From assembly GCF_000376105.1 (NCBI RefSeq), contig NZ_AQWM01000017.1:166-54526 (forward strand): 54,361 nucleotides of DNA, given 5' to 3'. The position numbers and the translations under genes were made by a program. The stretch is from Asticcacaulis benevestitus DSM 16100 = ATCC BAA-896 (GTDB lineage: Bacteria; Pseudomonadota; Alphaproteobacteria; Caulobacterales; Caulobacteraceae). Shown here in pieces: positions 1 through 54,361 of the stretch (positions are counted from its first letter, which is position 1; each line of letters starts with the position of its first letter). The notes under the pieces were generated by a model. The model had not been told where the DNA came from, made no database searches, and saw nothing but the letters and a program-made list of their open reading frames with translations.

Positions 1-2
1 GC

Positions 3-2483
3 GTGACAGCCATCGGCTTCCGGTATGTCGGCTTTATCAACGCGACTCAGGCCGTCGACAGCACCTCGACCATCACCAACGCTTCGGTAATGTCAGGGAC
101 ACTGACCAACCAGGGCACGCTGGACGGCGCTTTACAGATCACCAGTGGCGCCACGCTTGTCAGCAGCGGCGTCGTATCGGTGGATGATGACTCGGTCAAC
201 AATGGCCAGATCCATTCAAACGGCCTTCTGATTAACACCACCACCCTGACCAGCAACGGCGCCATCGCGAATGCCGGCACGCTCAGCAATTCAGGATCCG
301 TGATTAATAATGGTTCGCTGAGCAATACCGGCAGCCTTGCCAATACCGGCATGATGACCAACAGCGGCGGTATGACCAATACCGGCACCATCAGTAATTC
401 CGGCATTTTCAGTAACGCGGGGACCTTCAACAACACTGGTGACGTGTTGGCATCGAGCATTGGCGTGACGGGCGGGGGAAGCGTCAATAACACCGGCACG
501 ATTATCGGCACCGATGATACCGGCGTAAGGCTGGAGGCGGGGGGTGTGCTCACCAACTCTAGCAGCGGCTTTATTCAGGGTGGCATTTTCGGTGTGCAGG
601 TCGCCAGCGGCGGCACGGTCGTCAATGCAGGCACCATTCTTGACGATGCGATCGCCGGTCTTGCACTCGGCAGCCAGGCTTCTCTTACCAACAGCGGCGT
701 GATTGGCGGGGTTATCGGCCTTCAGTTTACCGGTCAAGACGCCAGCGCTATCAACAGTGGTACGATCTATGGCACTGGCGGTATCGCTGTGCAGTTCGGC
801 AGCGGCGCGAATGCCCTGACTCTGACCACCGGATCTGTCGTCAACGGAGATATAGACGGCGGTTATGGCGCGGGTCAGATCACACTTGCGGGTTCGGGAA
901 TTTTGGCCAGCCAACTGGCCAATTTCGGTGCCGGAAGTCGGCTATCGATTGTTGAGAAGGCCGTGTGGAGAGCCAGTGGCACTTGGACGATAGGGTCTGT
1001 GATGAACGCCGGAACGCTGCAGCCCGGTGCTGCGGGCAGTGCGTTGCAGGTCAAGGGTGACTTCATACAGACGGCTGGCGGTACGCTGCAGGTCGCTGTC
1101 AATGCGGCCGGCGAGAGTTCACAATTGCAGGTCTCTGGCAGCGCGACGCTCGACGGCACCTTGTCTGTGCTGGCGGCCAACGGCACCTATAACACCTCTA
1201 CCGCCTACTCGGTCATTTCCAGCACAAGCCTGACCGGTGAGTTCAGCAGCGTGAAGACCGATCTTGCCTTCCTGACGCCCCAGGTGACCTATAACCCGAA
1301 CGGAGTCACCCTGACGCTCACGACCGGTCGTAAACCCGTGGACTTCTCCAGTGCGGCCAGCACCACCAACGAACATAACGTCGCGGTCGCTGTGCAGGCG
1401 GGCGGTGAGGACACGACGCTTTATCAGGCAGTCCTGGGACAGAGCATAGAGGGCGCTCGCAGCGCCTTTAACATGCTTTCGGGTGAAGCCTACGCCTCTG
1501 TCACCACGGCCTTGCTGGACGACAGTCGTGCCGTGCCAAAAACCATGCTGAACAGGCTACGACAGCAGACCTACGGCGCTGCCGCCGGTGAGTCTGCAGC
1601 TCTGGGCACCGGCGAAGCGAGTACGGTCACGTCTGGAAGTGAGTCCACAACCTCCACTGTGATAACATGGGCCGAAGCCTTTGGTGGCCGAGGCAAGATC
1701 AGAAACGACGGTAACGCCGCATCGCTCAGTCACGATCGTTCTGGTTTCATGACCGGCATGGATGCGCGCTTTGGTCAGGATTGGCGGGCGGGGGCTGCAG
1801 CCGGCTACACAAGTTCCAGCCTGACCCTATCTGAGCGGACGAGTTTCGCTGATGTCGATACCTATAACCTTGGTCTTTATGCAGGTCGCGCCTTCGGCCG
1901 TGTCACGCTTCGCTTGGGCGGCGCCGTTAGCTGGAGCCATGTTGACATGGGACGCCTGGTCAGTTTCCCGAGCTTCGAGGATGCACTGATCAGCCAATAT
2001 GATGCCCGTACAGCGCAGATGTTTGGTGAGATGGGTTATGGCTTTGTCTGGAAAGGCGTTGCCATGGAGCCGTTTGCAGGCCTGTCGCGTGTCCACCAGA
2101 CGCGTGGTGCCGCTCAGGAACAAGGTGGCGACGCGGCCCTGAACGTGCAAAGCGCCACCACGGATACGACCTACTCTACGCTGGGACTGCGCTCAGCCAG
2201 CCGCTGGATATTCAGTAATGGCGTCAGGCTCGTACCCCGCATGACATTGGGTTGGCAGCACGCCTTCGGGGACCTGAACCAGGCCAGCTATATGACCTTG
2301 ACCAGCACGGGCAATAGTTTCAAGGTAAATGGTGTTCTGCTGGCAAGGGATGCGGGTGTGGTCGAATTGGGCCTGGACTGGAAGGTAAGAGACGAAATCA
2401 AGGTGGGCCTCTCCTATCAAGGGACGCTCTCCAAAAACGCTCAGGACCATGCCGTCACCGGTGTCTTCTCCTGGGTATTTTAA
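3..2483 (+). CDS. Autotransporter, 5'-truncated at the window edge
   Basis: Type V secretion: the C-terminal barrel inserts in the outer membrane and displays the passenger. The N-terminal ~450 residues are low-complexity and rich in Asn, Gly, Thr and Ser, with repeated NTG, NSG and NAG units typical of beta-helical passengers. Residues ~540-826 fit an autotransporter beta-domain, with alternating aromatic strands ending in SWVF, the usual terminal Phe. No signal peptide is visible and the frame is open to base 1, so the first GTG is probably internal and the gene starts outside the window. Two TPR enzymes follow on the same strand after 143 bp. The Asn/Thr-rich passenger could be a substrate for those transferases (inference). 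The family is secure; the ligand is unknown. Confidence 0.85.
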   Translation: MTAIGFRYVGFINATQAVDSTSTITNASVMSGTLTNQGTLDGALQITSGATLVSSGVVSVDDDSVNNGQIHSNGLLINTTTLTSNGAIANAGTLSNSGSVINNGSLSNTGSLANTGMMTNSGGMTNTGTISNSGIFSNAGTFNNTGDVLASSIGVTGGGSVNNTGTIIGTDDTGVRLEAGGVLTNSSSGFIQGGIFGVQVASGGTVVNAGTILDDAIAGLALGSQASLTNSGVIGGVIGLQFTGQDASAINSGTIYGTGGIAVQFGSGANALTLTTGSVVNGDIDGGYGAGQITLAGSGILASQLANFGAGSRLSIVEKAVWRASGTWTIGSVMNAGTLQPGAAGSALQVKGDFIQTAGGTLQVAVNAAGESSQLQVSGSATLDGTLSVLAANGTYNTSTAYSVISSTSLTGEFSSVKTDLAFLTPQVTYNPNGVTLTLTTGRKPVDFSSAASTTNEHNVAVAVQAGGEDTTLYQAVLGQSIEGARSAFNMLSGEAYASVTTALLDDSRAVPKTMLNRLRQQTYGAAAGESAALGTGEASTVTSGSESTTSTVITWAEAFGGRGKIRNDGNAASLSHDRSGFMTGMDARFGQDWRAGAAAGYTSSSLTLSERTSFADVDTYNLGLYAGRAFGRVTLRLGGAVSWSHVDMGRLVSFPSFEDALISQYDARTAQMFGEMGYGFVWKGVAMEPFAGLSRVHQTRGAAQEQGGDAALNVQSATTDTTYSTLGLRSASRWIFSNGVRLVPRMTLGWQHAFGDLNQASYMTLTSTGNSFKVNGVLLARDAGVVELGLDWKVRDEIKVGLSYQGTLSKNAQDHAVTGVFSWVF

Positions 2484-2626
2484 GGTCGTCGTGCATCTTT
2501 ACAGGCGTGGTTTGCAACGCTGATCAATAGTTTCTATCAGGTTCTGCCGCCTCACCAATAAAGGGACGGGGCGTCAGACCACAGGGCGGCTTAACAAAAA
2601 AGCCGGCCCAGTCCGGGATACAATAT

Positions 2627-4453
2627 ATGAATCGTTTACAGCCAAACTTCTGTGCCTGTGGCAGCGGGCTCAGTGCATTGCGCTGTTGCCAGGCGGATCT
2701 TCAAAATTTTGCCTCTACGCCCTCCAGCCGTCACCTGTTGCCTCTTGTTGACGAAGCCATTAGCCGACATGCCAATGGCGCTTTGAAGGAAGCGGAGGCC
2801 CTGTGTCTTGAGGTGCTTGAACTTGCACCCGGTCAGGGCGGGGCGTTGGCCGTTCTCTATCAGATACGTAAGGCTGAAGCCGCAATGGTGGCCGCAGAGG
2901 TGCTGGTTAAGCGTCTGGTGTCGCTAGATCCCAACAATATCTGGGCCACTCAGGAACTCGCTTTGCTGTTGTTTGGCAGGGGCCATCTGGCGGAAGCGGA
3001 AGGTCACGCGCGCAATGCCGTGCGTATTGCGCCCACCGACCCGGTTTCACATAATCTGATGGGCATGATTTTGACGGAAATGAACCGACCGCAGGTTGGC
3101 GAATTTCACTATCGCAGGGCGCTTGAACTTCTGGGGCACCGGCAGCCCATTCTTCTCGCCAACCTCGCCTGGAACCTGAAGAATCAGGGGAAGATGGCGG
3201 AATCGCGGGCGCTTTATGAAGAGTCCGTTGGCCTCGACCCATCTATTCTGCAGACCTTGCTCGGTTGGGCGCGCATGGAGGAAACCGACCGGGATTTCGC
3301 GCGCGCGGACGCGCTTCTGGATCAGGCTGAGGCCATGGCGCCTGGCCATCCCAGCATATGGTTGCATCGCGCGGTCGTGCGCGGGCGTACCAAACATTAT
3401 GACGAGGCCTTGGCCATACTAGATCGCATCGCTCTATCGAGTTCTGGAACCGGGCTTGGCACCAATGAGATGCTGGAAAAGGGGCGCTTGCTGGACAAGA
3501 TGGGGCGCTTCGATGAGGCTTTCGAGGCCTTTAGCGGCGGAAAACGTCTTAACGTGGAGCAGGGTGGCCCGGTGTACATGGCGGCGCATGCCACGCAATT
3601 GGTTGAGCGACTGAAGGCCTACTTCACCAGCAGCCGCTTACGCATTGTGCCCCGCGCCACGACGCTTGAAAATAACCCGAAGCCCATTTTCATCCTTGGA
3701 TTTCCGCGCTCTGGCACGACGATGGTCGAACAGACTCTGTCGGCCCATCCCAAGGTGTCCGCCGGAGACGAACTGACCTTCGTTAGTGATGTGGCTGATT
3801 TGATGCCCCGCATGCTGAATAGCCCTCTGACCTATCCCGAGGCCCTTGCGGACCTATGGATGGGGGACCAATGCGAGGGGCTGAACAATCTGCGGGATTA
3901 TTACCTGCAGCGTGTGAAGCAACTGGGTATTGTCGAGCCGGGCGCCACGCGCTTTACCGACAAGATGCCTCTGAATGAAACGCACCTCGGGCTGATTGCG
4001 CTGATGTTCCCGGATGCGCCGCTTATACATGTCCTGCGCCATCCTCTGGATATTGTTCTGTCGGTCTATTCCAATCACCTGACCCACGGTTTTTACTGTG
4101 CCAACCAGCTGGAGACCATTGCTCAGCATTATGTTCTGGTGATGGATCTGGTGGCGCACTATCGGCGTGAAATGACGCTAAAATATCTGGCCGTAAGATA
4201 CGAAGACATCGTCGAAGATCAGGAGCCCAATGTCCGTCAGATTTTGGCGTTCGCGGATTTGCCTTTCGACAAGGGATGCTTAAAGTTCCATGAAAATAAG
4301 CGTTATGCACGCACAGCGAGTTATGCTCAGGTAACAGAACAGCTCTATGACAAGTCGCGCTATCGTTACAGGCATTATCTGAAGCACCTGGCGCCGGTGA
4401 TTCCGATTCTGGAGCCAACGATCGCGCGCCTGGGATATTCGATAGATGGCTAG
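2627..4453 (+). CDS. TPR-sulfotransferase with SEC-C-like N-terminus
   Basis: Predicted cytoplasmic sulfotransferase that would move sulfate from PAPS to an unknown acceptor. Residues ~8-22 (FCACGSGLSALRCC) resemble a zinc-binding SEC-C motif (CxCxSG...CC). TPR helices occupy ~35-310, with conserved small/large residue patterns. The sulfotransferase domain begins near 350: the 5'-phosphosulfate loop GFPRSGTT is at 358-365, and a 3'-phosphate-binding RHPLDIVLSVYSN segment lies near 470. The ATG has only a weak upstream purine run. The end overlaps the next gene by 8 bp, so the two are probably translationally coupled. Such TPR-sulfotransferases are common in alphaproteobacteria, but their substrates are mostly unknown. 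Position suggests action on the autotransporter or on an envelope glycan. Confidence 0.85.
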   Translation: MNRLQPNFCACGSGLSALRCCQADLQNFASTPSSRHLLPLVDEAISRHANGALKEAEALCLEVLELAPGQGGALAVLYQIRKAEAAMVAAEVLVKRLVSLDPNNIWATQELALLLFGRGHLAEAEGHARNAVRIAPTDPVSHNLMGMILTEMNRPQVGEFHYRRALELLGHRQPILLANLAWNLKNQGKMAESRALYEESVGLDPSILQTLLGWARMEETDRDFARADALLDQAEAMAPGHPSIWLHRAVVRGRTKHYDEALAILDRIALSSSGTGLGTNEMLEKGRLLDKMGRFDEAFEAFSGGKRLNVEQGGPVYMAAHATQLVERLKAYFTSSRLRIVPRATTLENNPKPIFILGFPRSGTTMVEQTLSAHPKVSAGDELTFVSDVADLMPRMLNSPLTYPEALADLWMGDQCEGLNNLRDYYLQRVKQLGIVEPGATRFTDKMPLNETHLGLIALMFPDAPLIHVLRHPLDIVLSVYSNHLTHGFYCANQLETIAQHYVLVMDLVAHYRREMTLKYLAVRYEDIVEDQEPNVRQILAFADLPFDKGCLKFHENKRYARTASYAQVTEQLYDKSRYRYRHYLKHLAPVIPILEPTIARLGYSIDG

Positions 4454-5855
4454 TGTGGCGCAAGGTCAGCAGGCCTCCCTTCAGGGGGGGGTATCTCGGA
4501 CGGTCGATGCGTGGTTGGCGGAAGCTGAGGCGCATGTACAATCGGAGCGTTTCGACGCTGCGGAAGAGATTGTGTCACGCGTCCTGGAGGCGCATCCCGC
4601 CTATGCGCCCGCTTTGCACCAGGCCGCCATCCTTGCGCACAGGCGAAAGCAGCCGCAAATGGCTTTGCATTGGCTCGAAAAGGCGATTGTCAGCGCGCCC
4701 GATCAGCCGATTTTTCATCGCAATATCTGCGAGCTCTATCGCAGTCAGGGGCGTTTGGAAGAAGCGGTTATTCATGGCAGGAAGGCTGTAGCGCTGGCGC
4801 CTGAAGACGCAGGCGCTCACTATAACCTCGGTGTCATTCATTACGACCGCATGGAGATCGACGAGGCTATTGCCTGCGCACGTCATGCCTTGTCACTCCA
4901 GCCGGACATGGCAGCCGCACATTTTGAACTGGCGGAAGCCTTGCTGTTGAATGGCGTGTTTGAAGAAGGATGGCGGGAATATGAATGGCGGTTTGATCTG
5001 CCGAATTCCCCGTCCTTGCTGCCCCACAAGGGTAAAACTTTGTGGGACGGTAAAGCCATGCCTGATGGCACCTTGCTTCTGATCGGCGACCAAGGTTTTG
5101 GCGATACCATCCAGTTTTGTCGCTATGTGTCAGAGGTGGCGAAACTTTGCCCCAACCTCATTATGGCGTGTAGTTCCGAGATGCGGCCCATCGTGGCCCA
5201 GCAGAATGGGATCGTCCATTATGCCGATCGTTGGGAGGAGGTGCCGGCATTTGACGCCTATTGCCCGCTTTCGGGTCTCCCGCGCCTCTTTGGCACGGAT
5301 TTGCAATCGATCCCGGCGCCTGTGCCCTATGTACATGCTGAGGCCTCTTTGGTGGCCAAGTGGCGGAAAAGGCTAGAGGCTTTGATCCCTAGAGGGTTTC
5401 GGACTGTGGGGATTGTATGGGCGGGAAGACCAACCCATGGCAATGATCTGAACCGCTCGATGTCGCTTAGGAAGCTTGCGCCTTTGAGCGCTCTGGAACA
5501 GACCGTCCTTGTGTCGTTGCAAATGGGGCCAGCGGCCGCGCAGGCGGCTGACTACTACGGCAGGGCACCGCTGATCAATCTGGGTGCTGAAATTGTCGAT
5601 TTCACCGACACCATGGCCATTCTGGAAATTCTGGATCATGTGGTCGCAGTCGATACGTCCATTGTTCATTTGGCAGGCGCTATGGGCAGGCCGGTTTCGG
5701 TCTTATTGCCGTTCGCACCCGACTGGCGGTGGCTGCGTGATCGCTCTGACAGTCCTTGGTATCCGACTGTTGAGCTGTTCCGTCAGGCGTTTCCAGCCGA
5801 CTGGTCTGGTCCCGTGGCGTCTGTAGCCGCTCGCCTTAGGCTCGCCACCCGTTAA
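4446..5855 (+). CDS. TPR-repeat glycosyltransferase (GT9/GT41-like fold)
   Basis: The N-terminal ~180 residues are TPR units (for example HYNLGVIHYDRMEIDEAI). They are followed by the WRFDLP...LLIGDQGFGDTIQFCRYV segment typical of TPR-linked glycosyltransferases. The C-terminal DTSIVHLAGAMGRPVSVLL and PDWRWLRDRSDSPWYP motifs mark the nucleotide-sugar-binding half of a GT-B fold. No membrane segment is seen, so it should be cytoplasmic. It overlaps the sulfotransferase gene by 8 bp. Autotransporter heptosyltransferases of the AAH/TibC type act on adjacent adhesins; this protein is not clearly of that family, but the arrangement is similar. Donor and acceptor cannot be read from the sequence. 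Confidence 0.8.
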   Translation: MASVAQGQQASLQGGVSRTVDAWLAEAEAHVQSERFDAAEEIVSRVLEAHPAYAPALHQAAILAHRRKQPQMALHWLEKAIVSAPDQPIFHRNICELYRSQGRLEEAVIHGRKAVALAPEDAGAHYNLGVIHYDRMEIDEAIACARHALSLQPDMAAAHFELAEALLLNGVFEEGWREYEWRFDLPNSPSLLPHKGKTLWDGKAMPDGTLLLIGDQGFGDTIQFCRYVSEVAKLCPNLIMACSSEMRPIVAQQNGIVHYADRWEEVPAFDAYCPLSGLPRLFGTDLQSIPAPVPYVHAEASLVAKWRKRLEALIPRGFRTVGIVWAGRPTHGNDLNRSMSLRKLAPLSALEQTVLVSLQMGPAAAQAADYYGRAPLINLGAEIVDFTDTMAILEILDHVVAVDTSIVHLAGAMGRPVSVLLPFAPDWRWLRDRSDSPWYPTVELFRQAFPADWSGPVASVAARLRLATR

Positions 5856-5897
5856 GATCTCCATCCGCGCCATAGTCGCCAAGCTCCAGTGATATCC

Positions 5898-5925
5898 CCG
5901 GAGATAGTTCCGGACCTATCTCCGG
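5898..5925 (+). terminator. Hairpin, possible operon terminator
   Basis: A perfect 10-bp inverted repeat (CCGGAGATAG / CTATCTCCGG, 8-nt loop) lies 43 bp after the TPR-glycosyltransferase stop. No clear U-tract follows, so termination is inferred from position and stem strength. Confidence 0.5.
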
Positions 5926-6018
5926 CACTTCGCTCAATTCGACCGCGGCACAAAATCCGCCGACCGGCCGCTTACTTTCAGCATACACTGAAGGCCGTGA
6001 AGGATACGGCGGCGGTCA

Positions 6019-6873
6019 TTAAGCGGTTCGTGTGGCCTTGGGTGTCCGAGTCTTTTTAGCAGACGGGTTCTTTTCAGCGTCGTTGTCGCCGGAAGCGGCT
6101 GGCGCTGGTGCCTTAGTCTCGGGTGCTATTGCAGGTTTTGGGACATTCCACTTGCTATAGGCGTCGAAGTTGAACTCGGTTGCTGAAATTATTGAGCTCT
6201 GACGCAGAGATAAAAGGATCGTTTGATCCACTTCGCCGTAGTGCGTGGTGAACTTTACGGCGAGATCGTCTTTATCCCGATATCCGCTCATAAGGGGGAT
6301 AATAGTGATGTCCTGATCCATACCGTTCGTCTCTGATGGTTCACCCAAGCTGATGACCTTCCCCACATACACCTTACGATCATCCATCGAGATCATTACA
6401 TACTTGTTTCTTTGAAGTGACAGGTTGAATAAGAGATTATCCAGTGGGCTATCGGCCAGAATGCCGCCCATTATGAACACCCGCGCATTCCATGTTCCAA
6501 ATCGGAAGCGTAGCTTTAGGGATGAATAAAACTGGTAGATGTAGGCGGAGAGGAAAGTGGTTGCTGATAGTATGAGAAACCAACTTACGCGCATCGCCTC
6601 GGGCTTATCCTTAGCTCCCAGGTTCATCACCATATCTTGCAGCCACAAATAGACTGGCAGACGAACCGTGAGCCGTCCAATTTGAAATGACGGAATATGG
6701 TATAGAATGAAGGTGAGACTGACAGCTATGACCAAGCATTTCAGTCCCAGTTCCGCACTTTTCAGATAGAGATACTGGCCTTCATATCTATGAAGCTTGT
6801 AAACGTGATTGGGACTGATATGGCATGCAATAAAGCCAACCACGAGTACAATAAGGCCCAGGAAGGTCAGCAT
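6019..6873 (-). CDS. Hypothetical membrane protein
   Basis: A 284-residue protein of unrecognised family. Hydrophobic segments are visible at ~1-19, ~45-65 and ~100-118, so it is probably anchored in the inner membrane by about three helices. A soluble region at ~130-235 contains VYVGKVISLGEPSE, reminiscent of a small beta-barrel. The last ~40 residues are Ala/Pro/Lys-rich and probably disordered. It lies 13 bp downstream of a small gene on the same strand and is likely co-transcribed with it. The local sequence is visibly richer in A+T than the flanking genes, which fits horizontal acquisition. No function can be assigned. Confidence 0.65.
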   Translation of the reverse strand: MLTFLGLIVLVVGFIACHISPNHVYKLHRYEGQYLYLKSAELGLKCLVIAVSLTFILYHIPSFQIGRLTVRLPVYLWLQDMVMNLGAKDKPEAMRVSWFLILSATTFLSAYIYQFYSSLKLRFRFGTWNARVFIMGGILADSPLDNLLFNLSLQRNKYVMISMDDRKVYVGKVISLGEPSETNGMDQDITIIPLMSGYRDKDDLAVKFTTHYGEVDQTILLSLRQSSIISATEFNFDAYSKWNVPKPAIAPETKAPAPAASGDNDAEKNPSAKKTRTPKATRTA

Positions 6874-6886
6874 CGACCGAACCTAA

Positions 6887-7084
6887 TCAGGCGTTGACGA
6901 TAGCTTTTGCACGTTCGGACGCTTCTTTAAACTCGTCCGTTTCGCGCACTTCTTCGGGATCAATTTTTATGGTTCCGCGGCCCACGACTTCTACCGACCG
7001 ATAAGATGATCCTACCAAGTTTTTCAAAGTTGTGTCGGCCTTTGTTGGAGCCCAACCCATTATCCTAAAAAGAGCCACACTCAT
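6887..7084 (-). CDS. Small hypothetical protein
   Basis: A 65-residue soluble protein if the ATG at 7084 is used; a TTG at 7111 would add nine residues. It has an acidic C-terminal helix (DEFKEASERAKAIV) and a central VEVVGRGTIKIDPEE strand pair. A GGAG directly abuts the ATG, too close to be an ideal ribosome binding site, so the start is uncertain. It precedes the membrane-protein gene by 13 bp. No family recognised. Confidence 0.45.
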   Translation of the reverse strand: MSVALFRIMGWAPTKADTTLKNLVGSSYRSVEVVGRGTIKIDPEEVRETDEFKEASERAKAIVNA

Positions 7085-7111
7085 CTCCGAAAGTCGCTGC
7101 TGGCGCAACAA

Positions 7112-7673
7112 TGAACCAAATAGCGTTTAAACGCAATATCGTTGGGTATTGTACAAATTTCAAGCCGCTAGATCTTACGTCAGGGATCGAGTCCGCACGG
7201 TGGTGCAGGGGCTTGACGCCAAGCTGAGCACCATCACCTTCAACCGCGAAACCCTGCCGATGTCAGCCGCGAAATAGACGACCCTTGTTCGAGCCAAACT
7301 TGCGCCGCACCGATAGCCACGGTGCGGCGCAAGTTTGGCGACAACAAAAATTCAATGTTGGAAAACGGTCGTGAAGGCGGCGTGAAGCTGGAAGAAACCG
7401 CCTTCTAGGTTGATTATTGTGGTGTGCGCATGATCTCGGTCGATGCGCCCCTGTTACAAGGCTATCACCATGGCTATGCACGTGGCGCGGCGCCGATGTC
7501 GACCAGAGAAGCGCGTTCCGACAACAACGCCAGGGTCTCTGTTGTGTCAGTCGCCGGACCTAAAATGTACGCCGTCTTCGATCTTGGCGTGGCCGCGCTC
7601 AAGCCGGCACCAGCATGAAAGACGGGGCCGCGCCTCACCCTTGCCGTCCCGCACAACTCAGAAAGCCCCCGCT
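7112..7673. other. Gene-poor stretch with gene remnants
   Basis: No convincing intact gene. A plus-strand reading ending at the stop near 7276 (...DAKLSTITFNRETLPMSAAK) looks like the tail of a truncated gene. A weak 64-codon plus-strand frame (GTG at 7424 to 7618) has no recognisable domain. A strong hairpin lies at 7294-7338. The stretch looks like the edge of a decayed mobile element. Confidence 0.4.
7294..7338. repeat. Perfect 18-bp inverted repeat (hairpin)
   Basis: CCAAACTTGCGCCGCACC at 7294-7311 pairs perfectly with 7321-7338 across a 9-nt loop. It lies just after the truncated coding remnant that ends near 7276. No U-tract follows in either direction. It may be a terminator or a remnant of a mobile-element end. 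Confidence 0.6.
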
Positions 7674-8550
7674 ATGAACAGATGTCTTGACCTCTTCAGA
7701 CGCAAACCAAATGTGCCCCAGCCTGGGTTCCTGCCCGATCCCCTCAACTGGCAAGAAGACGCCAAGCGCACCGAAGCCTGTGTCAAGGCGTCAAACCTGT
7801 TCGATGCCGACTGGTATCTGACACGCTATCACGACGTCCGCGCGGCTGGCGTTGATCCCTTGCAACACTTTCTGCGCCACGGCGGATCTGAAAGGCGCAA
7901 TCCGTCCACCCGGTTCGATACAGAGGCCTATCTGCGCCTCTATCCCGATGCCGTCAAAGGACACCCCCTCCTACATTATCTGCGCTATCGCAAGGAACGC
8001 AACCTCCACGCCCCCCGCGGTCGGGGAAAGCCCGGAGCCGCACCTACCGGCCCTATCCCCTCCGGCCGTGTCTGTCGCAGCGTACCCGAACGATCTGTAC
8101 AGTACGTCGTATGATCCTTATCCGTACACCGCCGCCAAGTCTCTCGACAATGACAGGGCCTGTTATGAGAGGGACTTTCGCGACAGGGGCTATTCGGACG
8201 CCCACGTGACAGCCCCGACAGAGCGCGGCTCCCGGCAGGCCGCCTATATCAGGGACGCCGCCAAACGATCGCCGGCGATCCCGGCGCCTGGCTCAATGTC
8301 CCTTGATCACCGAGATCTGAGTGCTCTGCGCCACGCATTGCGACAGGCCGGCTTCGACATGGACCCCGCCGTTGCTCTGGTCACACCGCTCGCCGGTTCG
8401 CCCCCGACACAGGCGTCGGGCTTCGCCGTTATCCTCAGGCGGTCCCCCCCGAGCAACTTGTCCACCTACCACGCCCCCTATCCGTCAGCAGAGGCTCTAC
8501 ATCCTCTCCGTCCCGAACTGAACTTTAGAGACAACCTCTATGAGTGGTGA
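7674..8550 (+). pseudogene. FDADWYL-repeat protein, probably frameshifted
   Basis: The first ~110 codons from the ATG at 7674 encode the FDADWYLTRYHDV...GVDPLQHFLRHG unit, followed by a second partial unit (FDTEAYLRLYPDA). This repeat is seen at the N-termini of many alphaproteobacterial polysaccharide and glycosyltransferase-linked proteins. After the C6 run at 8011-8016 the reading frame turns into implausible Arg/Pro-rich sequence and stops at 8114. The +1 frame then continues sensibly (YSTSYDPYPYTAAKSLD...) to 8550. One extra C would explain the break, giving an original of ~290 residues. A sequencing error is the alternative. The function is unknown. Confidence 0.55.
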
Positions 8551-8797
8551 CCGCAAACCCCCGTGGCGAGTTTCCAATACCTATCGCCACCTCAGCAAGT
8601 CCGTTCCTCGGGAACTTGCCCCCGCGGAGCTTGACAGGGTGTTCGCCCATGAAGCGGCCAATGCCGACCGGCGCGGGCTTCTGGTTGGCCGATTTATAGG
8701 GGAAAAGCCCCCCGCCGGCATGCTCCTGCCGCTACGCCTGGCGGTCCGACTGAAACCAGCGCCAGCGCAAGACATGAACCAGGGCCAGGTGAGTTAA
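8540..8797 (+). CDS. Small hypothetical protein
   Basis: An 85-residue basic protein with no recognised domain. Its ATG overlaps the end of the preceding frame by 11 bp, and a DUF7662-like gene follows after 10 bp, so the three could form one transcript. No strong ribosome binding site is seen. Coding status rests mainly on the compact arrangement. Confidence 0.4.
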   Translation: MSGDRKPPWRVSNTYRHLSKSVPRELAPAELDRVFAHEAANADRRGLLVGRFIGEKPPAGMLLPLRLAVRLKPAPAQDMNQGQVS

Positions 8798-8807
8798 TCC
8801 GTCCGCG

Positions 8808-9065
8808 ATGTCCAAGTACGACCCATTACGGCGCTTCCTGCGGCGTCGCGGCACGAAAGATGTGCTGCTGACTTTTAACGAGATCGAGCGCATCATCGGC
8901 GGCTTCCTGCCCAAGGCAGCGGAGGCCCCCGGCTGGTGGAGCAACACCCAAAGCCCGGAACGCAACCGTATCCAATCTGCCGCATGGCTTGATGCCGGAT
9001 ACCATGCCGAACCCTGCAAGGAACGCGAACGCATCCGCTTCCGCCAAAACATTGACCCTAAATAG
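8808..9065 (+). CDS. DUF7662-like protein
   Basis: An 85-residue protein starting MSKYDPLRRFLRRRG, with the features LTFNEIERIIGGFLP, WWSN and a late AAWLDAGYHAE. These match the small family called DUF7662, found in phage and chromosomal accessory regions and often followed by restriction or defence genes. The biochemical role of the family is unknown. The family call is from memory of the pattern. Confidence 0.6.
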   Translation: MSKYDPLRRFLRRRGTKDVLLTFNEIERIIGGFLPKAAEAPGWWSNTQSPERNRIQSAAWLDAGYHAEPCKERERIRFRQNIDPK

Positions 9066-9306
9066 ATAGTTGAAAGCTCATCATGCCCGCTGAAATCGGC
9101 AGCCCTGCCAATGAGCCCGTCCAAGAATCGCGAGCCGGCCAGGCGATGCGCAGCATGACGGTCGATTCCTCGGTCACGGTCAGGGACACGACAGGGACTT
9201 TCTTCAATATCCTGGCGTAGATGAAGTGCTCGCTGGCGCTTAGGATAGACTCGTCCAAGCTCATATTGCTCGGCGCCAAGGATGGGAAGGCGTCCCTGAC
9301 TGCCAT
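9058..9306 (-). CDS. Small hypothetical protein, uncertain
   Basis: An 82-codon minus-strand frame starting with ATG at 9306, preceded by GAGGTGAGG seven bases upstream, a strong ribosome binding site. The protein has alternating hydrophobic segments (VPVVSLTV, STVMLRIAW) but no known domain. It overlaps the convergent DUF7662 gene end by 8 bp. It is kept mainly because of the ribosome binding site. Confidence 0.35.
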   Translation of the reverse strand: MAVRDAFPSLAPSNMSLDESILSASEHFIYARILKKVPVVSLTVTEESTVMLRIAWPARDSWTGSLAGLPISAGMMSFQLSI

Positions 9307-9363
9307 TGTTTTGCCTCACCTCAGGGGGCTATTCGGAGCAACCTGCGAGAACTGCAATTCAGA

Positions 9364-9885
9364 CTATTTAATTTGCAGTGCAGAGCGGATGGTTTGGAAT
9401 GGCAGAATAAGTGAGAGGGGTGGATCATTTAGCGGTATCGCACCGTAGGACTGATACCACTTCGCAACCCGCTCGTTCTTGGCATCTATGAACATGGCGA
9501 CCCCGCCAACTTCGTCAGCGACGCGAAGGCAGCGACGACCCGCCGCCAGGAGAAGTTGGCCTCCGATAAGCCCTTTGCCTTGCAAATGTATAGACACCGC
9601 AAGTCGGCCGAGGCGAAACATAGGAACGTCGTGTCGAGGCAGGCCTTTTATTATGGCGGCGGGCGCTCGTGCGAATTCAATCGAGACCGGACTTAGCGAA
9701 TAGTAGCCCAAGATTGTATTCTGATCGTCGCTGCTCATGGCGAGGAAGGTTTTGGAAGCTCCTTGCTCGTGGTTCTTGCGCGCGTGTTCCCACAGGAAAC
9801 GATTTAGGTCCGCATTGCCGCAATCAAAGCTTTTGCGATCGTGATGGCGCGCGATCGCTTCTTCATGCCAAGTCGGAATGATCAT
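9364..9885 (-). CDS. GNAT-family toxin of a TacT/AtaT-type module
   Basis: A 173-residue GCN5-type acetyltransferase. Toxins of this family acetylate the amino acid on charged tRNAs and block translation. Visible family marks are FDCGNADLNRFL near the N-terminus, LGRLAVSIHLQGKGLIGGQLL with the acetyl-CoA pyrophosphate loop (QGKGLIGG, ~102-109), and the terminal WYQSYGA, whose Tyr144 corresponds to the catalytic Tyr of TacT. The start ATG overlaps the stop of the upstream DUF1778 antitoxin (4-bp overlap), the standard arrangement for this type II module. Catalytic residues appear intact, so the toxin is probably active. Confidence 0.85.
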   Translation of the reverse strand: MIIPTWHEEAIARHHDRKSFDCGNADLNRFLWEHARKNHEQGASKTFLAMSSDDQNTILGYYSLSPVSIEFARAPAAIIKGLPRHDVPMFRLGRLAVSIHLQGKGLIGGQLLLAAGRRCLRVADEVGGVAMFIDAKNERVAKWYQSYGAIPLNDPPLSLILPFQTIRSALQIK

Positions 9886-10157
9886 TCCTTTGGCAATGCC
9901 TTGGCGGCTGCCAATAACTTTTCGTTGGGAGAAGGCGGGTTCCCCAGGAGAGCCAGCACTTTTAAGGTGTCTGTTTCCGAAAGGCTGATCCGTTCAGCAC
10001 GATCGATGGCGGACTGGGCAGCTTCAATTGCCGTGTTTAGGATGAAGGTCGTGAGGTTCGTATGCTCAATTGCCGCAGCACGCATCAAAACCGCCTTCTC
10101 TGATGGCTTTAGGCGAATAGCCAAACGGCTGTTATCATCGATGGCAGGTCTTGGCAT
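9882..10157 (-). CDS. DUF1778/RHH antitoxin (TacA-type)
   Basis: A 91-residue antitoxin. The N-terminus (RLAIRLKPSEKAVLMRAAAI) gives a ribbon-helix-helix DNA-binding fold. The C-terminal tail (SPNEKLLAAAKALP) is the usual toxin-wrapping helix. The ATG at 10157 is preferred over an upstream alternative because GGAG lies seven bases before it and MPRPAIDD starts match the family. It is translationally coupled to the acetyltransferase toxin. It probably represses the pair through the palindrome at 10217-10237. Confidence 0.85.
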   Translation of the reverse strand: MPRPAIDDNSRLAIRLKPSEKAVLMRAAAIEHTNLTTFILNTAIEAAQSAIDRAERISLSETDTLKVLALLGNPPSPNEKLLAAAKALPKE

Positions 10158-10216
10158 GAGTGAACTCCAACTCAAAAAGATACCTACTCCTACCAAAAAT
10201 TCGAAATCTCGTCAAT

Positions 10217-10237
10217 TGTACGCTTTCAAAGCGTACA
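10217..10237. promoter_or_regulatory. Palindromic operator of the GNAT-RHH module
   Basis: A perfect palindrome with 10-bp arms (TGTACGCTTT and AAAGCGTACA) around one central base, 60 bp upstream of the antitoxin start. RHH antitoxins autoregulate by binding such sites; binding here is inferred. Confidence 0.65.
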
Positions 10238-10393
10238 TAGGTAAATTTGAGCTCTTCTGTGGTTGCCGCCCGTAGTGCAAGAAGAATCTGAACTAAATTT
10301 GCGAGTGATCGAGTGCGGTCTTCTGTAAGGCTTTTAAGTGCGGTATTTCAGAAACCGCTGGCCGGTATGGTGATCTGCGGACCAGGTCCAAAT

Positions 10394-10759
10394 CTAACTT
10401 TCGCGCTGGATGGTGGCGATTTCATGCATGGTCATATGCTGTAATTCTTTCAGCCGATTTGGCATGTCCATGCTTTCATGGAAAATTCCGATGATGATTA
10501 TGGTATCTTTGTCATAAGGCTGAAAGGCAATATAGCGGTGCTCCACCAGATGGATTAAAAAGCCTGTGCCTGTGGCCAGATCATCGCGGTGTGGCGAGTT
10601 GAAGCCCTCGTGGTTTTCAGCAATGTGCTGAAATCCGGCCAATAAGGCCGCACTGTATTGTCTGGCCTGTGCAATGCCCCACCGTTCCTTGGTATCGCGC
10701 ACCGCCTTTTTTAAATGCATTTCGGCAGTCAAGGTCAGACGATAGGTTTTGGTGTTCAT
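10394..10759 (-). CDS. parE: ParE/RelE-family toxin
   Basis: A 121-residue RelE/ParE-superfamily toxin. The family fold is visible as a N-terminal LTLTAEMHLKKAVRDTKERWG helical pair, followed by a short beta-sheet with GTGFLIHLVEHRYIAFQPYDKDTIIIIGIFHES. ParE-type members poison DNA gyrase and RelE-type members cut ribosome-bound mRNA. The ParD-like partner and the conserved IIGIFHESMD end favour ParE. The gene follows the antitoxin by 8 bp on the same strand. Confidence 0.8.
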   Translation of the reverse strand: MNTKTYRLTLTAEMHLKKAVRDTKERWGIAQARQYSAALLAGFQHIAENHEGFNSPHRDDLATGTGFLIHLVEHRYIAFQPYDKDTIIIIGIFHESMDMPNRLKELQHMTMHEIATIQRES

Positions 10760-10767
10760 CGTCGGCG

Positions 10768-11028
10768 TTAGCGATCCAGGCCGTCGAGGAACTCGTCCAT
10801 ATTCTGTCCCACCTCTGCGGCGGAATAGGTACGACCGTTTTTAATATCGTCGGCAGATTTCAGGAGTTCTTTGAAGACGTAAAGCCGTTCCGCCTCTTTT
10901 TCCATATCGCTGCGGATCAGGGCGCGGACATATTCACTGGGGGTGGCAAACGCCTCTTCGCCGCTGGTGCGAAGATCGACGTAGGCGCGCATTTCATCAG
11001 GCAAACTTACGTGCAAACTACTCGTCAT
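10768..11028 (-). CDS. parD: ParD-like antitoxin
   Basis: An 86-residue antitoxin. SLHVSLPDEMRAYVDLRT followed by TPSEYVRALIR is the ParD/CopG ribbon-helix-helix signature. The C-terminal acidic tail (QNMDEFLDGLDR) is the toxin-neutralising part. The start is placed at ATG 11028 because MTSSLHVSLP matches the family. An inverted repeat at 11080-11100 lies 52 bp upstream and is the likely operator. Confidence 0.85.
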   Translation of the reverse strand: MTSSLHVSLPDEMRAYVDLRTSGEEAFATPSEYVRALIRSDMEKEAERLYVFKELLKSADDIKNGRTYSAAEVGQNMDEFLDGLDR

Positions 11029-11079
11029 GACAGCCCACTTCGTCGGTTTCAACAGCTTTAAAATGCCCCTGTCGGGCGA

Positions 11080-11100
11080 AAATGTCAATAGATGACATTT
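11080..11100. promoter_or_regulatory. Inverted-repeat operator of the ParDE module
   Basis: AAATGTCA and TGACATTT, perfect 8-bp arms separated by 5 bp, lie directly upstream of parD. This is a probable autoregulatory ParD site by analogy with the family. Confidence 0.55.
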
Positions 11101-11107
11101 GCGCTAG

Positions 11108-11698
11108 GCGTCAGGTGAGGGGCAGCGCAGCCCGCGTTGGGTCGAGGGCCACACGCATCGTCTTCGTTTGCACTTGAAGCCGTTCTTCGGGAACCTTGGC
11201 ATCTCGGAGGAGACCGCCGGCCGAGTACAAGCCTATCGCGTTCATCGCGCCGGCCGGACCGGGCGCAAGCCCTAGCCGCCGAAAGAGGGGGAAGAGGCAG
11301 TGGCGGCCAAGCCGCCCTCGCGCTCGACTATCCACGATGAGATCGTGACCTTGCGCCAGGTGCTGAAGACGGCGCAACGCCACGCCTGGCTGACCCACCT
11401 GCCGGACCTGTCGCCGCCCTATGGTACACGCGGCAAGATCAGTCATCGGCCGTGCTTCAGTCCGGTCGAATACAAGGCGCTGTACACCGCCACGCGGGAT
11501 TACGCCAAGACCGTACATGAGCGCCATCGCTGGAATGCCGAGCAGGTGCATGACTTTGTTCTGTTCATGGGCAATACAGGCTTGCGGCCGGACGAGGCGA
11601 AGAACCTCCAGCATCGTGACATCGCCATCGTCAGGGACGAGGACACCGGCCAGCGGATTCTGGAGATCGAGGTGCGCGGCAAGATCGGCGTTGGTTAG
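11108..11698 (+). pseudogene. Tyrosine recombinase (phage integrase) remnant
   Basis: Reading this frame through one in-frame TAG (11273-11275) gives a recognisable integrase. A core-binding domain is seen (RLRLHLKPFFG...RVQAYRVHR, then STIHDEIVTLRQVLKTAQRH). The start of the catalytic domain with TGLRPDEAKNLQHRDI carries the first catalytic Arg. The frame ends at IEVRGKIGVG, so the downstream His-x-x-Arg and Tyr are missing. The 5' end is lost just upstream near a TAG at 11105. It is inactive: truncated at both ends plus a nonsense codon. It marks a former phage or integrative element beside the ParDE pair. Confidence 0.75.
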
Positions 11699-11893
11699 CC
11701 GGAAGTGAACTGCGCAAATTTGCGTAAGTGCATGGAAAGCAGGTCATCCGAACAAGGCGACCAGGCTTAGGGGCTGCTGCGGTGCTGGTTTTGGCCTTGG
11801 CACCAGCTTGCCGGCGCATCAACGATATCAATGCCATTTTTTTGTCGAGTAAGGTCATAGTGATGGTCCGATTTAATGGAAACGGAACATGAT

Positions 11894-13102
11894 ATGATGG
11901 AAAGTCTTTCAGCCAGGGATGCTCGCCGGATTGCCCTGACCGCGCAAGGGTTCGGAAAGGCAAGTGCCGTTACGCCTTCGCGCCGCAAGCTGTTGGATTT
12001 GGTTGAGCGCCTTGGCGTTATACAGATCGATTCCGTCAATGTCGTTTCTCGCGCACATTATATGCCGCTGTATTCCCGATTGGGCGCGTACCCGCGCGAA
12101 CTTTTGGAAGACCTGGCCTGGGGCAGGAAGCCTCAGGTTTTCGAATATTGGGCGCATGAGGCCAGTCTGTTACCACATGAGCGACAACCTTTGTTCCGGT
12201 GGCGCATGGCCGATGCTCGCAGCGGCGTAGGTGTCTGGGGCAATGTCGCCCGTTTCCTGCAAGATCACAAACATCTGGTTGAGAGCGCCCTTGCGCAAAT
12301 TCGCCAACGAGGCCCTCTTGCTGCGTCTGAACTGGACATTGGCAGCAAAGGCGAGGGGGGCTGGTGGGGCTGGAGTGACGCCAAACGGGCCGTCGAATGC
12401 CTGTTCTGGGCGGGTGAGGTTATGGCGACGACGCGTCGCCGGTCATTTGAGCGAGTCTACGCGCTGCCCGAGGCCGTACTGCCGTCCGCCATCCTGTCGC
12501 GGCCGACACCCAGCCGAAGGGATGCGCATCGCGAACTGGTACGCTTGTCGGCCGAGGCGATGGGCGTTGCGACGGCACGTGACCTGCGCGACTATTACAG
12601 ACTGGGCCTGTCAGACTCGAAGAGCGCCATAGAGGAACTGGTTGAAGCGGGGGATCTAACGCCTGTTCGTGTTGAAGGCTGGAAAGATATGGCTTATCTG
12701 ACCAAAGAGTTGGCAAAGCCCGCTGTTGCCAAAGCCTGCACGCTGTTGTCGCCCTTCGATAATGCCATTTGGTTTCGCGAGCGCACAGAGCGCTTGTTCG
12801 GTGTCCGTATCGTACTGGAAATCTATACGCCGGCACCCAAGCGGGTTTACGGCTATTATGTTCTGCCGTTCCTCGAAGGCGATGCCATCACCGCACGGGT
12901 CGACCTGAAAGCGGATCGCAAGGCATCGGTCCTGGTTGTACAGGCGAGCCATTTGGAGGCCTTGGCCACGCGACACACGGTTGAACGTCTGGCTGTCGAG
13001 TTGCGCGGCTTTGCAGCATGGCTCGGGTTGGCTGCGGTCCGTGTTGAAAATCGTGGCGCTATGGCGGCAGCCCTGTCGGTCAGGCTGGCCGGCAGTTTTT
13101 GA
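11894..13102 (+). CDS. ycaQ: YcaQ/AlkX-like winged-helix DNA glycosylase
   Basis: A ~402-residue protein of the HTH_42 (YcaQ/AlkZ) family, tandem winged-helix DNA glycosylases that unhook interstrand crosslinks or excise bulky alkylated bases. The N-terminal RKLLDLVERLGVIQID segment carries the Q-x-D signature at ~44-46 that separates the YcaQ/AlkX group from AlkZ (Q-x-Q). AHYMPLYSRLG, YWAHEASLLP and the late LLSPFDNAIW...RLFG segment follow in family order. The ATG at 11894 (GGA seven bases upstream) is preferred to 11876, which lacks a ribosome binding site; 11897 is also possible. It appears intact inside a decayed region and is a single-gene unit with no obvious partner. Confidence 0.8.
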   Translation: MMESLSARDARRIALTAQGFGKASAVTPSRRKLLDLVERLGVIQIDSVNVVSRAHYMPLYSRLGAYPRELLEDLAWGRKPQVFEYWAHEASLLPHERQPLFRWRMADARSGVGVWGNVARFLQDHKHLVESALAQIRQRGPLAASELDIGSKGEGGWWGWSDAKRAVECLFWAGEVMATTRRRSFERVYALPEAVLPSAILSRPTPSRRDAHRELVRLSAEAMGVATARDLRDYYRLGLSDSKSAIEELVEAGDLTPVRVEGWKDMAYLTKELAKPAVAKACTLLSPFDNAIWFRERTERLFGVRIVLEIYTPAPKRVYGYYVLPFLEGDAITARVDLKADRKASVLVVQASHLEALATRHTVERLAVELRGFAAWLGLAAVRVENRGAMAAALSVRLAGSF

Positions 13103-13534
13103 GATGTGAATTGAAATCCACCTGTTGCAATCCTTTGCTTGGCTAATATGTGACTATTGACACGTCGCCTTCTCAGGCAGAAACGACATTTTTTCTCTAA
13201 CACACAGGCTCTTATGTCCGTGATGTCAACGACAAGACGCGTTGATTTATCCTGATTTCCGTCAGGGGTTTTGGCATGTATCGACACCCATTGGAGGCGG
13301 CAGGAAGCATGGACGACGGTTGATCCGGCTCTTATCCGCGGGTTGGTTACCGCATGACCAAGGTTCGTCGCGGGGCTTCCTCTGTCTAGTAAACGTGCAT
13401 CGGCATTGAGCTTGCTCATACCCGGCTTCGAGGGTTCCCCAACCTCCCCAGCCTGCCGCCACTAATGAGTGTCGAAGTCTATCTAAATTACGCCGTTCAC
13501 CTCCTTCTTTTCGGAATAATGTATTTGGCGAAGA
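13103..13534. other. Non-coding stretch, probable IS110 3' flank
   Basis: No supported gene on either strand. The part nearest the transposase stop (13260-13534) contains several short G/C-rich pairings. It could belong to the non-coding end of the IS, where related elements carry a guide RNA. The element boundary could not be located by eye. Confidence 0.35.
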
Positions 13535-14800
13535 TCAGGCGAACTTTGGTTCGACCATACGAGCGATGGCCCATATGAAGCCCACCAACTCCCGGGCGAT
13601 GGCGACAATGACCTTGGGTGCGGCCTTGCCGGACGCGATCAACCTTTTGTATCGCGCCGACAGCCGAACCTGGGCCGTCCACGCAATATTTCGGATCGGT
13701 TCGGGGAGGCCTTTCATTCGGTCTCGAATGATTTGAGTGACCCGTGCCGGGAACCGATAGGTCCACGCCGCCTCCACCAGACATGTCCTGGCAAGACTAT
13801 CGCCGGTCTTCGTAACTCCTCCGCGACGTATTGTGGCACCGCTTGAGTGCTCTGATGGATTGAGCCCCAGGAATGCCATGAGCTGACGGGGTGATTCAAA
13901 GCGGTCGAAGCTTCCGACTTCAGCAACAAGAACGGCGGCCACGACTAAGGACACGCCGCGTAGCGCCTGGATGGCATTTACAACCGAGGCGAGAAGCCGC
14001 TTCGGTACGAGCTCGATAATAGCCGCCTTCAATCTAGCGCAAAGCGCCTCGGCACGTTCGATCCTATGAAGCATCTCTTCATGCGCCAGGTGTTGAGCGG
14101 GATGGGCAAAGGTCAACTCGCCAAGCCAGCGCCTATGGGATTTGGTCCAATGGCCATACGGTGAAGTGATGCCATGGCGCAGTAGAAAACTCAGGAGGTG
14201 CTGACGCGCCTTTCTTAGGTCAACCATCGCTTGAGACCTAAGCCGAACAAGGTCTCGCATAGCCTCGTGTGCTTCATCTGGAATCCAGACTGACGTCAGT
14301 TGTCCGGCCCGCAGTGTCTGCGCGAGCATCATGGCGTCACGTCTATCTGTCTTTACTCTATCGCCAACCTTCCTGGGGATGAGAGATGGCGCGACAACAT
14401 CGCAGGTGTGACCAAGGCCGCTTAGTCTTCGTTGCACCCCGTACCCACATGGGCCGGCCTCATAGCAAAAATGCAAATGTTGCCCGCCTTTGGAAAGCTT
14501 TCGGCTTAACGTCCGAATGGCCTCCGGCGTATTCTCGATCGTTCCGTAAAATCGAACGTCTGCACCCGCAGCTCCATCAACCTGGGCCACTGCGATCGTT
14601 TTTTTTGTGTACGTCCAACCCGACAAAGAGTGTAGTCTTTTCCATGGTCCGCCTCCAGTGTCTGGGGATAGGCTCACTATGAGCAACCCCCGTTGCGCTT
14701 GACGCCTGAGTTGACACCTCGAGGCGGGCCACTTCAATTGGCTAATGCCTCACGGACATGATGGTCTAGCACAAGTATTTTTCAATGGCCTAAATTATGT
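13260..14800 (-). mobile_element. IS110-family insertion sequence, ends approximate
   Basis: Defined by the transposase at 13535-14645 plus adjoining non-coding DNA. IS110 elements lack obvious terminal repeats, so the limits given are only rough. The right side abuts the tRNA-derived sequence at 14830. Confidence 0.45.
13535..14645 (-). pseudogene. IS110-family DEDD transposase, frameshifted in A8
   Basis: Site-specific recombinase of the IS110 family. The natural start is ATG 14645, reading MEKTTLFVGLDVHKK, which includes the first Asp of the DEDD RuvC-like site. An A8 run (T8 at 14599-14606 on the plus strand) then throws the frame, and it stops a few codons later. The other frame resumes with TIAVAQVDGA and runs ~360 residues to 13535. 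It includes CYEAGPCGYG, the KTDRRDAMMLAQ segment and the C-terminal Tnp_20 region (QALRGVSLVVAA...MAFLGLNPSEHSSG) with its Ser. One A fewer restores the protein. Causes may be real inactivation, transcriptional slippage at A8, or a homopolymer sequencing error. Confidence 0.85.
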
Positions 14801-14829
14801 ATAGATTCATGAGGATGTGCGATTTTTGC

Positions 14830-14879
14830 TCAGGCTCATAACCTGAAGGTCGTCAGTTCAAATCTGGCCCCCGCAACCA
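14830..14879 (+). other. 3' half of an initiator tRNA (attachment-site footprint)
   Basis: Sequence 14830-14879 folds as the anticodon arm (TCAGG-CTCATAA-CCTGA, anticodon CAT), the T arm (GTCAG-TTCAAAT-CTGGC), the acceptor strand CCCCGCA, discriminator A and CCA. It matches the 3' part of an alphaproteobacterial initiator tRNA. The 5' half is absent: upstream is AT-rich DNA next to the IS110 element. Such 50-bp 3' segments are typical crossover repeats (attL/attR) left by elements that integrate into tRNA genes. The convergent serine recombinase gene ends inside it. Confidence 0.75.
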
Positions 14880-15918
14880 ACTTAACTACGCCTTCGGGTG
14901 TGGTGACAGGAAGTCTATCAGAAACTACAACACAGACCCCCGAGGCGAAAGCCAAGGGGGTTTTTGTTTGCCGGCATTGGTCGGCCAGCCAATTTAGAAC
15001 GTTGCCGTATTCGCCGTGAATGGTTGCGTACATCTCATCTGCCTCCCCAGGGGTAAGGACGATTCTATCTATCAGTCCCCGGAGTACTTCGGCCGCTCCC
15101 TCCCGTTCCTCCTCGTTATTCAACGCGACCGTGAGCCGTTGCACTTTTTCCCGATAAACATTCGCCAGACTTGGTAGTTTATCGAGCTCAGCGACGGTCT
15201 CGTGATCCAAACGCATCTGCAGGTCAGACTTGCGGTTTTGCAAATCGGCCATTCTGGCTTTCATGTCTTCATTATAAAGTCCCTCTTCGATGGCCGTTAT
15301 GATTGCACCAATAGCCTTTTGGGTTTTGGCCAACTCCGCCTGCCAGGCACGCTCATTCGCGCGGCGAGCATGGTTCTGCTTATTCACCTCCTCGATGAAA
15401 CCTTTCATCGCCATTTCCGCGACATCGGGTGCGAGCATGCGATCTTTTAGGCCGCTCAACACGCCTTCTTCCAGATGAGATTGACGTACAGTTCGACCAT
15501 TGGCACAGGTCCCGGCGCTGCGGTTCGCACATCCATATCTGTCGATGCCACGCATCGCATAACTGCCCCCACAAACGCCGCAGGTTAGTAAACCCGACAG
15601 GAGCCACTTGGGCTTCTTCATATGGACCAGCCCGTGCGCCATCCTGTTTTGTCGTCCCGTTCACTGAGGCGCTGTTTTTTCACGGATTTCGTCAAGCCTC
15701 TGCCGCGCTTGGTCCCAAATCTCCTGAGTGACAATGCGAAGGTGCGGCACATCTGAAATGACCCATTCAGATCGAGGATTCATACGTGACACGCGCCGGC
15801 CGCTGGTCGGGTCCTTCAGATAACGCATTCGGTTCCATATCTGCCGGCCGATATAAATCTCGTTGTTAAGAATGCCTGTGCCGCGATCGGGAAGCTTGCG
15901 CGGTTGATTTTAGTCTTG
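14836..15918 (-). pseudogene. Large serine recombinase remnant with nonsense codon
   Basis: The readable frame runs from ~15918 to a stop at 14836. A recombinase domain (GTGILNNEIYIGRQIWNR, then SEWVISDVPHLRIV) precedes an in-frame TGA after EKTAPQ (near 15660). The same frame then gives a zinc beta-ribbon (CGVCGG...YGCANRSAGTC) and a long coiled-coil (KNRK-type helices at ~80-190 of the downstream part). The N-terminal catalytic domain with the nucleophilic Ser is missing. The last residues (GARFELTTFRL) are encoded by the antisense of the tRNA fragment, as expected for an integrase ending at its own attachment site. It is non-functional. Confidence 0.75.
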
Positions 15919-15936
15919 TCATGAGGGTTGGCAATA

Positions 15937-15972
15937 AAAAGGACGCGGCGATAAATTATGCCGCGTCCTTTT
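15937..15972. terminator. Bidirectional intrinsic terminator
   Basis: A perfect 13-bp stem (AAAAGGACGCGGC / GCCGCGTCCTTTT) with a 10-nt AT-rich loop and T-runs on both exits. It lies 109 bp after the minus-strand chemoreceptor stop and can also stop plus-strand transcription. Confidence 0.8.
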
Positions 15973-16080
15973 ATGTATTTTCGGCCCATCTTCCGAAAGC
16001 GACACCAGATCTGCGGGCTTCGCGATTACACCTCCCCCCACAACGAAGTTGCCGCTTCGCAAGGGAGGATGATCAGAGCC

Positions 16081-17763
16081 TTACGCCGCCCGGACGTGCG
16101 CCAGGAAGCCGTTGATCTGGTTGCGCAGGTTGGCGGCCTGATGGGCCAGTTCGCCGGAGGCCGACAGCACCTGAGCGGCACCGGCGCCGGTTTCCTCGGC
16201 CATGCGGGCCACGCCGGTGATGTTCGTGGTCACCTCCTGCGTACCCATCGACGCCTGATTGACGGCCTGGACGATCTCATTGGTGGCCGAGCCCTGCTGC
16301 TCCACAGCGGCGGCGATGGTCGATGACGAGTCGTTGATGTCGCGGATGGTGCCGGTGATGTTCTCGATGGCCTCTACGGCGCGGCGGGTGGTCGATTGAA
16401 TACTGCCGATGTGCTGGCTGATCTCGGCTGTGGCGCGGCTGGTCTGGCCAGCCAGGGCCTTCACCTCCGAGGCGACGACGGCGAAGCCCTTACCGGCTTC
16501 CCCGGCGCGGGCCGATTCGATAGTGGCGTTGAGCGCCAAAAGGTTGGTCTGCGAGGCGATGCCGGTGATCATATCGACAATGCCGTTGATGCGGTCGGCG
16601 GCTTCGGACAGTTCCTGCACGATGGCGGCGGTGGCGTCGGCCTCACGGACGGCTTCACGTGCCTTGATCGACGAGTGCTCGACCTGACGGCCGATTTCCT
16701 GCACCGAGGCGCCCAGTTCTTCGGCCGAACCGGCGACTGAGGTGACATTGGTGCCGGCTTCTTCGGCGGCGGCGGAAACCGAGGTGGCCTGGGCGGCCGA
16801 TTCATGCGCCGACGAGGTCAGTTGCTGGGCCGTGGCCTGCATTTCTGTAGCGGCGGAAGAGACCAGTTCGACAATGCCACCAACGGCATTCTCAAACTGA
16901 TCGGCCAGATCATACATGGTCTTCTTGCGCTGAACCTCGGCATCTGCGCGGACCTGACGGGCTTCTTCTTCGAGAGCTAGAGTACGGATCAGATTGTACT
17001 TGAAGACCTCGACCGTCTTGGCCATATCGCCGATTTCGCTGCGTTCGCCGACATTGGGGATGACCACGGCGGTGTCGCCATCAGCCAGTTTCTGCATGAC
17101 GCCGGACATCCGGCTGATCGGCAGGGAGATGCCGCGGATCATGGCAAAGCCAATGACGAAACAAGCGGCGGCGGTCGCGCCGAGAGCGATCATGATGAGA
17201 GTGATGGCTGTCTTGCCGAGGGCAACACCGGCTTCAGCCGCGTCGTTGCCCGCTTTCAACTGGAAGGCGCGATCGCTGCCGATGGCTTTGCGCAGAGTAT
17301 CGGCGTTCTTCTTCATAGAACCCTGGAACAGAGATATGGCACCGGCCTGATCTCCAGATTCAACCATGGCAAACAGCGTTGCGTTGTCGGCCAGACAGGC
17401 CCCCTTAGCCTTGTTGATCGCTTCAGCCATCCGGCGTTCGTCACCCTCAGAGATCAGTGGTTCATAGGCTTTCAAATCCTTTTCGATACGCTTCATGGAA
17501 TCGGCGATCTTGTCTTTCATATCAAGACGCGCTTCGGGCGAAACGAGGATAAGCTGGGCTTGACGACTGCGCATCTGTTCAAAATCTTGCGATAAATCGC
17601 CAAGCACATTAGCGGCAGGTAGCCAGTTAAGGGCCACATCCTGTGCGGCGGCATTGACCGCACTCAGACGTTGAATAGAGAAAAGGCCGAGGCCTATGGT
17701 GGCGCAAAGCACCAAGGCGAACGCGCCGATAACGCGTGCGCGGATCGTCATATTCTTAAACAT
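16081..17763 (-). CDS. Methyl-accepting chemotaxis protein
   Basis: A 560-residue inner-membrane chemoreceptor. TM1 is at ~8-28 and a periplasmic four-helix-bundle-like sensor domain runs to ~185. TM2 lies at ~188-212, followed by a HAMP segment ([16 protein letters not shown]). The signalling domain has the conserved hairpin [30 protein letters not shown]. The start is ATG 17763 because GGGGA sits seven bases before it. It ends FLAHVRAA without a CheR-tethering pentapeptide, so methylation would rely on other receptors. No che genes are adjacent, so it is a stand-alone receptor with its own terminator. The ligand is unknown. Confidence 0.93.
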
Positions 17764-18402
17764 TGTCGTTCCCCAGCAATACAAAAAGTTGCATTTGAAA
17801 ACCAACGCTGCGCCCCTGTGGATAAATTAATGGTTAATAACCACAATCGCCGTGGGGCAAAATGCAAATTTTTGCAATCTTGGGTCTATCTCTTCCGGCA
17901 GTGGAAACAGGAGCCATCAACAAATCAGCCTCTCTTTTGATCCGGCCCGGCTTCAGATCGAGGTTGGCAGGCATAGCGTCAGTAGTAGTTCAGTGTCGCT
18001 AACAAAACTCGCGCGGAACGATCCCTCGCGGAACATGTCGCGGTTCGACAATATCGACGAATGCTCGCAAAGGTGCAGTCATGAGCCTGCTAATGGGCTT
18101 CATGATTAAGAACCATCCGCTCGCAGCCCTCACGGACATCACGGGAGAATTTATTCGGCGTATCCCAATCCTGGAATGAGATGGAGCCCGCGCCAGACCC
18201 GGGCGGTCCACAATCGGGAAAATGCCGAAAGCGCAATCTCGTAGAACCCCTGTTCAACAAATCTAAAAACTGAAGTAGGGGTTTTACATGGCACGACACA
18301 ACCTGGGAATCTCACCTCGGTTGCGTCAGCCTTGGTTGAAAATAGCAACGAATACCCTTTGACCTCGGACGCCTAACGCTAAATAAACAGAGGAAATGCT
18401 TA
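17764..18402. other. Intergenic region between mcp and metY
   Basis: About 640 bp with no supported gene. It holds the divergent promoters of the chemoreceptor and metY. An inverted repeat with ~7-bp arms (AACCCCT ... AGGGGTT, around 18243-18280) is visible. Short minus-strand frames at 18000-18350 look like degraded coding sequence but match nothing recognisable. No convincing SAM riboswitch could be folded upstream of metY. Confidence 0.4.
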
Positions 18403-19674
18403 ATGAAACTCCAAACTTTGGCTCTACACCACGCCTATAAGCCTGAGGTGCCACAGCGTCCGGCGGCGGTGCCAATCTACCAGACAACGTCCTACACATT
18501 CGACGATACCCAGCATGGAGCGGACCTGTTCGATCTGAAAGTTGCCGGCAATATCTATTCCCGCATTATGAACCCGACCACGGCCGTTCTGGAGCAGCGC
18601 GTCGCTGAAATGGAGGGCGGTATAGGAGGCTTGTGTGTCGCGTCCGGCATGGCCGCCATCACGGCAGCCATTGAGGCCATTACAGATGCCGGCGACAATA
18701 TCGTTTCGGTTAGCCAGCTTTATGGTGGCACCTATAATCTGTTCATGCACACGTTTCCGCGGCAGGGGATCGAGGTCCGCCTTTTTGCAGCCGATGATTT
18801 TGACGCGCTGGAACGCCTCATCGACGCCAGGACCAAGGCGGTCTTTTGCGAATCCATCGGCAATCCGGCCGGAAACATCGTCGATCTCAAGCGCATCAGT
18901 GAAATCGCCCATCGTCACGGCGTTCCGGTGATCGTAGACAACACGGTCGCTACCCCTTTTCTGTGCAGACCCTTTGATTTCGGCGCGGACATTGTCGTCC
19001 ACTCCCTGACCAAATATATCGGCGGTCATGGCAATTCCATCGGCGGTATTATAGTCGATTCCGGCAAGTTCGATTGGACCGCTCAAAAGGCACGTTTCAG
19101 GGCTTTGAATGAGCCTGATCCCTCGTATCACGGCGTTGTTTACACCGAAGCGTTTGGGCCGGCGGCCTATATTGGTCGGTGTCGCGTCGTGCCTCTGCGC
19201 AACAAAGGCGCGGCCTTATCCCCGCACAGTGCGTTCCTGATTTTAATGGGGCTGGAAACCCTGTGTCTTCGAATGGAACGCCACTGCAGCAACGCACAAG
19301 CCGTGGCGGAGTATCTCAATAGCCACCCCAAGATTGCCTGGGTTAATTATGCGGGATTGCCGGACAACCGGTATAATGCTTTGGCGCAGGCCTATACTCA
19401 AGGCAAGGCCTCGGGCATTGTGTCATTCGGCATTAAAGGCGGGCGTGATGCTGGCGCTACCTTTATCGACGCCTTGCAGATGATCTATCGTCTGGTGAAC
19501 ATCGGCGACGCCAAATCGCTGGCATGCCACCCCGCATCTACGACGCATCGTCAGCTCGGCCCGGATGAACTGGTTAAGGCCGGTGTCTCAGAGGACCTGG
19601 TGCGGTTGTCGATCGGTATCGAGCACATCGACGACATCATCGCAGATGTGTCTCAAGCTCTGGATAAGGTGTAA
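18403..19674 (+). CDS. metY: O-acetylhomoserine sulfhydrylase
   Basis: PLP enzyme that makes homocysteine from O-acetylhomoserine and sulfide, the direct sulfhydrylation route to methionine. At 423 residues it has the family length. Visible marks are NIYSRIMNPTTAVLEQRVAEMEGG near the N-terminus, ASGMAAI, the PLP-ring region SQLYGGTYNL, and the Schiff-base Lys204 in VHSLTKYIGGHG. The C-terminal NIGDAKSLACHPASTTH and RLSIGIEHIDDI are typical of the Cys/Met-metabolism family. AGAGGAAA precedes the ATG. It is monocistronic, with a hairpin after the stop. It is the likely sink for sulfide or sulfite released by the downstream organosulfur genes. Confidence 0.93.
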   Translation: MKLQTLALHHAYKPEVPQRPAAVPIYQTTSYTFDDTQHGADLFDLKVAGNIYSRIMNPTTAVLEQRVAEMEGGIGGLCVASGMAAITAAIEAITDAGDNIVSVSQLYGGTYNLFMHTFPRQGIEVRLFAADDFDALERLIDARTKAVFCESIGNPAGNIVDLKRISEIAHRHGVPVIVDNTVATPFLCRPFDFGADIVVHSLTKYIGGHGNSIGGIIVDSGKFDWTAQKARFRALNEPDPSYHGVVYTEAFGPAAYIGRCRVVPLRNKGAALSPHSAFLILMGLETLCLRMERHCSNAQAVAEYLNSHPKIAWVNYAGLPDNRYNALAQAYTQGKASGIVSFGIKGGRDAGATFIDALQMIYRLVNIGDAKSLACHPASTTHRQLGPDELVKAGVSEDLVRLSIGIEHIDDIIADVSQALDKV

Positions 19675-19688
19675 ACGAATTGTCACGG

Positions 19689-19716
19689 TTTGGGCGCGGT
19701 CGCTTTAGCGCCCAAA
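19689..19716 (+). terminator. Hairpin after metY
   Basis: TTTGGGCGC and GCGCCCAAA, 9-bp perfect arms with a 10-nt loop, begin 15 bp after the metY stop. The downstream tract is pyrimidine-rich (CTCCTTCCTC) rather than pure T. Confidence 0.65.
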
Positions 19717-20134
19717 CTCCTTCCTCTAAAGGACGGTTTTTGGCGTCGAAGAGCCCGTGGGTGACTTGACCCGTATATGCTAGACATCTTCCTGAAGAGC
19801 GACCGAGCCTTCGTGAAGACGGGGGGGGGGGACGCTGAAACGCCTGGCCGACAGCCGCCCATTGGCTTGACGTTGCAAAAGAGATTGAGCGGTCAAAGTG
19901 GGGGTATCGATTAGTGGCAGATCAAGGGTAGCTCAAGTGTTTGTGTCTGTGTCGACATCCAACACGATGGCTACGCCAATCATCGCGTCGAATTTGCAGT
20001 AACATCAGTTCTAGTTTTCGATCCGGTGGAGTGAATAATATTCCGAGCTTAGATGATACAGCTAGACGGCCTATCCTTTTAAATTGACAACATGCCAGCG
20101 ACTGCCGCCGGCGGCTATCCAGGATTGCGCTGTG
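19717..20134. other. Intergenic stretch between metY and def
   Basis: About 420 bp between convergent genes with no gene seen. It contains an 11-G homopolymer at 19821-19831, a likely site of length variation or sequencing error. Confidence 0.4.
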
Positions 20135-20653
20135 TCAAAGGCCATCCGGGAAGAGGGCTTCTATAAAGCCAAACTTGGTCAAGTCCTGGATACGCTGAGG
20201 GTAAAGAACACCATTCAGATGATCAAACTCATGCTGGAACACACGCGCATGAAAACCATGCGCTTCGCGCTCCAGCGGGCTGCCGTCCTCAAGTGTGCCG
20301 CCATAACGAATATGGGTCGCGCGTGGCACCCACCCGCGCATGCCCGGTACAGACAGGCATCCCTCCCAACCATCCTCGGTCGCGTCTGTCAGAGTTTCAA
20401 GCCACGGGTTGAGGATGGTCGTAACCGGAACCGGCTTTTCGTCCGGATATCGCGGATTGGCATCGAAACCAAAAATCATCAATCTCAAATCGACGCCAAT
20501 TTGCGGTGCGGCCAGACCGACACCGTCCGCAGAGTGCATGGTCTCATACATGTCAGCGATGATCACCTGCAAGGCGGGATCGTGGATGTCTTCGATCGGT
20601 TGGGCGACACGCAGGAGGCGGGCATCACCCATTTTCAGTATGTCACGGATCAT
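20135..20653 (-). CDS. def: Peptide deformylase
   Basis: Fe(II)/Zn hydrolase that removes the formyl group from nascent proteins. All three motifs are intact: [10 protein letters not shown] at 44-53, EGCLS at 97-101 with metal-binding Cys99, and HEFDH at 141-145 with the two His ligands and catalytic Glu. Its 172 residues match a normal Def. It lies 17 bp downstream of a TetR gene and not next to fmt, so it is probably a second, regulated deformylase rather than the housekeeping copy (inference). Confidence 0.93.
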
Positions 20654-20670
20654 GATCGTACTCTCAAGAC

Positions 20671-21309
20671 TTAAGGAGCCGGCGGCGTTGCATCAAGCTT
20701 GCCCAGCGCCAACGCCATCAGCATGACGAATTTCTGAAACACCTCTTCCGTCAGTTGCTGGTCATTGACGATTTCTTCCAGGCACAGTCCGCGAATAAAA
20801 CACCCGATCATATACTCCGTCAGTCGGGGCGTAGGGTCATGCGCGAGGTAGGACATCGGCTCTTGTGCGTCGCTTTGCGGCGTCGACTCGGGCAGATAAT
20901 CTTCAAGCCGTTCGTCGAAGCGTTGACGCAAGGCCTTGTCGGTGCGCGCCGCGATCATGAATTCAATATTGGCCGGAAAGTCCTGCCGGTAATTCTCCCA
21001 GACCAGCCGAAGGTGCTGCTCCAGTTCGTCGTCCCGGCCTTTCAACTTGTCCGCCATGGCGTTCGTACGCAGAATACGGCGACTGATCAGGAAGGCGGCG
21101 GCTTCGGCGAACAGGTCGACCTTAGTTGGAAAGTGATGGACGAGGGCGCCACGCGAGACGCCGGCGCGTTTGACCACATCCTGGGTGGATGTCCCCGCAT
21201 AGCCGTCTTCTGCCAGTCCCTCCAGAGCCGCCCTGAGCAGCCGGTCCTTCATATCAGCTGTGCGTTCTTCCTGCGTTCGTCTCGGCGTTCCGGCTGAGGA
21301 GAGGGGCAT
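20671..21309 (-). CDS. TetR-family regulator
   Basis: A 212-residue repressor. The helix-turn-helix is clear at ~20-70 ([20 protein letters not shown], then [20 protein letters not shown]). The C-terminal ~130 residues are an all-helical ligand domain with no specific signature. It is the first gene of a tetR-def unit and is divergent from the TBDR operon across 372 bp. A palindrome at 21455-21472 in that gap is the likely operator, so it may control both directions. Confidence 0.9.
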
Positions 21310-21454
21310 GTATCACCTGTAGAATTGAGCCGTCACGAAGCGGTCTGGATCATGTCATCGGGCTTTCCGGGGGGGAAAACAAGTCTTCATGTCACGAGTC
21401 GTTTCGATAAAACCATGGCAGGACCGATATCCTTCACTCAACACCTTTACAAAC

Positions 21455-21472
21455 ATACAGGCCTGACTGTAT
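21455..21472. promoter_or_regulatory. Candidate TetR operator
   Basis: ATACAGGCCTGACTGTAT has perfect 6-bp arms (ATACAG / CTGTAT) around GCCTGA, a layout common for TetR-family sites. It lies between the divergent tetR and TBDR genes. Binding is inferred. Confidence 0.55.
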
Positions 21473-21538
21473 CATTATGATCACAGCAAGGGGAATTTCG
21501 TATACCGTACGCCGCAAGGCGTTTGCCGGAAAATCTAT

Positions 21539-21571
21539 AAATAACACTAACTTAGTGCAGTATTGTTATTT
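21539..21571. promoter_or_regulatory. Nested palindrome upstream of the TBDR operon
   Basis: AAATAACA and TGTTATTT form the outer arms. Inside lies the perfect palindrome CACTAACTTAGTG (21545-21557), with TATTG beginning 16 bp from its first base. The same core and spacing recur at 52604-52624 before the DszB-like gene. A second related word, AAAATCTAACTTG, follows at 21591-21603. Confidence 0.5.
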
Positions 21572-21681
21572 AGCTAATGAAACGAGATATAAAATCTAAC
21601 TTGAACGTTTTTCTTGTTCTGTGATGACGGCCTCAGTCAGCGATTTTCGCTCAAACACATTCTGCATCTGAGAGGTTTTAA

Positions 21682-23796
21682 ATGAAGCGTAGTCTCTTCA
21701 CCACGACGGCGAGCCTGCTGGTTCTGGCGGCTGTATCTGTCGCTCCGGTTCATGCCTATGCGGCCACCAGCGATGCGGCCGTGTCCAATAGCGACGAACA
21801 GATCGAGACGGTAACGGTCAAGGGCCTGCGTCGGACGGCCATTCCGACCACCGGCGCGCTCGGGACGCGCTCCGCGCTTGACACGCCGTTTGGCCTGTCG
21901 GTCATCGACGCTGATGCACTTCTGGATCGTCAGGTCAACTCTCTGGGTCAGGTGTTTGCCGATGACCCGTCCGTCAACGCGGCAGGCAACTCGTACACCT
22001 TCCACAGCAACCATATCAATGTCCGTGGCCTGCAGCTCGATGAGTCCAACGGCTTCAAGATCAACAATCTGCCCATCTACTCGTTTAGCATCGAACTGCC
22101 ACTGGAAGTCTTCCAGCAGGTTGAACTTCTGAAGGGCGCGACCGGCTTCCAGTACGGCTTTGGCTCGCCAGGCGGCATCGTCAACTACGTCACCAAGAAG
22201 CCGACCGACAAGACAACCGCTACGTTTGACGTCGGTTACCATGGCGGCAGCCTTATCGAAGCACATGCCGATGTCGGCGGGCGTCTGGGCGCCAATGATG
22301 TGTTTGGCTATCGCATCAACGCCGTGGCCGAAAGCGGCGACGCCTATAATGGCGCCGAGATTCACAGGAACGCCCTGACGGGGTCGTTTGACGCGCGTCT
22401 GACGCCTGACCTGCTCTGGACGGCCGACCTGATCTACCAGGAGCGTGACACCAGCGGACAGGTCCAGGGCTTTGGCACGGCCTTCTATACCGGCACCGAA
22501 ATCATCCCGACAGTCGACGGCGGTCGTGAACTCCCGGCCTCCGATGGCACCTTCTTCAACACGAAGTTCGCGCTCGCCAGCACGGGCCTCAAATGGCAGA
22601 TCAACGAGACCTGGAAGGCCAAGTTTGACGTGTCGGTCACTGACCGGTTAGCGCGCTTCGCCGCCGACTGGTTCTATCCGGTCGATGCCTCGGGCGACAC
22701 GGTCGATTACCTCAATGCCAGCCGCTCCGAAAACAAGGTGGATCTGTTCCAGGCCCTGGCCGAAGGTGATGTCACGACGGGTTCGCTTAAGCACCACCTG
22801 GTGTTTGGCGCCAGCTATCAGAAGCAGGAAAACTACGCCAACGCCAATCAGGTCTGGGGCTATCTCGGCAATCTCAACCTCTATGGCAATACCCGCCTGA
22901 CCTGGGACAAGTCCAACACCTACGCGCCTTATCATTCAGCGGACTTCATCCAGACGGCGATCTTCGCCAGCGACAGCATCGATTTGACCACGAAGCTCCA
23001 AGTGCTGGCCGGGTTGCGCTACACGGATTACGAACAGACGAGCTTCACGCGCACCGGGGCTCAGGCCTCAAAATATAACCAGTCGCCGATCACCCCGACC
23101 CTGGCGCTGCTCTATAAGCCGGTCCCGGATGCCACCCTCTATGCGTCTTATGTTGAAGCGCTGGAACAGGGCAGCGTCGTCGGCGCATCCTACGCCAACG
23201 CCGATCAGGTTCTGGAGCCGCTGCGCAGCAAGCAGTACGAAATCGGCGCGAAATACAAGTCCAAGGCCTGGGGTGGAAACGCGGCCCTGTTCCGTGTCGA
23301 GCGCGGCGCCGAGTATGGAAATGCCAGTAACGTTTTCGTCCAGAACGGCGAAATCCGTTACGAAGGCCTTGAGGTCAACGGTTATGTATCGCTTACCGAA
23401 TCCTTGCGTCTGTCCGGTGGCGTGACGGCCCTCGACACCGCCTATCAAAAGGGCGATCCCGCACTTGATGGTAACCGTGCCGCCGGCGCACCACGCACCC
23501 AGGCCGTGGCCAACCTGGATTACCGCGTTAATGCGGTGCCTGGCCTCAGCCTGAACATCGGCGCACGCGCCAACAGCAACGAGGCCATCGATGAAACCAA
23601 TAGCCTCTTCCTGCCCGGCTACACGGTATTCAATGCCGGCGGACGCTACACGACTGAAATCTCAGGCCGTCCGGTGACCTTCCGTCTGCAGGTGGAAAAC
23701 CTGGGCGACAAGCAGTTCTGGTACTACGTCCAGCCCGGTTATTTCTATGCTGGCGCGCCGCTCAACGCGTCGTTCAACATTCAAGTCGGCTTCTAA
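21682..23796 (+). CDS. TonB-dependent receptor (siderophore-receptor type)
   Basis: A 704-residue outer-membrane active transporter. The N-terminus is a signal peptide (~1-27), followed by a TonB-box-like IETVTVKGLR. A plug domain follows (INVRGLQLDESNGFKINNLP, then FQQVELLKGATGFQYGFG and PGGIVNYVTKKP). The barrel ends ASFNIQVGF with terminal Phe. GAGAGG precedes the ATG. It heads a tight operon with an MFS permease (5-bp gap), a GST and a cyclophilin, so it probably brings in the substrate that the permease carries onward. The ligand is unknown; the family name does not prove a siderophore. Confidence 0.92.
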   Translation: MKRSLFTTTASLLVLAAVSVAPVHAYAATSDAAVSNSDEQIETVTVKGLRRTAIPTTGALGTRSALDTPFGLSVIDADALLDRQVNSLGQVFADDPSVNAAGNSYTFHSNHINVRGLQLDESNGFKINNLPIYSFSIELPLEVFQQVELLKGATGFQYGFGSPGGIVNYVTKKPTDKTTATFDVGYHGGSLIEAHADVGGRLGANDVFGYRINAVAESGDAYNGAEIHRNALTGSFDARLTPDLLWTADLIYQERDTSGQVQGFGTAFYTGTEIIPTVDGGRELPASDGTFFNTKFALASTGLKWQINETWKAKFDVSVTDRLARFAADWFYPVDASGDTVDYLNASRSENKVDLFQALAEGDVTTGSLKHHLVFGASYQKQENYANANQVWGYLGNLNLYGNTRLTWDKSNTYAPYHSADFIQTAIFASDSIDLTTKLQVLAGLRYTDYEQTSFTRTGAQASKYNQSPITPTLALLYKPVPDATLYASYVEALEQGSVVGASYANADQVLEPLRSKQYEIGAKYKSKAWGGNAALFRVERGAEYGNASNVFVQNGEIRYEGLEVNGYVSLTESLRLSGGVTALDTAYQKGDPALDGNRAAGAPRTQAVANLDYRVNAVPGLSLNIGARANSNEAIDETNSLFLPGYTVFNAGGRYTTEISGRPVTFRLQVENLGDKQFWYYVQPGYFYAGAPLNASFNIQVGF

Positions 23797-23801
23797 GCCA
23801 A

Positions 23802-25166
23802 ATGGCGATTTCCTCTAGGAAACCTCTGTCGACGGTCGCAAAGAAATCCATCTACGCGGCCGTCAACATCCCCTTCATGATCATGCAGGCCCCCGCCTTC
23901 ATGATCTTGCCGGCACTCTACATCAAGCACGCGGGCCTGGAACTGGTGCTTGTCGGCGCCATCCTCACGACCTTACGTGTGCTCGATGCGGTGCTCGATC
24001 CGGTCATTGGTTTTCTATCTGACCGGACGCGCTCGCGTCTGGGCCGGCGCAAACCCTGGATACTGGTGGGCGCCGTCCTCGGAGGCGCCGGAACCCTAGC
24101 GGCCTTCCAGCCGCAATATTCCACCGGCTACGTCTATTTCACCCTGGCTTTCTTTCTGATGAGCCTGGGATGGACCTTGCAGGAAATCGCGCATTCTGCC
24201 TGGCTCAGCGAACTCTCCGAAGATCCCGGCGAACGCCATAGCCTCTCCACCTGGCGTTACAATGCGGGCATGCTGGCGACAGCCATGGTGCCCCTGATCC
24301 CGCTCACGGGCGTGTTCAAGACGACCGAGATGACGCCTCAGGTCATGTCCGTCGCCGCCTGGCTGGTCGTGATCTTTCTTGTCCTGACTATCCCGCCCAT
24401 GTTGCTCTTGCCAAACGGCAATACCCATAGCGCGGACGTGCGCAAGGTGCCGGCCAAGACGGTCCTTCGGGACATGTTCCGCAATAAGCCGTTTCTCCTG
24501 TTCGTCGCCATTTTTACGGCGCAGGGCCTCTCGTCGGGCATGGTCTCGGGGCTCTATTACTTCTATCTCGACACCTATCTCGGCATAAGCGGCCAGTATT
24601 CCTACGTCATGCTGTCGGTCTACGTTCTGTTCGTGGTTGGCGCCGTTCTCTGGCTCTATCTGGCGCGGTGGATCGACAAGCACCTGATCATCGGCATTTG
24701 CATCCTGCTGACGGCCGTGACGAATCTGGGCATGTATGTCATCGTGCCGGGGCCCTACGCCTTCTGGCAATTGTTCGGTTTCTTTTCTCTGGCGGCAATA
24801 GCGACCGCCGGCGCCATGGCTGCCCAAAACGCCATGCTGTCGGATATCGTCGATTTTGGCACCTTACAGAGCGGTGAGAGCCACTCCGGCAATTACTTTG
24901 CCGCCTTGACCTTCATCAATAAGTTCAACCTCGCCGCCGGCAGCGGGATCGCCTTCGTTATCGCCGGATTGTTCGGCTTCTCGGTCAAGGGCGCCAATGG
25001 TCCTGTCGCCATGGCAGGCTTCTTCCTGGCCATCATCTGGATACCGCTCGCGCTGAATGTGCTCGCCGGCCTTCTGTGCTGGAAATATCCGCTCAATCGG
25101 AAGCGCCTGGAGGACATTCGCCGGCAACTCCAATCGCAAACCCTACCCCCTGAAGAATTGAGATAA
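23802..25166 (+). CDS. MFS/GPH-type cation symporter
   Basis: A 454-residue inner-membrane permease with about 12 hydrophobic segments. The loop DPVIGFLSDRTRSRLGRRKP between TM2 and TM3 is the glycoside-pentoside-hexuronide/MFS_2 signature. Relatives carry sugars, glycosides or other organic solutes with H+ or Na+. It starts 5 bp after the TBDR stop, implying coupled translation. With the TBDR it gives a complete envelope route for one solute, possibly a glycoside or a thio-conjugate given the following GST (inference). Confidence 0.88.
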   Translation: MAISSRKPLSTVAKKSIYAAVNIPFMIMQAPAFMILPALYIKHAGLELVLVGAILTTLRVLDAVLDPVIGFLSDRTRSRLGRRKPWILVGAVLGGAGTLAAFQPQYSTGYVYFTLAFFLMSLGWTLQEIAHSAWLSELSEDPGERHSLSTWRYNAGMLATAMVPLIPLTGVFKTTEMTPQVMSVAAWLVVIFLVLTIPPMLLLPNGNTHSADVRKVPAKTVLRDMFRNKPFLLFVAIFTAQGLSSGMVSGLYYFYLDTYLGISGQYSYVMLSVYVLFVVGAVLWLYLARWIDKHLIIGICILLTAVTNLGMYVIVPGPYAFWQLFGFFSLAAIATAGAMAAQNAMLSDIVDFGTLQSGESHSGNYFAALTFINKFNLAAGSGIAFVIAGLFGFSVKGANGPVAMAGFFLAIIWIPLALNVLAGLLCWKYPLNRKRLEDIRRQLQSQTLPPEELR

Positions 25167-25169
25167 ACT

Positions 25170-25829
25170 GTGCCTGTCATCGAGATTTTCACCAAGCCTG
25201 GCTGCGGCTGGGCCGAGCGCAACTTCGCCGCGCTGGAGCTTAAGAAGCAAGCCTATAGCATTGTTCCCTCCTGTGATCGGTCGGGGCAAAAAACGGAAGA
25301 GTTCCTGTCGCTGTCACCCTATGCACGGACGCCGACGGTGCGCATCGATGGCTTCGTCGTCTACGAGTCGGCGGTCATCAATGACTATTTCGACGACATA
25401 GTGCCTGAGACGCCGCTGCGCCCCGTCGATCCCCAGGCGCGCATCGCCAATCGTTTGTGGGTGCGCCATTGCGACCGTGAACTCATCCCGCTTCTCAGTG
25501 CCTTTGCGCCAGGCCGCGATGTTGAAAAAAAAGCTACCGCGCATGAAAGCCTGAAGGCCGGACTTGAGCAGGTGGTGTATTGGGGGCTCATTCACCGGCC
25601 CGGCCCGTACTGGGACGGTGAGGCCATCGGCCTTGTCGACCTCGCCTATCACACTTTTTTTGGCGCGCTCGAGCGGATCAATGCCGACTGGCAGGCTCAG
25701 ATTGAGCTTCCGGAACCTATCGGTCAGTGGGCCGGCCGTATTGCTGCGCATCCGGCTGTCCAACATGCCCGCGGCGTAGGCCAGCAGGTGACCTATGCCG
25801 ATGACATCGCCGCTAAAGGAGCCGCCTGA
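25170..25829 (+). CDS. Glutathione S-transferase family protein
   Basis: A 219-residue cytosolic protein starting with GTG three bases after the MFS stop. The N-terminal thioredoxin-like domain holds FTKPGCGWAERN, placing Cys12 at the active-site position as in Cys-type GSTs (omega/beta or glutathione-lyase groups). RTPTVRIDGFVVYESAVI provides the cis-Pro and the glutathione gamma-glutamyl site. The C-terminal domain is helical (VDLAYHTFFGALERINADW). Cys-type enzymes often reduce or cleave glutathione conjugates, which would fit processing of an imported thioether (inference). Confidence 0.85.
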   Translation: MPVIEIFTKPGCGWAERNFAALELKKQAYSIVPSCDRSGQKTEEFLSLSPYARTPTVRIDGFVVYESAVINDYFDDIVPETPLRPVDPQARIANRLWVRHCDRELIPLLSAFAPGRDVEKKATAHESLKAGLEQVVYWGLIHRPGPYWDGEAIGLVDLAYHTFFGALERINADWQAQIELPEPIGQWAGRIAAHPAVQHARGVGQQVTYADDIAAKGAA

Positions 25830-26368
25830 TGATCCCTGTCCGTATTGAAACCCCCTATGGCAACATCGACCTCGACCTCGACGATGTGCACGCACCGATC
25901 ACCACGGCCAATTTCCTGAACCTGATCGATAACAACACGCTGGAAGGGGCCGATTTCTACAGGATCGTGATCTCCAGCCAGACCTATGGCGAACTTCCGA
26001 CCATCGACGTGATCCAGGGCGGTATCGGCTGGACGCGCTGCAAGGATGTGCCACCGATCGCGCATGAACCGACCACCCTCACGGGGCTGCGCCACATCGA
26101 TGGGACCATCTCCATGGGGCGCACGGCCGAGTTTGGCGCCAGCAGCGAGTTCTTTATCTGCATAGGCGAACAGCGAAAGCTTGACGCTGGTGTGATTGAA
26201 GGCCCCGGCGCGGCCGGTTTCTCCGCCTTCGGTCAGGTAACCTCAGGCATGGATGTCGTGAAAACCATCCAGCAACTGCCAACCCTTCACGAGTCACCCA
26301 CGGGTGAGGAACGGTTCAACGACCAGTTCCTTATCGAAGCGGTACCACTGAAGGTACGGCGCCTGTGA
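25829..26368 (+). CDS. Cyclophilin-type peptidyl-prolyl isomerase
   Basis: A 179-residue cyclophilin. Family elements are IETPYGNIDLDL, TTANFLNLID, FYRIV, GTISMGRT, ASSEFFICIGEQ and FSAFGQVTSGMDVV. No signal peptide, so cytoplasmic. Its ATG overlaps the GST stop by one base. It is unusual to find a cyclophilin as the last gene of a TBDR-permease-GST operon; it may assist folding or act as a small-molecule-binding fold. The exact role is unknown. Confidence 0.88.
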   Translation: MIPVRIETPYGNIDLDLDDVHAPITTANFLNLIDNNTLEGADFYRIVISSQTYGELPTIDVIQGGIGWTRCKDVPPIAHEPTTLTGLRHIDGTISMGRTAEFGASSEFFICIGEQRKLDAGVIEGPGAAGFSAFGQVTSGMDVVKTIQQLPTLHESPTGEERFNDQFLIEAVPLKVRRL

Positions 26369-26522
26369 GCGAAGACCTGGGCTCATGACATTCCGGCCAC
26401 ACCGCGCCAGAAGGCCCATGTCCAGGACAGTAAACGACCAGCTTGGCTAGCCGTACCGAAAGATACGAATACGAAGTCCAGAATGCCTGAAGCCCATGGC
26501 ATTATCTCCTCAGGTCGTCTGC

Positions 26523-27428
26523 CTAGACGGGCTCGCCGGTATTGGCTGCGAAGCGATCCTGAAGCCACTGAGCGAACTGTTGTGCCGGTTGAGTTAGGCG
26601 ATTGAAATTGCGCACAACCATATAATAGGCGCCGTTCGGTACCGACAATTCGAAGGCAGGAACCAGGCCGCCCGTGCGGATTTCGTCAGAGACCAGTATC
26701 TTGTCCAGAAGGGCGATCCCCTGACCGCGTATTGCGGCTTGCATGACAAGCCCCCCGTCAGGCAGGACAGGGCCGCGCGTGGTTTGCGGAAGCGCCAGTC
26801 CAGCCAGCATGAACCATTCCGTCCAGGCGTTCCTGTTTTCCTCATGCAGCAAGACATGATTGAACAGGTCACCCGGGGTTACGAGTTCAGGGCCGCTATC
26901 CCTTAAACCGGGAGCGATCACCGGAAGCATGTCGACCTGGGCGAGTAATCGGCTGTCCGTTCGGGGCCACGCGTGATGCGTCCGGCTGTATCGAATGGCG
27001 ATCTCGACATCTTGGCTGCGAAACTCGACCAGCCGCGGATCGGAATCAACGGCAATATCGACAAGGGGATAATCGTTCTGAAAATCCGGAAGGTGAGGGA
27101 TGAGCCAGCATGCCGCAAATGAGGGCTCTACTGATATTCGCAAAACTTGCAGCGGCTGTTCGTTCCGCAGGATTTTGAGGCTGGCATCGATATCGTCGAA
27201 TGACTGTGTCAGGACGGTTAAAAGCCGGGCGCCTTCAGGCGTAAGAACAACGCGCCTGTGGCGGCGTTCGAAGAGCGCCTGCCCCAACTCAATCTCGAGG
27301 TCACGTATCTGACGGCTGATCGCGGCCTGCGAAACGCAAAGCTCGTCAGCCGCAGACGTGAAGCTGCTAAGCCGGCCTGCGGCTTCAAAACTTCGCAACG
27401 CAGTCAATGGCAGGCGCCCTCGTTTCAT
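26523..27428 (-). CDS. LysR-family regulator (GcvA-like)
   Basis: A 301-residue LysR protein. The HTH is at ~7-65 (LTALRSFEAAGRLSSFTSAA, AISRQIRDLE). The effector domain follows with IAIRYSR and GQGIALLD, as in GcvA/AmpR-type members. It is divergent from a 21-codon ORF at 27528 with a strong ribosome binding site and shares a 99-bp intergenic region with it. The target is unknown; the tiny divergent ORF or the adjacent TBDR operon are candidates. Confidence 0.9.
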   Translation of the reverse strand: MKRGRLPLTALRSFEAAGRLSSFTSAADELCVSQAAISRQIRDLEIELGQALFERRHRRVVLTPEGARLLTVLTQSFDDIDASLKILRNEQPLQVLRISVEPSFAACWLIPHLPDFQNDYPLVDIAVDSDPRLVEFRSQDVEIAIRYSRTHHAWPRTDSRLLAQVDMLPVIAPGLRDSGPELVTPGDLFNHVLLHEENRNAWTEWFMLAGLALPQTTRGPVLPDGGLVMQAAIRGQGIALLDKILVSDEIRTGGLVPAFELSVPNGAYYMVVRNFNRLTQPAQQFAQWLQDRFAANTGEPV

Positions 27429-27527
27429 TCATAACCTCAAGTCATGTGAACGCGACCATAAGCTCGTTTGAGTGGCGGCGGCAAGTCAGGAATATTGGCG
27501 TATCAATGAGATGGAAGGAGAGCCGCC

Positions 27528-27593
27528 ATGTGGGCCAAGATCGTCGAGACATTGGTTGATGTCGTCCTCATTATAACGTCGCAAAGGCGTTGA
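27528..27593 (+). CDS. Tiny ORF (21 aa) divergent from LysR
   Basis: Encodes MWAKIVETLVDVVLIITSQR plus a final Arg, a single amphipathic or membrane-seeking helix with a basic end. AAGGAGAG lies before the ATG at good spacing, which is why it is reported despite its size. It is divergent from the LysR gene at 27428. It could be a small membrane protein or a leader peptide. Confidence 0.4.
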   Translation: MWAKIVETLVDVVLIITSQRR

Positions 27594-27615
27594 ACGCGGT
27601 GGGATGCCAGTCCGA

Positions 27616-27774
27616 TTAAGGGGTGTCTCTCTGATCGACCGTGTCGGCCGAAGTCGGGACCACCGGTTTGTCCGTCAACAAGCCGAAGGACAGACGCACG
27701 AGCAGGGCGTAAAATCCACTTGTAAAAGCACTGTGGTGCTGAGCCCACTCCGCGGATAGGAAGTCGTCTTTCAT
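27616..27774 (-). CDS. Small protein (52 aa) divergent from LysR
   Basis: A 52-residue protein with a central hydrophobic stretch (FYALLVRLSFGLL) that could be membrane-associated, and a Ser/Thr/Asp-rich tail. GAAGGAGAT precedes the ATG at ideal distance, strong evidence for translation. It lies 93 bp from, and divergent to, the LysR gene at 27868, so it is a probable LysR target. It faces the 21-aa ORF tail to tail. No family recognised. Confidence 0.5.
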   Translation of the reverse strand: MKDDFLSAEWAQHHSAFTSGFYALLVRLSFGLLTDKPVVPTSADTVDQRDTP

Positions 27775-27867
27775 CTTGATCTCCTTCAAGTATAACGGAC
27801 ATAATGCGTTTGGTATCCCTCTACGTCCAATCAGGACCAGCGCACGATTCATAAGTGAGACTGTTGT

Positions 27868-28818
27868 ATGGCAACGCGTCGCCTCCCCCCGCTCCTGGCC
27901 GTTAGAGCGTTCGAAGCGGCCGCACGTCTGGGCAGTTTGACGCGTGCGGCAGATGAACTCGGCATAACCCAATCGGGCATCAGCTATCAGGTCCGGCTCC
28001 TCGAAGGCCTGGTTCAAGGGCCGCTGTTTTCAAAAAGTGGTCGCGGCATTGTTCTGACGCCTTTGGGTGAGCGTCTCGCGCCTTCAATGACGCTTGCCCT
28101 CGATTCTATCGCGAAGGCTTTTGCGGAGATCCGACCAGCCGAGGGGGATGTGTTGACGGTCGCGTGTACGCAGACCTTTGGTGCGAACTGGCTGGCTTTG
28201 CGTATCGGCCGTTTCCAGCTCTTGCATCCCTGGCTGGCGGTCAGGGTGGTGGCCAATGACCAGATGGCCGATCTTGAGGCCGGTGAGGCCGATGTAGCCC
28301 TGCGGAATACCTCGTCACCATGGCCCGGACTGGCGTCGGATTTTTTGATGCGGTATCCTATCCTTCCGATAGCTTCCCCCGAATTTCTGCGAAGATACGC
28401 AACGGTGGACACACCTGACGATGTTTTAAAGCTGCCCCGGACGACCTCAGACGATCCGTGGTGGGCTGTGTGGCACGAGGCGGTGACAGGCCAGGTGACC
28501 AGTCAGACCGCGAAGGGGCAACTTAGATTCGACAGTCAGCTTCTTGACGGCAATGCGGCAGTCGCCGGTCACGGGGTCGCGATGGTGAACCCGCTCTTAT
28601 GGCAAAGGGACATAGAAGAGGGGCGCCTGATACCGGTTATCAAAGGATGGGCCAAGGCGAAGAGCGATTTTTGGTTCTGCTGCCTGGAGCGACGCAAGGG
28701 CGAACGAAAAATCCGAATATTCCGGGAGTGGATGAAGGTGGAAATCTCGTCCTCGATCGCAGAGCTATCTGCCCGCTTCGAAGGGTTGGCGCAAGACATC
28801 GCCACTTACCATAAATAG
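27868..28818 (+). CDS. LysR-family regulator (GcvA-like)
   Basis: A 316-residue LysR protein. It opens with LPPLLAVRAFEAAARLGSLT and RAADELGITQSGISYQVRLL, a clear N-terminal HTH. The effector-binding part has FGANWLALRIGRF, EADVALRN and GHGVAMVNP, as in the GcvA group. It is paired with the divergent 52-aa small protein. It shares its overall organisation with the LysR gene on the opposite strand 440 bp away, though the two differ clearly in sequence. Effector unknown. Confidence 0.9.
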   Translation: MATRRLPPLLAVRAFEAAARLGSLTRAADELGITQSGISYQVRLLEGLVQGPLFSKSGRGIVLTPLGERLAPSMTLALDSIAKAFAEIRPAEGDVLTVACTQTFGANWLALRIGRFQLLHPWLAVRVVANDQMADLEAGEADVALRNTSSPWPGLASDFLMRYPILPIASPEFLRRYATVDTPDDVLKLPRTTSDDPWWAVWHEAVTGQVTSQTAKGQLRFDSQLLDGNAAVAGHGVAMVNPLLWQRDIEEGRLIPVIKGWAKAKSDFWFCCLERRKGERKIRIFREWMKVEISSSIAELSARFEGLAQDIATYHK

Positions 28819-28975
28819 GGTCCGCGAGCCTATAGGTGCCTGATCTAGACGCTGCGTTCCCCCCTTCAGTCGCTACGGCGGTCAGGAACCAGCAGCGCGG
28901 CGTGGGAACTCGCCAATTTAGATTTTACCGCGTTTGGCATTACCAAATGTCGTTTGTGAAATGAATTCTAAAGTG

Positions 28976-28984
28976 TAGGAAATT
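28976..28984. promoter_or_regulatory. TAGGAAATT word before fadL-like gene
   Basis: TAGGAAATT, 29 bp before the porin start, is flanked by a GAATT...AATTC inverted pair. The same 9-mer occurs at 39827, 50412 and 52073, each just upstream of a sulfur-related gene or the Rrf2 gene. Regulatory function is inferred. Confidence 0.45.
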
Positions 28985-29013
28985 CATTCTTTCTAACGGG
29001 CAAGGGGTTGCAT

Positions 29014-30276
29014 ATGTCAAAGTTCAAAGCGTCCATGGTGGCGACGGTTACGATGGTCGCGGCTGCGGGGCTGGCGTCGGGCGCACACGCGACCGATGGC
29101 TACTTCGCTCATGGCATTGGTGCCAAGGCGAAGGGCGCGGGCGGTACCGAAATCGCCCATGCGCAGGATTCACTGGCTATTGCCGCCAATCCGGCCTCAG
29201 CCGTCGACCTGGGGAATCGCCTTGACGCCGGTCTGGAGGTCTTTTCACCCGACCGTTCAGCGGTCATCCATGGCAATGGCATGGCGGCAGATGCAAGGTA
29301 CGACGGCAATGACAGCAAGCTGTTTGCCGTTCCGGAATTTGGTCTCGTGCGGCAGATCAACGGTCGCAGCGCCTGGGGCGTGGCGGTCTATGGTAATGGT
29401 GGCATGAATACTGATTATGCCGTCAACCCCTTTGGCCGCTTCGGCGCCACCCGTTCAGCCGGGGTCAATCTGGAGCAACTGTTCATTTCCCCAACCTATG
29501 CCTACCGGTTGACCGAGCGTCAGAGTGTCGGCGTCTCGCTTGATATCCTCGTGCAGGCGTTTTACGCCAAGGGCCTTTCGCCCTTTGCCAGCGCTTCGCA
29601 GGACCCGGCCAATTTTAGCAATCGCTCCAAGGATACGGTACTCGGAAGTGGCGTGCGCATCGGTTATCTCGCGCATATCACCGATAAGCTGGCTTTTGGC
29701 GCGTCATGGAAGTCGCGCACCAAGGCGGGCGACTTTAAAAAATACTCCGGTCTGTTCGCCGAAGGCGGCAGTTTTGATTCCCCCTCCACATACGGCGTGG
29801 GTCTCAGTTATCAGGCAACGGCCCCGCTCAACCTGGCCTTCGATGTCCGCAAGATTAACTACTCTGAGGTCAAATCTGTTGGTAATCCGCTCTCCCAGCT
29901 CTTCCTGGGCGCCCCGTTTGGCTCTGATAACGGTCCAGGCTTCGGGTGGCGCGACGTGACGACCTACAAGGTGGGGGCAAACTATGCTATTTCACCTCGC
30001 CTGACGGTACGCGGCGGTTATAGTCATTCGGATCAGCCGATCGCCGCCAGCGAAACCTTTCTGAATATACTGGCGCCGGCGACGGTTCAGGATCAATATA
30101 CGACCGGCGCTACCTGGGCGCTGACCTCGGATCTCGAACTGACGGGCTACGTGCTGGTCGCCCCGAAAAAGACGGTCAAGGGCGCCGGTTCTATTCCCGC
30201 GTCGTTTGGCGGTGGCGAGGCGGATATCAGCCTGGCAGAGACCGCCGTCGGCGTCTCCGTAGGTTGGCGCCATTAA
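29014..30276 (+). CDS. FadL/OmpP1-family outer-membrane channel
   Basis: A 420-residue barrel for hydrophobic compounds. A signal peptide (~1-27, ending SGAHA) precedes TDGYFAHGIGAKAKGAGG, which matches the OmpP1/FadL N-terminal hatch, and NPASAVDLGNRLDAGLEVF follows. It ends with an aromatic strand (VSVGWRH). ATG 29014 is preferred because AAGGGG lies a few bases upstream. Twelve bases separate it from a YeeE/YedE pair, an uncommon partner for FadL; this suggests the channel serves a sulfur compound or that the operon joins two uptake functions. Confidence 0.88.
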   Translation: MSKFKASMVATVTMVAAAGLASGAHATDGYFAHGIGAKAKGAGGTEIAHAQDSLAIAANPASAVDLGNRLDAGLEVFSPDRSAVIHGNGMAADARYDGNDSKLFAVPEFGLVRQINGRSAWGVAVYGNGGMNTDYAVNPFGRFGATRSAGVNLEQLFISPTYAYRLTERQSVGVSLDILVQAFYAKGLSPFASASQDPANFSNRSKDTVLGSGVRIGYLAHITDKLAFGASWKSRTKAGDFKKYSGLFAEGGSFDSPSTYGVGLSYQATAPLNLAFDVRKINYSEVKSVGNPLSQLFLGAPFGSDNGPGFGWRDVTTYKVGANYAISPRLTVRGGYSHSDQPIAASETFLNILAPATVQDQYTTGATWALTSDLELTGYVLVAPKKTVKGAGSIPASFGGGEADISLAETAVGVSVGWRH

Positions 30277-30288
30277 GGGAGAGGCCTC

Positions 30289-30711
30289 GTGGCTTTTGAC
30301 ACATCGGCAGCCCTTTATGCGCTGGAGGGCGGCGCACTGATCGGTCTCGCTGCGGGCGGGTTATACCTGACCACCGGTCGTATCGCCGGTATCAGCGGCA
30401 TCTTCGGCGATAGCTTTCTGCGCACACCGCAAGCGTGGCGGTGGCTGTTCGTCGCGGGGCTTGTGCTGGCGGGACTGGGGGCGCGTCTGTTGCGTTATCC
30501 GCTCCCTGAGGCCATCGGCAGTCCGACGGGGCTGCTTGTCATCTCCGGCCTGTTGGTTGGATTTGGCACGCGCCTTGGCAATGGTTGTACGAGCGGACAC
30601 GGTGTGTGTGGCCTGGCGCGATTGTCCGTACGGTCACTTGTGGCTGTGGTGATCTTTATGGCGACGGCAGGTCTGACGGTATGGATCGTACGCCATGGAG
30701 GTGGCGCATGA
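30289..30711 (+). CDS. YeeE/YedE-family permease, N-terminal half
   Basis: A 140-residue membrane protein starting with GTG (GGGAGAG upstream). It has about four hydrophobic segments and the family motif [13 protein letters not shown] with two Cys. In the YeeE/TsuA thiosulfate transporter such Cys residues line the substrate path. In TsuA both halves are in one protein; here they are split into two genes with an ATGA overlap, as in many proteobacterial DUF6691-type pairs. Probable role: import of thiosulfate or a related sulfane-sulfur anion. Confidence 0.85.
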
Positions 30712-31130
30712 AAGCTTTAGCGCCTCTCCTGGCCTTGGTGTTTGGCGGGCTGTTCGGTATCGGCCTGATTGGGTCAGGCATGATCGACACGAACAATGTC
30801 AAGGGCTTCCTTGATATCGCGGGCGAGTGGCGGCCCGCCCTGGCCTTTGTCATGGGTGGCGCCGTGATTGTGGCTCTGCCGCTTTTCTGGTGGACGCGGC
30901 GCCGGACTCGTCCCCTGGTTGGCGACACGCTTGAAGCGCCGCCGGCAAAGCCAGATCTCCGCCTGGGCGCCGGGGCCGCGATCTTTGGTGTTGGCTGGGG
31001 GTTGAGCGGTATATGTCCGGGGCCAGCGATCGTCTGGTTAGGCTTTGATCCTCTCGCCATCCTGCCGTTCATCGGCGCTGTTCTTGTCGGGGCCTTCATC
31101 GCCGACACCCTTTTTAGGCCAAAGGCCTAG
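30708..31130 (+). CDS. YeeE/YedE-family permease, C-terminal half
   Basis: A 140-residue partner of the preceding gene (ATGA overlap). It has hydrophobic segments at ~5-25, ~45-60, ~85-105 and ~115-135. The second family motif [14 protein letters not shown] supplies the conserved Cys of the other half-channel. Together the two polypeptides would rebuild the pseudo-symmetric thiosulfate-type transporter. A central linker ([19 protein letters not shown]) is cytosolic. Confidence 0.85.
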
Positions 31131-31188
31131 ATCGCTTTTTAGTCAAGGCGCGTACGAGGGTGAGGGGGCGCACGGCCTGCCTCTAAAT

Positions 31189-31214
31189 AAAATCTAATTG
31201 GTGTTAATTTAGAT
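31189..31214. promoter_or_regulatory. ATCTAA/TTAGAT inverted repeat before TBDR
   Basis: ATCTAA (31192-31197) and TTAGAT (31209-31214) form an inverted repeat with 11-bp spacing, 140 bp before the TBDR start. The left part reads AAAATCTAATTG, related to words at 21591, 39807 and 45761. Function inferred. Confidence 0.4.
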
Positions 31215-31354
31215 TAGTTTTTCTTGCCGGAGCCGCGATCTTTTCTCGTTATGCGTCTTTCGGCTCGCTTTATATAAAGCGGGAGAGTTGAAGAGAAAGC
31301 GCGCGTGGCCTTTCTCTCATCGCTATGTTTCAAATCTCAGCCTGTGGGGGCATC

Positions 31355-33742
31355 ATGTCCAATTTAAGTAAGAAAGCCGCCTGGTCGGCAGGGGTCAGCC
31401 TGTCCCTTATGGCACTTGTCAGCATGACGTCAGCGAGCGCTCAGACTGAGGCGAGCGTTCCGGCGCCGGCGGACGTACCCGAGAGCGGTGTCACGGTCAT
31501 CGTAACGGGCACGCGCGAAACCGGCCGGAAGGCGCGCGACAGCGCGACGCCCATCGATGTCATCACCGCTGCGGATCTACGCGCCACCGGTCAGACAAAT
31601 CTGTTAGACGCGTTGAAAAACGTACTGCCATCCCTTAACGGACCGGCGGTGGGTTATGATGTCGGCGCCCTGGCCCGCACCTTTCAACTCCGTGGGCTCA
31701 GTCCGGCCCATACGCTTGTTCTGGTCAACGGAAAGCGCCGCCACCTGTCGGCCGGTCTTTATGCCGATTCCGATCCGGCACAGGGGGCCAACGCGGTCGA
31801 TCTCGATCTTATCCCGCTGGCGGCCATAGACCATATTGAAGTTCTGAGAGATGGCGCCGCCGCCCAGTATGGTTCTGACGCCATTGCCGGTGTGATCAAC
31901 ATCATATTGAAGTCTTCCGGCAAAGGTGGAAGTCTCTCCGTTCTTGGGGGAAGCTACTACAAGGGGGACGGAGCCAGCGGGCAGATCGATGTTGAGGCGG
32001 GTGTGAAGCTTGGCCAGGACGGCACGCTAAATGTGAGCGCAGGCTATCGTCATCATGATTTTTCCAACCGGAGTGGCGAGACGGGCGATGTGCAGACCGC
32101 CAAGGTGCAAGGTGATCCTCAATCTGACGTCGCGACGCTTGGCTTCAATCTGGTGAAGCCACTGAATGACGCCGCCACCGTCTATAGTTTTGGAACGGCC
32201 GCCCACCGCAAGGCGACCGCCTGGGAAAATCCGCGTCAGCCGGGCTGGGTCTCTGACGCAACGGACCTGCTTTATCCGAATGGCTTCACCCCGCAGGAAA
32301 AGGTTGATGAAGCGGATTACAGCCTCACCGCGGGCGTGCGTGGCCAGACCGGCAATGCCTGGAACTGGGACCTGAGCGCGACCTACGGTCGCGACGAGGA
32401 AAATCTCCGCAATGTCAAAACGGTCAATCCGGACTTACTCGCTGACACGGGCAATGCCCAAAGCGATTTTTATGTCGGTGCGTTCATTTCGTCAGAGCTG
32501 ACCACCAACCTTGATATCAAGCGGGCGTTCAATGTCGGGCTGGCGGCCCCCCTCAACGTTGCGGTCGGTGTGGAGGCAAGGCACGAAACCTATGAGATCA
32601 AGGCCGGCGAGCCAAATTCTTACTATGGAGGCGGCCCTTCGGCCTTTCCGGGCTTCCGCCCATCGGATGCGGTTAAGGCCGAACGTGACGGTCTGGCCAG
32701 CTATGTTGATCTCTCAACCCTGGTGACCCCGAAATGGGAGCTTGGCCTGGCCGTCCGTGCCGAGCACTATGATGGGGTTGGCGATACGCAAACGGGCAAG
32801 CTTTCGACGCGTTACAATCTGTCGCCAACCTTCGCCCTGCGTGGCACGCTTAGCAGCGGGTTCCATGCGCCAACGCTCGCCCAGCAATATTATTCGGCGA
32901 CAACCGTCACGACCGGCTATGCCTCGATCCAGTTACCGCTCGGCTCGCCAGGAGCAGCCATCCTTGGCGCGCCCGATCTCAAGCCCGAAAACTCCCGATC
33001 CATCAGCGCCGGTTTCGTCGCTGAACCGGTTCGTGGATTACATGTGAGTCTCGATGCCTACACGATTGCGGTGGATGACCGGATTATCGAGTCCGCCTAT
33101 CTTTATGATCCACTTGCGCTGGCGGCGATCGAAGCCAACGGGTCTGTCGTACCCTCGGAGCTCGATCCGGCCAATGTCGCGGCGGTTTTCTTCACGAATG
33201 GTGTGGATACACGGACCGACGGTGTCGACATAACAGCCGACTGGCGCCAGCAACTGGGGGAGTTGGGTGCCATCAAATGGACATTCGCCGGCAGCTACAA
33301 CAAAACGACCATACGGGCGATCCATGACGCGCCGGCGGTGCTTGAAGCGGCAGGCCTTGGTCTTGTTGACGCCGTGCAGCGCTCCAATCTGACGACGGCC
33401 ACGCCCCAGATCAAGGCCTCACTGGCGGGCGTCTGGACCTCCAGGGCCTGGGCGGTGACCTTGCGCAATACCTACTACAGCAAAACAACCCAGGCGCAGG
33501 GCTATGCCGAACCCTACTATAAGATAGCCACAAAGGCGGCGGTCATTACGGATCTTGATCTGGGTTACCGCTTCAACGACGGCTTACGCCTCAATATCGG
33601 TGCCAGTAATCTCTTTAATGTTTACCCGACTAAGATTGCGCCAGAGATTTATCAGAACCTGAACTACGACAAGTATTCTCACGTCTCACCCTATGGCATA
33701 AACGGCGGCACCTATTATGCCCGCCTTACGGCCAGCTTTTAG
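31355..33742 (+). CDS. TonB-dependent receptor
   Basis: A 795-residue outer-membrane receptor. The signal peptide is ~1-30 (ending ASA) and a TonB-box-like VTVIVTGTR follows. The plug has TFQLRGLSPAHTLVLVNGKR, then IDHIEVLRDGAAAQYGSDAI. The barrel ends TYYARLTASF. It is the same subfamily as the receptor at 45861, sharing the VLVNGKRRH and DGAAAQYGSDAI motifs, and differs from the siderophore-type one at 21682. A homocysteine methyltransferase, exported SAM hydrolase and isochorismatase-like hydrolase follow closely, so a methylated sulfonium compound is a plausible ligand (inference). Confidence 0.9.
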   Translation: MSNLSKKAAWSAGVSLSLMALVSMTSASAQTEASVPAPADVPESGVTVIVTGTRETGRKARDSATPIDVITAADLRATGQTNLLDALKNVLPSLNGPAVGYDVGALARTFQLRGLSPAHTLVLVNGKRRHLSAGLYADSDPAQGANAVDLDLIPLAAIDHIEVLRDGAAAQYGSDAIAGVINIILKSSGKGGSLSVLGGSYYKGDGASGQIDVEAGVKLGQDGTLNVSAGYRHHDFSNRSGETGDVQTAKVQGDPQSDVATLGFNLVKPLNDAATVYSFGTAAHRKATAWENPRQPGWVSDATDLLYPNGFTPQEKVDEADYSLTAGVRGQTGNAWNWDLSATYGRDEENLRNVKTVNPDLLADTGNAQSDFYVGAFISSELTTNLDIKRAFNVGLAAPLNVAVGVEARHETYEIKAGEPNSYYGGGPSAFPGFRPSDAVKAERDGLASYVDLSTLVTPKWELGLAVRAEHYDGVGDTQTGKLSTRYNLSPTFALRGTLSSGFHAPTLAQQYYSATTVTTGYASIQLPLGSPGAAILGAPDLKPENSRSISAGFVAEPVRGLHVSLDAYTIAVDDRIIESAYLYDPLALAAIEANGSVVPSELDPANVAAVFFTNGVDTRTDGVDITADWRQQLGELGAIKWTFAGSYNKTTIRAIHDAPAVLEAAGLGLVDAVQRSNLTTATPQIKASLAGVWTSRAWAVTLRNTYYSKTTQAQGYAEPYYKIATKAAVITDLDLGYRFNDGLRLNIGASNLFNVYPTKIAPEIYQNLNYDKYSHVSPYGINGGTYYARLTASF

Positions 33743-33750
33743 GTCATCTG

Positions 33751-34644
33751 ATGGCAATCACTCTCCTTGATGGCGGGACAGGGCGTGAACTCGCGCGGAT
33801 GGGGGCGCCGTTCCGGCAGCCGGAATGGTCAGCGCTCGCCCTGATCGAGGCGCCGGATGCGGTCACCCGTGTTCACGAAGCCTTTGTGCAGGCTGGCGCC
33901 GAGGTCATTTCCACGAACAGTTACGCGGTCGTGCCCTTTCATCTCGGTGAGGCCGTCTTTGCCGAGCGCGGCCATGCTTTGGCTTCCCTGGCCGGACGCC
34001 TGGCACGTGAGGTCGCCAATAGAGCGCCGCATCCTGTTCAGGTGGCCGGCGCCCTGCCACCGATCGGTGGGTCCTATCGCGCTGACCAGTTCAACGCCGA
34101 AACGGCGCGGCCAGTGCTACAGACCCTGGTTGATGCCCTGGCTCCGTATGTCGATCATTGGCAGGCAGAGACCCTGAGCGCCATTGAAGAAGCTGAACTG
34201 GTGCGTGACGTGCTGGGCGAGGACGTCCGGCCCCTCTGGCTATCCTTTACGCTTTATGATGAAGATAGCTTAGGCCCTCCGCGCCTGCGCTCGGGTCAAC
34301 AGGTCGACGATGCGGTCCGGGCGGCGATAAGGCTGAAGGCAACCGCTGTTCTGTTCAATTGCAGTCAGCCCGAAGTTATGGCCGAGGCGGTGACGGTGGC
34401 CCGAACCGTCATTGACAAGGCGGGGTCGGATCTGCACGTGGGCGTCTATGCCAACGCCTTTCCTCCCCAGAGATCCGATGCTGAAGCCAATGCCGGGCTT
34501 GATGACATTCGCTCTGACCTCACAGAAGAAGGCTATACCCGTTTCGCTCGAGCCTGGCAGCGCGCCGGTGCGACCCTGATCGGCGGATGTTGTGGTATTG
34601 GTCCAGAACATATCGGGGCCCTCCACCGGGCCTTCAAACAATAA
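33751..34644 (+). CDS. mmuM: Homocysteine S-methyltransferase
   Basis: Zn-dependent enzyme that methylates homocysteine from S-methylmethionine or SAM to give methionine. N-terminal LLDGGTGRELARMGAP, the substrate segment STNSYAVVPFHLG, ETLSAIEEAE, and the Zn ligands (NCSQ near 210 and GGCCGIGPEHI near the end) are all present. At 297 residues it is close to MmuM/YagD (~310). It starts 8 bp after the TBDR stop. Homocysteine could come from MetY. The methyl donor cannot be told from sequence, but the neighbouring SAM hydrolase argues for sulfonium compounds. Confidence 0.88.
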   Translation: MAITLLDGGTGRELARMGAPFRQPEWSALALIEAPDAVTRVHEAFVQAGAEVISTNSYAVVPFHLGEAVFAERGHALASLAGRLAREVANRAPHPVQVAGALPPIGGSYRADQFNAETARPVLQTLVDALAPYVDHWQAETLSAIEEAELVRDVLGEDVRPLWLSFTLYDEDSLGPPRLRSGQQVDDAVRAAIRLKATAVLFNCSQPEVMAEAVTVARTVIDKAGSDLHVGVYANAFPPQRSDAEANAGLDDIRSDLTEEGYTRFARAWQRAGATLIGGCCGIGPEHIGALHRAFKQ

Positions 34645-34663
34645 TCCTATTCCGGAGAAGAAC

Positions 34664-35617
34664 ATGACCATTTGGAAAACCTGGCTGGTGACCGCCACCT
34701 TGGCCGCTGGCCTGATCGGTCTTTGTCCCGAAGCCTATGCCAAACCCGTCCCTGCGGTCCGTCCCACAGCGCCTTTGGTACTCTATACGGATTTCGGCAA
34801 TCAGGACGGCGCAGTCTCAGAGGTCAAGGGCGTGGCCTATGGCGTATCGCAAAAGCTGCTGATTTCCGACTTAAGCCATCTCAATCCGAGCGACATCTTC
34901 GAAGGCGCCTATCGCCTCTATCAGGTCGCGCCCTACTGGCCGAAGGGGACCGTGTTTGTGACGGTCATTGACCCCGGCGTGGGAACGGCCCGGTTATCGA
35001 TCGTTCTGAAAACCAAGGTCGGCCACTATTTCGTCGCGCCCGACAATGGTTTGGTGACCTTGATTGCCGAGCAGGAAGGGATTGCCGAAGTGCGTGTCAT
35101 CGACGAGGCCACCAACCGCCTGCCGGGTTCGGGCAAATCGCACACATTCTACGGACGCGACGTCTTTGGTTATACCGGCGCACGCCTGGCGGCCGGTGTC
35201 ATCAGCTTCGAGCAGGTCGGGCCGGTTGTGTCGCCGGACAAGTTGGTACGCTTGCCTTACAAAAAAGCCGAATTCGTATCCGATGCGATAGCGGGCGACA
35301 AGATCACGGGTTTGATACCTGTCCTTGATGTTCAGTACGGCAATGTCTGGAGCGATATTTCGAGGGACCTGTTCGATAAGCTGAACATCAAGATCGGTGA
35401 CAAGGTGCGTGTTCGGTTCTTCCATGGCGACCAACTGGTCGATGATCTGACGGCACCTTATCAAAACACCTTTGGCGAAGTGCCAGTCGGTGAGCCGCTC
35501 GTCTATATCAACAGTCTGCTCAACGTCGCGGTTGCGCTTAACCAAGGTAATTACGCCGCCGCACATCACATCGGATCTGGGCGCGACTGGTTTATCGAGG
35601 TCACCAAGGCGAAGTAG
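34664..35617 (+). CDS. Exported SAM hydrolase (DUF62/SAM hydroxide adenosyltransferase)
   Basis: Member of the fluorinase-related DUF62 family, which splits S-adenosylmethionine into adenosine and methionine using water. YTDFGNQDG, DLSHL, VIDPGVG, APDNGLVT and FYGRDVFGYTGARLA follow family order. Unlike most members, it carries a signal peptide: MTIWKTW, a hydrophobic core, and an AYA cleavage site near residue 26. It is therefore predicted periplasmic. GGAGAAG precedes the ATG. A periplasmic enzyme would hydrolyse incoming extracellular SAM without consuming the cell's own pool. It sits between mmuM and an isochorismatase-like gene. Confidence 0.88.
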   Translation: MTIWKTWLVTATLAAGLIGLCPEAYAKPVPAVRPTAPLVLYTDFGNQDGAVSEVKGVAYGVSQKLLISDLSHLNPSDIFEGAYRLYQVAPYWPKGTVFVTVIDPGVGTARLSIVLKTKVGHYFVAPDNGLVTLIAEQEGIAEVRVIDEATNRLPGSGKSHTFYGRDVFGYTGARLAAGVISFEQVGPVVSPDKLVRLPYKKAEFVSDAIAGDKITGLIPVLDVQYGNVWSDISRDLFDKLNIKIGDKVRVRFFHGDQLVDDLTAPYQNTFGEVPVGEPLVYINSLLNVAVALNQGNYAAAHHIGSGRDWFIEVTKAK

Positions 35618-35674
35618 CCTCACCTGAAAGGGGGCTCAATACGGGCCCTCTAGCTTCTACCCCTGGAGGGACGT

Positions 35675-36271
35675 GTGGCTGAGACCATTTTTCATATTGT
35701 TGGCGCCAATCTCACGCCGCCGGCCTTATCTGATTCCGTGATCGTCTTGATTGACGCTCAAAATGAGTATGTATCGGGCCGCCTGGCGCTTGAGGGTATG
35801 ACAGAGGCGGTAGGGGCGGCGGCAGAGCTTTTGCGCCGGGCCCGTGCCGCCGGGGCACCTGTTATTCATATTCAACAACTGTCCGCGCCTGAGCGGCCCC
35901 TGTTTACGCCAGGATCCCCCCTGGCCGACTTTATACCAGACCTGGCGCCTCAACCCGGTGAGATCGTCATTGGAAAACGCAATTCCAGCGCTTTTGGGGG
36001 CACCAATCTGGCCGAGGTGCTGCGCGCCACCGGCCGCAAGGAGCTTATCCTCGCTGGCTTTATGACGCACAATTGCGTCACCGCAACAGCGCGGAGCGCA
36101 GAAGACCACGGACTACGTACAACCATTGTGGCGGCTGCGACAGCCAGCCGCGATCTCCCAGATTCTTTAACAGGGGTGATCGTGCCGGCGAAGGTTAACC
36201 AGGCGGCCGCGCTGGCGGCCCTGGCGGACCGAACCTCTGTCGTGATTGCCGATGCGTCCTGTCTGACCTGA
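35675..36271 (+). CDS. Isochorismatase-like cysteine hydrolase
   Basis: A 198-residue cysteine hydrolase. The catalytic triad is visible as Asp27 (LIDAQNEY), Lys101 (GKRNSSAF) and Cys134 (HNCV). It begins with GTG after GGAGGG. The family includes nicotinamidases, ureido hydrolases and isochorismate lyases, and substrates cannot be predicted from the triad alone. As the last gene of the TBDR-mmuM-SAM hydrolase operon it could process an amide or vinyl-ether linked product, but this is speculative. Confidence 0.85.
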   Translation: MAETIFHIVGANLTPPALSDSVIVLIDAQNEYVSGRLALEGMTEAVGAAAELLRRARAAGAPVIHIQQLSAPERPLFTPGSPLADFIPDLAPQPGEIVIGKRNSSAFGGTNLAEVLRATGRKELILAGFMTHNCVTATARSAEDHGLRTTIVAAATASRDLPDSLTGVIVPAKVNQAAALAALADRTSVVIADASCLT

Positions 36272-36287
36272 GACGACGTCGCTCAGC

Positions 36288-36434
36288 CTAGGCGACGGAT
36301 TTGGAAAACAGCTTAATCACCAAGGTGCCCGCCAGTATGAGCGTTATGCCCAGCAAGGCCGACAGGTCGAGGGACTGCCGATAAAGGAAATAGCCGATCG
36401 GCGAAATAACCACGATGCCGACGCCGGACCACAC
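36288..36434 (-). pseudogene. SMR (EmrE/SugE-type) transporter, C-terminal fragment
   Basis: Minus-strand codons encode VWSGVGIVVISPIGYFLYRQ, then SLDLSALLGITLILAGTLVI and KLFSKSVA: the last two TM helices of a small multidrug resistance transporter. The upstream half is missing and replaced by unrelated sequence. A second, also damaged, copy of the same C-terminus lies at 54284-54361 in the same orientation. Confidence 0.75.
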
Positions 36435-36663
36435 GCGCCTGGTCACTGTCATCTCCGATGGCATAGTGCTGCCTAGCGCGTTTGCCCCAGATGGTGACAT
36501 GCCCAACGCGCCAGTTCCAACGCAAGGTATTTTCCAGCTGCGTCATGTGGCCGTGCCGTGCCTTCAAATAGCCTTTGGGAATCGATTATCTTACGGCCAA
36601 TGAACGACCTGAAAAGCTGGCCCAGCGTCAGCACCGGCTTACCCCCCGCCGGACCAAAAAAGC

Positions 36664-38058
36664 TTACGCCACCTGACCTTCAAGCGCCTTTGATACCAAC
36701 CTTGCCCCCTGGCCGACGGCAGCATCCTCCTCGCGCCGTTGAACAGTATAGCGATTTTCAGGAACTGGCAGGCCAAGATGACCCCGCAAGGTCTTCTCGG
36801 TGTAATCCTGCCGGAAAAGGCCGCGTGCCTGCAGAATCGGAACAACTTTCTCGCGGAAGGCCGCAAATGACTCTGGCGTCGTCACTCTGAGGATAAAGCC
36901 ATCGGCGGCGCGTTCAGTGAACCAGTGCTCGAGCTGATCCGCAACGGTTTCGGGTGATCCGATAAATCCGGTCTGCCAGACGCCAAAGCGCTGGGCCACC
37001 TGCCTTAGGCTGAGGTTCTCGTCCTTGGCGATCCGGATGATCCGCTCGGCGTGGCCCTTGTAGCTGTTCAGGGTCAGACCGCTGGTATCAGGGAAGGGGC
37101 CATCGAGCGGGTATTGGCGAAAATCGTGGTAATTGAAGGCGCGGCCCACCTGCACCAGGGCCTTTTCGATATCCAACCCCTGGCGGCGTGACTGGGCGAT
37201 CGCGTGGGCGGCTTCATCTGTATCGGCGATGATCGGGTCGATGCCGGGGGTGACGATGATTTCGTCGGGATTGCGACCAAGCGCTGTAGCTCTGGTCTTA
37301 AGATCGGCGTAGTAGGCCTTTGCGTCCTCGATCGTCTCGCCTGTGGTAAAGGTGGCGTCGGCGATCAGCGCGCCAAGGTCGCGGCCGGCATGGCTGTCGC
37401 CGGCCTGAAAGATCACGGGCTGCCCCTGCGGTGAACGCGTCAGCGCCAGCGGCCCGGCGACGGAAAAGAACTCGCCCTTGTGATTGAGTGTATGTTGCTT
37501 CGTCTTGTCGAGAAAAACGCCAGTGTCCTTATCACGCGGAAAGGCATCGTCCTCGTAACTATCCCACAGCCCCTGCACCACGCTGACAAATTCGCCGGCG
37601 CGGGCATACCGCACCGAATGATCAAAATGCTCTTCACGGCCATAGTTGCGCGAGGCGCCTTCAAGGCCCGTCGTGACGACATTCCAGCCGGCTCGTCCCC
37701 CGCTGATGAGGTCCAGTGAACCGAACTGGCGGGCCACATTATAGGGCTCCCAGTAGGAAGTCGTCAGGGTGGCGACAAGGCCAATCTTTTGTGTGGAGAC
37801 CGCGACAGCTGACAAAAGCGTCAGCGGTTCCAGGCGATTGAGGAAGTGGGGCGCTGAGTCGGGCGTGATGTAGGGGCTGTCGACAATAAACACGAAGTCG
37901 AACTTCGCCGCCTCCGCCAGTCGGGCGTTATCGATATACCAGTTGATATTGACGCTGGCGTCGCCGGGAACGTCAGGATGGCGCCAGACGGCTGGTGTCA
38001 TGCCAACGCCTTCCAGGATGGCGCCCAGCTTGATTTGTCTCGTGTTGGATTGTGTCAT
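36664..38058 (-). CDS. FMN-dependent monooxygenase, NtaA/SnaA/DszA family
   Basis: A 464-residue LLM flavin monooxygenase that would need reduced FMN from a separate reductase. The length and landmarks fit the NtaA/SnaA/DszA(SoxA) group rather than SsuD: FVFIVDSPYI, TSYWEPYNVARQFGSLDLIS, GRAGWNVVTTG, RNYGREEH and RSPQGQPVIFQAG. Members oxidise sulfones, nitrilotriacetate or alkyl sulfur compounds. It lies 28 bp after a peroxiredoxin gene and probably forms an operon with it. A DszB-like protein and an FMN reductase are encoded at 52649-54287, which suggests a Dsz-like C-S cleavage route. Confidence 0.88.
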   Translation of the reverse strand: MTQSNTRQIKLGAILEGVGMTPAVWRHPDVPGDASVNINWYIDNARLAEAAKFDFVFIVDSPYITPDSAPHFLNRLEPLTLLSAVAVSTQKIGLVATLTTSYWEPYNVARQFGSLDLISGGRAGWNVVTTGLEGASRNYGREEHFDHSVRYARAGEFVSVVQGLWDSYEDDAFPRDKDTGVFLDKTKQHTLNHKGEFFSVAGPLALTRSPQGQPVIFQAGDSHAGRDLGALIADATFTTGETIEDAKAYYADLKTRATALGRNPDEIIVTPGIDPIIADTDEAAHAIAQSRRQGLDIEKALVQVGRAFNYHDFRQYPLDGPFPDTSGLTLNSYKGHAERIIRIAKDENLSLRQVAQRFGVWQTGFIGSPETVADQLEHWFTERAADGFILRVTTPESFAAFREKVVPILQARGLFRQDYTEKTLRGHLGLPVPENRYTVQRREEDAAVGQGARLVSKALEGQVA

Positions 38059-38086
38059 GTCGGTCTCGGATGTGGAGGTGGGATGA

Positions 38087-38734
38087 TCAGGCGTGTGTTA
38101 AAAGGGCTTCCAGAACGGCGCCCGCTTCGGTCCGTTTCAGCCAGTCGGGGCTAACCTCGACAAAGCGAACACGTCCGTCGCCATCGGCGATAATCACCGT
38201 CGGCTGCGGCAGGGTCCATGTCTGGGTGCCGATAACTTCGCCGATCCAGCCCGCGGGCGGCGCGGCGGGTACATCGACGGGCTCGAAGGTAATACCGAGC
38301 GCCTTGCCGAAGCGATTGTCGGTATCAGACGCGACCGTAAATCCGAGATCATGTCGCCTTTTGATCTCGATCAGGCCTTCCGGCACTTGCGGGCTTATGG
38401 CGATCAGGGCAATGCCTTGCGCTTTAAGCTCTGGCCACAGCGTGCGCTGATAATAGGGCAGGGCGATATTGCAGGCGGGACAACCGGCAAAGCGGAAGAA
38501 GATGAAAACCGCACCCGCCGCCGGCAGGTTGCGTGAGGTGATCTCGCCGCCTTCGACATCCTTAAGGGTAAAGTGCGGCAGGTCGTCACCTGGCTGAATG
38601 TGGGTCGAAGCCTTGTAAGCCTCGATCAAGGCGGCGCGCTGGCCGATGTTCTTCTGCAGTTGCTCAGGCGCCCAGGTGCGCTCGCGCTCGGCGTGAAGGG
38701 CTTCAAACTGTTGGGTGAGGCTTTCGGTGGCCAT
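38087..38734 (-). CDS. AhpC/TSA-type peroxiredoxin-like protein
   Basis: A 215-residue thioredoxin-fold protein. FRFAGCPACNIALPYY places Cys85 and Cys88 in a CxxC arrangement, in the family called peroxiredoxin-like or redoxin. It could reduce peroxides leaked from reduced flavin or act as a disulfide reductase. AGGAG eight bases before the ATG supports the start. It is encoded directly upstream of the DszA-like monooxygenase, so protection against flavin-derived peroxide is a natural reading (inference). Confidence 0.85.
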   Translation of the reverse strand: MATESLTQQFEALHAERERTWAPEQLQKNIGQRAALIEAYKASTHIQPGDDLPHFTLKDVEGGEITSRNLPAAGAVFIFFRFAGCPACNIALPYYQRTLWPELKAQGIALIAISPQVPEGLIEIKRRHDLGFTVASDTDNRFGKALGITFEPVDVPAAPPAGWIGEVIGTQTWTLPQPTVIIADGDGRVRFVEVSPDWLKRTEAGAVLEALLTHA

Positions 38735-38822
38735 GGTGAGCGCTCCTATCGGTGAGGGCTCACGGTATCAGGAGGGTCCATACGAATATAATGAGAAAGG
38801 TCATCGCCCGATTGAGAAATCT

Positions 38823-39659
38823 TTATAGGTCGCGGATCAGGCGGCGTGTCAGTTCGGCCAGGCGCTCGGCGGCGGCTGTGAGCGCATCGTGGGTTTCAAC
38901 CACGCAAGCGACCTGGGGCAGGGCGGGCAGAGTGTTGCTCTCGATGGCGTCGAGGTCGCGGAGGAACAGATGGGTGCGCGCCGTGACCGCCAGGCCGGCC
39001 TGAACGGCGGCTTTGAGGGTAGACAGGTTGGGCGTCTCAACCGCGATGCGGTATGGAATGTCAGCATGTTCGAGGGTACGGATGGCCGCTTCGCGGAACC
39101 GGCAAGGCTGCTCGATCACAGCTAGTGGCAGTACGGCTTTACGCGTCAGGTCGTGAGCGCCGTACCACTGCATAGGTGCCGTGACGATGGCGCCCGGATC
39201 ATTGCTCCCTGAAAAACCCAGAATGACATCGAGATGCCGGCGTTCCAGCAGGGTTTGCAGTTCGGCCGTGCCCGCCACCCGCGCGAAGATCTGTGCCTCA
39301 GGATGCAGGGCGGAGAAGGTCGAGAGCAGGCCCGTCAGCAAGGTGTCGGCGAAATCCTGCACCATGCCGATACGCACCGGGCCCGCAAACTGATGGGTGC
39401 TGACCGCCGCCACCGCCTCATCGTGCAGGTTCAAGACGCGACGGGAATAATCGAGCAGGACATTGCCCGGTCCAGTCAGGGTCAGCTTGCGGCCATCGCG
39501 CACGAAAAGCGCCTGTTGCACCAACTCTTCCAGCCGTTTGATCTGGAGGCTGAGCGCTGACTGCGTAACATAGACCTGCTCGGAAGCGTTCAGCATCGAG
39601 CCGGTATCGACGATAGCGACGAAACTGCGCAGCAGGTTGGTGGGCAGATTGACGGGCAT
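38823..39659 (-). CDS. LysR-family regulator
   Basis: A 278-residue LysR regulator. HTH: LLRSFVAIVDTGSMLNASEQ, VYVTQSALSLQIKRLEEL. The effector domain is short (~190 residues). It is divergent from the ABC/SsuD operon starting at 39865 and upstream of the peroxiredoxin/monooxygenase pair on its own strand. It could therefore control both sulfur units, in the way Cbl and CysB control ssu genes; the sequence does not allow a firm CysB or Cbl assignment. Confidence 0.9.
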   Translation of the reverse strand: MPVNLPTNLLRSFVAIVDTGSMLNASEQVYVTQSALSLQIKRLEELVQQALFVRDGRKLTLTGPGNVLLDYSRRVLNLHDEAVAAVSTHQFAGPVRIGMVQDFADTLLTGLLSTFSALHPEAQIFARVAGTAELQTLLERRHLDVILGFSGSNDPGAIVTAPMQWYGAHDLTRKAVLPLAVIEQPCRFREAAIRTLEHADIPYRIAVETPNLSTLKAAVQAGLAVTARTHLFLRDLDAIESNTLPALPQVACVVETHDALTAAAERLAELTRRLIRDL

Positions 39660-39806
39660 GGAGACTCCAGAGGTTGAAGCCCTATATTTTATATTTTGTA
39701 TTAAGGCGCAAACCTATTTGCTTCGCTCATGGCATTATCAAAACTAAACTCATCTGCGTAAGGATTTCATGTCAGGCCGCATGAGTTTTTCTTATAGGTG
39801 GGGCTA

Positions 39807-39835
39807 TTAAATCTCAATTGTATATGTAGGAAATT
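39807..39835. promoter_or_regulatory. AAATCT-CAATTG and TAGGAAATT words before ssuC
   Basis: TTAAATCTCAATTG (39807-39820) and TAGGAAATT (39827-39835) lie 30-58 bp before the ABC permease start. Each recurs before other sulfur-related operons in the window. They form an outer AATT...AATT pairing around the start-proximal region. Function inferred. Confidence 0.45.
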
Positions 39836-39864
39836 GACGTCTTAATTGCAGGACCCCACCCATC

Positions 39865-40665
39865 ATGGATGATCCCGCAATGAGTCAAAGCCTGCATCGT
39901 ACCTTAAAGCACCTGAGCCAGGCACACTGGCTGTCCCCGGTCGTGCTGTTGTTGCTGTGGGAGGCCGGCTCGCGCACGGGTCTTATTCCTGAACGCACAT
40001 TGGCCGCGCCGTCGACCGTGCTGGAGACGCTGGTGGGCATGACGACGTCCGGCGAACTCCCCATTAATCTTCTGGTGTCGCTCGGACGCGCCGCGCTTGG
40101 GCTGGCCATCGGTGTCGCCATCGGCGTCGTGCTCGGCCTGACCGCTGGCCTGTCCCGACCGGGCGAGGCGGCTATTGATCCGCTGATGCAGATTAAGCGC
40201 ACCATTCCAGTCGTCGCCCTGACGCCGTTGTTTATCGTCTGGTTCGGCATCGGTGAGACGCCCAAGATCGCCCTGATCGCCTTCGCTACGCTGTTTCCGG
40301 TCTATCTCAATCTCTATAGCGGCATTCGTGGCATCGACGTCAGACTGATCGATGCCGCCCGCAGCTTTGGCCTTAACCGGTGGCAGATTATCGTCGACGT
40401 CGTGTTGCCAGGCGCTTTGCCGGCGCTTTTTACTGGCCTGCGCTACGCTTTGTCCATCTCCATCCTGATGCTGGTGATTGCTGAGCAGATCAACGCCACC
40501 GCCGGCCTTGGCTACCTGATCAACAATGCCCGAGACTATATGCGCACCGACATCATCGTCGTCTGCCTTCTGGTCTATGCGGCGCTTGGTCTGGCGGCCG
40601 ATGCGCTTGTGCGTCTCGTTGAAAATCGCGCCCTGTCCTGGCGTCCCAATTTCATTACCGCCTAG
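39865..40665 (+). CDS. ssuC: Sulfonate ABC transporter permease
   Basis: A 266-residue inner-membrane subunit with six predicted TM helices. The cytoplasmic EAA loop is clear (DAARSFGLNRWQIIVDVVLPGALPALF). It belongs to the SsuC/TauC/NrtB group. It is the first gene of an operon with SsuB and SsuD-like enzymes, so alkanesulfonates or taurine-like compounds are the expected cargo. The substrate-binding protein is encoded separately at 49358. The start may be ATG 39865 or 39880. Confidence 0.9.
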   Translation: MDDPAMSQSLHRTLKHLSQAHWLSPVVLLLLWEAGSRTGLIPERTLAAPSTVLETLVGMTTSGELPINLLVSLGRAALGLAIGVAIGVVLGLTAGLSRPGEAAIDPLMQIKRTIPVVALTPLFIVWFGIGETPKIALIAFATLFPVYLNLYSGIRGIDVRLIDAARSFGLNRWQIIVDVVLPGALPALFTGLRYALSISILMLVIAEQINATAGLGYLINNARDYMRTDIIVVCLLVYAALGLAADALVRLVENRALSWRPNFITA

Positions 40666-40679
40666 TGCCGGAGCCTGTC

Positions 40680-41519
40680 ATGAACGCCATCCTCTCGCAC
40701 AACCGCTTCGGCCTTACAGAGCCGGTCTATCGTTCTGACACTGAAGCCTACGGCACGAAACCGTCCGTCCGTCTGCGCGGCTTCACGCGCCGGTTTGGTG
40801 ACAATGCCATTATCGATGGGCTCGATCTTGACCTCGCGCCAGGTGAATTGGTTTCACTGCTCGGTCGTTCGGGTAGCGGCAAGACGACGCTCCTTCGCAC
40901 GCTGGCCGGGCTTGACGGTACCTCGGGTCAGGACGTCTCCATTCCGGCGGCGCGCGCCGTCGTCTTTCAGGACGCCCGCCTGCTGCCGTGGAAGCGCGTC
41001 TGGGAGAATGTCGCGCTGGGTTTGAAGGGCAAGGATATCCGCAAGCGCGCCGAGCAGGCCCTGCGCGAGGTTGGGCTCGGACACCGTCTGGACGCCTGGC
41101 CCCTGACGCTTTCCGGGGGTGAAGCCCAGCGCACAGCTCTCGCGCGGGCTTTGGTGCGCGATCCGCAATTGTTGCTGATGGACGAGCCTTTTGCAGCCCT
41201 CGACGCCCTGACCCGGCTGCGCGTGCATGAGTTGGTGTTGAAGCTGTGGCGCATCCACAAGCCGACTGTGATGCTGGTTACGCACGATGTCGACGAGGCC
41301 ATCGCGCTCAGCGACCGTATTCTGGTACTCGATAAGGGCCGCATCGTCGCTGAGGAGCGTATCGATACGCCGCGCGGTGAGCGCCTCGCCCTGACGGTTG
41401 CCTTGCGGGAAAAGCTGCTCGGCTGTCTCGGCACCGGCCACATCTCTGAAGATGATGATCTCACCGTCGTCTTTGATGACAAACCCAATATTCCCTTTTC
41501 TCCGTCTGATCCTTTTTAA
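40680..41519 (+). CDS. ssuB: Sulfonate ABC transporter ATPase
   Basis: A 279-residue ABC ATPase. Walker A is GRSGSGKTT, signature LSGGEAQR, Walker B LLLMDEPFAALD, switch His in VTHDVDEA. The Q-loop AVVFQDARLLPWKRVWENV is characteristic of the SsuB/TauB group. ATG 40680 has GGAG seven bases upstream and is preferred over a GTG overlapping the ssuC stop. It pairs with the permease encoded immediately upstream. Confidence 0.93.
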   Translation: MNAILSHNRFGLTEPVYRSDTEAYGTKPSVRLRGFTRRFGDNAIIDGLDLDLAPGELVSLLGRSGSGKTTLLRTLAGLDGTSGQDVSIPAARAVVFQDARLLPWKRVWENVALGLKGKDIRKRAEQALREVGLGHRLDAWPLTLSGGEAQRTALARALVRDPQLLLMDEPFAALDALTRLRVHELVLKLWRIHKPTVMLVTHDVDEAIALSDRILVLDKGRIVAEERIDTPRGERLALTVALREKLLGCLGTGHISEDDDLTVVFDDKPNIPFSPSDPF

Positions 41520-41531
41520 AAGGTACGCTTC

Positions 41532-42653
41532 ATGACCCTTCCCACCACAGATCAGCTCGAAATTCTCGGCCTGATATCAACCCAGTATGCCTCCGAAACC
41601 CACGCCGCATCCGGTCCGGTCATCGATAAGACCTATGTCGAGACTCACGCTCTGGCCCATGAAAATGGTGGCTTCGACCGCGTGCTGATCGGCTATCATT
41701 CCGCCGCCCCCGACGGTGCACAGGTTGCCGCCTATGCCGCGGCGAAAACCACAAGGCTGAAATTCCTGCTGGCGCACCGCCCTGGTTTCATCGCCCCGAC
41801 CCTGGCGGCACGTTCGTTGGCGACTCTGGAGAATTTCGCTGATGGCCGTCTGGCGGTCCACATCATCACGGGTGGTTCTGACGCTGAGCAGGCGCGCGAT
41901 GGCGACTTCCTGACCAAGGACGCGCGTTATGCCCGCTCAGCCGAATATATCGACATCCTGAAGAAGACATGGACGAGCGCAGGCCCCTTCAGCCATGACG
42001 GTGCGCACTATAAAATTGTCGATAATTTTTCGGCGGTGAAGCCCCTGCAACAACCGCATATTCCTGTCTTCTTCGGCGGGGCTTCGCAGGCCGCCATAGA
42101 CGTCGCCGGGCAGTATGCCGACGTCTATGCCCTGTTCGGCGAGACGCTGGAGGGCGTGCGCGAAACGCTCGACAAGGTGCGCGCCAGCGCCCGCCGTCAC
42201 GGCCGCGAAGGCCAGATCAGCTTCTCCTTGTCGCTGCGACCTATCCTGGGACGCACCGAAGACGAAGCGTGGGCGCGCGCCGCCCGCATACTGGAAGACG
42301 CCCGCGCCCTGAAGGAAAAGGATACGCCGACCTTCTTCCGCCGCGCCAAGAACGAATCGGAAGGCACCAGACGCCTGCTGGAAACGGCAGGCGGCGGCAA
42401 GGTGCGCGACAAACGGTTATGGACCGAAATCGCCGAGCTGACGGGCGCGCAAGGTAACTCGACCTCTCTGGTGGGCACACCGGAACAGGTGGTTGAAGCC
42501 TTGCTCGATTATTACGACCTCGGCATTACCAAGTTCCTGTTCCGTGGTTTCGATCCGCTCGAAGATGCCATCGACTACGGACGAAACCTGCTGCCCCTGT
42601 TCCGTCAGGCAGTCGCAGATCGGCTGGGGCTAACCGCCGTGGCGGCGGAATAG
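41532..42653 (+). CDS. LLM flavin monooxygenase, SsuD-like
   Basis: A 373-residue FMNH2-dependent oxygenase related to alkanesulfonate monooxygenase SsuD. It retains FLLAHRPGFIAPTLAARSLATL, VHIITGG, RYARSAEY, PVFFGGASQAA and EDEAW. By alignment from memory, the position of E. coli SsuD Cys54 is Ala (YHSAAPDG) and that of His228 is Pro (SLRPIL). This points to a distinct subgroup with a different substrate. It is followed by a thiol dioxygenase (2-bp gap). Its paralogue at 44501 is clearly related. Confidence 0.88.
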   Translation: MTLPTTDQLEILGLISTQYASETHAASGPVIDKTYVETHALAHENGGFDRVLIGYHSAAPDGAQVAAYAAAKTTRLKFLLAHRPGFIAPTLAARSLATLENFADGRLAVHIITGGSDAEQARDGDFLTKDARYARSAEYIDILKKTWTSAGPFSHDGAHYKIVDNFSAVKPLQQPHIPVFFGGASQAAIDVAGQYADVYALFGETLEGVRETLDKVRASARRHGREGQISFSLSLRPILGRTEDEAWARAARILEDARALKEKDTPTFFRRAKNESEGTRRLLETAGGGKVRDKRLWTEIAELTGAQGNSTSLVGTPEQVVEALLDYYDLGITKFLFRGFDPLEDAIDYGRNLLPLFRQAVADRLGLTAVAAE

Positions 42654-42655
42654 CC

Positions 42656-43261
42656 ATGACGGTGCACACGGCCATAGAGACACCTGCCAATATCGCCCGG
42701 CTACGCGCTTTCGTCAGCGATCTGGCCGATCTGATCGATCAGGGTCATGACGAGGCCGCCATCCTCGCGGGTGGTCGGGTCCTGCTGAAAAACTTGATCG
42801 CCACGGATGACTGGCTACCTGAGGCCTTTGCGCGACCGAGTCCTGAGCGCTACCAGCAATATCTCCTGCACTGTGACTCCGCAGAGCGCTTTTCGGTCGT
42901 CAGCTTCGTGTGGGGCCCCGGGCAATCGACGCCGGTTCACGACCACACGGTATGGGGATTGGTTGGCGTGCTGCGCGGCGCCGAGTTGGTTGAATCCTAT
43001 GTCCGCGAGGAGGGCGCCCTGTTTTGCACCGGCGAGGGCGCGCTCCACGCCGGCGAGGTTGAAGCGGTTAGCCCGTCGATCGGCGACATTCACCGCGTCA
43101 GCAATGGCGCCCAGGGCGTTTCGGTCAGCATCCATGTCTATGGTGCCAATATCGGTGCGGTTAAGCGCGCGACCTATGCTCACGATGGCACACCCAAACC
43201 CTTTATTTCCGGCTACGCAAATAGCCATTTGCCCAATCTATGGGACCGTTCGAGATCATGA
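42656..43261 (+). CDS. Thiol dioxygenase (cysteine dioxygenase type I family)
   Basis: A 201-residue cupin of the cysteine dioxygenase family, oxidising a thiol to a sulfinate. The three Fe ligands are His95 and His97 (PVHDHTVWG) and His146 (GDIHRVSN). Homologues in bacteria prefer Cys, 3-mercaptopropionate or mercaptosuccinate, which cannot be separated here. It begins 2 bp after the SsuD-like gene and overlaps the rhodanese by 4 bp (ATGA), so it is tightly coupled. Its sulfinate product would be a natural feed for sulfinate desulfination or rhodanese chemistry. Confidence 0.88.
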   Translation: MTVHTAIETPANIARLRAFVSDLADLIDQGHDEAAILAGGRVLLKNLIATDDWLPEAFARPSPERYQQYLLHCDSAERFSVVSFVWGPGQSTPVHDHTVWGLVGVLRGAELVESYVREEGALFCTGEGALHAGEVEAVSPSIGDIHRVSNGAQGVSVSIHVYGANIGAVKRATYAHDGTPKPFISGYANSHLPNLWDRSRS

Positions 43262-44484
43262 TCGTCATCACCCCGCAAGCCGTCCGTTCCGCCCTCATCC
43301 GGGGCGAGGAAATCGCCCTGATCGATGTGCGTGAAGAAGCCGAGTTCGCCCTTGGCCATCCTCTGTTCGCCGCGCAGATCCCGCTGCGCCGCATCGCCGC
43401 CGAAGCGCATTGGCGTCTGCCGCGCCTTGATGTCTTGCTCGTGGTTTATGACAATGGCGAAGGTCTCGCCGAGGAGGCCGCCCGTGCCTTTGAGGACCTT
43501 GGCTACGGGCAGGTGAGGGGGCTTAAAGGCGGTCTGCAGGGGTGGCGCGAGGCGGGTTACGAACTGTTCGAGGACGTCAATTCCTATGCCAAGGCGTTTG
43601 GCGAACTGGTCGAGCATCGTCGTCATACGCCGTCCCTGACATCGCCGGAGGTTAAGGCTTTGCTCGATGCCCGCGCCGATGTGGTCATCCTCGATGCCCG
43701 CCGGTTCGATGAATACACCACCATGTCGATCCCCACCGGTATCAGCGTGCCTGGCGCTGAACTGGTGCTGCGCGCGGGGGGGCTGGCGCCTGATCCGCAG
43801 ACCACCATCATCGTTAATTGCGCCGGTCGCACACGCTCGATCATCGGTACGCAGTCCCTGATCAATGCCGGTTTGCCCAATAAGGTCGTGGCGTTGCGTA
43901 ATGGCACCATCGGCTGGACCCTGGCCGGCCAGACGCTCGATCACGGTCAGACACGACAAGCGGAAGGTTCAGTTGATACCGACGCCCTGACCCGCGCGCG
44001 CAATGTCGCCTATCGCGCCGGCGTCAAGCGCCTGACGATCGACGATCTGCACCTGCTCGAACAGGATAGGTCGCGCACGCTCTATCGTTTCGATGTCCGA
44101 CAGAAGGCGGAGTTCGACGCCGGCCATATCGCCGGCTTTAGCCACGTCGCCGGCGGGCAGCTTGTGCAGGAAACCGACCACTACGCCCCGGTGCGCGGCG
44201 CCCGCATCGTCTTGGCCGATAACATTGGCCCGCGCGCCGATATGAGCGCCTCCTGGCTCGCCCAGATGGGCTGGGAGGTTTACGTGCTGGACGGCGGCTT
44301 TGATAGCCACCTGGAAACTGGCCCAGATGGCGCACCGCTCCCCCGTGGTCCGGAAGGCCGTTACCGCCGCCCCTATGAGGGCACGCAAAACAAGGCGGCC
44401 GCCATGCAGGCCTATCTCGACTGGGAATACGGGCTGGTCGATCAACTGGTGCGCGACGCCACACACGGTTTTTACGTCATTTAA
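43258..44484 (+). CDS. Triple-domain rhodanese (sulfurtransferase)
   Basis: A 408-residue protein with three tandem rhodanese-type domains at ~1-105, ~125-230 and ~270-385. Only the middle one has the catalytic loop Cys (Cys188, NCAGRTRSIIG). The first has Asp (YDNGEG) and the third also Asp (ADNIGPRAD) at the loop. It should therefore have one active sulfur-transfer site flanked by non-catalytic domains, as in some sulfite- or thiol-linked rhodaneses. It starts inside the thiol dioxygenase end, and an SsuD-like enzyme follows after 16 bp. Handling of persulfide/sulfinate pairs is inferred. Confidence 0.88.
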   Translation: MIVITPQAVRSALIRGEEIALIDVREEAEFALGHPLFAAQIPLRRIAAEAHWRLPRLDVLLVVYDNGEGLAEEAARAFEDLGYGQVRGLKGGLQGWREAGYELFEDVNSYAKAFGELVEHRRHTPSLTSPEVKALLDARADVVILDARRFDEYTTMSIPTGISVPGAELVLRAGGLAPDPQTTIIVNCAGRTRSIIGTQSLINAGLPNKVVALRNGTIGWTLAGQTLDHGQTRQAEGSVDTDALTRARNVAYRAGVKRLTIDDLHLLEQDRSRTLYRFDVRQKAEFDAGHIAGFSHVAGGQLVQETDHYAPVRGARIVLADNIGPRADMSASWLAQMGWEVYVLDGGFDSHLETGPDGAPLPRGPEGRYRRPYEGTQNKAAAMQAYLDWEYGLVDQLVRDATHGFYVI

Positions 44485-44500
44485 TCAAGGAGATGTCATC

Positions 44501-45595
44501 ATGAGTGTCAAATTTATCGGCTATATCGGTTTCAACAATGCCTCGGAAACCAGCGGTCTTTTGACCGGCGCCAATCTTGTACTGGACCGCAACTATGTCG
44601 ATGCGGCGGCACGGGCGCAGGAAGCTGGCGGCTTCGATCGTGTCCTGATCCCGTTCGGCTCCAACTCACCGGAAAGCCAGATTGTGGCGGCCCATGCGGC
44701 GGCCATCACCACCAAGCTCGGCTTCCTGGTCGCGCACCGTCCGGGTTTTACCCAGCCGACCCTGGCCGCCCGCCAACTGGCGACGCTTGACGGCTTGAGC
44801 AATGGACGAGTTGCCGTCCACATCATCACCGGCGGCGCCGATGAGGAAATGGCGCGCGATGGTGACCATACGGTCAAACCGCAGCGCTATGCCCGCACCG
44901 ATGAATATCTCGATGTTTTGAAGCAGGAATGGACGGCGCTGAAACCGTTCGACCACGACGGCAGGTTCTACAACGTAAAGGGCGGCTTTGCTGCCATCAA
45001 GCCGAAGAACGTGCCGGTCTTCTTCGGCGGCTCTTCTGAAGAAGCGATCGAGGTGGCCGGCAAGCACGCTGACGTCTACGCCACCTGGGGTGAAACCCTG
45101 GAGCAAACGCGCGAAATCATCGGCCGCGTTCGTAATTCGGCGGCCAAGCACGGCCGCAGCGGCCTCGGCTTCTCGCTGTCCTTGCGTCCCGTCATCGCCG
45201 ATACGGAGGAAGCCGCCTGGCGCAAGGCCGATGATATCGTCGAACAGGTCAAGGAGGCGCGTCTGGCCGCCGGCCTGCCGATCAGCGGGCACAATCCGGC
45301 CAATGTCGGCGCTAAGCGCCTTCTGGAGACCGCGGCGGCCAATCGCCGTGACGGACGCCTGTGGACGGGCGTTGCCGCGCTCACCGGTGCGCAAGGCAAT
45401 TCGACCGGCCTGGTCGGCACGCCGGAGCAGGTATCTGACGCCTTGCTCGACTATTATGAACTGGGCGTTGATCACTTCCTCATCCGCGGGTTCGACCCCT
45501 TGGCCGACGCCATCGACTATGGCCGCGAACTCCTCCCTCTGACGCGTGAAAAGGTGGCTCGCCGCCTTGAACGGGGCACGGCGCTCGCCGGCTGA
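44501..45595 (+). CDS. LLM flavin monooxygenase, SsuD-like (paralogue)
   Basis: A 364-residue FMNH2-dependent oxygenase. It shares GFDRVLI, AHRPGF, VHIITGG, VFFGGSSEEA, FSLSLRP and NSTGLVGTPEQV with the paralogue at 41532. The SsuD Cys54 position is Asn or Ser (FGSNSPES). ATG 44501 is strongly supported by AAGGAG. It closes the operon, and a strong terminator follows at 45621. It probably acts on a different sulfonate or sulfone from its sister. Confidence 0.88.
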   Translation: MSVKFIGYIGFNNASETSGLLTGANLVLDRNYVDAAARAQEAGGFDRVLIPFGSNSPESQIVAAHAAAITTKLGFLVAHRPGFTQPTLAARQLATLDGLSNGRVAVHIITGGADEEMARDGDHTVKPQRYARTDEYLDVLKQEWTALKPFDHDGRFYNVKGGFAAIKPKNVPVFFGGSSEEAIEVAGKHADVYATWGETLEQTREIIGRVRNSAAKHGRSGLGFSLSLRPVIADTEEAAWRKADDIVEQVKEARLAAGLPISGHNPANVGAKRLLETAAANRRDGRLWTGVAALTGAQGNSTGLVGTPEQVSDALLDYYELGVDHFLIRGFDPLADAIDYGRELLPLTREKVARRLERGTALAG

Positions 45596-45620
45596 TCACG
45601 CCTTTAATCGCCGGATACCG

Positions 45621-45656
45621 AACCTCCGTTCTGCGCTCGCAGGACGGAGGTTTTTC
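45621..45656 (+). terminator. Intrinsic terminator after the sulfonate operon
   Basis: AACCTCCGT and ACGGAGGTT form a 9-bp stem extended by CTGC/GCAG with one mismatch, capped by GCTC and followed by TTTTTC. Placed 25 bp after the stop of the last SsuD-like gene. Confidence 0.9.
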
Positions 45657-45759
45657 TTTATGCGGCAGGGTATTGCGGCCCGGCTGATCTCTACCGTTAG
45701 TTTTGCTGAACCTATTAGCAATTGTCATAGACACAATGTGTCAATTCATTTGCGACCCA

Positions 45760-45779
45760 CAATTAAATCCTCTTAATTG
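45760..45779. promoter_or_regulatory. CAATTAA/TTAATTG palindrome before TBDR
   Basis: Perfect 7-bp arms around ATCCTC, 82 bp before the TBDR start. The left arm overlaps the recurring AAATC word. Operator role inferred. Confidence 0.45.
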
Positions 45780-45860
45780 AGTGTTATATAAGGCCGGCGG
45801 GATCTAGAAAAACACATCCCCACCATAACAGGGCCGCATTCTTTCACCTTTGGAGCCCTC

Positions 45861-48389
45861 ATGTTCTCGCTGACATCTCGCCTTTCGTTGTTCAAGTCCG
45901 CCCTTATGGTGACCGCCTCGCTCGTTGCGGTGCAGGCCCATGCCACTGAGCCTGTCGCAGACGCTGTGGCAGTCCCCGATCCGGCGACGGTCAGCGCCGA
46001 TGCAGAGATCGTCACCGAGGTGGTGGTAACCGGCGCCAGAAGTGCGCGTGCCCGCACCGTGGCGGATAGCCCCGTGCCGATCGACGTGCTGGGCTCTGCC
46101 CAGTTAAGGGCAACCGGCGCTACCGGTTTGAAGGACGTGCTGGGCTCGCTCATTCCCTCGTTCAGCCAGCCAGCCCAAGGCGGTGGCGGCACCTCGGCCA
46201 GCGTGCGCCCCATCGCTATCCGCGGCTTAAGCGGCGATTATCTGCTGGTACTGGTCAATGGCAAGCGTCGCCATACCACGAGCCTGATCAACAATCTGTC
46301 GCGGGTCTCGGGCGGGTCGACCCCGGTCGATATCGACCTGATTCCGACCAATGCCATCGGCCACATCGAAGTGCTGCGTGATGGCGCGGCCGCCCAGTAT
46401 GGTTCGGACGCCATTTCCGGGGTGCTCAACATCATTCTCGACAAGGTGCCCGAAGGTGGCAGTTACGACACAACTCTTGGCCAGACCTTCGACGGTGGCG
46501 GTATCCTCTTCCAGCAAGCCCTGAGCTATGCCACACCGGTCGGCGACAAGGGCGGTTTTGTGCGCCTGTCGGGCGAGGCAAAATACCATACGCCGGCCTA
46601 TCGCGCCATTCCGGTCACGGGCAATATCTATCCCGTATTGGCCAATGGCTCGGCCGATCCGCGCGAAGCGACGCACAACCATATTCTCCAGCACGGTTAC
46701 GGCCGTTCCAACCGTGACGTTATCTTCAATGCGGCGCTCAATTCTGAACTGCCGATCCATGAAGATCTGACCTTCTATACCTACGGCACCTATAGTTTCC
46801 GCTCGATCAAGGACGCGCGCGGCGGCTATGCGCCGAACAATGTCGCGTCCCTGCCGGACATCTATCCGGACGGTTTCCAGGCCTTCCGCCGCATTGAGGA
46901 AAACGACTTCCAGGTGTCGGCCGGTTTCCGGGGAGAAACCTGGGGCTGGAACTGGGATGCCTCTTCCAGCCTGGGCCAGGACCATGTCCGGCTTGACGCC
47001 GAGGGCACGCTCAATCCATCGCTTGGCCCGGTCAGCCCCACCGAATTTTATCTGGGCACGCAGATTTCCAGCCTGTGGGTCAACAATCTCGACATCGACC
47101 GCGGCTTCAATGTCGGTCTGAGTGGGCCGCTGCAAGTGGCGCTTGGTCTCGAACACCGCTGGGAGCAGTTTGAGAACAAGGCCGGTGAGCCGGATTCCTA
47201 TCGCAATGGTGGATATATAATCCCCAAAGACGGCACGCCGTTTGGCATTCTCAACGGCGGCAAGATTCCGCCGGCCGGCCTGGTCTCCTTTACAGGTACC
47301 ACGCCCGATGACGCCGCAAAGTTGTCGCGCAACAATGTGGCCGCCTATGCCGATATCGGCGCCGACATCCTCAAGAACTGGTACGCAGGCCTTGCCGTGC
47401 GGGCCGAACACTATGACGACAGCGCTGGTGATACGGTCAGCGGCAAGTTTTCGACGCGCTATGAAATCTTGCCGGGCATTGCCCTGCGCGGCGGCATTAA
47501 TTCCGGTTTCCGCGCCCCGTCCCTTGCCCAGACAGGGTTTTCAACGACGCAGAACACAAGCTCCCTTAACGCTCAGGGCCAGATCGAAACCTTCCAGTCG
47601 AAGTTCCTGCCGGTCAATTCACCGCAAGCCGTCCTGCTGGGGGCCGAACCGCTCAAGCCCGAAAAATCGCTCAGCTATACCTTCGGCGCCACCTTCGAGC
47701 GCGGCAATGCGCGCCTGACCATCGACAGCTACCAGATCGAGATCGACGATCGCATCGTCAAGACCGAGCAGCTCAAGGGCGCTGCGGTTCAGGCCATTCT
47801 CGCCAGCCAGGGCTTCAACGACCTCGCATCGGCGCAGTATTTCACCAACGCGATCGACACCTATACGCGCGGCATCGATGTGGTCGGTGAGTACACCTGG
47901 AAGACGGAAAACCTCGGCACGTTCCGTGGCACGGCGGCGTACAGCAGCAATCAGTCGAAGATCCTGCACGTCATCGATAATCCTCCGGAACTGGTGACGC
48001 TGGGCGCCAATTACGTTCTCTTCGGTCGTCAGGCGCAGCAGGACCTGCTGGTCTCCTCGCCCAAGGACAAGGTGATCCTGGGCGTCGACTGGTCGCTCGG
48101 CGACTTCAAGACCAATCTGAAAGCGGTGCGTTATGGCGAATATACCGAATCCGGCCCGGTCGCCACGGCCGATCAGCACTACCCGTCTGCCTGGATCACC
48201 GATCTGGACATCAGCTACGCTGTCAACAGCCGCCTGACCCTGTCGGTCGGCGCCAACAACCTCTTCAATGTCTACCCGAAAGAACGCCCCGCCTCCGTGC
48301 TCTACCAAGGCTCTGGCCTTTACGGCTCGTTCTCGCCCTACGGGCTGATCGGCGGCTTCTACTATACCCGTGCGTCCCTGCGTTATTGA
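45861..48389 (+). CDS. TonB-dependent receptor (sulfonate-operon type)
   Basis: An 842-residue outer-membrane receptor. A signal peptide (~1-29, ending QAHA) and TonB-box-like VTEVVVTGAR precede the plug (RPIAIRGLSGDYLLVLVNGK, IGHIEVLRDGAAAQYGSDAI). The barrel ends FYYTRASLRY. It is a close paralogue of the 31355 receptor. TauD and an SsuA lipoprotein follow, so taurine or other sulfonates, or a larger sulfonate-bearing compound, are plausible substrates. Confidence 0.92.
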   Translation: MFSLTSRLSLFKSALMVTASLVAVQAHATEPVADAVAVPDPATVSADAEIVTEVVVTGARSARARTVADSPVPIDVLGSAQLRATGATGLKDVLGSLIPSFSQPAQGGGGTSASVRPIAIRGLSGDYLLVLVNGKRRHTTSLINNLSRVSGGSTPVDIDLIPTNAIGHIEVLRDGAAAQYGSDAISGVLNIILDKVPEGGSYDTTLGQTFDGGGILFQQALSYATPVGDKGGFVRLSGEAKYHTPAYRAIPVTGNIYPVLANGSADPREATHNHILQHGYGRSNRDVIFNAALNSELPIHEDLTFYTYGTYSFRSIKDARGGYAPNNVASLPDIYPDGFQAFRRIEENDFQVSAGFRGETWGWNWDASSSLGQDHVRLDAEGTLNPSLGPVSPTEFYLGTQISSLWVNNLDIDRGFNVGLSGPLQVALGLEHRWEQFENKAGEPDSYRNGGYIIPKDGTPFGILNGGKIPPAGLVSFTGTTPDDAAKLSRNNVAAYADIGADILKNWYAGLAVRAEHYDDSAGDTVSGKFSTRYEILPGIALRGGINSGFRAPSLAQTGFSTTQNTSSLNAQGQIETFQSKFLPVNSPQAVLLGAEPLKPEKSLSYTFGATFERGNARLTIDSYQIEIDDRIVKTEQLKGAAVQAILASQGFNDLASAQYFTNAIDTYTRGIDVVGEYTWKTENLGTFRGTAAYSSNQSKILHVIDNPPELVTLGANYVLFGRQAQQDLLVSSPKDKVILGVDWSLGDFKTNLKAVRYGEYTESGPVATADQHYPSAWITDLDISYAVNSRLTLSVGANNLFNVYPKERPASVLYQGSGLYGSFSPYGLIGGFYYTRASLRY

Positions 48390-48419
48390 TCTCAACCCCT
48401 GCATAAAAAGGAAACGACT

Positions 48420-49280
48420 ATGACCCAATCTGCCTTGCGTAAGACCGACGTTCCTGCCGGCCAGTTAGATATCCGGCCCTTGCAACCGACCATCGGCGCC
48501 GAAATCCATGGCATCGATCTGAGCCAGCCCATCAGCGACGCTATCCGCGATGACATCCGCGCTGCCGTGCTGCAATATAAGGTCGTGTTCTTCCGGGATC
48601 AGACGCTTGATCACGATCAGCACGCCGCCTTCGCAGGCCGCTTTGGTCCGCTCTATACCCATCCGAGCACAAAACATGATGCCAAGATCACCTCGATCCA
48701 CCAGATCAGCGCTGAGGACTCGAAAACCTATCTTGCCGATGTGACGGCCAAGGCCTTGCGCGACGCCTACCATACCGATACGAGCTGGCGTCTGGTGCCG
48801 ACCTGGGGCGCGGTGCTGCGCGCGGTCGATCTGCCGGAACGTGGTGGTGACACGATCTGGGTTGATGCCGGCCTGGCCTATCGCAGCCTGCCGGACGACA
48901 TCAAGGCGCGCCTGGAAGGCAAGCTAGTCACTCATGATTTCCGCAGCGCTCTGGCCCGAGCGGGCCATGACTATCCGGTGGTCGCCCATCCGATCGTTCG
49001 CACCCATCGTGAGACGGGCGAGAAGATCCTGTGGGTAAACTTCAGCCAGCACCCGCAGATTCTACGTCTGGAGCTGTCGGAAAGTCAGGAACTGCTCGAT
49101 ATCGTCCTCGATCACTACAAAAATCCCGAATATCAGGTCCGCTTTTCGTGGGACAAGGGATCGGTGGCCTTCTGGGACAATCGCGCCGCTGTCCACTATG
49201 CGGTACGTAATTATGGCGATTATCCGCGGGTGTTGGAGCGCATTTTGATTGCGGACGAACCGCTCTACGCCGACCTGTAA
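48420..49280 (+). CDS. tauD: TauD/TfdA-family Fe(II)/2-oxoglutarate dioxygenase
   Basis: A 286-residue oxygenase that releases sulfite from taurine or similar sulfonates using 2-oxoglutarate and O2. The facial triad is His118-x-Asp120 (YHTDTSW) and His259 (AAVHYA), and the 2-oxoglutarate Arg270 lies 11 residues on, the same spacing as in TauD. The N-terminal IGAEIHGIDLSQPIS and VVFFRDQ are classic. AAGGAAA precedes the ATG. Substrate range is not certain: sulfonate, sulfate ester or halophenoxy-acid TauD relatives look alike. Confidence 0.88.
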   Translation: MTQSALRKTDVPAGQLDIRPLQPTIGAEIHGIDLSQPISDAIRDDIRAAVLQYKVVFFRDQTLDHDQHAAFAGRFGPLYTHPSTKHDAKITSIHQISAEDSKTYLADVTAKALRDAYHTDTSWRLVPTWGAVLRAVDLPERGGDTIWVDAGLAYRSLPDDIKARLEGKLVTHDFRSALARAGHDYPVVAHPIVRTHRETGEKILWVNFSQHPQILRLELSESQELLDIVLDHYKNPEYQVRFSWDKGSVAFWDNRAAVHYAVRNYGDYPRVLERILIADEPLYADL

Positions 49281-49357
49281 TCTTAAGTCTTGCCGCGCAA
49301 CCCATCCGAAAAGTGGCATCCACCTTATCGGATCGCGCCCCTGAAAGAGCCACCGTC

Positions 49358-50323
49358 ATGCCGATATCCCGTCGCCTGTTCACCGTCTTAACCCTTGCCG
49401 CCGCCACGTCTCTCGCGTCGTGCGGTCCGCAAGCTGACAAGGGTACCTCCGCCAGCGCGGTCGTGCTCAAGGTCGGCAATCAGAAGGGCACGACACGCGC
49501 TCTGATGACGGCGTCTCATGCTCTGGATGGCGCACCCTATTCGGTTGAATGGTCTGAATTTCCCGCCGCCCAGCATCTCCTCGAAGGCCTGAACGCCGGC
49601 GCGGTCGATGTCGGGCTGGTGGGGGATGCGCCCTATCTCTTCGCCTTTGCCAATGGCTCACCGCTTAAGGTGGTCTCAGCCATTGCCTATGGCGACGGTT
49701 CCAGCACAGCGCTTATCGTGCCAGCCACCTCAAAGGCGCAGAACCTATCCGACCTGAAGGGCAAGCGCATTGCCACCGGCAAGATCTCGGTCGGACACTA
49801 TCTGTTGCTGTTGGCTCTGGAAAAGGAGGGCCTGACCACCAAGGACGTGCAGATTGTCTTCCTGGCGCCGGCTGACGCCAAGGCGGCCTTCGCATCGGGC
49901 AGCATCGATGCCTGGTCGACCTGGGCGCCCTTCCTGACTACGTCCGTGCAACAAGACCATGCGCGTGTGCTCGTGAGCGGCAAGGGCCTGATGACCAGCC
50001 ATGCCTATCAGGTAGCGACGCCAGCCGCGATCCATGACAAGGCCGCTGCCTTACATGATTTCGACGCACGTCTTGCCAAGGCCTATGTGTGGGGCGCGGC
50101 GCATCCCGAAGACTACGCTGCGGCCCTGTCCAAGGACACAGGCCTTCCGATCGATATCGCCGCGGCGATGGTCCGGCAGACCAGCCCGCGTATCGTACCG
50201 CTCGACGACTCTATCCTTGCTGAGGCTGATGGCGTGGTCGACCATCTGTCGAAAGCCAGCGATACGCCGCCGCAAAAGCGCCCCATCGCGGACGCCTTCG
50301 CCGAAGACTTTAGGTCGAAGTAG
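49358..50323 (+). CDS. ssuA: Sulfonate ABC substrate-binding lipoprotein
   Basis: A 321-residue periplasmic-binding lipoprotein. The lipobox LASC gives a lipidated Cys22, so the protein stays membrane-anchored. The mature part has the NMT1/SsuA-like fold: LKVGNQKGTTRALM, FPAAQHLLEGLNAGAVDVG, DLKGKRIATGKISVGHYLLL and IDAWSTWAPF. It lies 77 bp after tauD. It most likely delivers to the SsuBC pair at 39865-41519, since no permease is next to it. Confidence 0.88.
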   Translation: MPISRRLFTVLTLAAATSLASCGPQADKGTSASAVVLKVGNQKGTTRALMTASHALDGAPYSVEWSEFPAAQHLLEGLNAGAVDVGLVGDAPYLFAFANGSPLKVVSAIAYGDGSSTALIVPATSKAQNLSDLKGKRIATGKISVGHYLLLLALEKEGLTTKDVQIVFLAPADAKAAFASGSIDAWSTWAPFLTTSVQQDHARVLVSGKGLMTSHAYQVATPAAIHDKAAALHDFDARLAKAYVWGAAHPEDYAAALSKDTGLPIDIAAAMVRQTSPRIVPLDDSILAEADGVVDHLSKASDTPPQKRPIADAFAEDFRSK

Positions 50324-50411
50324 GTATCGTCTGCCCGAGTCGATCGGGAGGCCTGCACGCGCAGCTTGTTTCTCTTTTTAAAACAAACCGGTTTATTTAA
50401 AATAACAATAG

Positions 50412-50420
50412 TAGGAAATT
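50412..50420. promoter_or_regulatory. TAGGAAATT word before the FAD-protein gene
   Basis: TAGGAAATT, 48 bp before the start codon, just downstream of the palindrome AAACCGGTTT (50385-50394) and an AATAACAATAG tract. One of four copies of the 9-mer in the window. Function inferred. Confidence 0.45.
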
Positions 50421-50468
50421 GAGGTTCGGGTTATTAAAGAGCGTGATAGTCAAGTTTAAGGAGAGCCA

Positions 50469-51929
50469 ATGGCGGCGAGTACAAGAACGTGTCCGGTGCA
50501 TCGCCTTGCCATCGTCGGCGGTGGTTTCGGGGGCAGCGTGCTGGCTCTGAAGCTTGCTGAACGAGACGGCCAGCGTCCTGTTCTGATAGAGGCGGCGCGC
50601 TGTGCCGGCGCCGGGCTGGCCTATGGTGCGGGCGGGCCGGATCATCTGTTGAATGTGCCGGTTCATCGCATGGAGGTCGGCCTCGAGCCCGCTTTCGCCG
50701 ATTGGTTAGCGGATTACCCGTCAGAGATAGCGGCGGGTGTTGCCGAAGCCGGCGATCTGGCGCACGCCTTCGTGCCGCGCCGGCTTTTCGGCCTGTATAT
50801 TCAATCGCACATCGACGGGGCGGTCGCAAAAGGGCGTATCCTGCGCATTCGGGGCGAGGTAACCCAACTGCAAAAGGACGGCGCCACCTATGTCCTTGGT
50901 CTGGTCGATGGTCGCCAGTTGAACGTGGCACGCGTGGTGCTGGCGACAGGCAACATGGCGCCAAAAGCGCCAGACCTTTTGAGTGAAGATCAGAAACACC
51001 TGACGGACTCGCCTTTGTTCATACCCGATCCATGGGCATCGGACGCGCTGACGGCTCATGAACCGGACTGGCCCATTCTATTGATAGGCACAGGCCTGAC
51101 CATGGTCGATATCGCCTTAAGTCTGTCGCGGCAGGGCCACACGGGTCCGATCTTTGCCCTCTCGCGTCGCGGTCTTCTGCCACTTCCCCACGTCTCGGGC
51201 GGAACCTGGCCGGCGTTTCTCGATATTCATATCGGCCAATCCCCGCTGAAGCTTCTGCGCCGGATCAGGCAGGAGGCGAAGTCCGCGCTGGCCAAAGGTG
51301 TGCCATGGCAGCGTGTTCTCGATGCGGCCAGACCGCATGCCGCGCAAATCTGGGCTGCCTGGACGCGCGCGGAACGGAGCCACTTTCTACGTCACGCCCG
51401 GCCCTATTGGGATGTTCATCGGCATAGGGTCGCGCCACGTGTAGGTCGTGCCCTGGAGGATTTAATAGAAGGCCGGCAGGTCATACCGCTGAGCGGGCGT
51501 TTAAAAAGCTTTGCCCCACGCGGTGACCATCTCGATGTCGCCTATAGCGTTCGAAATCGCCGGGAGATTCGCCATATCAAGGTCGCGCGTGTGATCAATT
51601 GCACTGGACCAAGAAGCGATTACGCGACGCTGGGCACGCCTTTGTTTGCGGCTCTGCGTCAGCAGGGGTTTATCCATGCCGATCCTTTGGGGCTTGGACT
51701 GGAAACCCATGATGCTCGCGTCGTCGATGCGCATGGGCATGTTTCGGATAGCTTATTTGCCATTGGCAGTCTGACGCGGCCCGCCTGGTGGGAGGTAACC
51801 GCTGTGCCGGAGTTGTCGGCACAGATATCGCGGTTAGTGGAGGTGCTCACGCGCGCTGAAGTCTTGCCCAGCGCCGTGCGTCCGCTCAGTCTTGCGCTTG
51901 ATTTCTTCGATCTTGGCGCGGGAATCTAG
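50469..51929 (+). CDS. FAD/NAD(P)-binding protein (YdhS/HpnW-like)
   Basis: A 486-residue flavoprotein of the NAD_binding_9 type. The N-terminal Rossmann motif LAIVGGGFGGSVLALKL (GGGFGG at 17-22) is followed by GAGLAYGAGGPDHLLNVPVH. A second dinucleotide motif, LLIGTGLTMVDIAL, lies near 200. NCTGPRSDY and FAIGSLTRPAWWEVTAVPEL close it. Members act as putative monooxygenases or oxidoreductases of unknown substrate. AAGGAG supports the start. It lies between the sulfonate operon and the Rrf2 gene, and an upstream TAGGAAATT word links it to the sulfur regulon. Confidence 0.85.
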   Translation: MAASTRTCPVHRLAIVGGGFGGSVLALKLAERDGQRPVLIEAARCAGAGLAYGAGGPDHLLNVPVHRMEVGLEPAFADWLADYPSEIAAGVAEAGDLAHAFVPRRLFGLYIQSHIDGAVAKGRILRIRGEVTQLQKDGATYVLGLVDGRQLNVARVVLATGNMAPKAPDLLSEDQKHLTDSPLFIPDPWASDALTAHEPDWPILLIGTGLTMVDIALSLSRQGHTGPIFALSRRGLLPLPHVSGGTWPAFLDIHIGQSPLKLLRRIRQEAKSALAKGVPWQRVLDAARPHAAQIWAAWTRAERSHFLRHARPYWDVHRHRVAPRVGRALEDLIEGRQVIPLSGRLKSFAPRGDHLDVAYSVRNRREIRHIKVARVINCTGPRSDYATLGTPLFAALRQQGFIHADPLGLGLETHDARVVDAHGHVSDSLFAIGSLTRPAWWEVTAVPELSAQISRLVEVLTRAEVLPSAVRPLSLALDFFDLGAGI

Positions 51930-52072
51930 AGAGGTTTCGGGACGTAGATACGAGGTCATATCCCTTGTGAGGCAATCAATAGAATTGGGATATCATTTCT
52001 AAATTTTCTCATTATATTAAGGGCATAGGGGCGAGTTTTACGGAGATTTCGCCCGGCACTTGACCTAAGCCA

Positions 52073-52081
52073 TAGGAAATT
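52073..52081. promoter_or_regulatory. TAGGAAATT word just before the Rrf2 gene
   Basis: TAGGAAATT ends 11 bp before the Rrf2 start codon. A copy this close suggests autoregulation by the encoded protein (inference). Rrf2-type CymR of Firmicutes recognises a site containing GGAATT. Confidence 0.45.
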
Positions 52082-52092
52082 GCGGAGCTTAT

Positions 52093-52527
52093 ATGTTATC
52101 TCAGCGGGCCAAATATACTATACGTGCCATGCAGGAACTGACGCGATTGAAGCTCGGAGAAACGCTTCAGGCCACGGAACTGGCGGAGCGCATCAAAGCG
52201 CCACTGCATTTCCTTGAAGGCATACTTCTGGAGATGCGACGCGAAGGTTTCCTGCAATCGAAGCGGGGGCGGTCAGGTGGCTACGCGCTGAACAAGCCAG
52301 CCGATATGATCTCTATTGCCGATATCATTCGCCAGATCGACGGCCCGCTGGCTCTGACAACCTGCGCTAGCCGTACCGCCTATGCACGGTGCGAAGACTG
52401 CCCTACGCCCGATCATTGTGAATTACGCCCCATCCTTTTGGCGGCGCGCGATGCGGTGGCACGCGTCCTCGAGGATTCGACGCTGGCGCATCCCGAAGGT
52501 CACAAGCATCCGCTGCGTTCGAGTTGA
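52093..52527 (+). CDS. Rrf2-family regulator (CymR/IscR-like)
   Basis: A 144-residue winged-helix regulator. LSQRAKYTIRAMQELTRL opens a clear Rrf2 HTH, followed by ATELAERIKAPLHFLEGILL and RGRSGGYALNKP. Four Cys at 91, 100, 103 and 109 lie in the region where IscR binds its [2Fe-2S] cluster. The spacing differs from IscR (92, 98, 104), so cluster binding is possible but not certain. Rrf2 members include CymR, the cysteine-metabolism regulator. Its position inside the sulfur genes makes sulfur-status sensing a good hypothesis. Confidence 0.88.
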   Translation: MLSQRAKYTIRAMQELTRLKLGETLQATELAERIKAPLHFLEGILLEMRREGFLQSKRGRSGGYALNKPADMISIADIIRQIDGPLALTTCASRTAYARCEDCPTPDHCELRPILLAARDAVARVLEDSTLAHPEGHKHPLRSS

Positions 52528-52603
52528 TCTCAACGCTATCTTGGAAACCATGCGTACTTAAGTATTCTTGGGGGAACGCATGATAAATTCTCATTTGAAA
52601 CAC

Positions 52604-52624
52604 CACTAATTTAGTATGATATTG
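52604..52624. promoter_or_regulatory. CTAA-N-TTAG palindrome before the DszB-like gene
   Basis: CACTAA-T-TTAGT with TATTG beginning 16 bp from its first base, 25 bp before the start codon. The same elements and spacing occur at 21545-21565 upstream of the TBDR-MFS-GST operon. An AAATTCTCATTTG word lies just upstream (52585-52597). Shared regulation is inferred. Confidence 0.5.
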
Positions 52625-52648
52625 CTGGCTTGTTAAGAAAGCCCTGTC

Positions 52649-53719
52649 ATGCCCGCAGCGATAATACCCCTTGTACCCTCTGATACCATTTGGCTTAGTA
52701 GTGACCCTTTCCCGACCGCTACAGCCATAGCGCTCGGTCAGGGGTGGTTCGAGCAGGCGTTCGACGCCTGTGGCTACAAGGTCAAGGCCTTGCAGGACAG
52801 CCGCGAACCGGCTTTGCGTTCACAACATTTCTATCATGATATCAAGACCCTTATCCGTGAGGGTGGCAATGTGCATCCCTTATGGACGCGCGCCGATAAC
52901 CTGAACCAGGAAGGCCGTGATCATACGGTTGTGGTGGGGTTGACGTGGCACGATGAGGCGCAGGTTCTTTTGGGGCGGCCGGGCGCCACGCACGATCTAC
53001 GCGGTAAACGGCTCGGCCTTTCAAAGGCGGCCGGCGAGATTGACGCCTGGCGCGCCATGGCTCTGAGGGCTTACGATACCGCTTTGACACTTGAAGGGCT
53101 CACCTTCGACGATGTGGTCCTGACCGATGTCCAGGCGCCGCCGCTGCAGTGGCAGAACCAGAACCGCATCGGGGGCACCAGATCGCAGGTGACCGAAAAA
53201 GCGCTGCTCGATGGCGAGGTTGATGTCATCTTCGCCAAAGGCGCCAATTCAGTCCTTTTCCAGCAGGCACATGGCCTTGAGGTCATCCTCGATATCAACC
53301 GGCTCGATGACCCAACCTTGCGCGTCAATAACGGCACGCCACGTCCGATCACGGTGCACCGTCATTTCCTTAATGACCACCCGCATCTGGTGAAGGTCTA
53401 CCTTCAGGTGATAAACGCCGCGGCGCTCTGGGTGCAAAGCCATGAGGAGGAAGTGGCAGGCGTCACTGCTAAGGAAACGACGCCGACGTGTGACACTGTG
53501 CATCGTGGCTACGCTCAGCGCTTTACCGGCAGTTTCGATGTCAATCTCGATCCGGCCCGTATCGACGCCTTGCAGAGCCAGGCTGATTTTCTCTATCACC
53601 ATAAACTGATCGATGCGCGGGTTAAGGTCAGTGACTGGATCGACATTGCCCCCCTGCTGGCCGCAAAGGCTGAGCCCATTACACTTCCTGCCTTGAAGGG
53701 GCTGCTTGATGTCGCATAA
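52649..53719 (+). CDS. DszB-like sulfinate desulfinase homologue
   Basis: A 356-residue protein without a signal peptide, unlike ABC binding proteins with the same fold. It matches DszB (2-hydroxybiphenyl-2-sulfinate desulfinase) from memory. His60 in RSQHFYHD and Arg70 in IREGGNVHPL sit at the same numbers as the DszB catalytic His60 and Arg70. The RLGLSKAAGEIDAWR region and FDDVVLTDV segment also correspond. DszB Cys27 (SNCPVP) aligns with Asp19 (SSDPFP), so the nucleophile appears missing. It may be an altered enzyme or a cytosolic binding protein. It overlaps an FMN reductase gene by 11 bp. Confidence 0.8.
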   Translation: MPAAIIPLVPSDTIWLSSDPFPTATAIALGQGWFEQAFDACGYKVKALQDSREPALRSQHFYHDIKTLIREGGNVHPLWTRADNLNQEGRDHTVVVGLTWHDEAQVLLGRPGATHDLRGKRLGLSKAAGEIDAWRAMALRAYDTALTLEGLTFDDVVLTDVQAPPLQWQNQNRIGGTRSQVTEKALLDGEVDVIFAKGANSVLFQQAHGLEVILDINRLDDPTLRVNNGTPRPITVHRHFLNDHPHLVKVYLQVINAAALWVQSHEEEVAGVTAKETTPTCDTVHRGYAQRFTGSFDVNLDPARIDALQSQADFLYHHKLIDARVKVSDWIDIAPLLAAKAEPITLPALKGLLDVA

Positions 53720-54287
53720 ACCCTATATCGTTGGTTTCGGTGGCACCACACGCCCGCGTTCGACGAGTGAGAAACTCGTTGCTGCGGTGCTGGCGGAAGC
53801 TCAGGCGCAAGGCGCACGTACGGAGCTTTTCGGCGGTGAAGCTTTGGCTGCCCTGCCACATTATGCGCCGGAACATCCCAACCGGACGGACGGCCAATCT
53901 GCCTTTCTGGAGGCCATTCGCAAGGCCGATGGCATCGTCATCGGCACGCCGGCCTATCATGGCGGTGTTTCGGCGCTGGTTAAAAATGCCATCGACCTGA
54001 TCGCAGATCTGCAATCGGACTCGCGCGTTTTTCTCGATGGACGGCCAGTTGGTATCGTCGTGGCGGCCGGTGGATGGCAGGGCGCAGGCGCTACGCTGTC
54101 GGCCATGCGCGATATCGTCCATGCTCTGCGTGGTTGGCCGACGCCGATCGGTGTCGCGGCCGTCAGCAGCGCGGTCTTTGATGCTGATGGTCAGCTAAGG
54201 GACGACGCTCTTGCCAGATCCATCACGTCGCAGGCGCATCAACTTACGTCATTCGTGCGGGCGCAGATTGTGAATGAAACTGCCTAG
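53709..54287 (+). CDS. NADPH-dependent FMN reductase
   Basis: A 192-residue flavodoxin-like reductase of the SsuE/MsuE type that supplies FMNH2. Marks: VGFGGTTRPRSTSEKL (phosphate loop), FLEAIRKADGIVIGTPAYHG, GGVSALVKNAIDLI and the VVAAGGWQGA loop. The ATG at 53709 overlaps the DszB-like gene end by 11 bp; a TTG at 53706 is less likely. It is the only FMN reductase visible in the window and would serve the three LLM monooxygenases encoded here. Confidence 0.9.
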   Translation: MSHKPYIVGFGGTTRPRSTSEKLVAAVLAEAQAQGARTELFGGEALAALPHYAPEHPNRTDGQSAFLEAIRKADGIVIGTPAYHGGVSALVKNAIDLIADLQSDSRVFLDGRPVGIVVAAGGWQGAGATLSAMRDIVHALRGWPTPIGVAAVSSAVFDADGQLRDDALARSITSQAHQLTSFVRAQIVNETA

Positions 54288-54361
54288 GCAACTGATTTTG
54301 AAAAAAGCTTGATGACCTCAGGCTCGCCAAGATCAGCGCTATGCCCAGCAAGACCGGCGGG
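54284..54361 (-). pseudogene. SMR transporter C-terminus, cut by window edge, frameshifted
   Basis: Minus-strand codons end KLFSKSVA, identical to the fragment at 36288. The preceding helix (LLGIALILA) is in another frame because of a one-base deletion relative to that copy. About 75% of bases agree over ~78 bp. Its stop overlaps the FMN reductase stop. The rest lies outside the window, so it may be longer. Confidence 0.65.

What the first reader, a model, noticed from the sequence alone, without database searches (positions are those of the whole stretch)
31189..36271. Candidate extracellular SAM / S-methylmethionine scavenging operon
Sequence shows a TBDR, homocysteine S-methyltransferase, a DUF62 SAM hydrolase with a clear signal peptide, and an isochorismatase-like hydrolase in one tight plus-strand run. 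DUF62 enzymes cleave SAM to adenosine and methionine, and MmuM uses sulfonium methyl donors. An exported SAM hydrolase next to an outer-membrane receptor implies capture of sulfonium compounds from outside, with methionine made in the periplasm and by MmuM in the cytoplasm. I know of no described TonB-linked SAM-salvage system.
Basis: partly seen in the sequence, partly recalled or inferred. Interest (0 to 1): 0.85.

Follow-up and report, generated by a model that had tools for sequence, protein, structure and literature searches.

The report
Exported SAM-hydrolase operon for sulfur scavenging
A bacterium carries a four-gene unit that pairs an outer-membrane gate with an exported enzyme of the family that splits S-adenosylmethionine and a methionine-making enzyme, probably to harvest methionine sulfur from outside the cell; relatives of the exported enzyme are widespread and give a clue to an enzyme family whose natural job is unknown.

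Summary
Window 31355-36271 (+) encodes a TonB-dependent receptor, a homocysteine S-methyltransferase (HMT), a DUF62/SAM_HAT protein with a type-I signal peptide, and an isochorismatase-fold hydrolase, 8, 19 and 57 bases apart, among other sulfur genes. New: this DUF62 falls on a branch separate from ordinary proteobacterial DUF62. Bacillota members of that branch lie directly behind T-box leaders in 7 of 25 loci scanned; all seven show AUG at the specifier, so induction by methionine starvation is inferred. Many leaderless members sit beside an ECF transporter; Gram-negative members are mostly exported; 2374 of 5426 E. coli genomes carry one. Methionine salvage is therefore a likely role. Against the full model: the receptor's ligand is unknown; no other neighbourhood examined held receptor, HMT and DUF62 together; four of the seven T-box genes have no ECF gene beside them; the unit has no inner-membrane sulfonium permease; this copy has Tyr in place of the triad His; hydrolase and HMT should be in different compartments. 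TonB-linked SAM salvage is plausible but unproven.

The parts
31113..31131 (+). terminator-like stem-loop with T-run after the DUF6691 gene; may separate the upstream unit from the operon
   Evidence: 18 such sites found vs 8.8 expected in shuffles, so individually weak
31355..33742 (+). TonB-dependent receptor (signal peptide by eye, plug, beta-barrel, C-terminal Phe); alternative start 31325; ligand unknown
   Evidence: Pfam; no NCBIfam cut-off reached; N- and C-termini
33751..34644 (+). homocysteine S-methyltransferase family (PF02574), no signal peptide, Cys204/280/281 match the Zn-site pattern (pattern recalled); methyl donor unknown
34664..35617 (+). exported DUF62 / SAM_HAT protein (putative SAM hydrolase)
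   Evidence: Pfam; PDB relatives; AlphaFold2 model mean pLDDT 84.9 matching 2zbu, ClA1, SalL and PH0463 folds
34664..34741 (+). signal peptide of the DUF62 protein, 26 residues, likely cleavage after AYA
   Evidence: sequence, read by eye; leader-like N-termini in 109 of 120 listed homologs by a crude script rule
34970..34972 (+). codon of Asp103, triad Asp of hydrolytic DUF62 (kept)
   Evidence: triad described in PMC10491745 (one passage); which residue is which rests on the alignment and recall
34991..34993 (+). codon of Arg110, triad Arg (kept)
35150..35152 (+). codon of Tyr163, at the place of the triad His (changed)
35675..36271 (+). isochorismatase-fold hydrolase; Asp27, Lys101 and Cys134 fit the family's catalytic triad (triad recalled); role unknown
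29014..31130 (+). context: FadL/TodX-like outer-membrane protein, Sulf_transp (YeeE-like) and DUF6691 genes
36664..38058 (-). context: NtaA/DmoA-family FMN monooxygenase (508.8 bits vs cut-off 279.7), convergent
39865..54287 (+). context: ABC transporter parts (sulfonate type by context), two luciferase-like monooxygenases, CDO-like protein (just under the Pfam cut-off), rhodanese, another TBDR, TauD, NMT1-type binding protein, Rrf2 regulator, FMN reductase

Best explanation
This is a sulfur/methionine-scavenging operon. The receptor takes an organosulfur (probably sulfonium) compound across the outer membrane (inferred). The exported DUF62 enzyme cleaves SAM, or a close sulfonium relative, to methionine and adenosine in the periplasm (family chemistry is known, export is predicted, activity of this copy is untested). 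Methionine and adenosine then enter through general importers; the genome holds a MetQ-family binding protein and a NupC-family transporter elsewhere. In parallel, the cytosolic methyltransferase turns homocysteine into methionine with a methyl donor such as S-methylmethionine or SAM (inferred). The isochorismatase-fold enzyme has no assigned step.
For: Gene content and spacing. DUF62 fold and family; Asp and Arg of the triad invariant in the 17 aligned rows. Same-branch Bacillota DUF62 genes lie directly behind T-box leaders in 7 of 25 scanned loci, and all seven show AUG at the specifier (GAACAATGGCC or GAACAATGGAC), the sign of methionine-starvation control. Leaderless members: 19 of 33 have an ECF S or T gene within 1.5 kb, 0 of 33 a TBDR. 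Leader-bearing members: 8 of 44 have a TBDR within 1.5 kb (6 on the same strand just upstream, three of them one lineage; 2 divergent), 3 of 44 an ECF gene, these three probably mis-extended starts. The window DUF62 lies on that branch (77 of 104 rows, SH-aLRT 100). MetH-like genes next to DUF62: L032 of the window's branch, and L118 and L119 (one further, L114, by profile only) of the ordinary branch, from one bacterial family. Sulfur genes on both sides. Own genome has PF03180 (MetQ type) and PF07662 (NupC type) proteins. mmuM rises under sulfur limitation in Ca. Pelagibacter ubique (PMC5069961, passages).
Against: Triad His replaced by Tyr in this copy; PMC10491745 (one passage) calls the triad strictly conserved. 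StDUF62 prefers (R,S)-SAM and its authors doubt that hydrolysis is its physiological role (PMC12120602, parts 1-2 of 3 read). The trio TBDR+HMT+DUF62 was not seen in any other neighbourhood examined; none of the nine other family genomes with a window-type HMT has DUF62. Of nine genomes searched that carry a relative of this DUF62, one (Aeromonas) has a window-type HMT (57%), on another contig. Four of the seven T-box-led DUF62 genes (L040, L050, L067, L068) have no ECF gene beside them but unrelated genes such as CtaG or a two-component system; the ECF S component is named a riboflavin one by NCBIfam. TBDR relatives (41-47%) mostly lack sulfonium-type neighbours; flavin amine oxidases occur in 3 of 5 loci scanned with Pfam. 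Most exported DUF62 genes have no TBDR near (36 of 44), and most of their neighbours that were scanned were unrelated. No regulatory RNA in the window, none directly before DUF62 in 30 further loci, 29 of them leader-bearing. An E. coli exported relative has no sulfur neighbours.
Confidence: 0.5

Rival explanations
1. Sulfur island with unrelated cargo: the receptor imports some other sulfur compound (sulfonate, sulfate ester, thioether), and HMT and the exported DUF62 were added to a sulfur-starvation regulon without being one pathway. DUF62 still salvages SAM that leaks from dying cells and reaches the periplasm through porins.
For: The receptor has no identified ligand; its relatives mostly have other neighbours, though in L179 a homolog of the window's luciferase-like monooxygenase (2e-136) and a GST lie about 5-6 kb away, which fits a general sulfur role; HMT and DUF62 occur apart in the loci examined; sulfonate-type genes flank the unit; 36 of 44 leader-bearing DUF62 loci have no TBDR within 1.5 kb.
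Against: 8- and 19-base gaps suggest one transcript for the three genes; a TBDR directly upstream of DUF62 recurs in L018, L019, L048, L058, L059 and L062.
Confidence: 0.3
2. Disposal of damaged SAM: both enzyme families can act on (R,S)-SAM (DUF62 by hydrolysis; homocysteine methyltransferases by methyl transfer), so the unit repairs or removes the epimer.
For: StDUF62 prefers (R,S)-SAM (PMC12120602); yeast Mht1/Sam4 act on (R,S)-SAM (titles seen in the reference list of PMC6302742).
Against: The epimer forms in the cytosol, but this DUF62 is exported; relatives are behind methionine-type T-box leaders or beside an importer, which fits supply rather than repair; a TBDR has no place in repair.
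Confidence: 0.08
3. The window's DUF62 has altered or lost chemistry because of His-to-Tyr, and acts on another nucleoside-sulfonium or halide, or is only a binding protein.
For: Tyr163 replaces the triad His; chlorinase SalL also has Tyr there (alignment); of 120 listed proteins, own included, 113 have His, 5 Tyr, 1 Phe, 1 no match.
Against: Asp103 and Arg110, which SalL lacks, are kept; Tyr arose on several branches (at least 6 changes on a quick tree), including L066, a Bacillaceae copy behind a Met-type T-box and beside an ECF S gene, so Tyr seems compatible with the branch's role.
Confidence: 0.12

Closest known systems
DUF62 / SAM hydroxide adenosyltransferases (PH0463, MJ1651, StDUF62; Pfam SAM_HAT_N + SAM_HAT_C)
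   Same: Both domains above Pfam cut-off; same fold; Asp and Arg of the triad
   Different: Signal peptide; His replaced by Tyr; far below the (R)-SAM hydrolase equivalog cut-offs (137.7 vs 350 and 99.5 vs 470 bits); separate branch from ordinary proteobacterial DUF62 (the named enzymes were not in that tree)
SalL/FlA adenosyl halogenases
   Same: Same fold (Foldseek TMt 0.81-0.91); Tyr at the His position as in SalL
   Different: Keeps Asp103 and Arg110, which SalL lacks; fluorinase cut-off not reached (103.5 vs 400); exported
mmuPM S-methylmethionine salvage (E. coli type)
   Same: A homocysteine S-methyltransferase family enzyme
   Different: No MmuP-like permease in the unit; HMT below the MmuM equivalog cut-off; accompanied by TBDR and exported DUF62
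Putative ECF transporter mtsABC (MetJ-regulated in Vibrionales, PMC4239095 passages) and the DUF62-ECF loci found here
   Same: Import linked to methionine control; the loci found here have DUF62 of the same branch
   Different: The window has a TBDR and a periplasmic enzyme in place of an ECF importer and a cytosolic enzyme. That the DUF62-linked S component is an mts-type one is recalled, not tested; NCBIfam names it a riboflavin S component
Sulfonate/sulfate-ester starvation clusters (ssu/tau/sfn type)
   Same: Flanking genes: ABC parts, luciferase-like monooxygenases, TauD, FMN reductase
   Different: Those clusters do not, to my knowledge (recalled), include an exported SAM hydrolase

Membership tests
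DUF62 / SAM hydrolase | SAM_HAT_N and SAM_HAT_C domains | tested here: met
   153.5 and 67.6 bits against cut-offs 26.3 and 25.5
DUF62 / SAM hydrolase | Asp-Arg-His water-activating triad | tested here: not met
   Asp103 and Arg110 kept, His replaced by Tyr163
[quoted passage not shown]
   needs assay
(R)-SAM hydrolase equivalogs NF058624, NF053629 | score over curated cut-off | tested here: not met
   137.7 vs 350; 99.5 vs 470
fluorinase TIGR04507 | score over curated cut-off | tested here: not met
   103.5 vs 400
homocysteine S-methyltransferase family PF02574 | domain and Cys/CysCys metal-site pattern | tested here: met
   195.6 bits; C204, C280, C281; that these bind Zn is recalled
MmuM (PRK09485) | score over equivalog cut-off | tested here: not met
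   111.7 vs 215
TonB-dependent receptor | plug and barrel domains, signal peptide, aromatic C-terminus | tested here: met
   signal peptide read by eye
TonB-dependent receptor | TonB box | not tested
   -
TonB-linked SAM salvage system (proposed) | same TBDR+HMT+DUF62 trio in independent genomes | tested here: not met
   not seen in 77 parsed of 80 loci; none of nine other family genomes with window-type HMT has DUF62. HMT and DUF62 homologs share two longest-contig lengths (54575; 98343), a hint of linkage that could not be read
TonB-linked SAM salvage system (proposed) | receptor binds SAM or S-methylmethionine | not testable with these tools
   -

The most novel reading that the evidence does not exclude
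A TonB-coupled SAM scavenging system: extracellular SAM (or S-methylmethionine) is actively taken through the outer membrane and cut in the periplasm by an exported DUF62 hydrolase for its methionine sulfur, as the Gram-negative counterpart of a methionine-controlled ECF+DUF62 importer-hydrolase in Bacillota. This would be a physiological role for a large branch of DUF62 enzymes.
Probability: 0.3. Interest if true: 0.8.

Novelty: new variant of a known kind. Interest (0 to 1): 0.6.

Why it matters
The natural role of DUF62 SAM hydrolases is an open question: the authors of PMC12120602 (parts 1-2 of 3 read) argue that at least some have an unknown physiological function. The pattern found here (exported in Gram-negatives; leaderless, beside an ECF importer or behind methionine-type T-box leaders in Bacillota; part of a sulfur-scavenging operon in this window) points to salvage of external SAM for methionine. 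It is directly testable, also because a relative is carried by 2374 of 5426 complete E. coli genomes; the one protein read has a signal peptide by eye and the full triad.

Tried and rejected
Regulatory RNA in the window: none at E up to 1. Regulatory RNA directly before DUF62 in 30 further loci (29 leader-bearing, plus the truncated L080): none at the gathering score; the SAM riboswitch in L032 lies between DUF62 and a MetH-like gene and belongs to the latter. T-boxes in L052 are not next to DUF62. FMN riboswitches in L078 and L088 lie about 3-4 kb from DUF62.

Conserved TBDR+HMT pair in Caulobacteraceae-level genomes: not found. In eight of the nine window-type HMT loci at least one neighbour was scanned with Pfam: two-component system and glycogen genes, Nudix, Vps10, chorismate-binding, acyl-CoA dehydrogenase, beta-lactamase-fold protein, MFS, YCII, DUF1993. 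In L134 a TBDR lies about 3.5 kb from the HMT with two opposite-strand genes between. The ninth, L132, is a 4.2-kb contig whose HMT my gene caller missed (found); its neighbours were not scanned. Conserved sulfur neighbourhood of the TBDR: not found in the ten loci, five of them scanned with Pfam.

Distribution: DUF62 in 10 of 199 family-level genomes, own included, the nine others 35-40% identical; 1 of 25 in the genus; isochorismatase-like gene 1 of 199 at E 1e-40. Whether the cassette was acquired or is an old one often lost is not resolved.

DUF62 as halogenase: considered, disfavoured because Asp103 and Arg110 are kept. Phage-collection hits (8 records) were not pursued. My gene caller mis-framed high-GC loci (one search also crashed) and was replaced. 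Leader calls are a crude hydrophobicity rule on ORFs that may start too far upstream; L038, L056, L079 and L084 are probably false leaders. Three of 80 loci were not parsed. From the tree 14 rows were dropped for lacking the anchoring motif or for length, among them L141 (54%) and all eight family-level homologs offered (35-40%), so their place is unknown; support is SH-aLRT from a short search and the program warned of long branches. The tree is a quick one and kept the His/Tyr column.

Not done: a signal-peptide program, docking, TonB-box analysis, reading the metagenome contigs that seem to hold both HMT and DUF62.
Full report
What is there. Window 31355-36271 (+) holds four genes: a TonB-dependent receptor, a homocysteine S-methyltransferase (PF02574), a DUF62/SAM_HAT protein and an isochorismatase-fold hydrolase (Pfam), 8, 19 and 57 bases apart. 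A terminator-like stem at 31113-31131 follows the preceding gene (weak evidence). The DUF62 starts MTIWKTWLVTATLAAGLIGLCPEAYA, a type-I signal peptide by eye; 109 of the 120 listed homologs, own included, have a hydrophobic leader by a crude script rule. The HMT has no leader and keeps Cys204/280/281. It is not an MmuM equivalog (111.7 vs 215 bits).

Surroundings. Upstream are a LysR regulator, a FadL-like outer-membrane protein, and Sulf_transp and DUF6691 genes; a Cys/Met-metabolism PLP enzyme lies at 18403-19674. Downstream come an NtaA/DmoA-type monooxygenase, ABC transporter parts, luciferase-like monooxygenases, rhodanese, another TBDR, TauD, an NMT1-type binding protein, an Rrf2 regulator and an FMN reductase. 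This looks like a sulfur-acquisition island.

The enzyme. Both SAM_HAT domains pass their cut-offs. The AlphaFold2 model (mean pLDDT 84.9; the five models vary from 52.5 to 84.9) matches a Thermotoga DUF62, chlorinases and PH0463. The review PMC10491745 (one passage) describes a His-Arg-Asp triad as the mark of hydrolytic DUF62. Here Asp103 and Arg110 are kept and His is Tyr163. Of 120 listed proteins, own included, 113 have His, 5 Tyr, 1 Phe and 1 gave no match. On a quick tree of 197 rows the His/Tyr switch needs at least 6 changes; one Tyr copy, L066, sits behind a methionine-type T-box and beside an ECF S gene. So Tyr does not look like simple decay, but activity is not shown.

The branch and its regulation. 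In a tree of 104 rows the window falls among 77 rows split from 27 ordinary proteobacterial DUF62 rows (SH-aLRT 100); all 27 ECF-linked rows lie in one 36-row branch (SH-aLRT 100) inside it (14 rows dropped). Of 77 parsed loci, 44 have a leader by the crude rule and 33 do not; 19 of the 33 leaderless ones have an ECF S or T gene within 1.5 kb, against 3 of the 44 (probably mis-extended starts). A TBDR lies within 1.5 kb in 8 of 44 leader-bearing and 0 of 33 leaderless loci. Rfam scans of 25 loci, mostly Bacillota, found T-box leaders directly before DUF62 in seven (L040, L050, L053, L056, L066, L067, L068). In all seven the specifier position reads AUG, the methionine codon; this is inference from sequence. 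Three of the seven (L053, L056, L066) have an ECF S gene beside DUF62; the other four do not and have unrelated next genes. Thirty further loci, 29 of them leader-bearing, gave no regulatory RNA directly before DUF62. MetH-like genes adjoin DUF62 in L032 of this branch and in L118 and L119 of the ordinary branch, which belong to one bacterial family; L114 of that family also has a profile match. These are further ties to methionine metabolism.

Spread. In family-level sampling 10 of 199 genomes have any DUF62, own included, the others at 35-40% identity; in the genus 1 of 25; in the phylum sample 41 of 398, of which two besides the own genome reach 54-61% and the rest 42% or less. Window-type HMT (56-75%) occurs in nine other genomes of the family, none with DUF62. 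Of nine genomes searched that carry a relative of this DUF62, one (Aeromonas salmonicida) has a window-type HMT (57%), on another contig. The trio is thus rare. HMT and DUF62 homologs share two longest-contig lengths (54575 and 98343), a hint of linkage that I could not read. A DUF62 56% identical to the window's, placed by the quick tree next to an exported Aeromonas copy, is in 2374 of 5426 E. coli genomes; in the one inspected it has a signal peptide by eye and the full triad and lies between yigE and uvrD.

How it probably works. The branch's role is most likely methionine supply from external SAM or a similar sulfonium. In Bacillota the substrate would be imported, where ECF genes are present through them, and cut inside; in Gram-negatives the enzyme is exported and the cut is made in the periplasm. 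The products can enter through general importers; the own genome has a MetQ-family protein and a NupC-family transporter. The HMT then works in parallel in the cytosol. In Ca. Pelagibacter ubique mmuM rises under sulfur limitation (PMC5069961, passages). Whether the receptor carries SAM is unknown: of ten loci with relatives (41-47%), five were scanned with Pfam, and three have flavin amine oxidases beside the receptor; one of these (L179) also has a homolog of the window's luciferase-like monooxygenase and a GST about 5-6 kb away.

Literature. Among the titles and abstract openings listed (6 to 25 papers a search) I saw no TonB-linked SAM salvage system and no described exported DUF62; only open-licence papers are held and the lists are capped, so this is no proof of absence. 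PMC12120602 (parts 1-2 of 3 read) reports that StDUF62 prefers (R,S)-SAM and doubts that this is its physiological function. PMC4239095 (passages) lists a putative ECF transporter mtsABC in the MetJ regulon of Vibrionales. [quoted passage not shown] PMC6302742 was seen in passages only.

Verdict. Observation confirmed; interpretation partly supported. The exported, methionine-linked DUF62 branch is the interesting part; the TonB link in this one genome is a good hypothesis, not a finding.

Noticed in passing
L198:7929-8831 (E. coli, between yigE and uvrD): A relative of the window DUF62 is present in 2374 of 5426 complete E. coli genomes; the one inspected has a signal peptide by eye, the full Asp-Arg-His triad and no sulfur neighbours.
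   Followed up: partly
L040, L050, L053, L056, L066, L067, L068, upstream of DUF62: T-box leaders with AUG at the specifier directly before DUF62 genes in Bacillota; four of the seven have no ECF gene next to them.
   Followed up: yes
L036, L038, L051, L060, L072, L081, L082, L084, L086, L087, L091: Two or three DUF62 paralogs close together, mostly with ECF genes; several of the extra copies lack the TF[HY]GRD motif.
   Followed up: no
L118, L119 (and L114 by profile): Ordinary, leaderless DUF62 genes next to a MetH-like gene (S-methyl_trans + Pterin_bind), divergent, in one proteobacterial family.
   Followed up: partly
L032:7926-9244: Exported DUF62 gene followed by a SAM riboswitch and a MetH-like gene in a Bacteroidales MAG.
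   Followed up: partly
L172, L178, L179: Relatives of the window TBDR sit beside flavin amine oxidases.
   Followed up: partly
window 30289-31130: Two short genes in tandem (Sulf_transp, DUF6691) that look like a split YeeE/YedE-type transporter behind a FadL-like gene.
   Followed up: no
window 42656-43261: Cysteine-dioxygenase-like protein just below the Pfam cut-off inside the sulfur island.
   Followed up: no
PQ159899.1 and OR records of the phage collection: DUF62 hits of 43-52% in eight records labelled phage of Helicobacter, Listeria and Staphylococcus; may be host DNA in the records.
   Followed up: no
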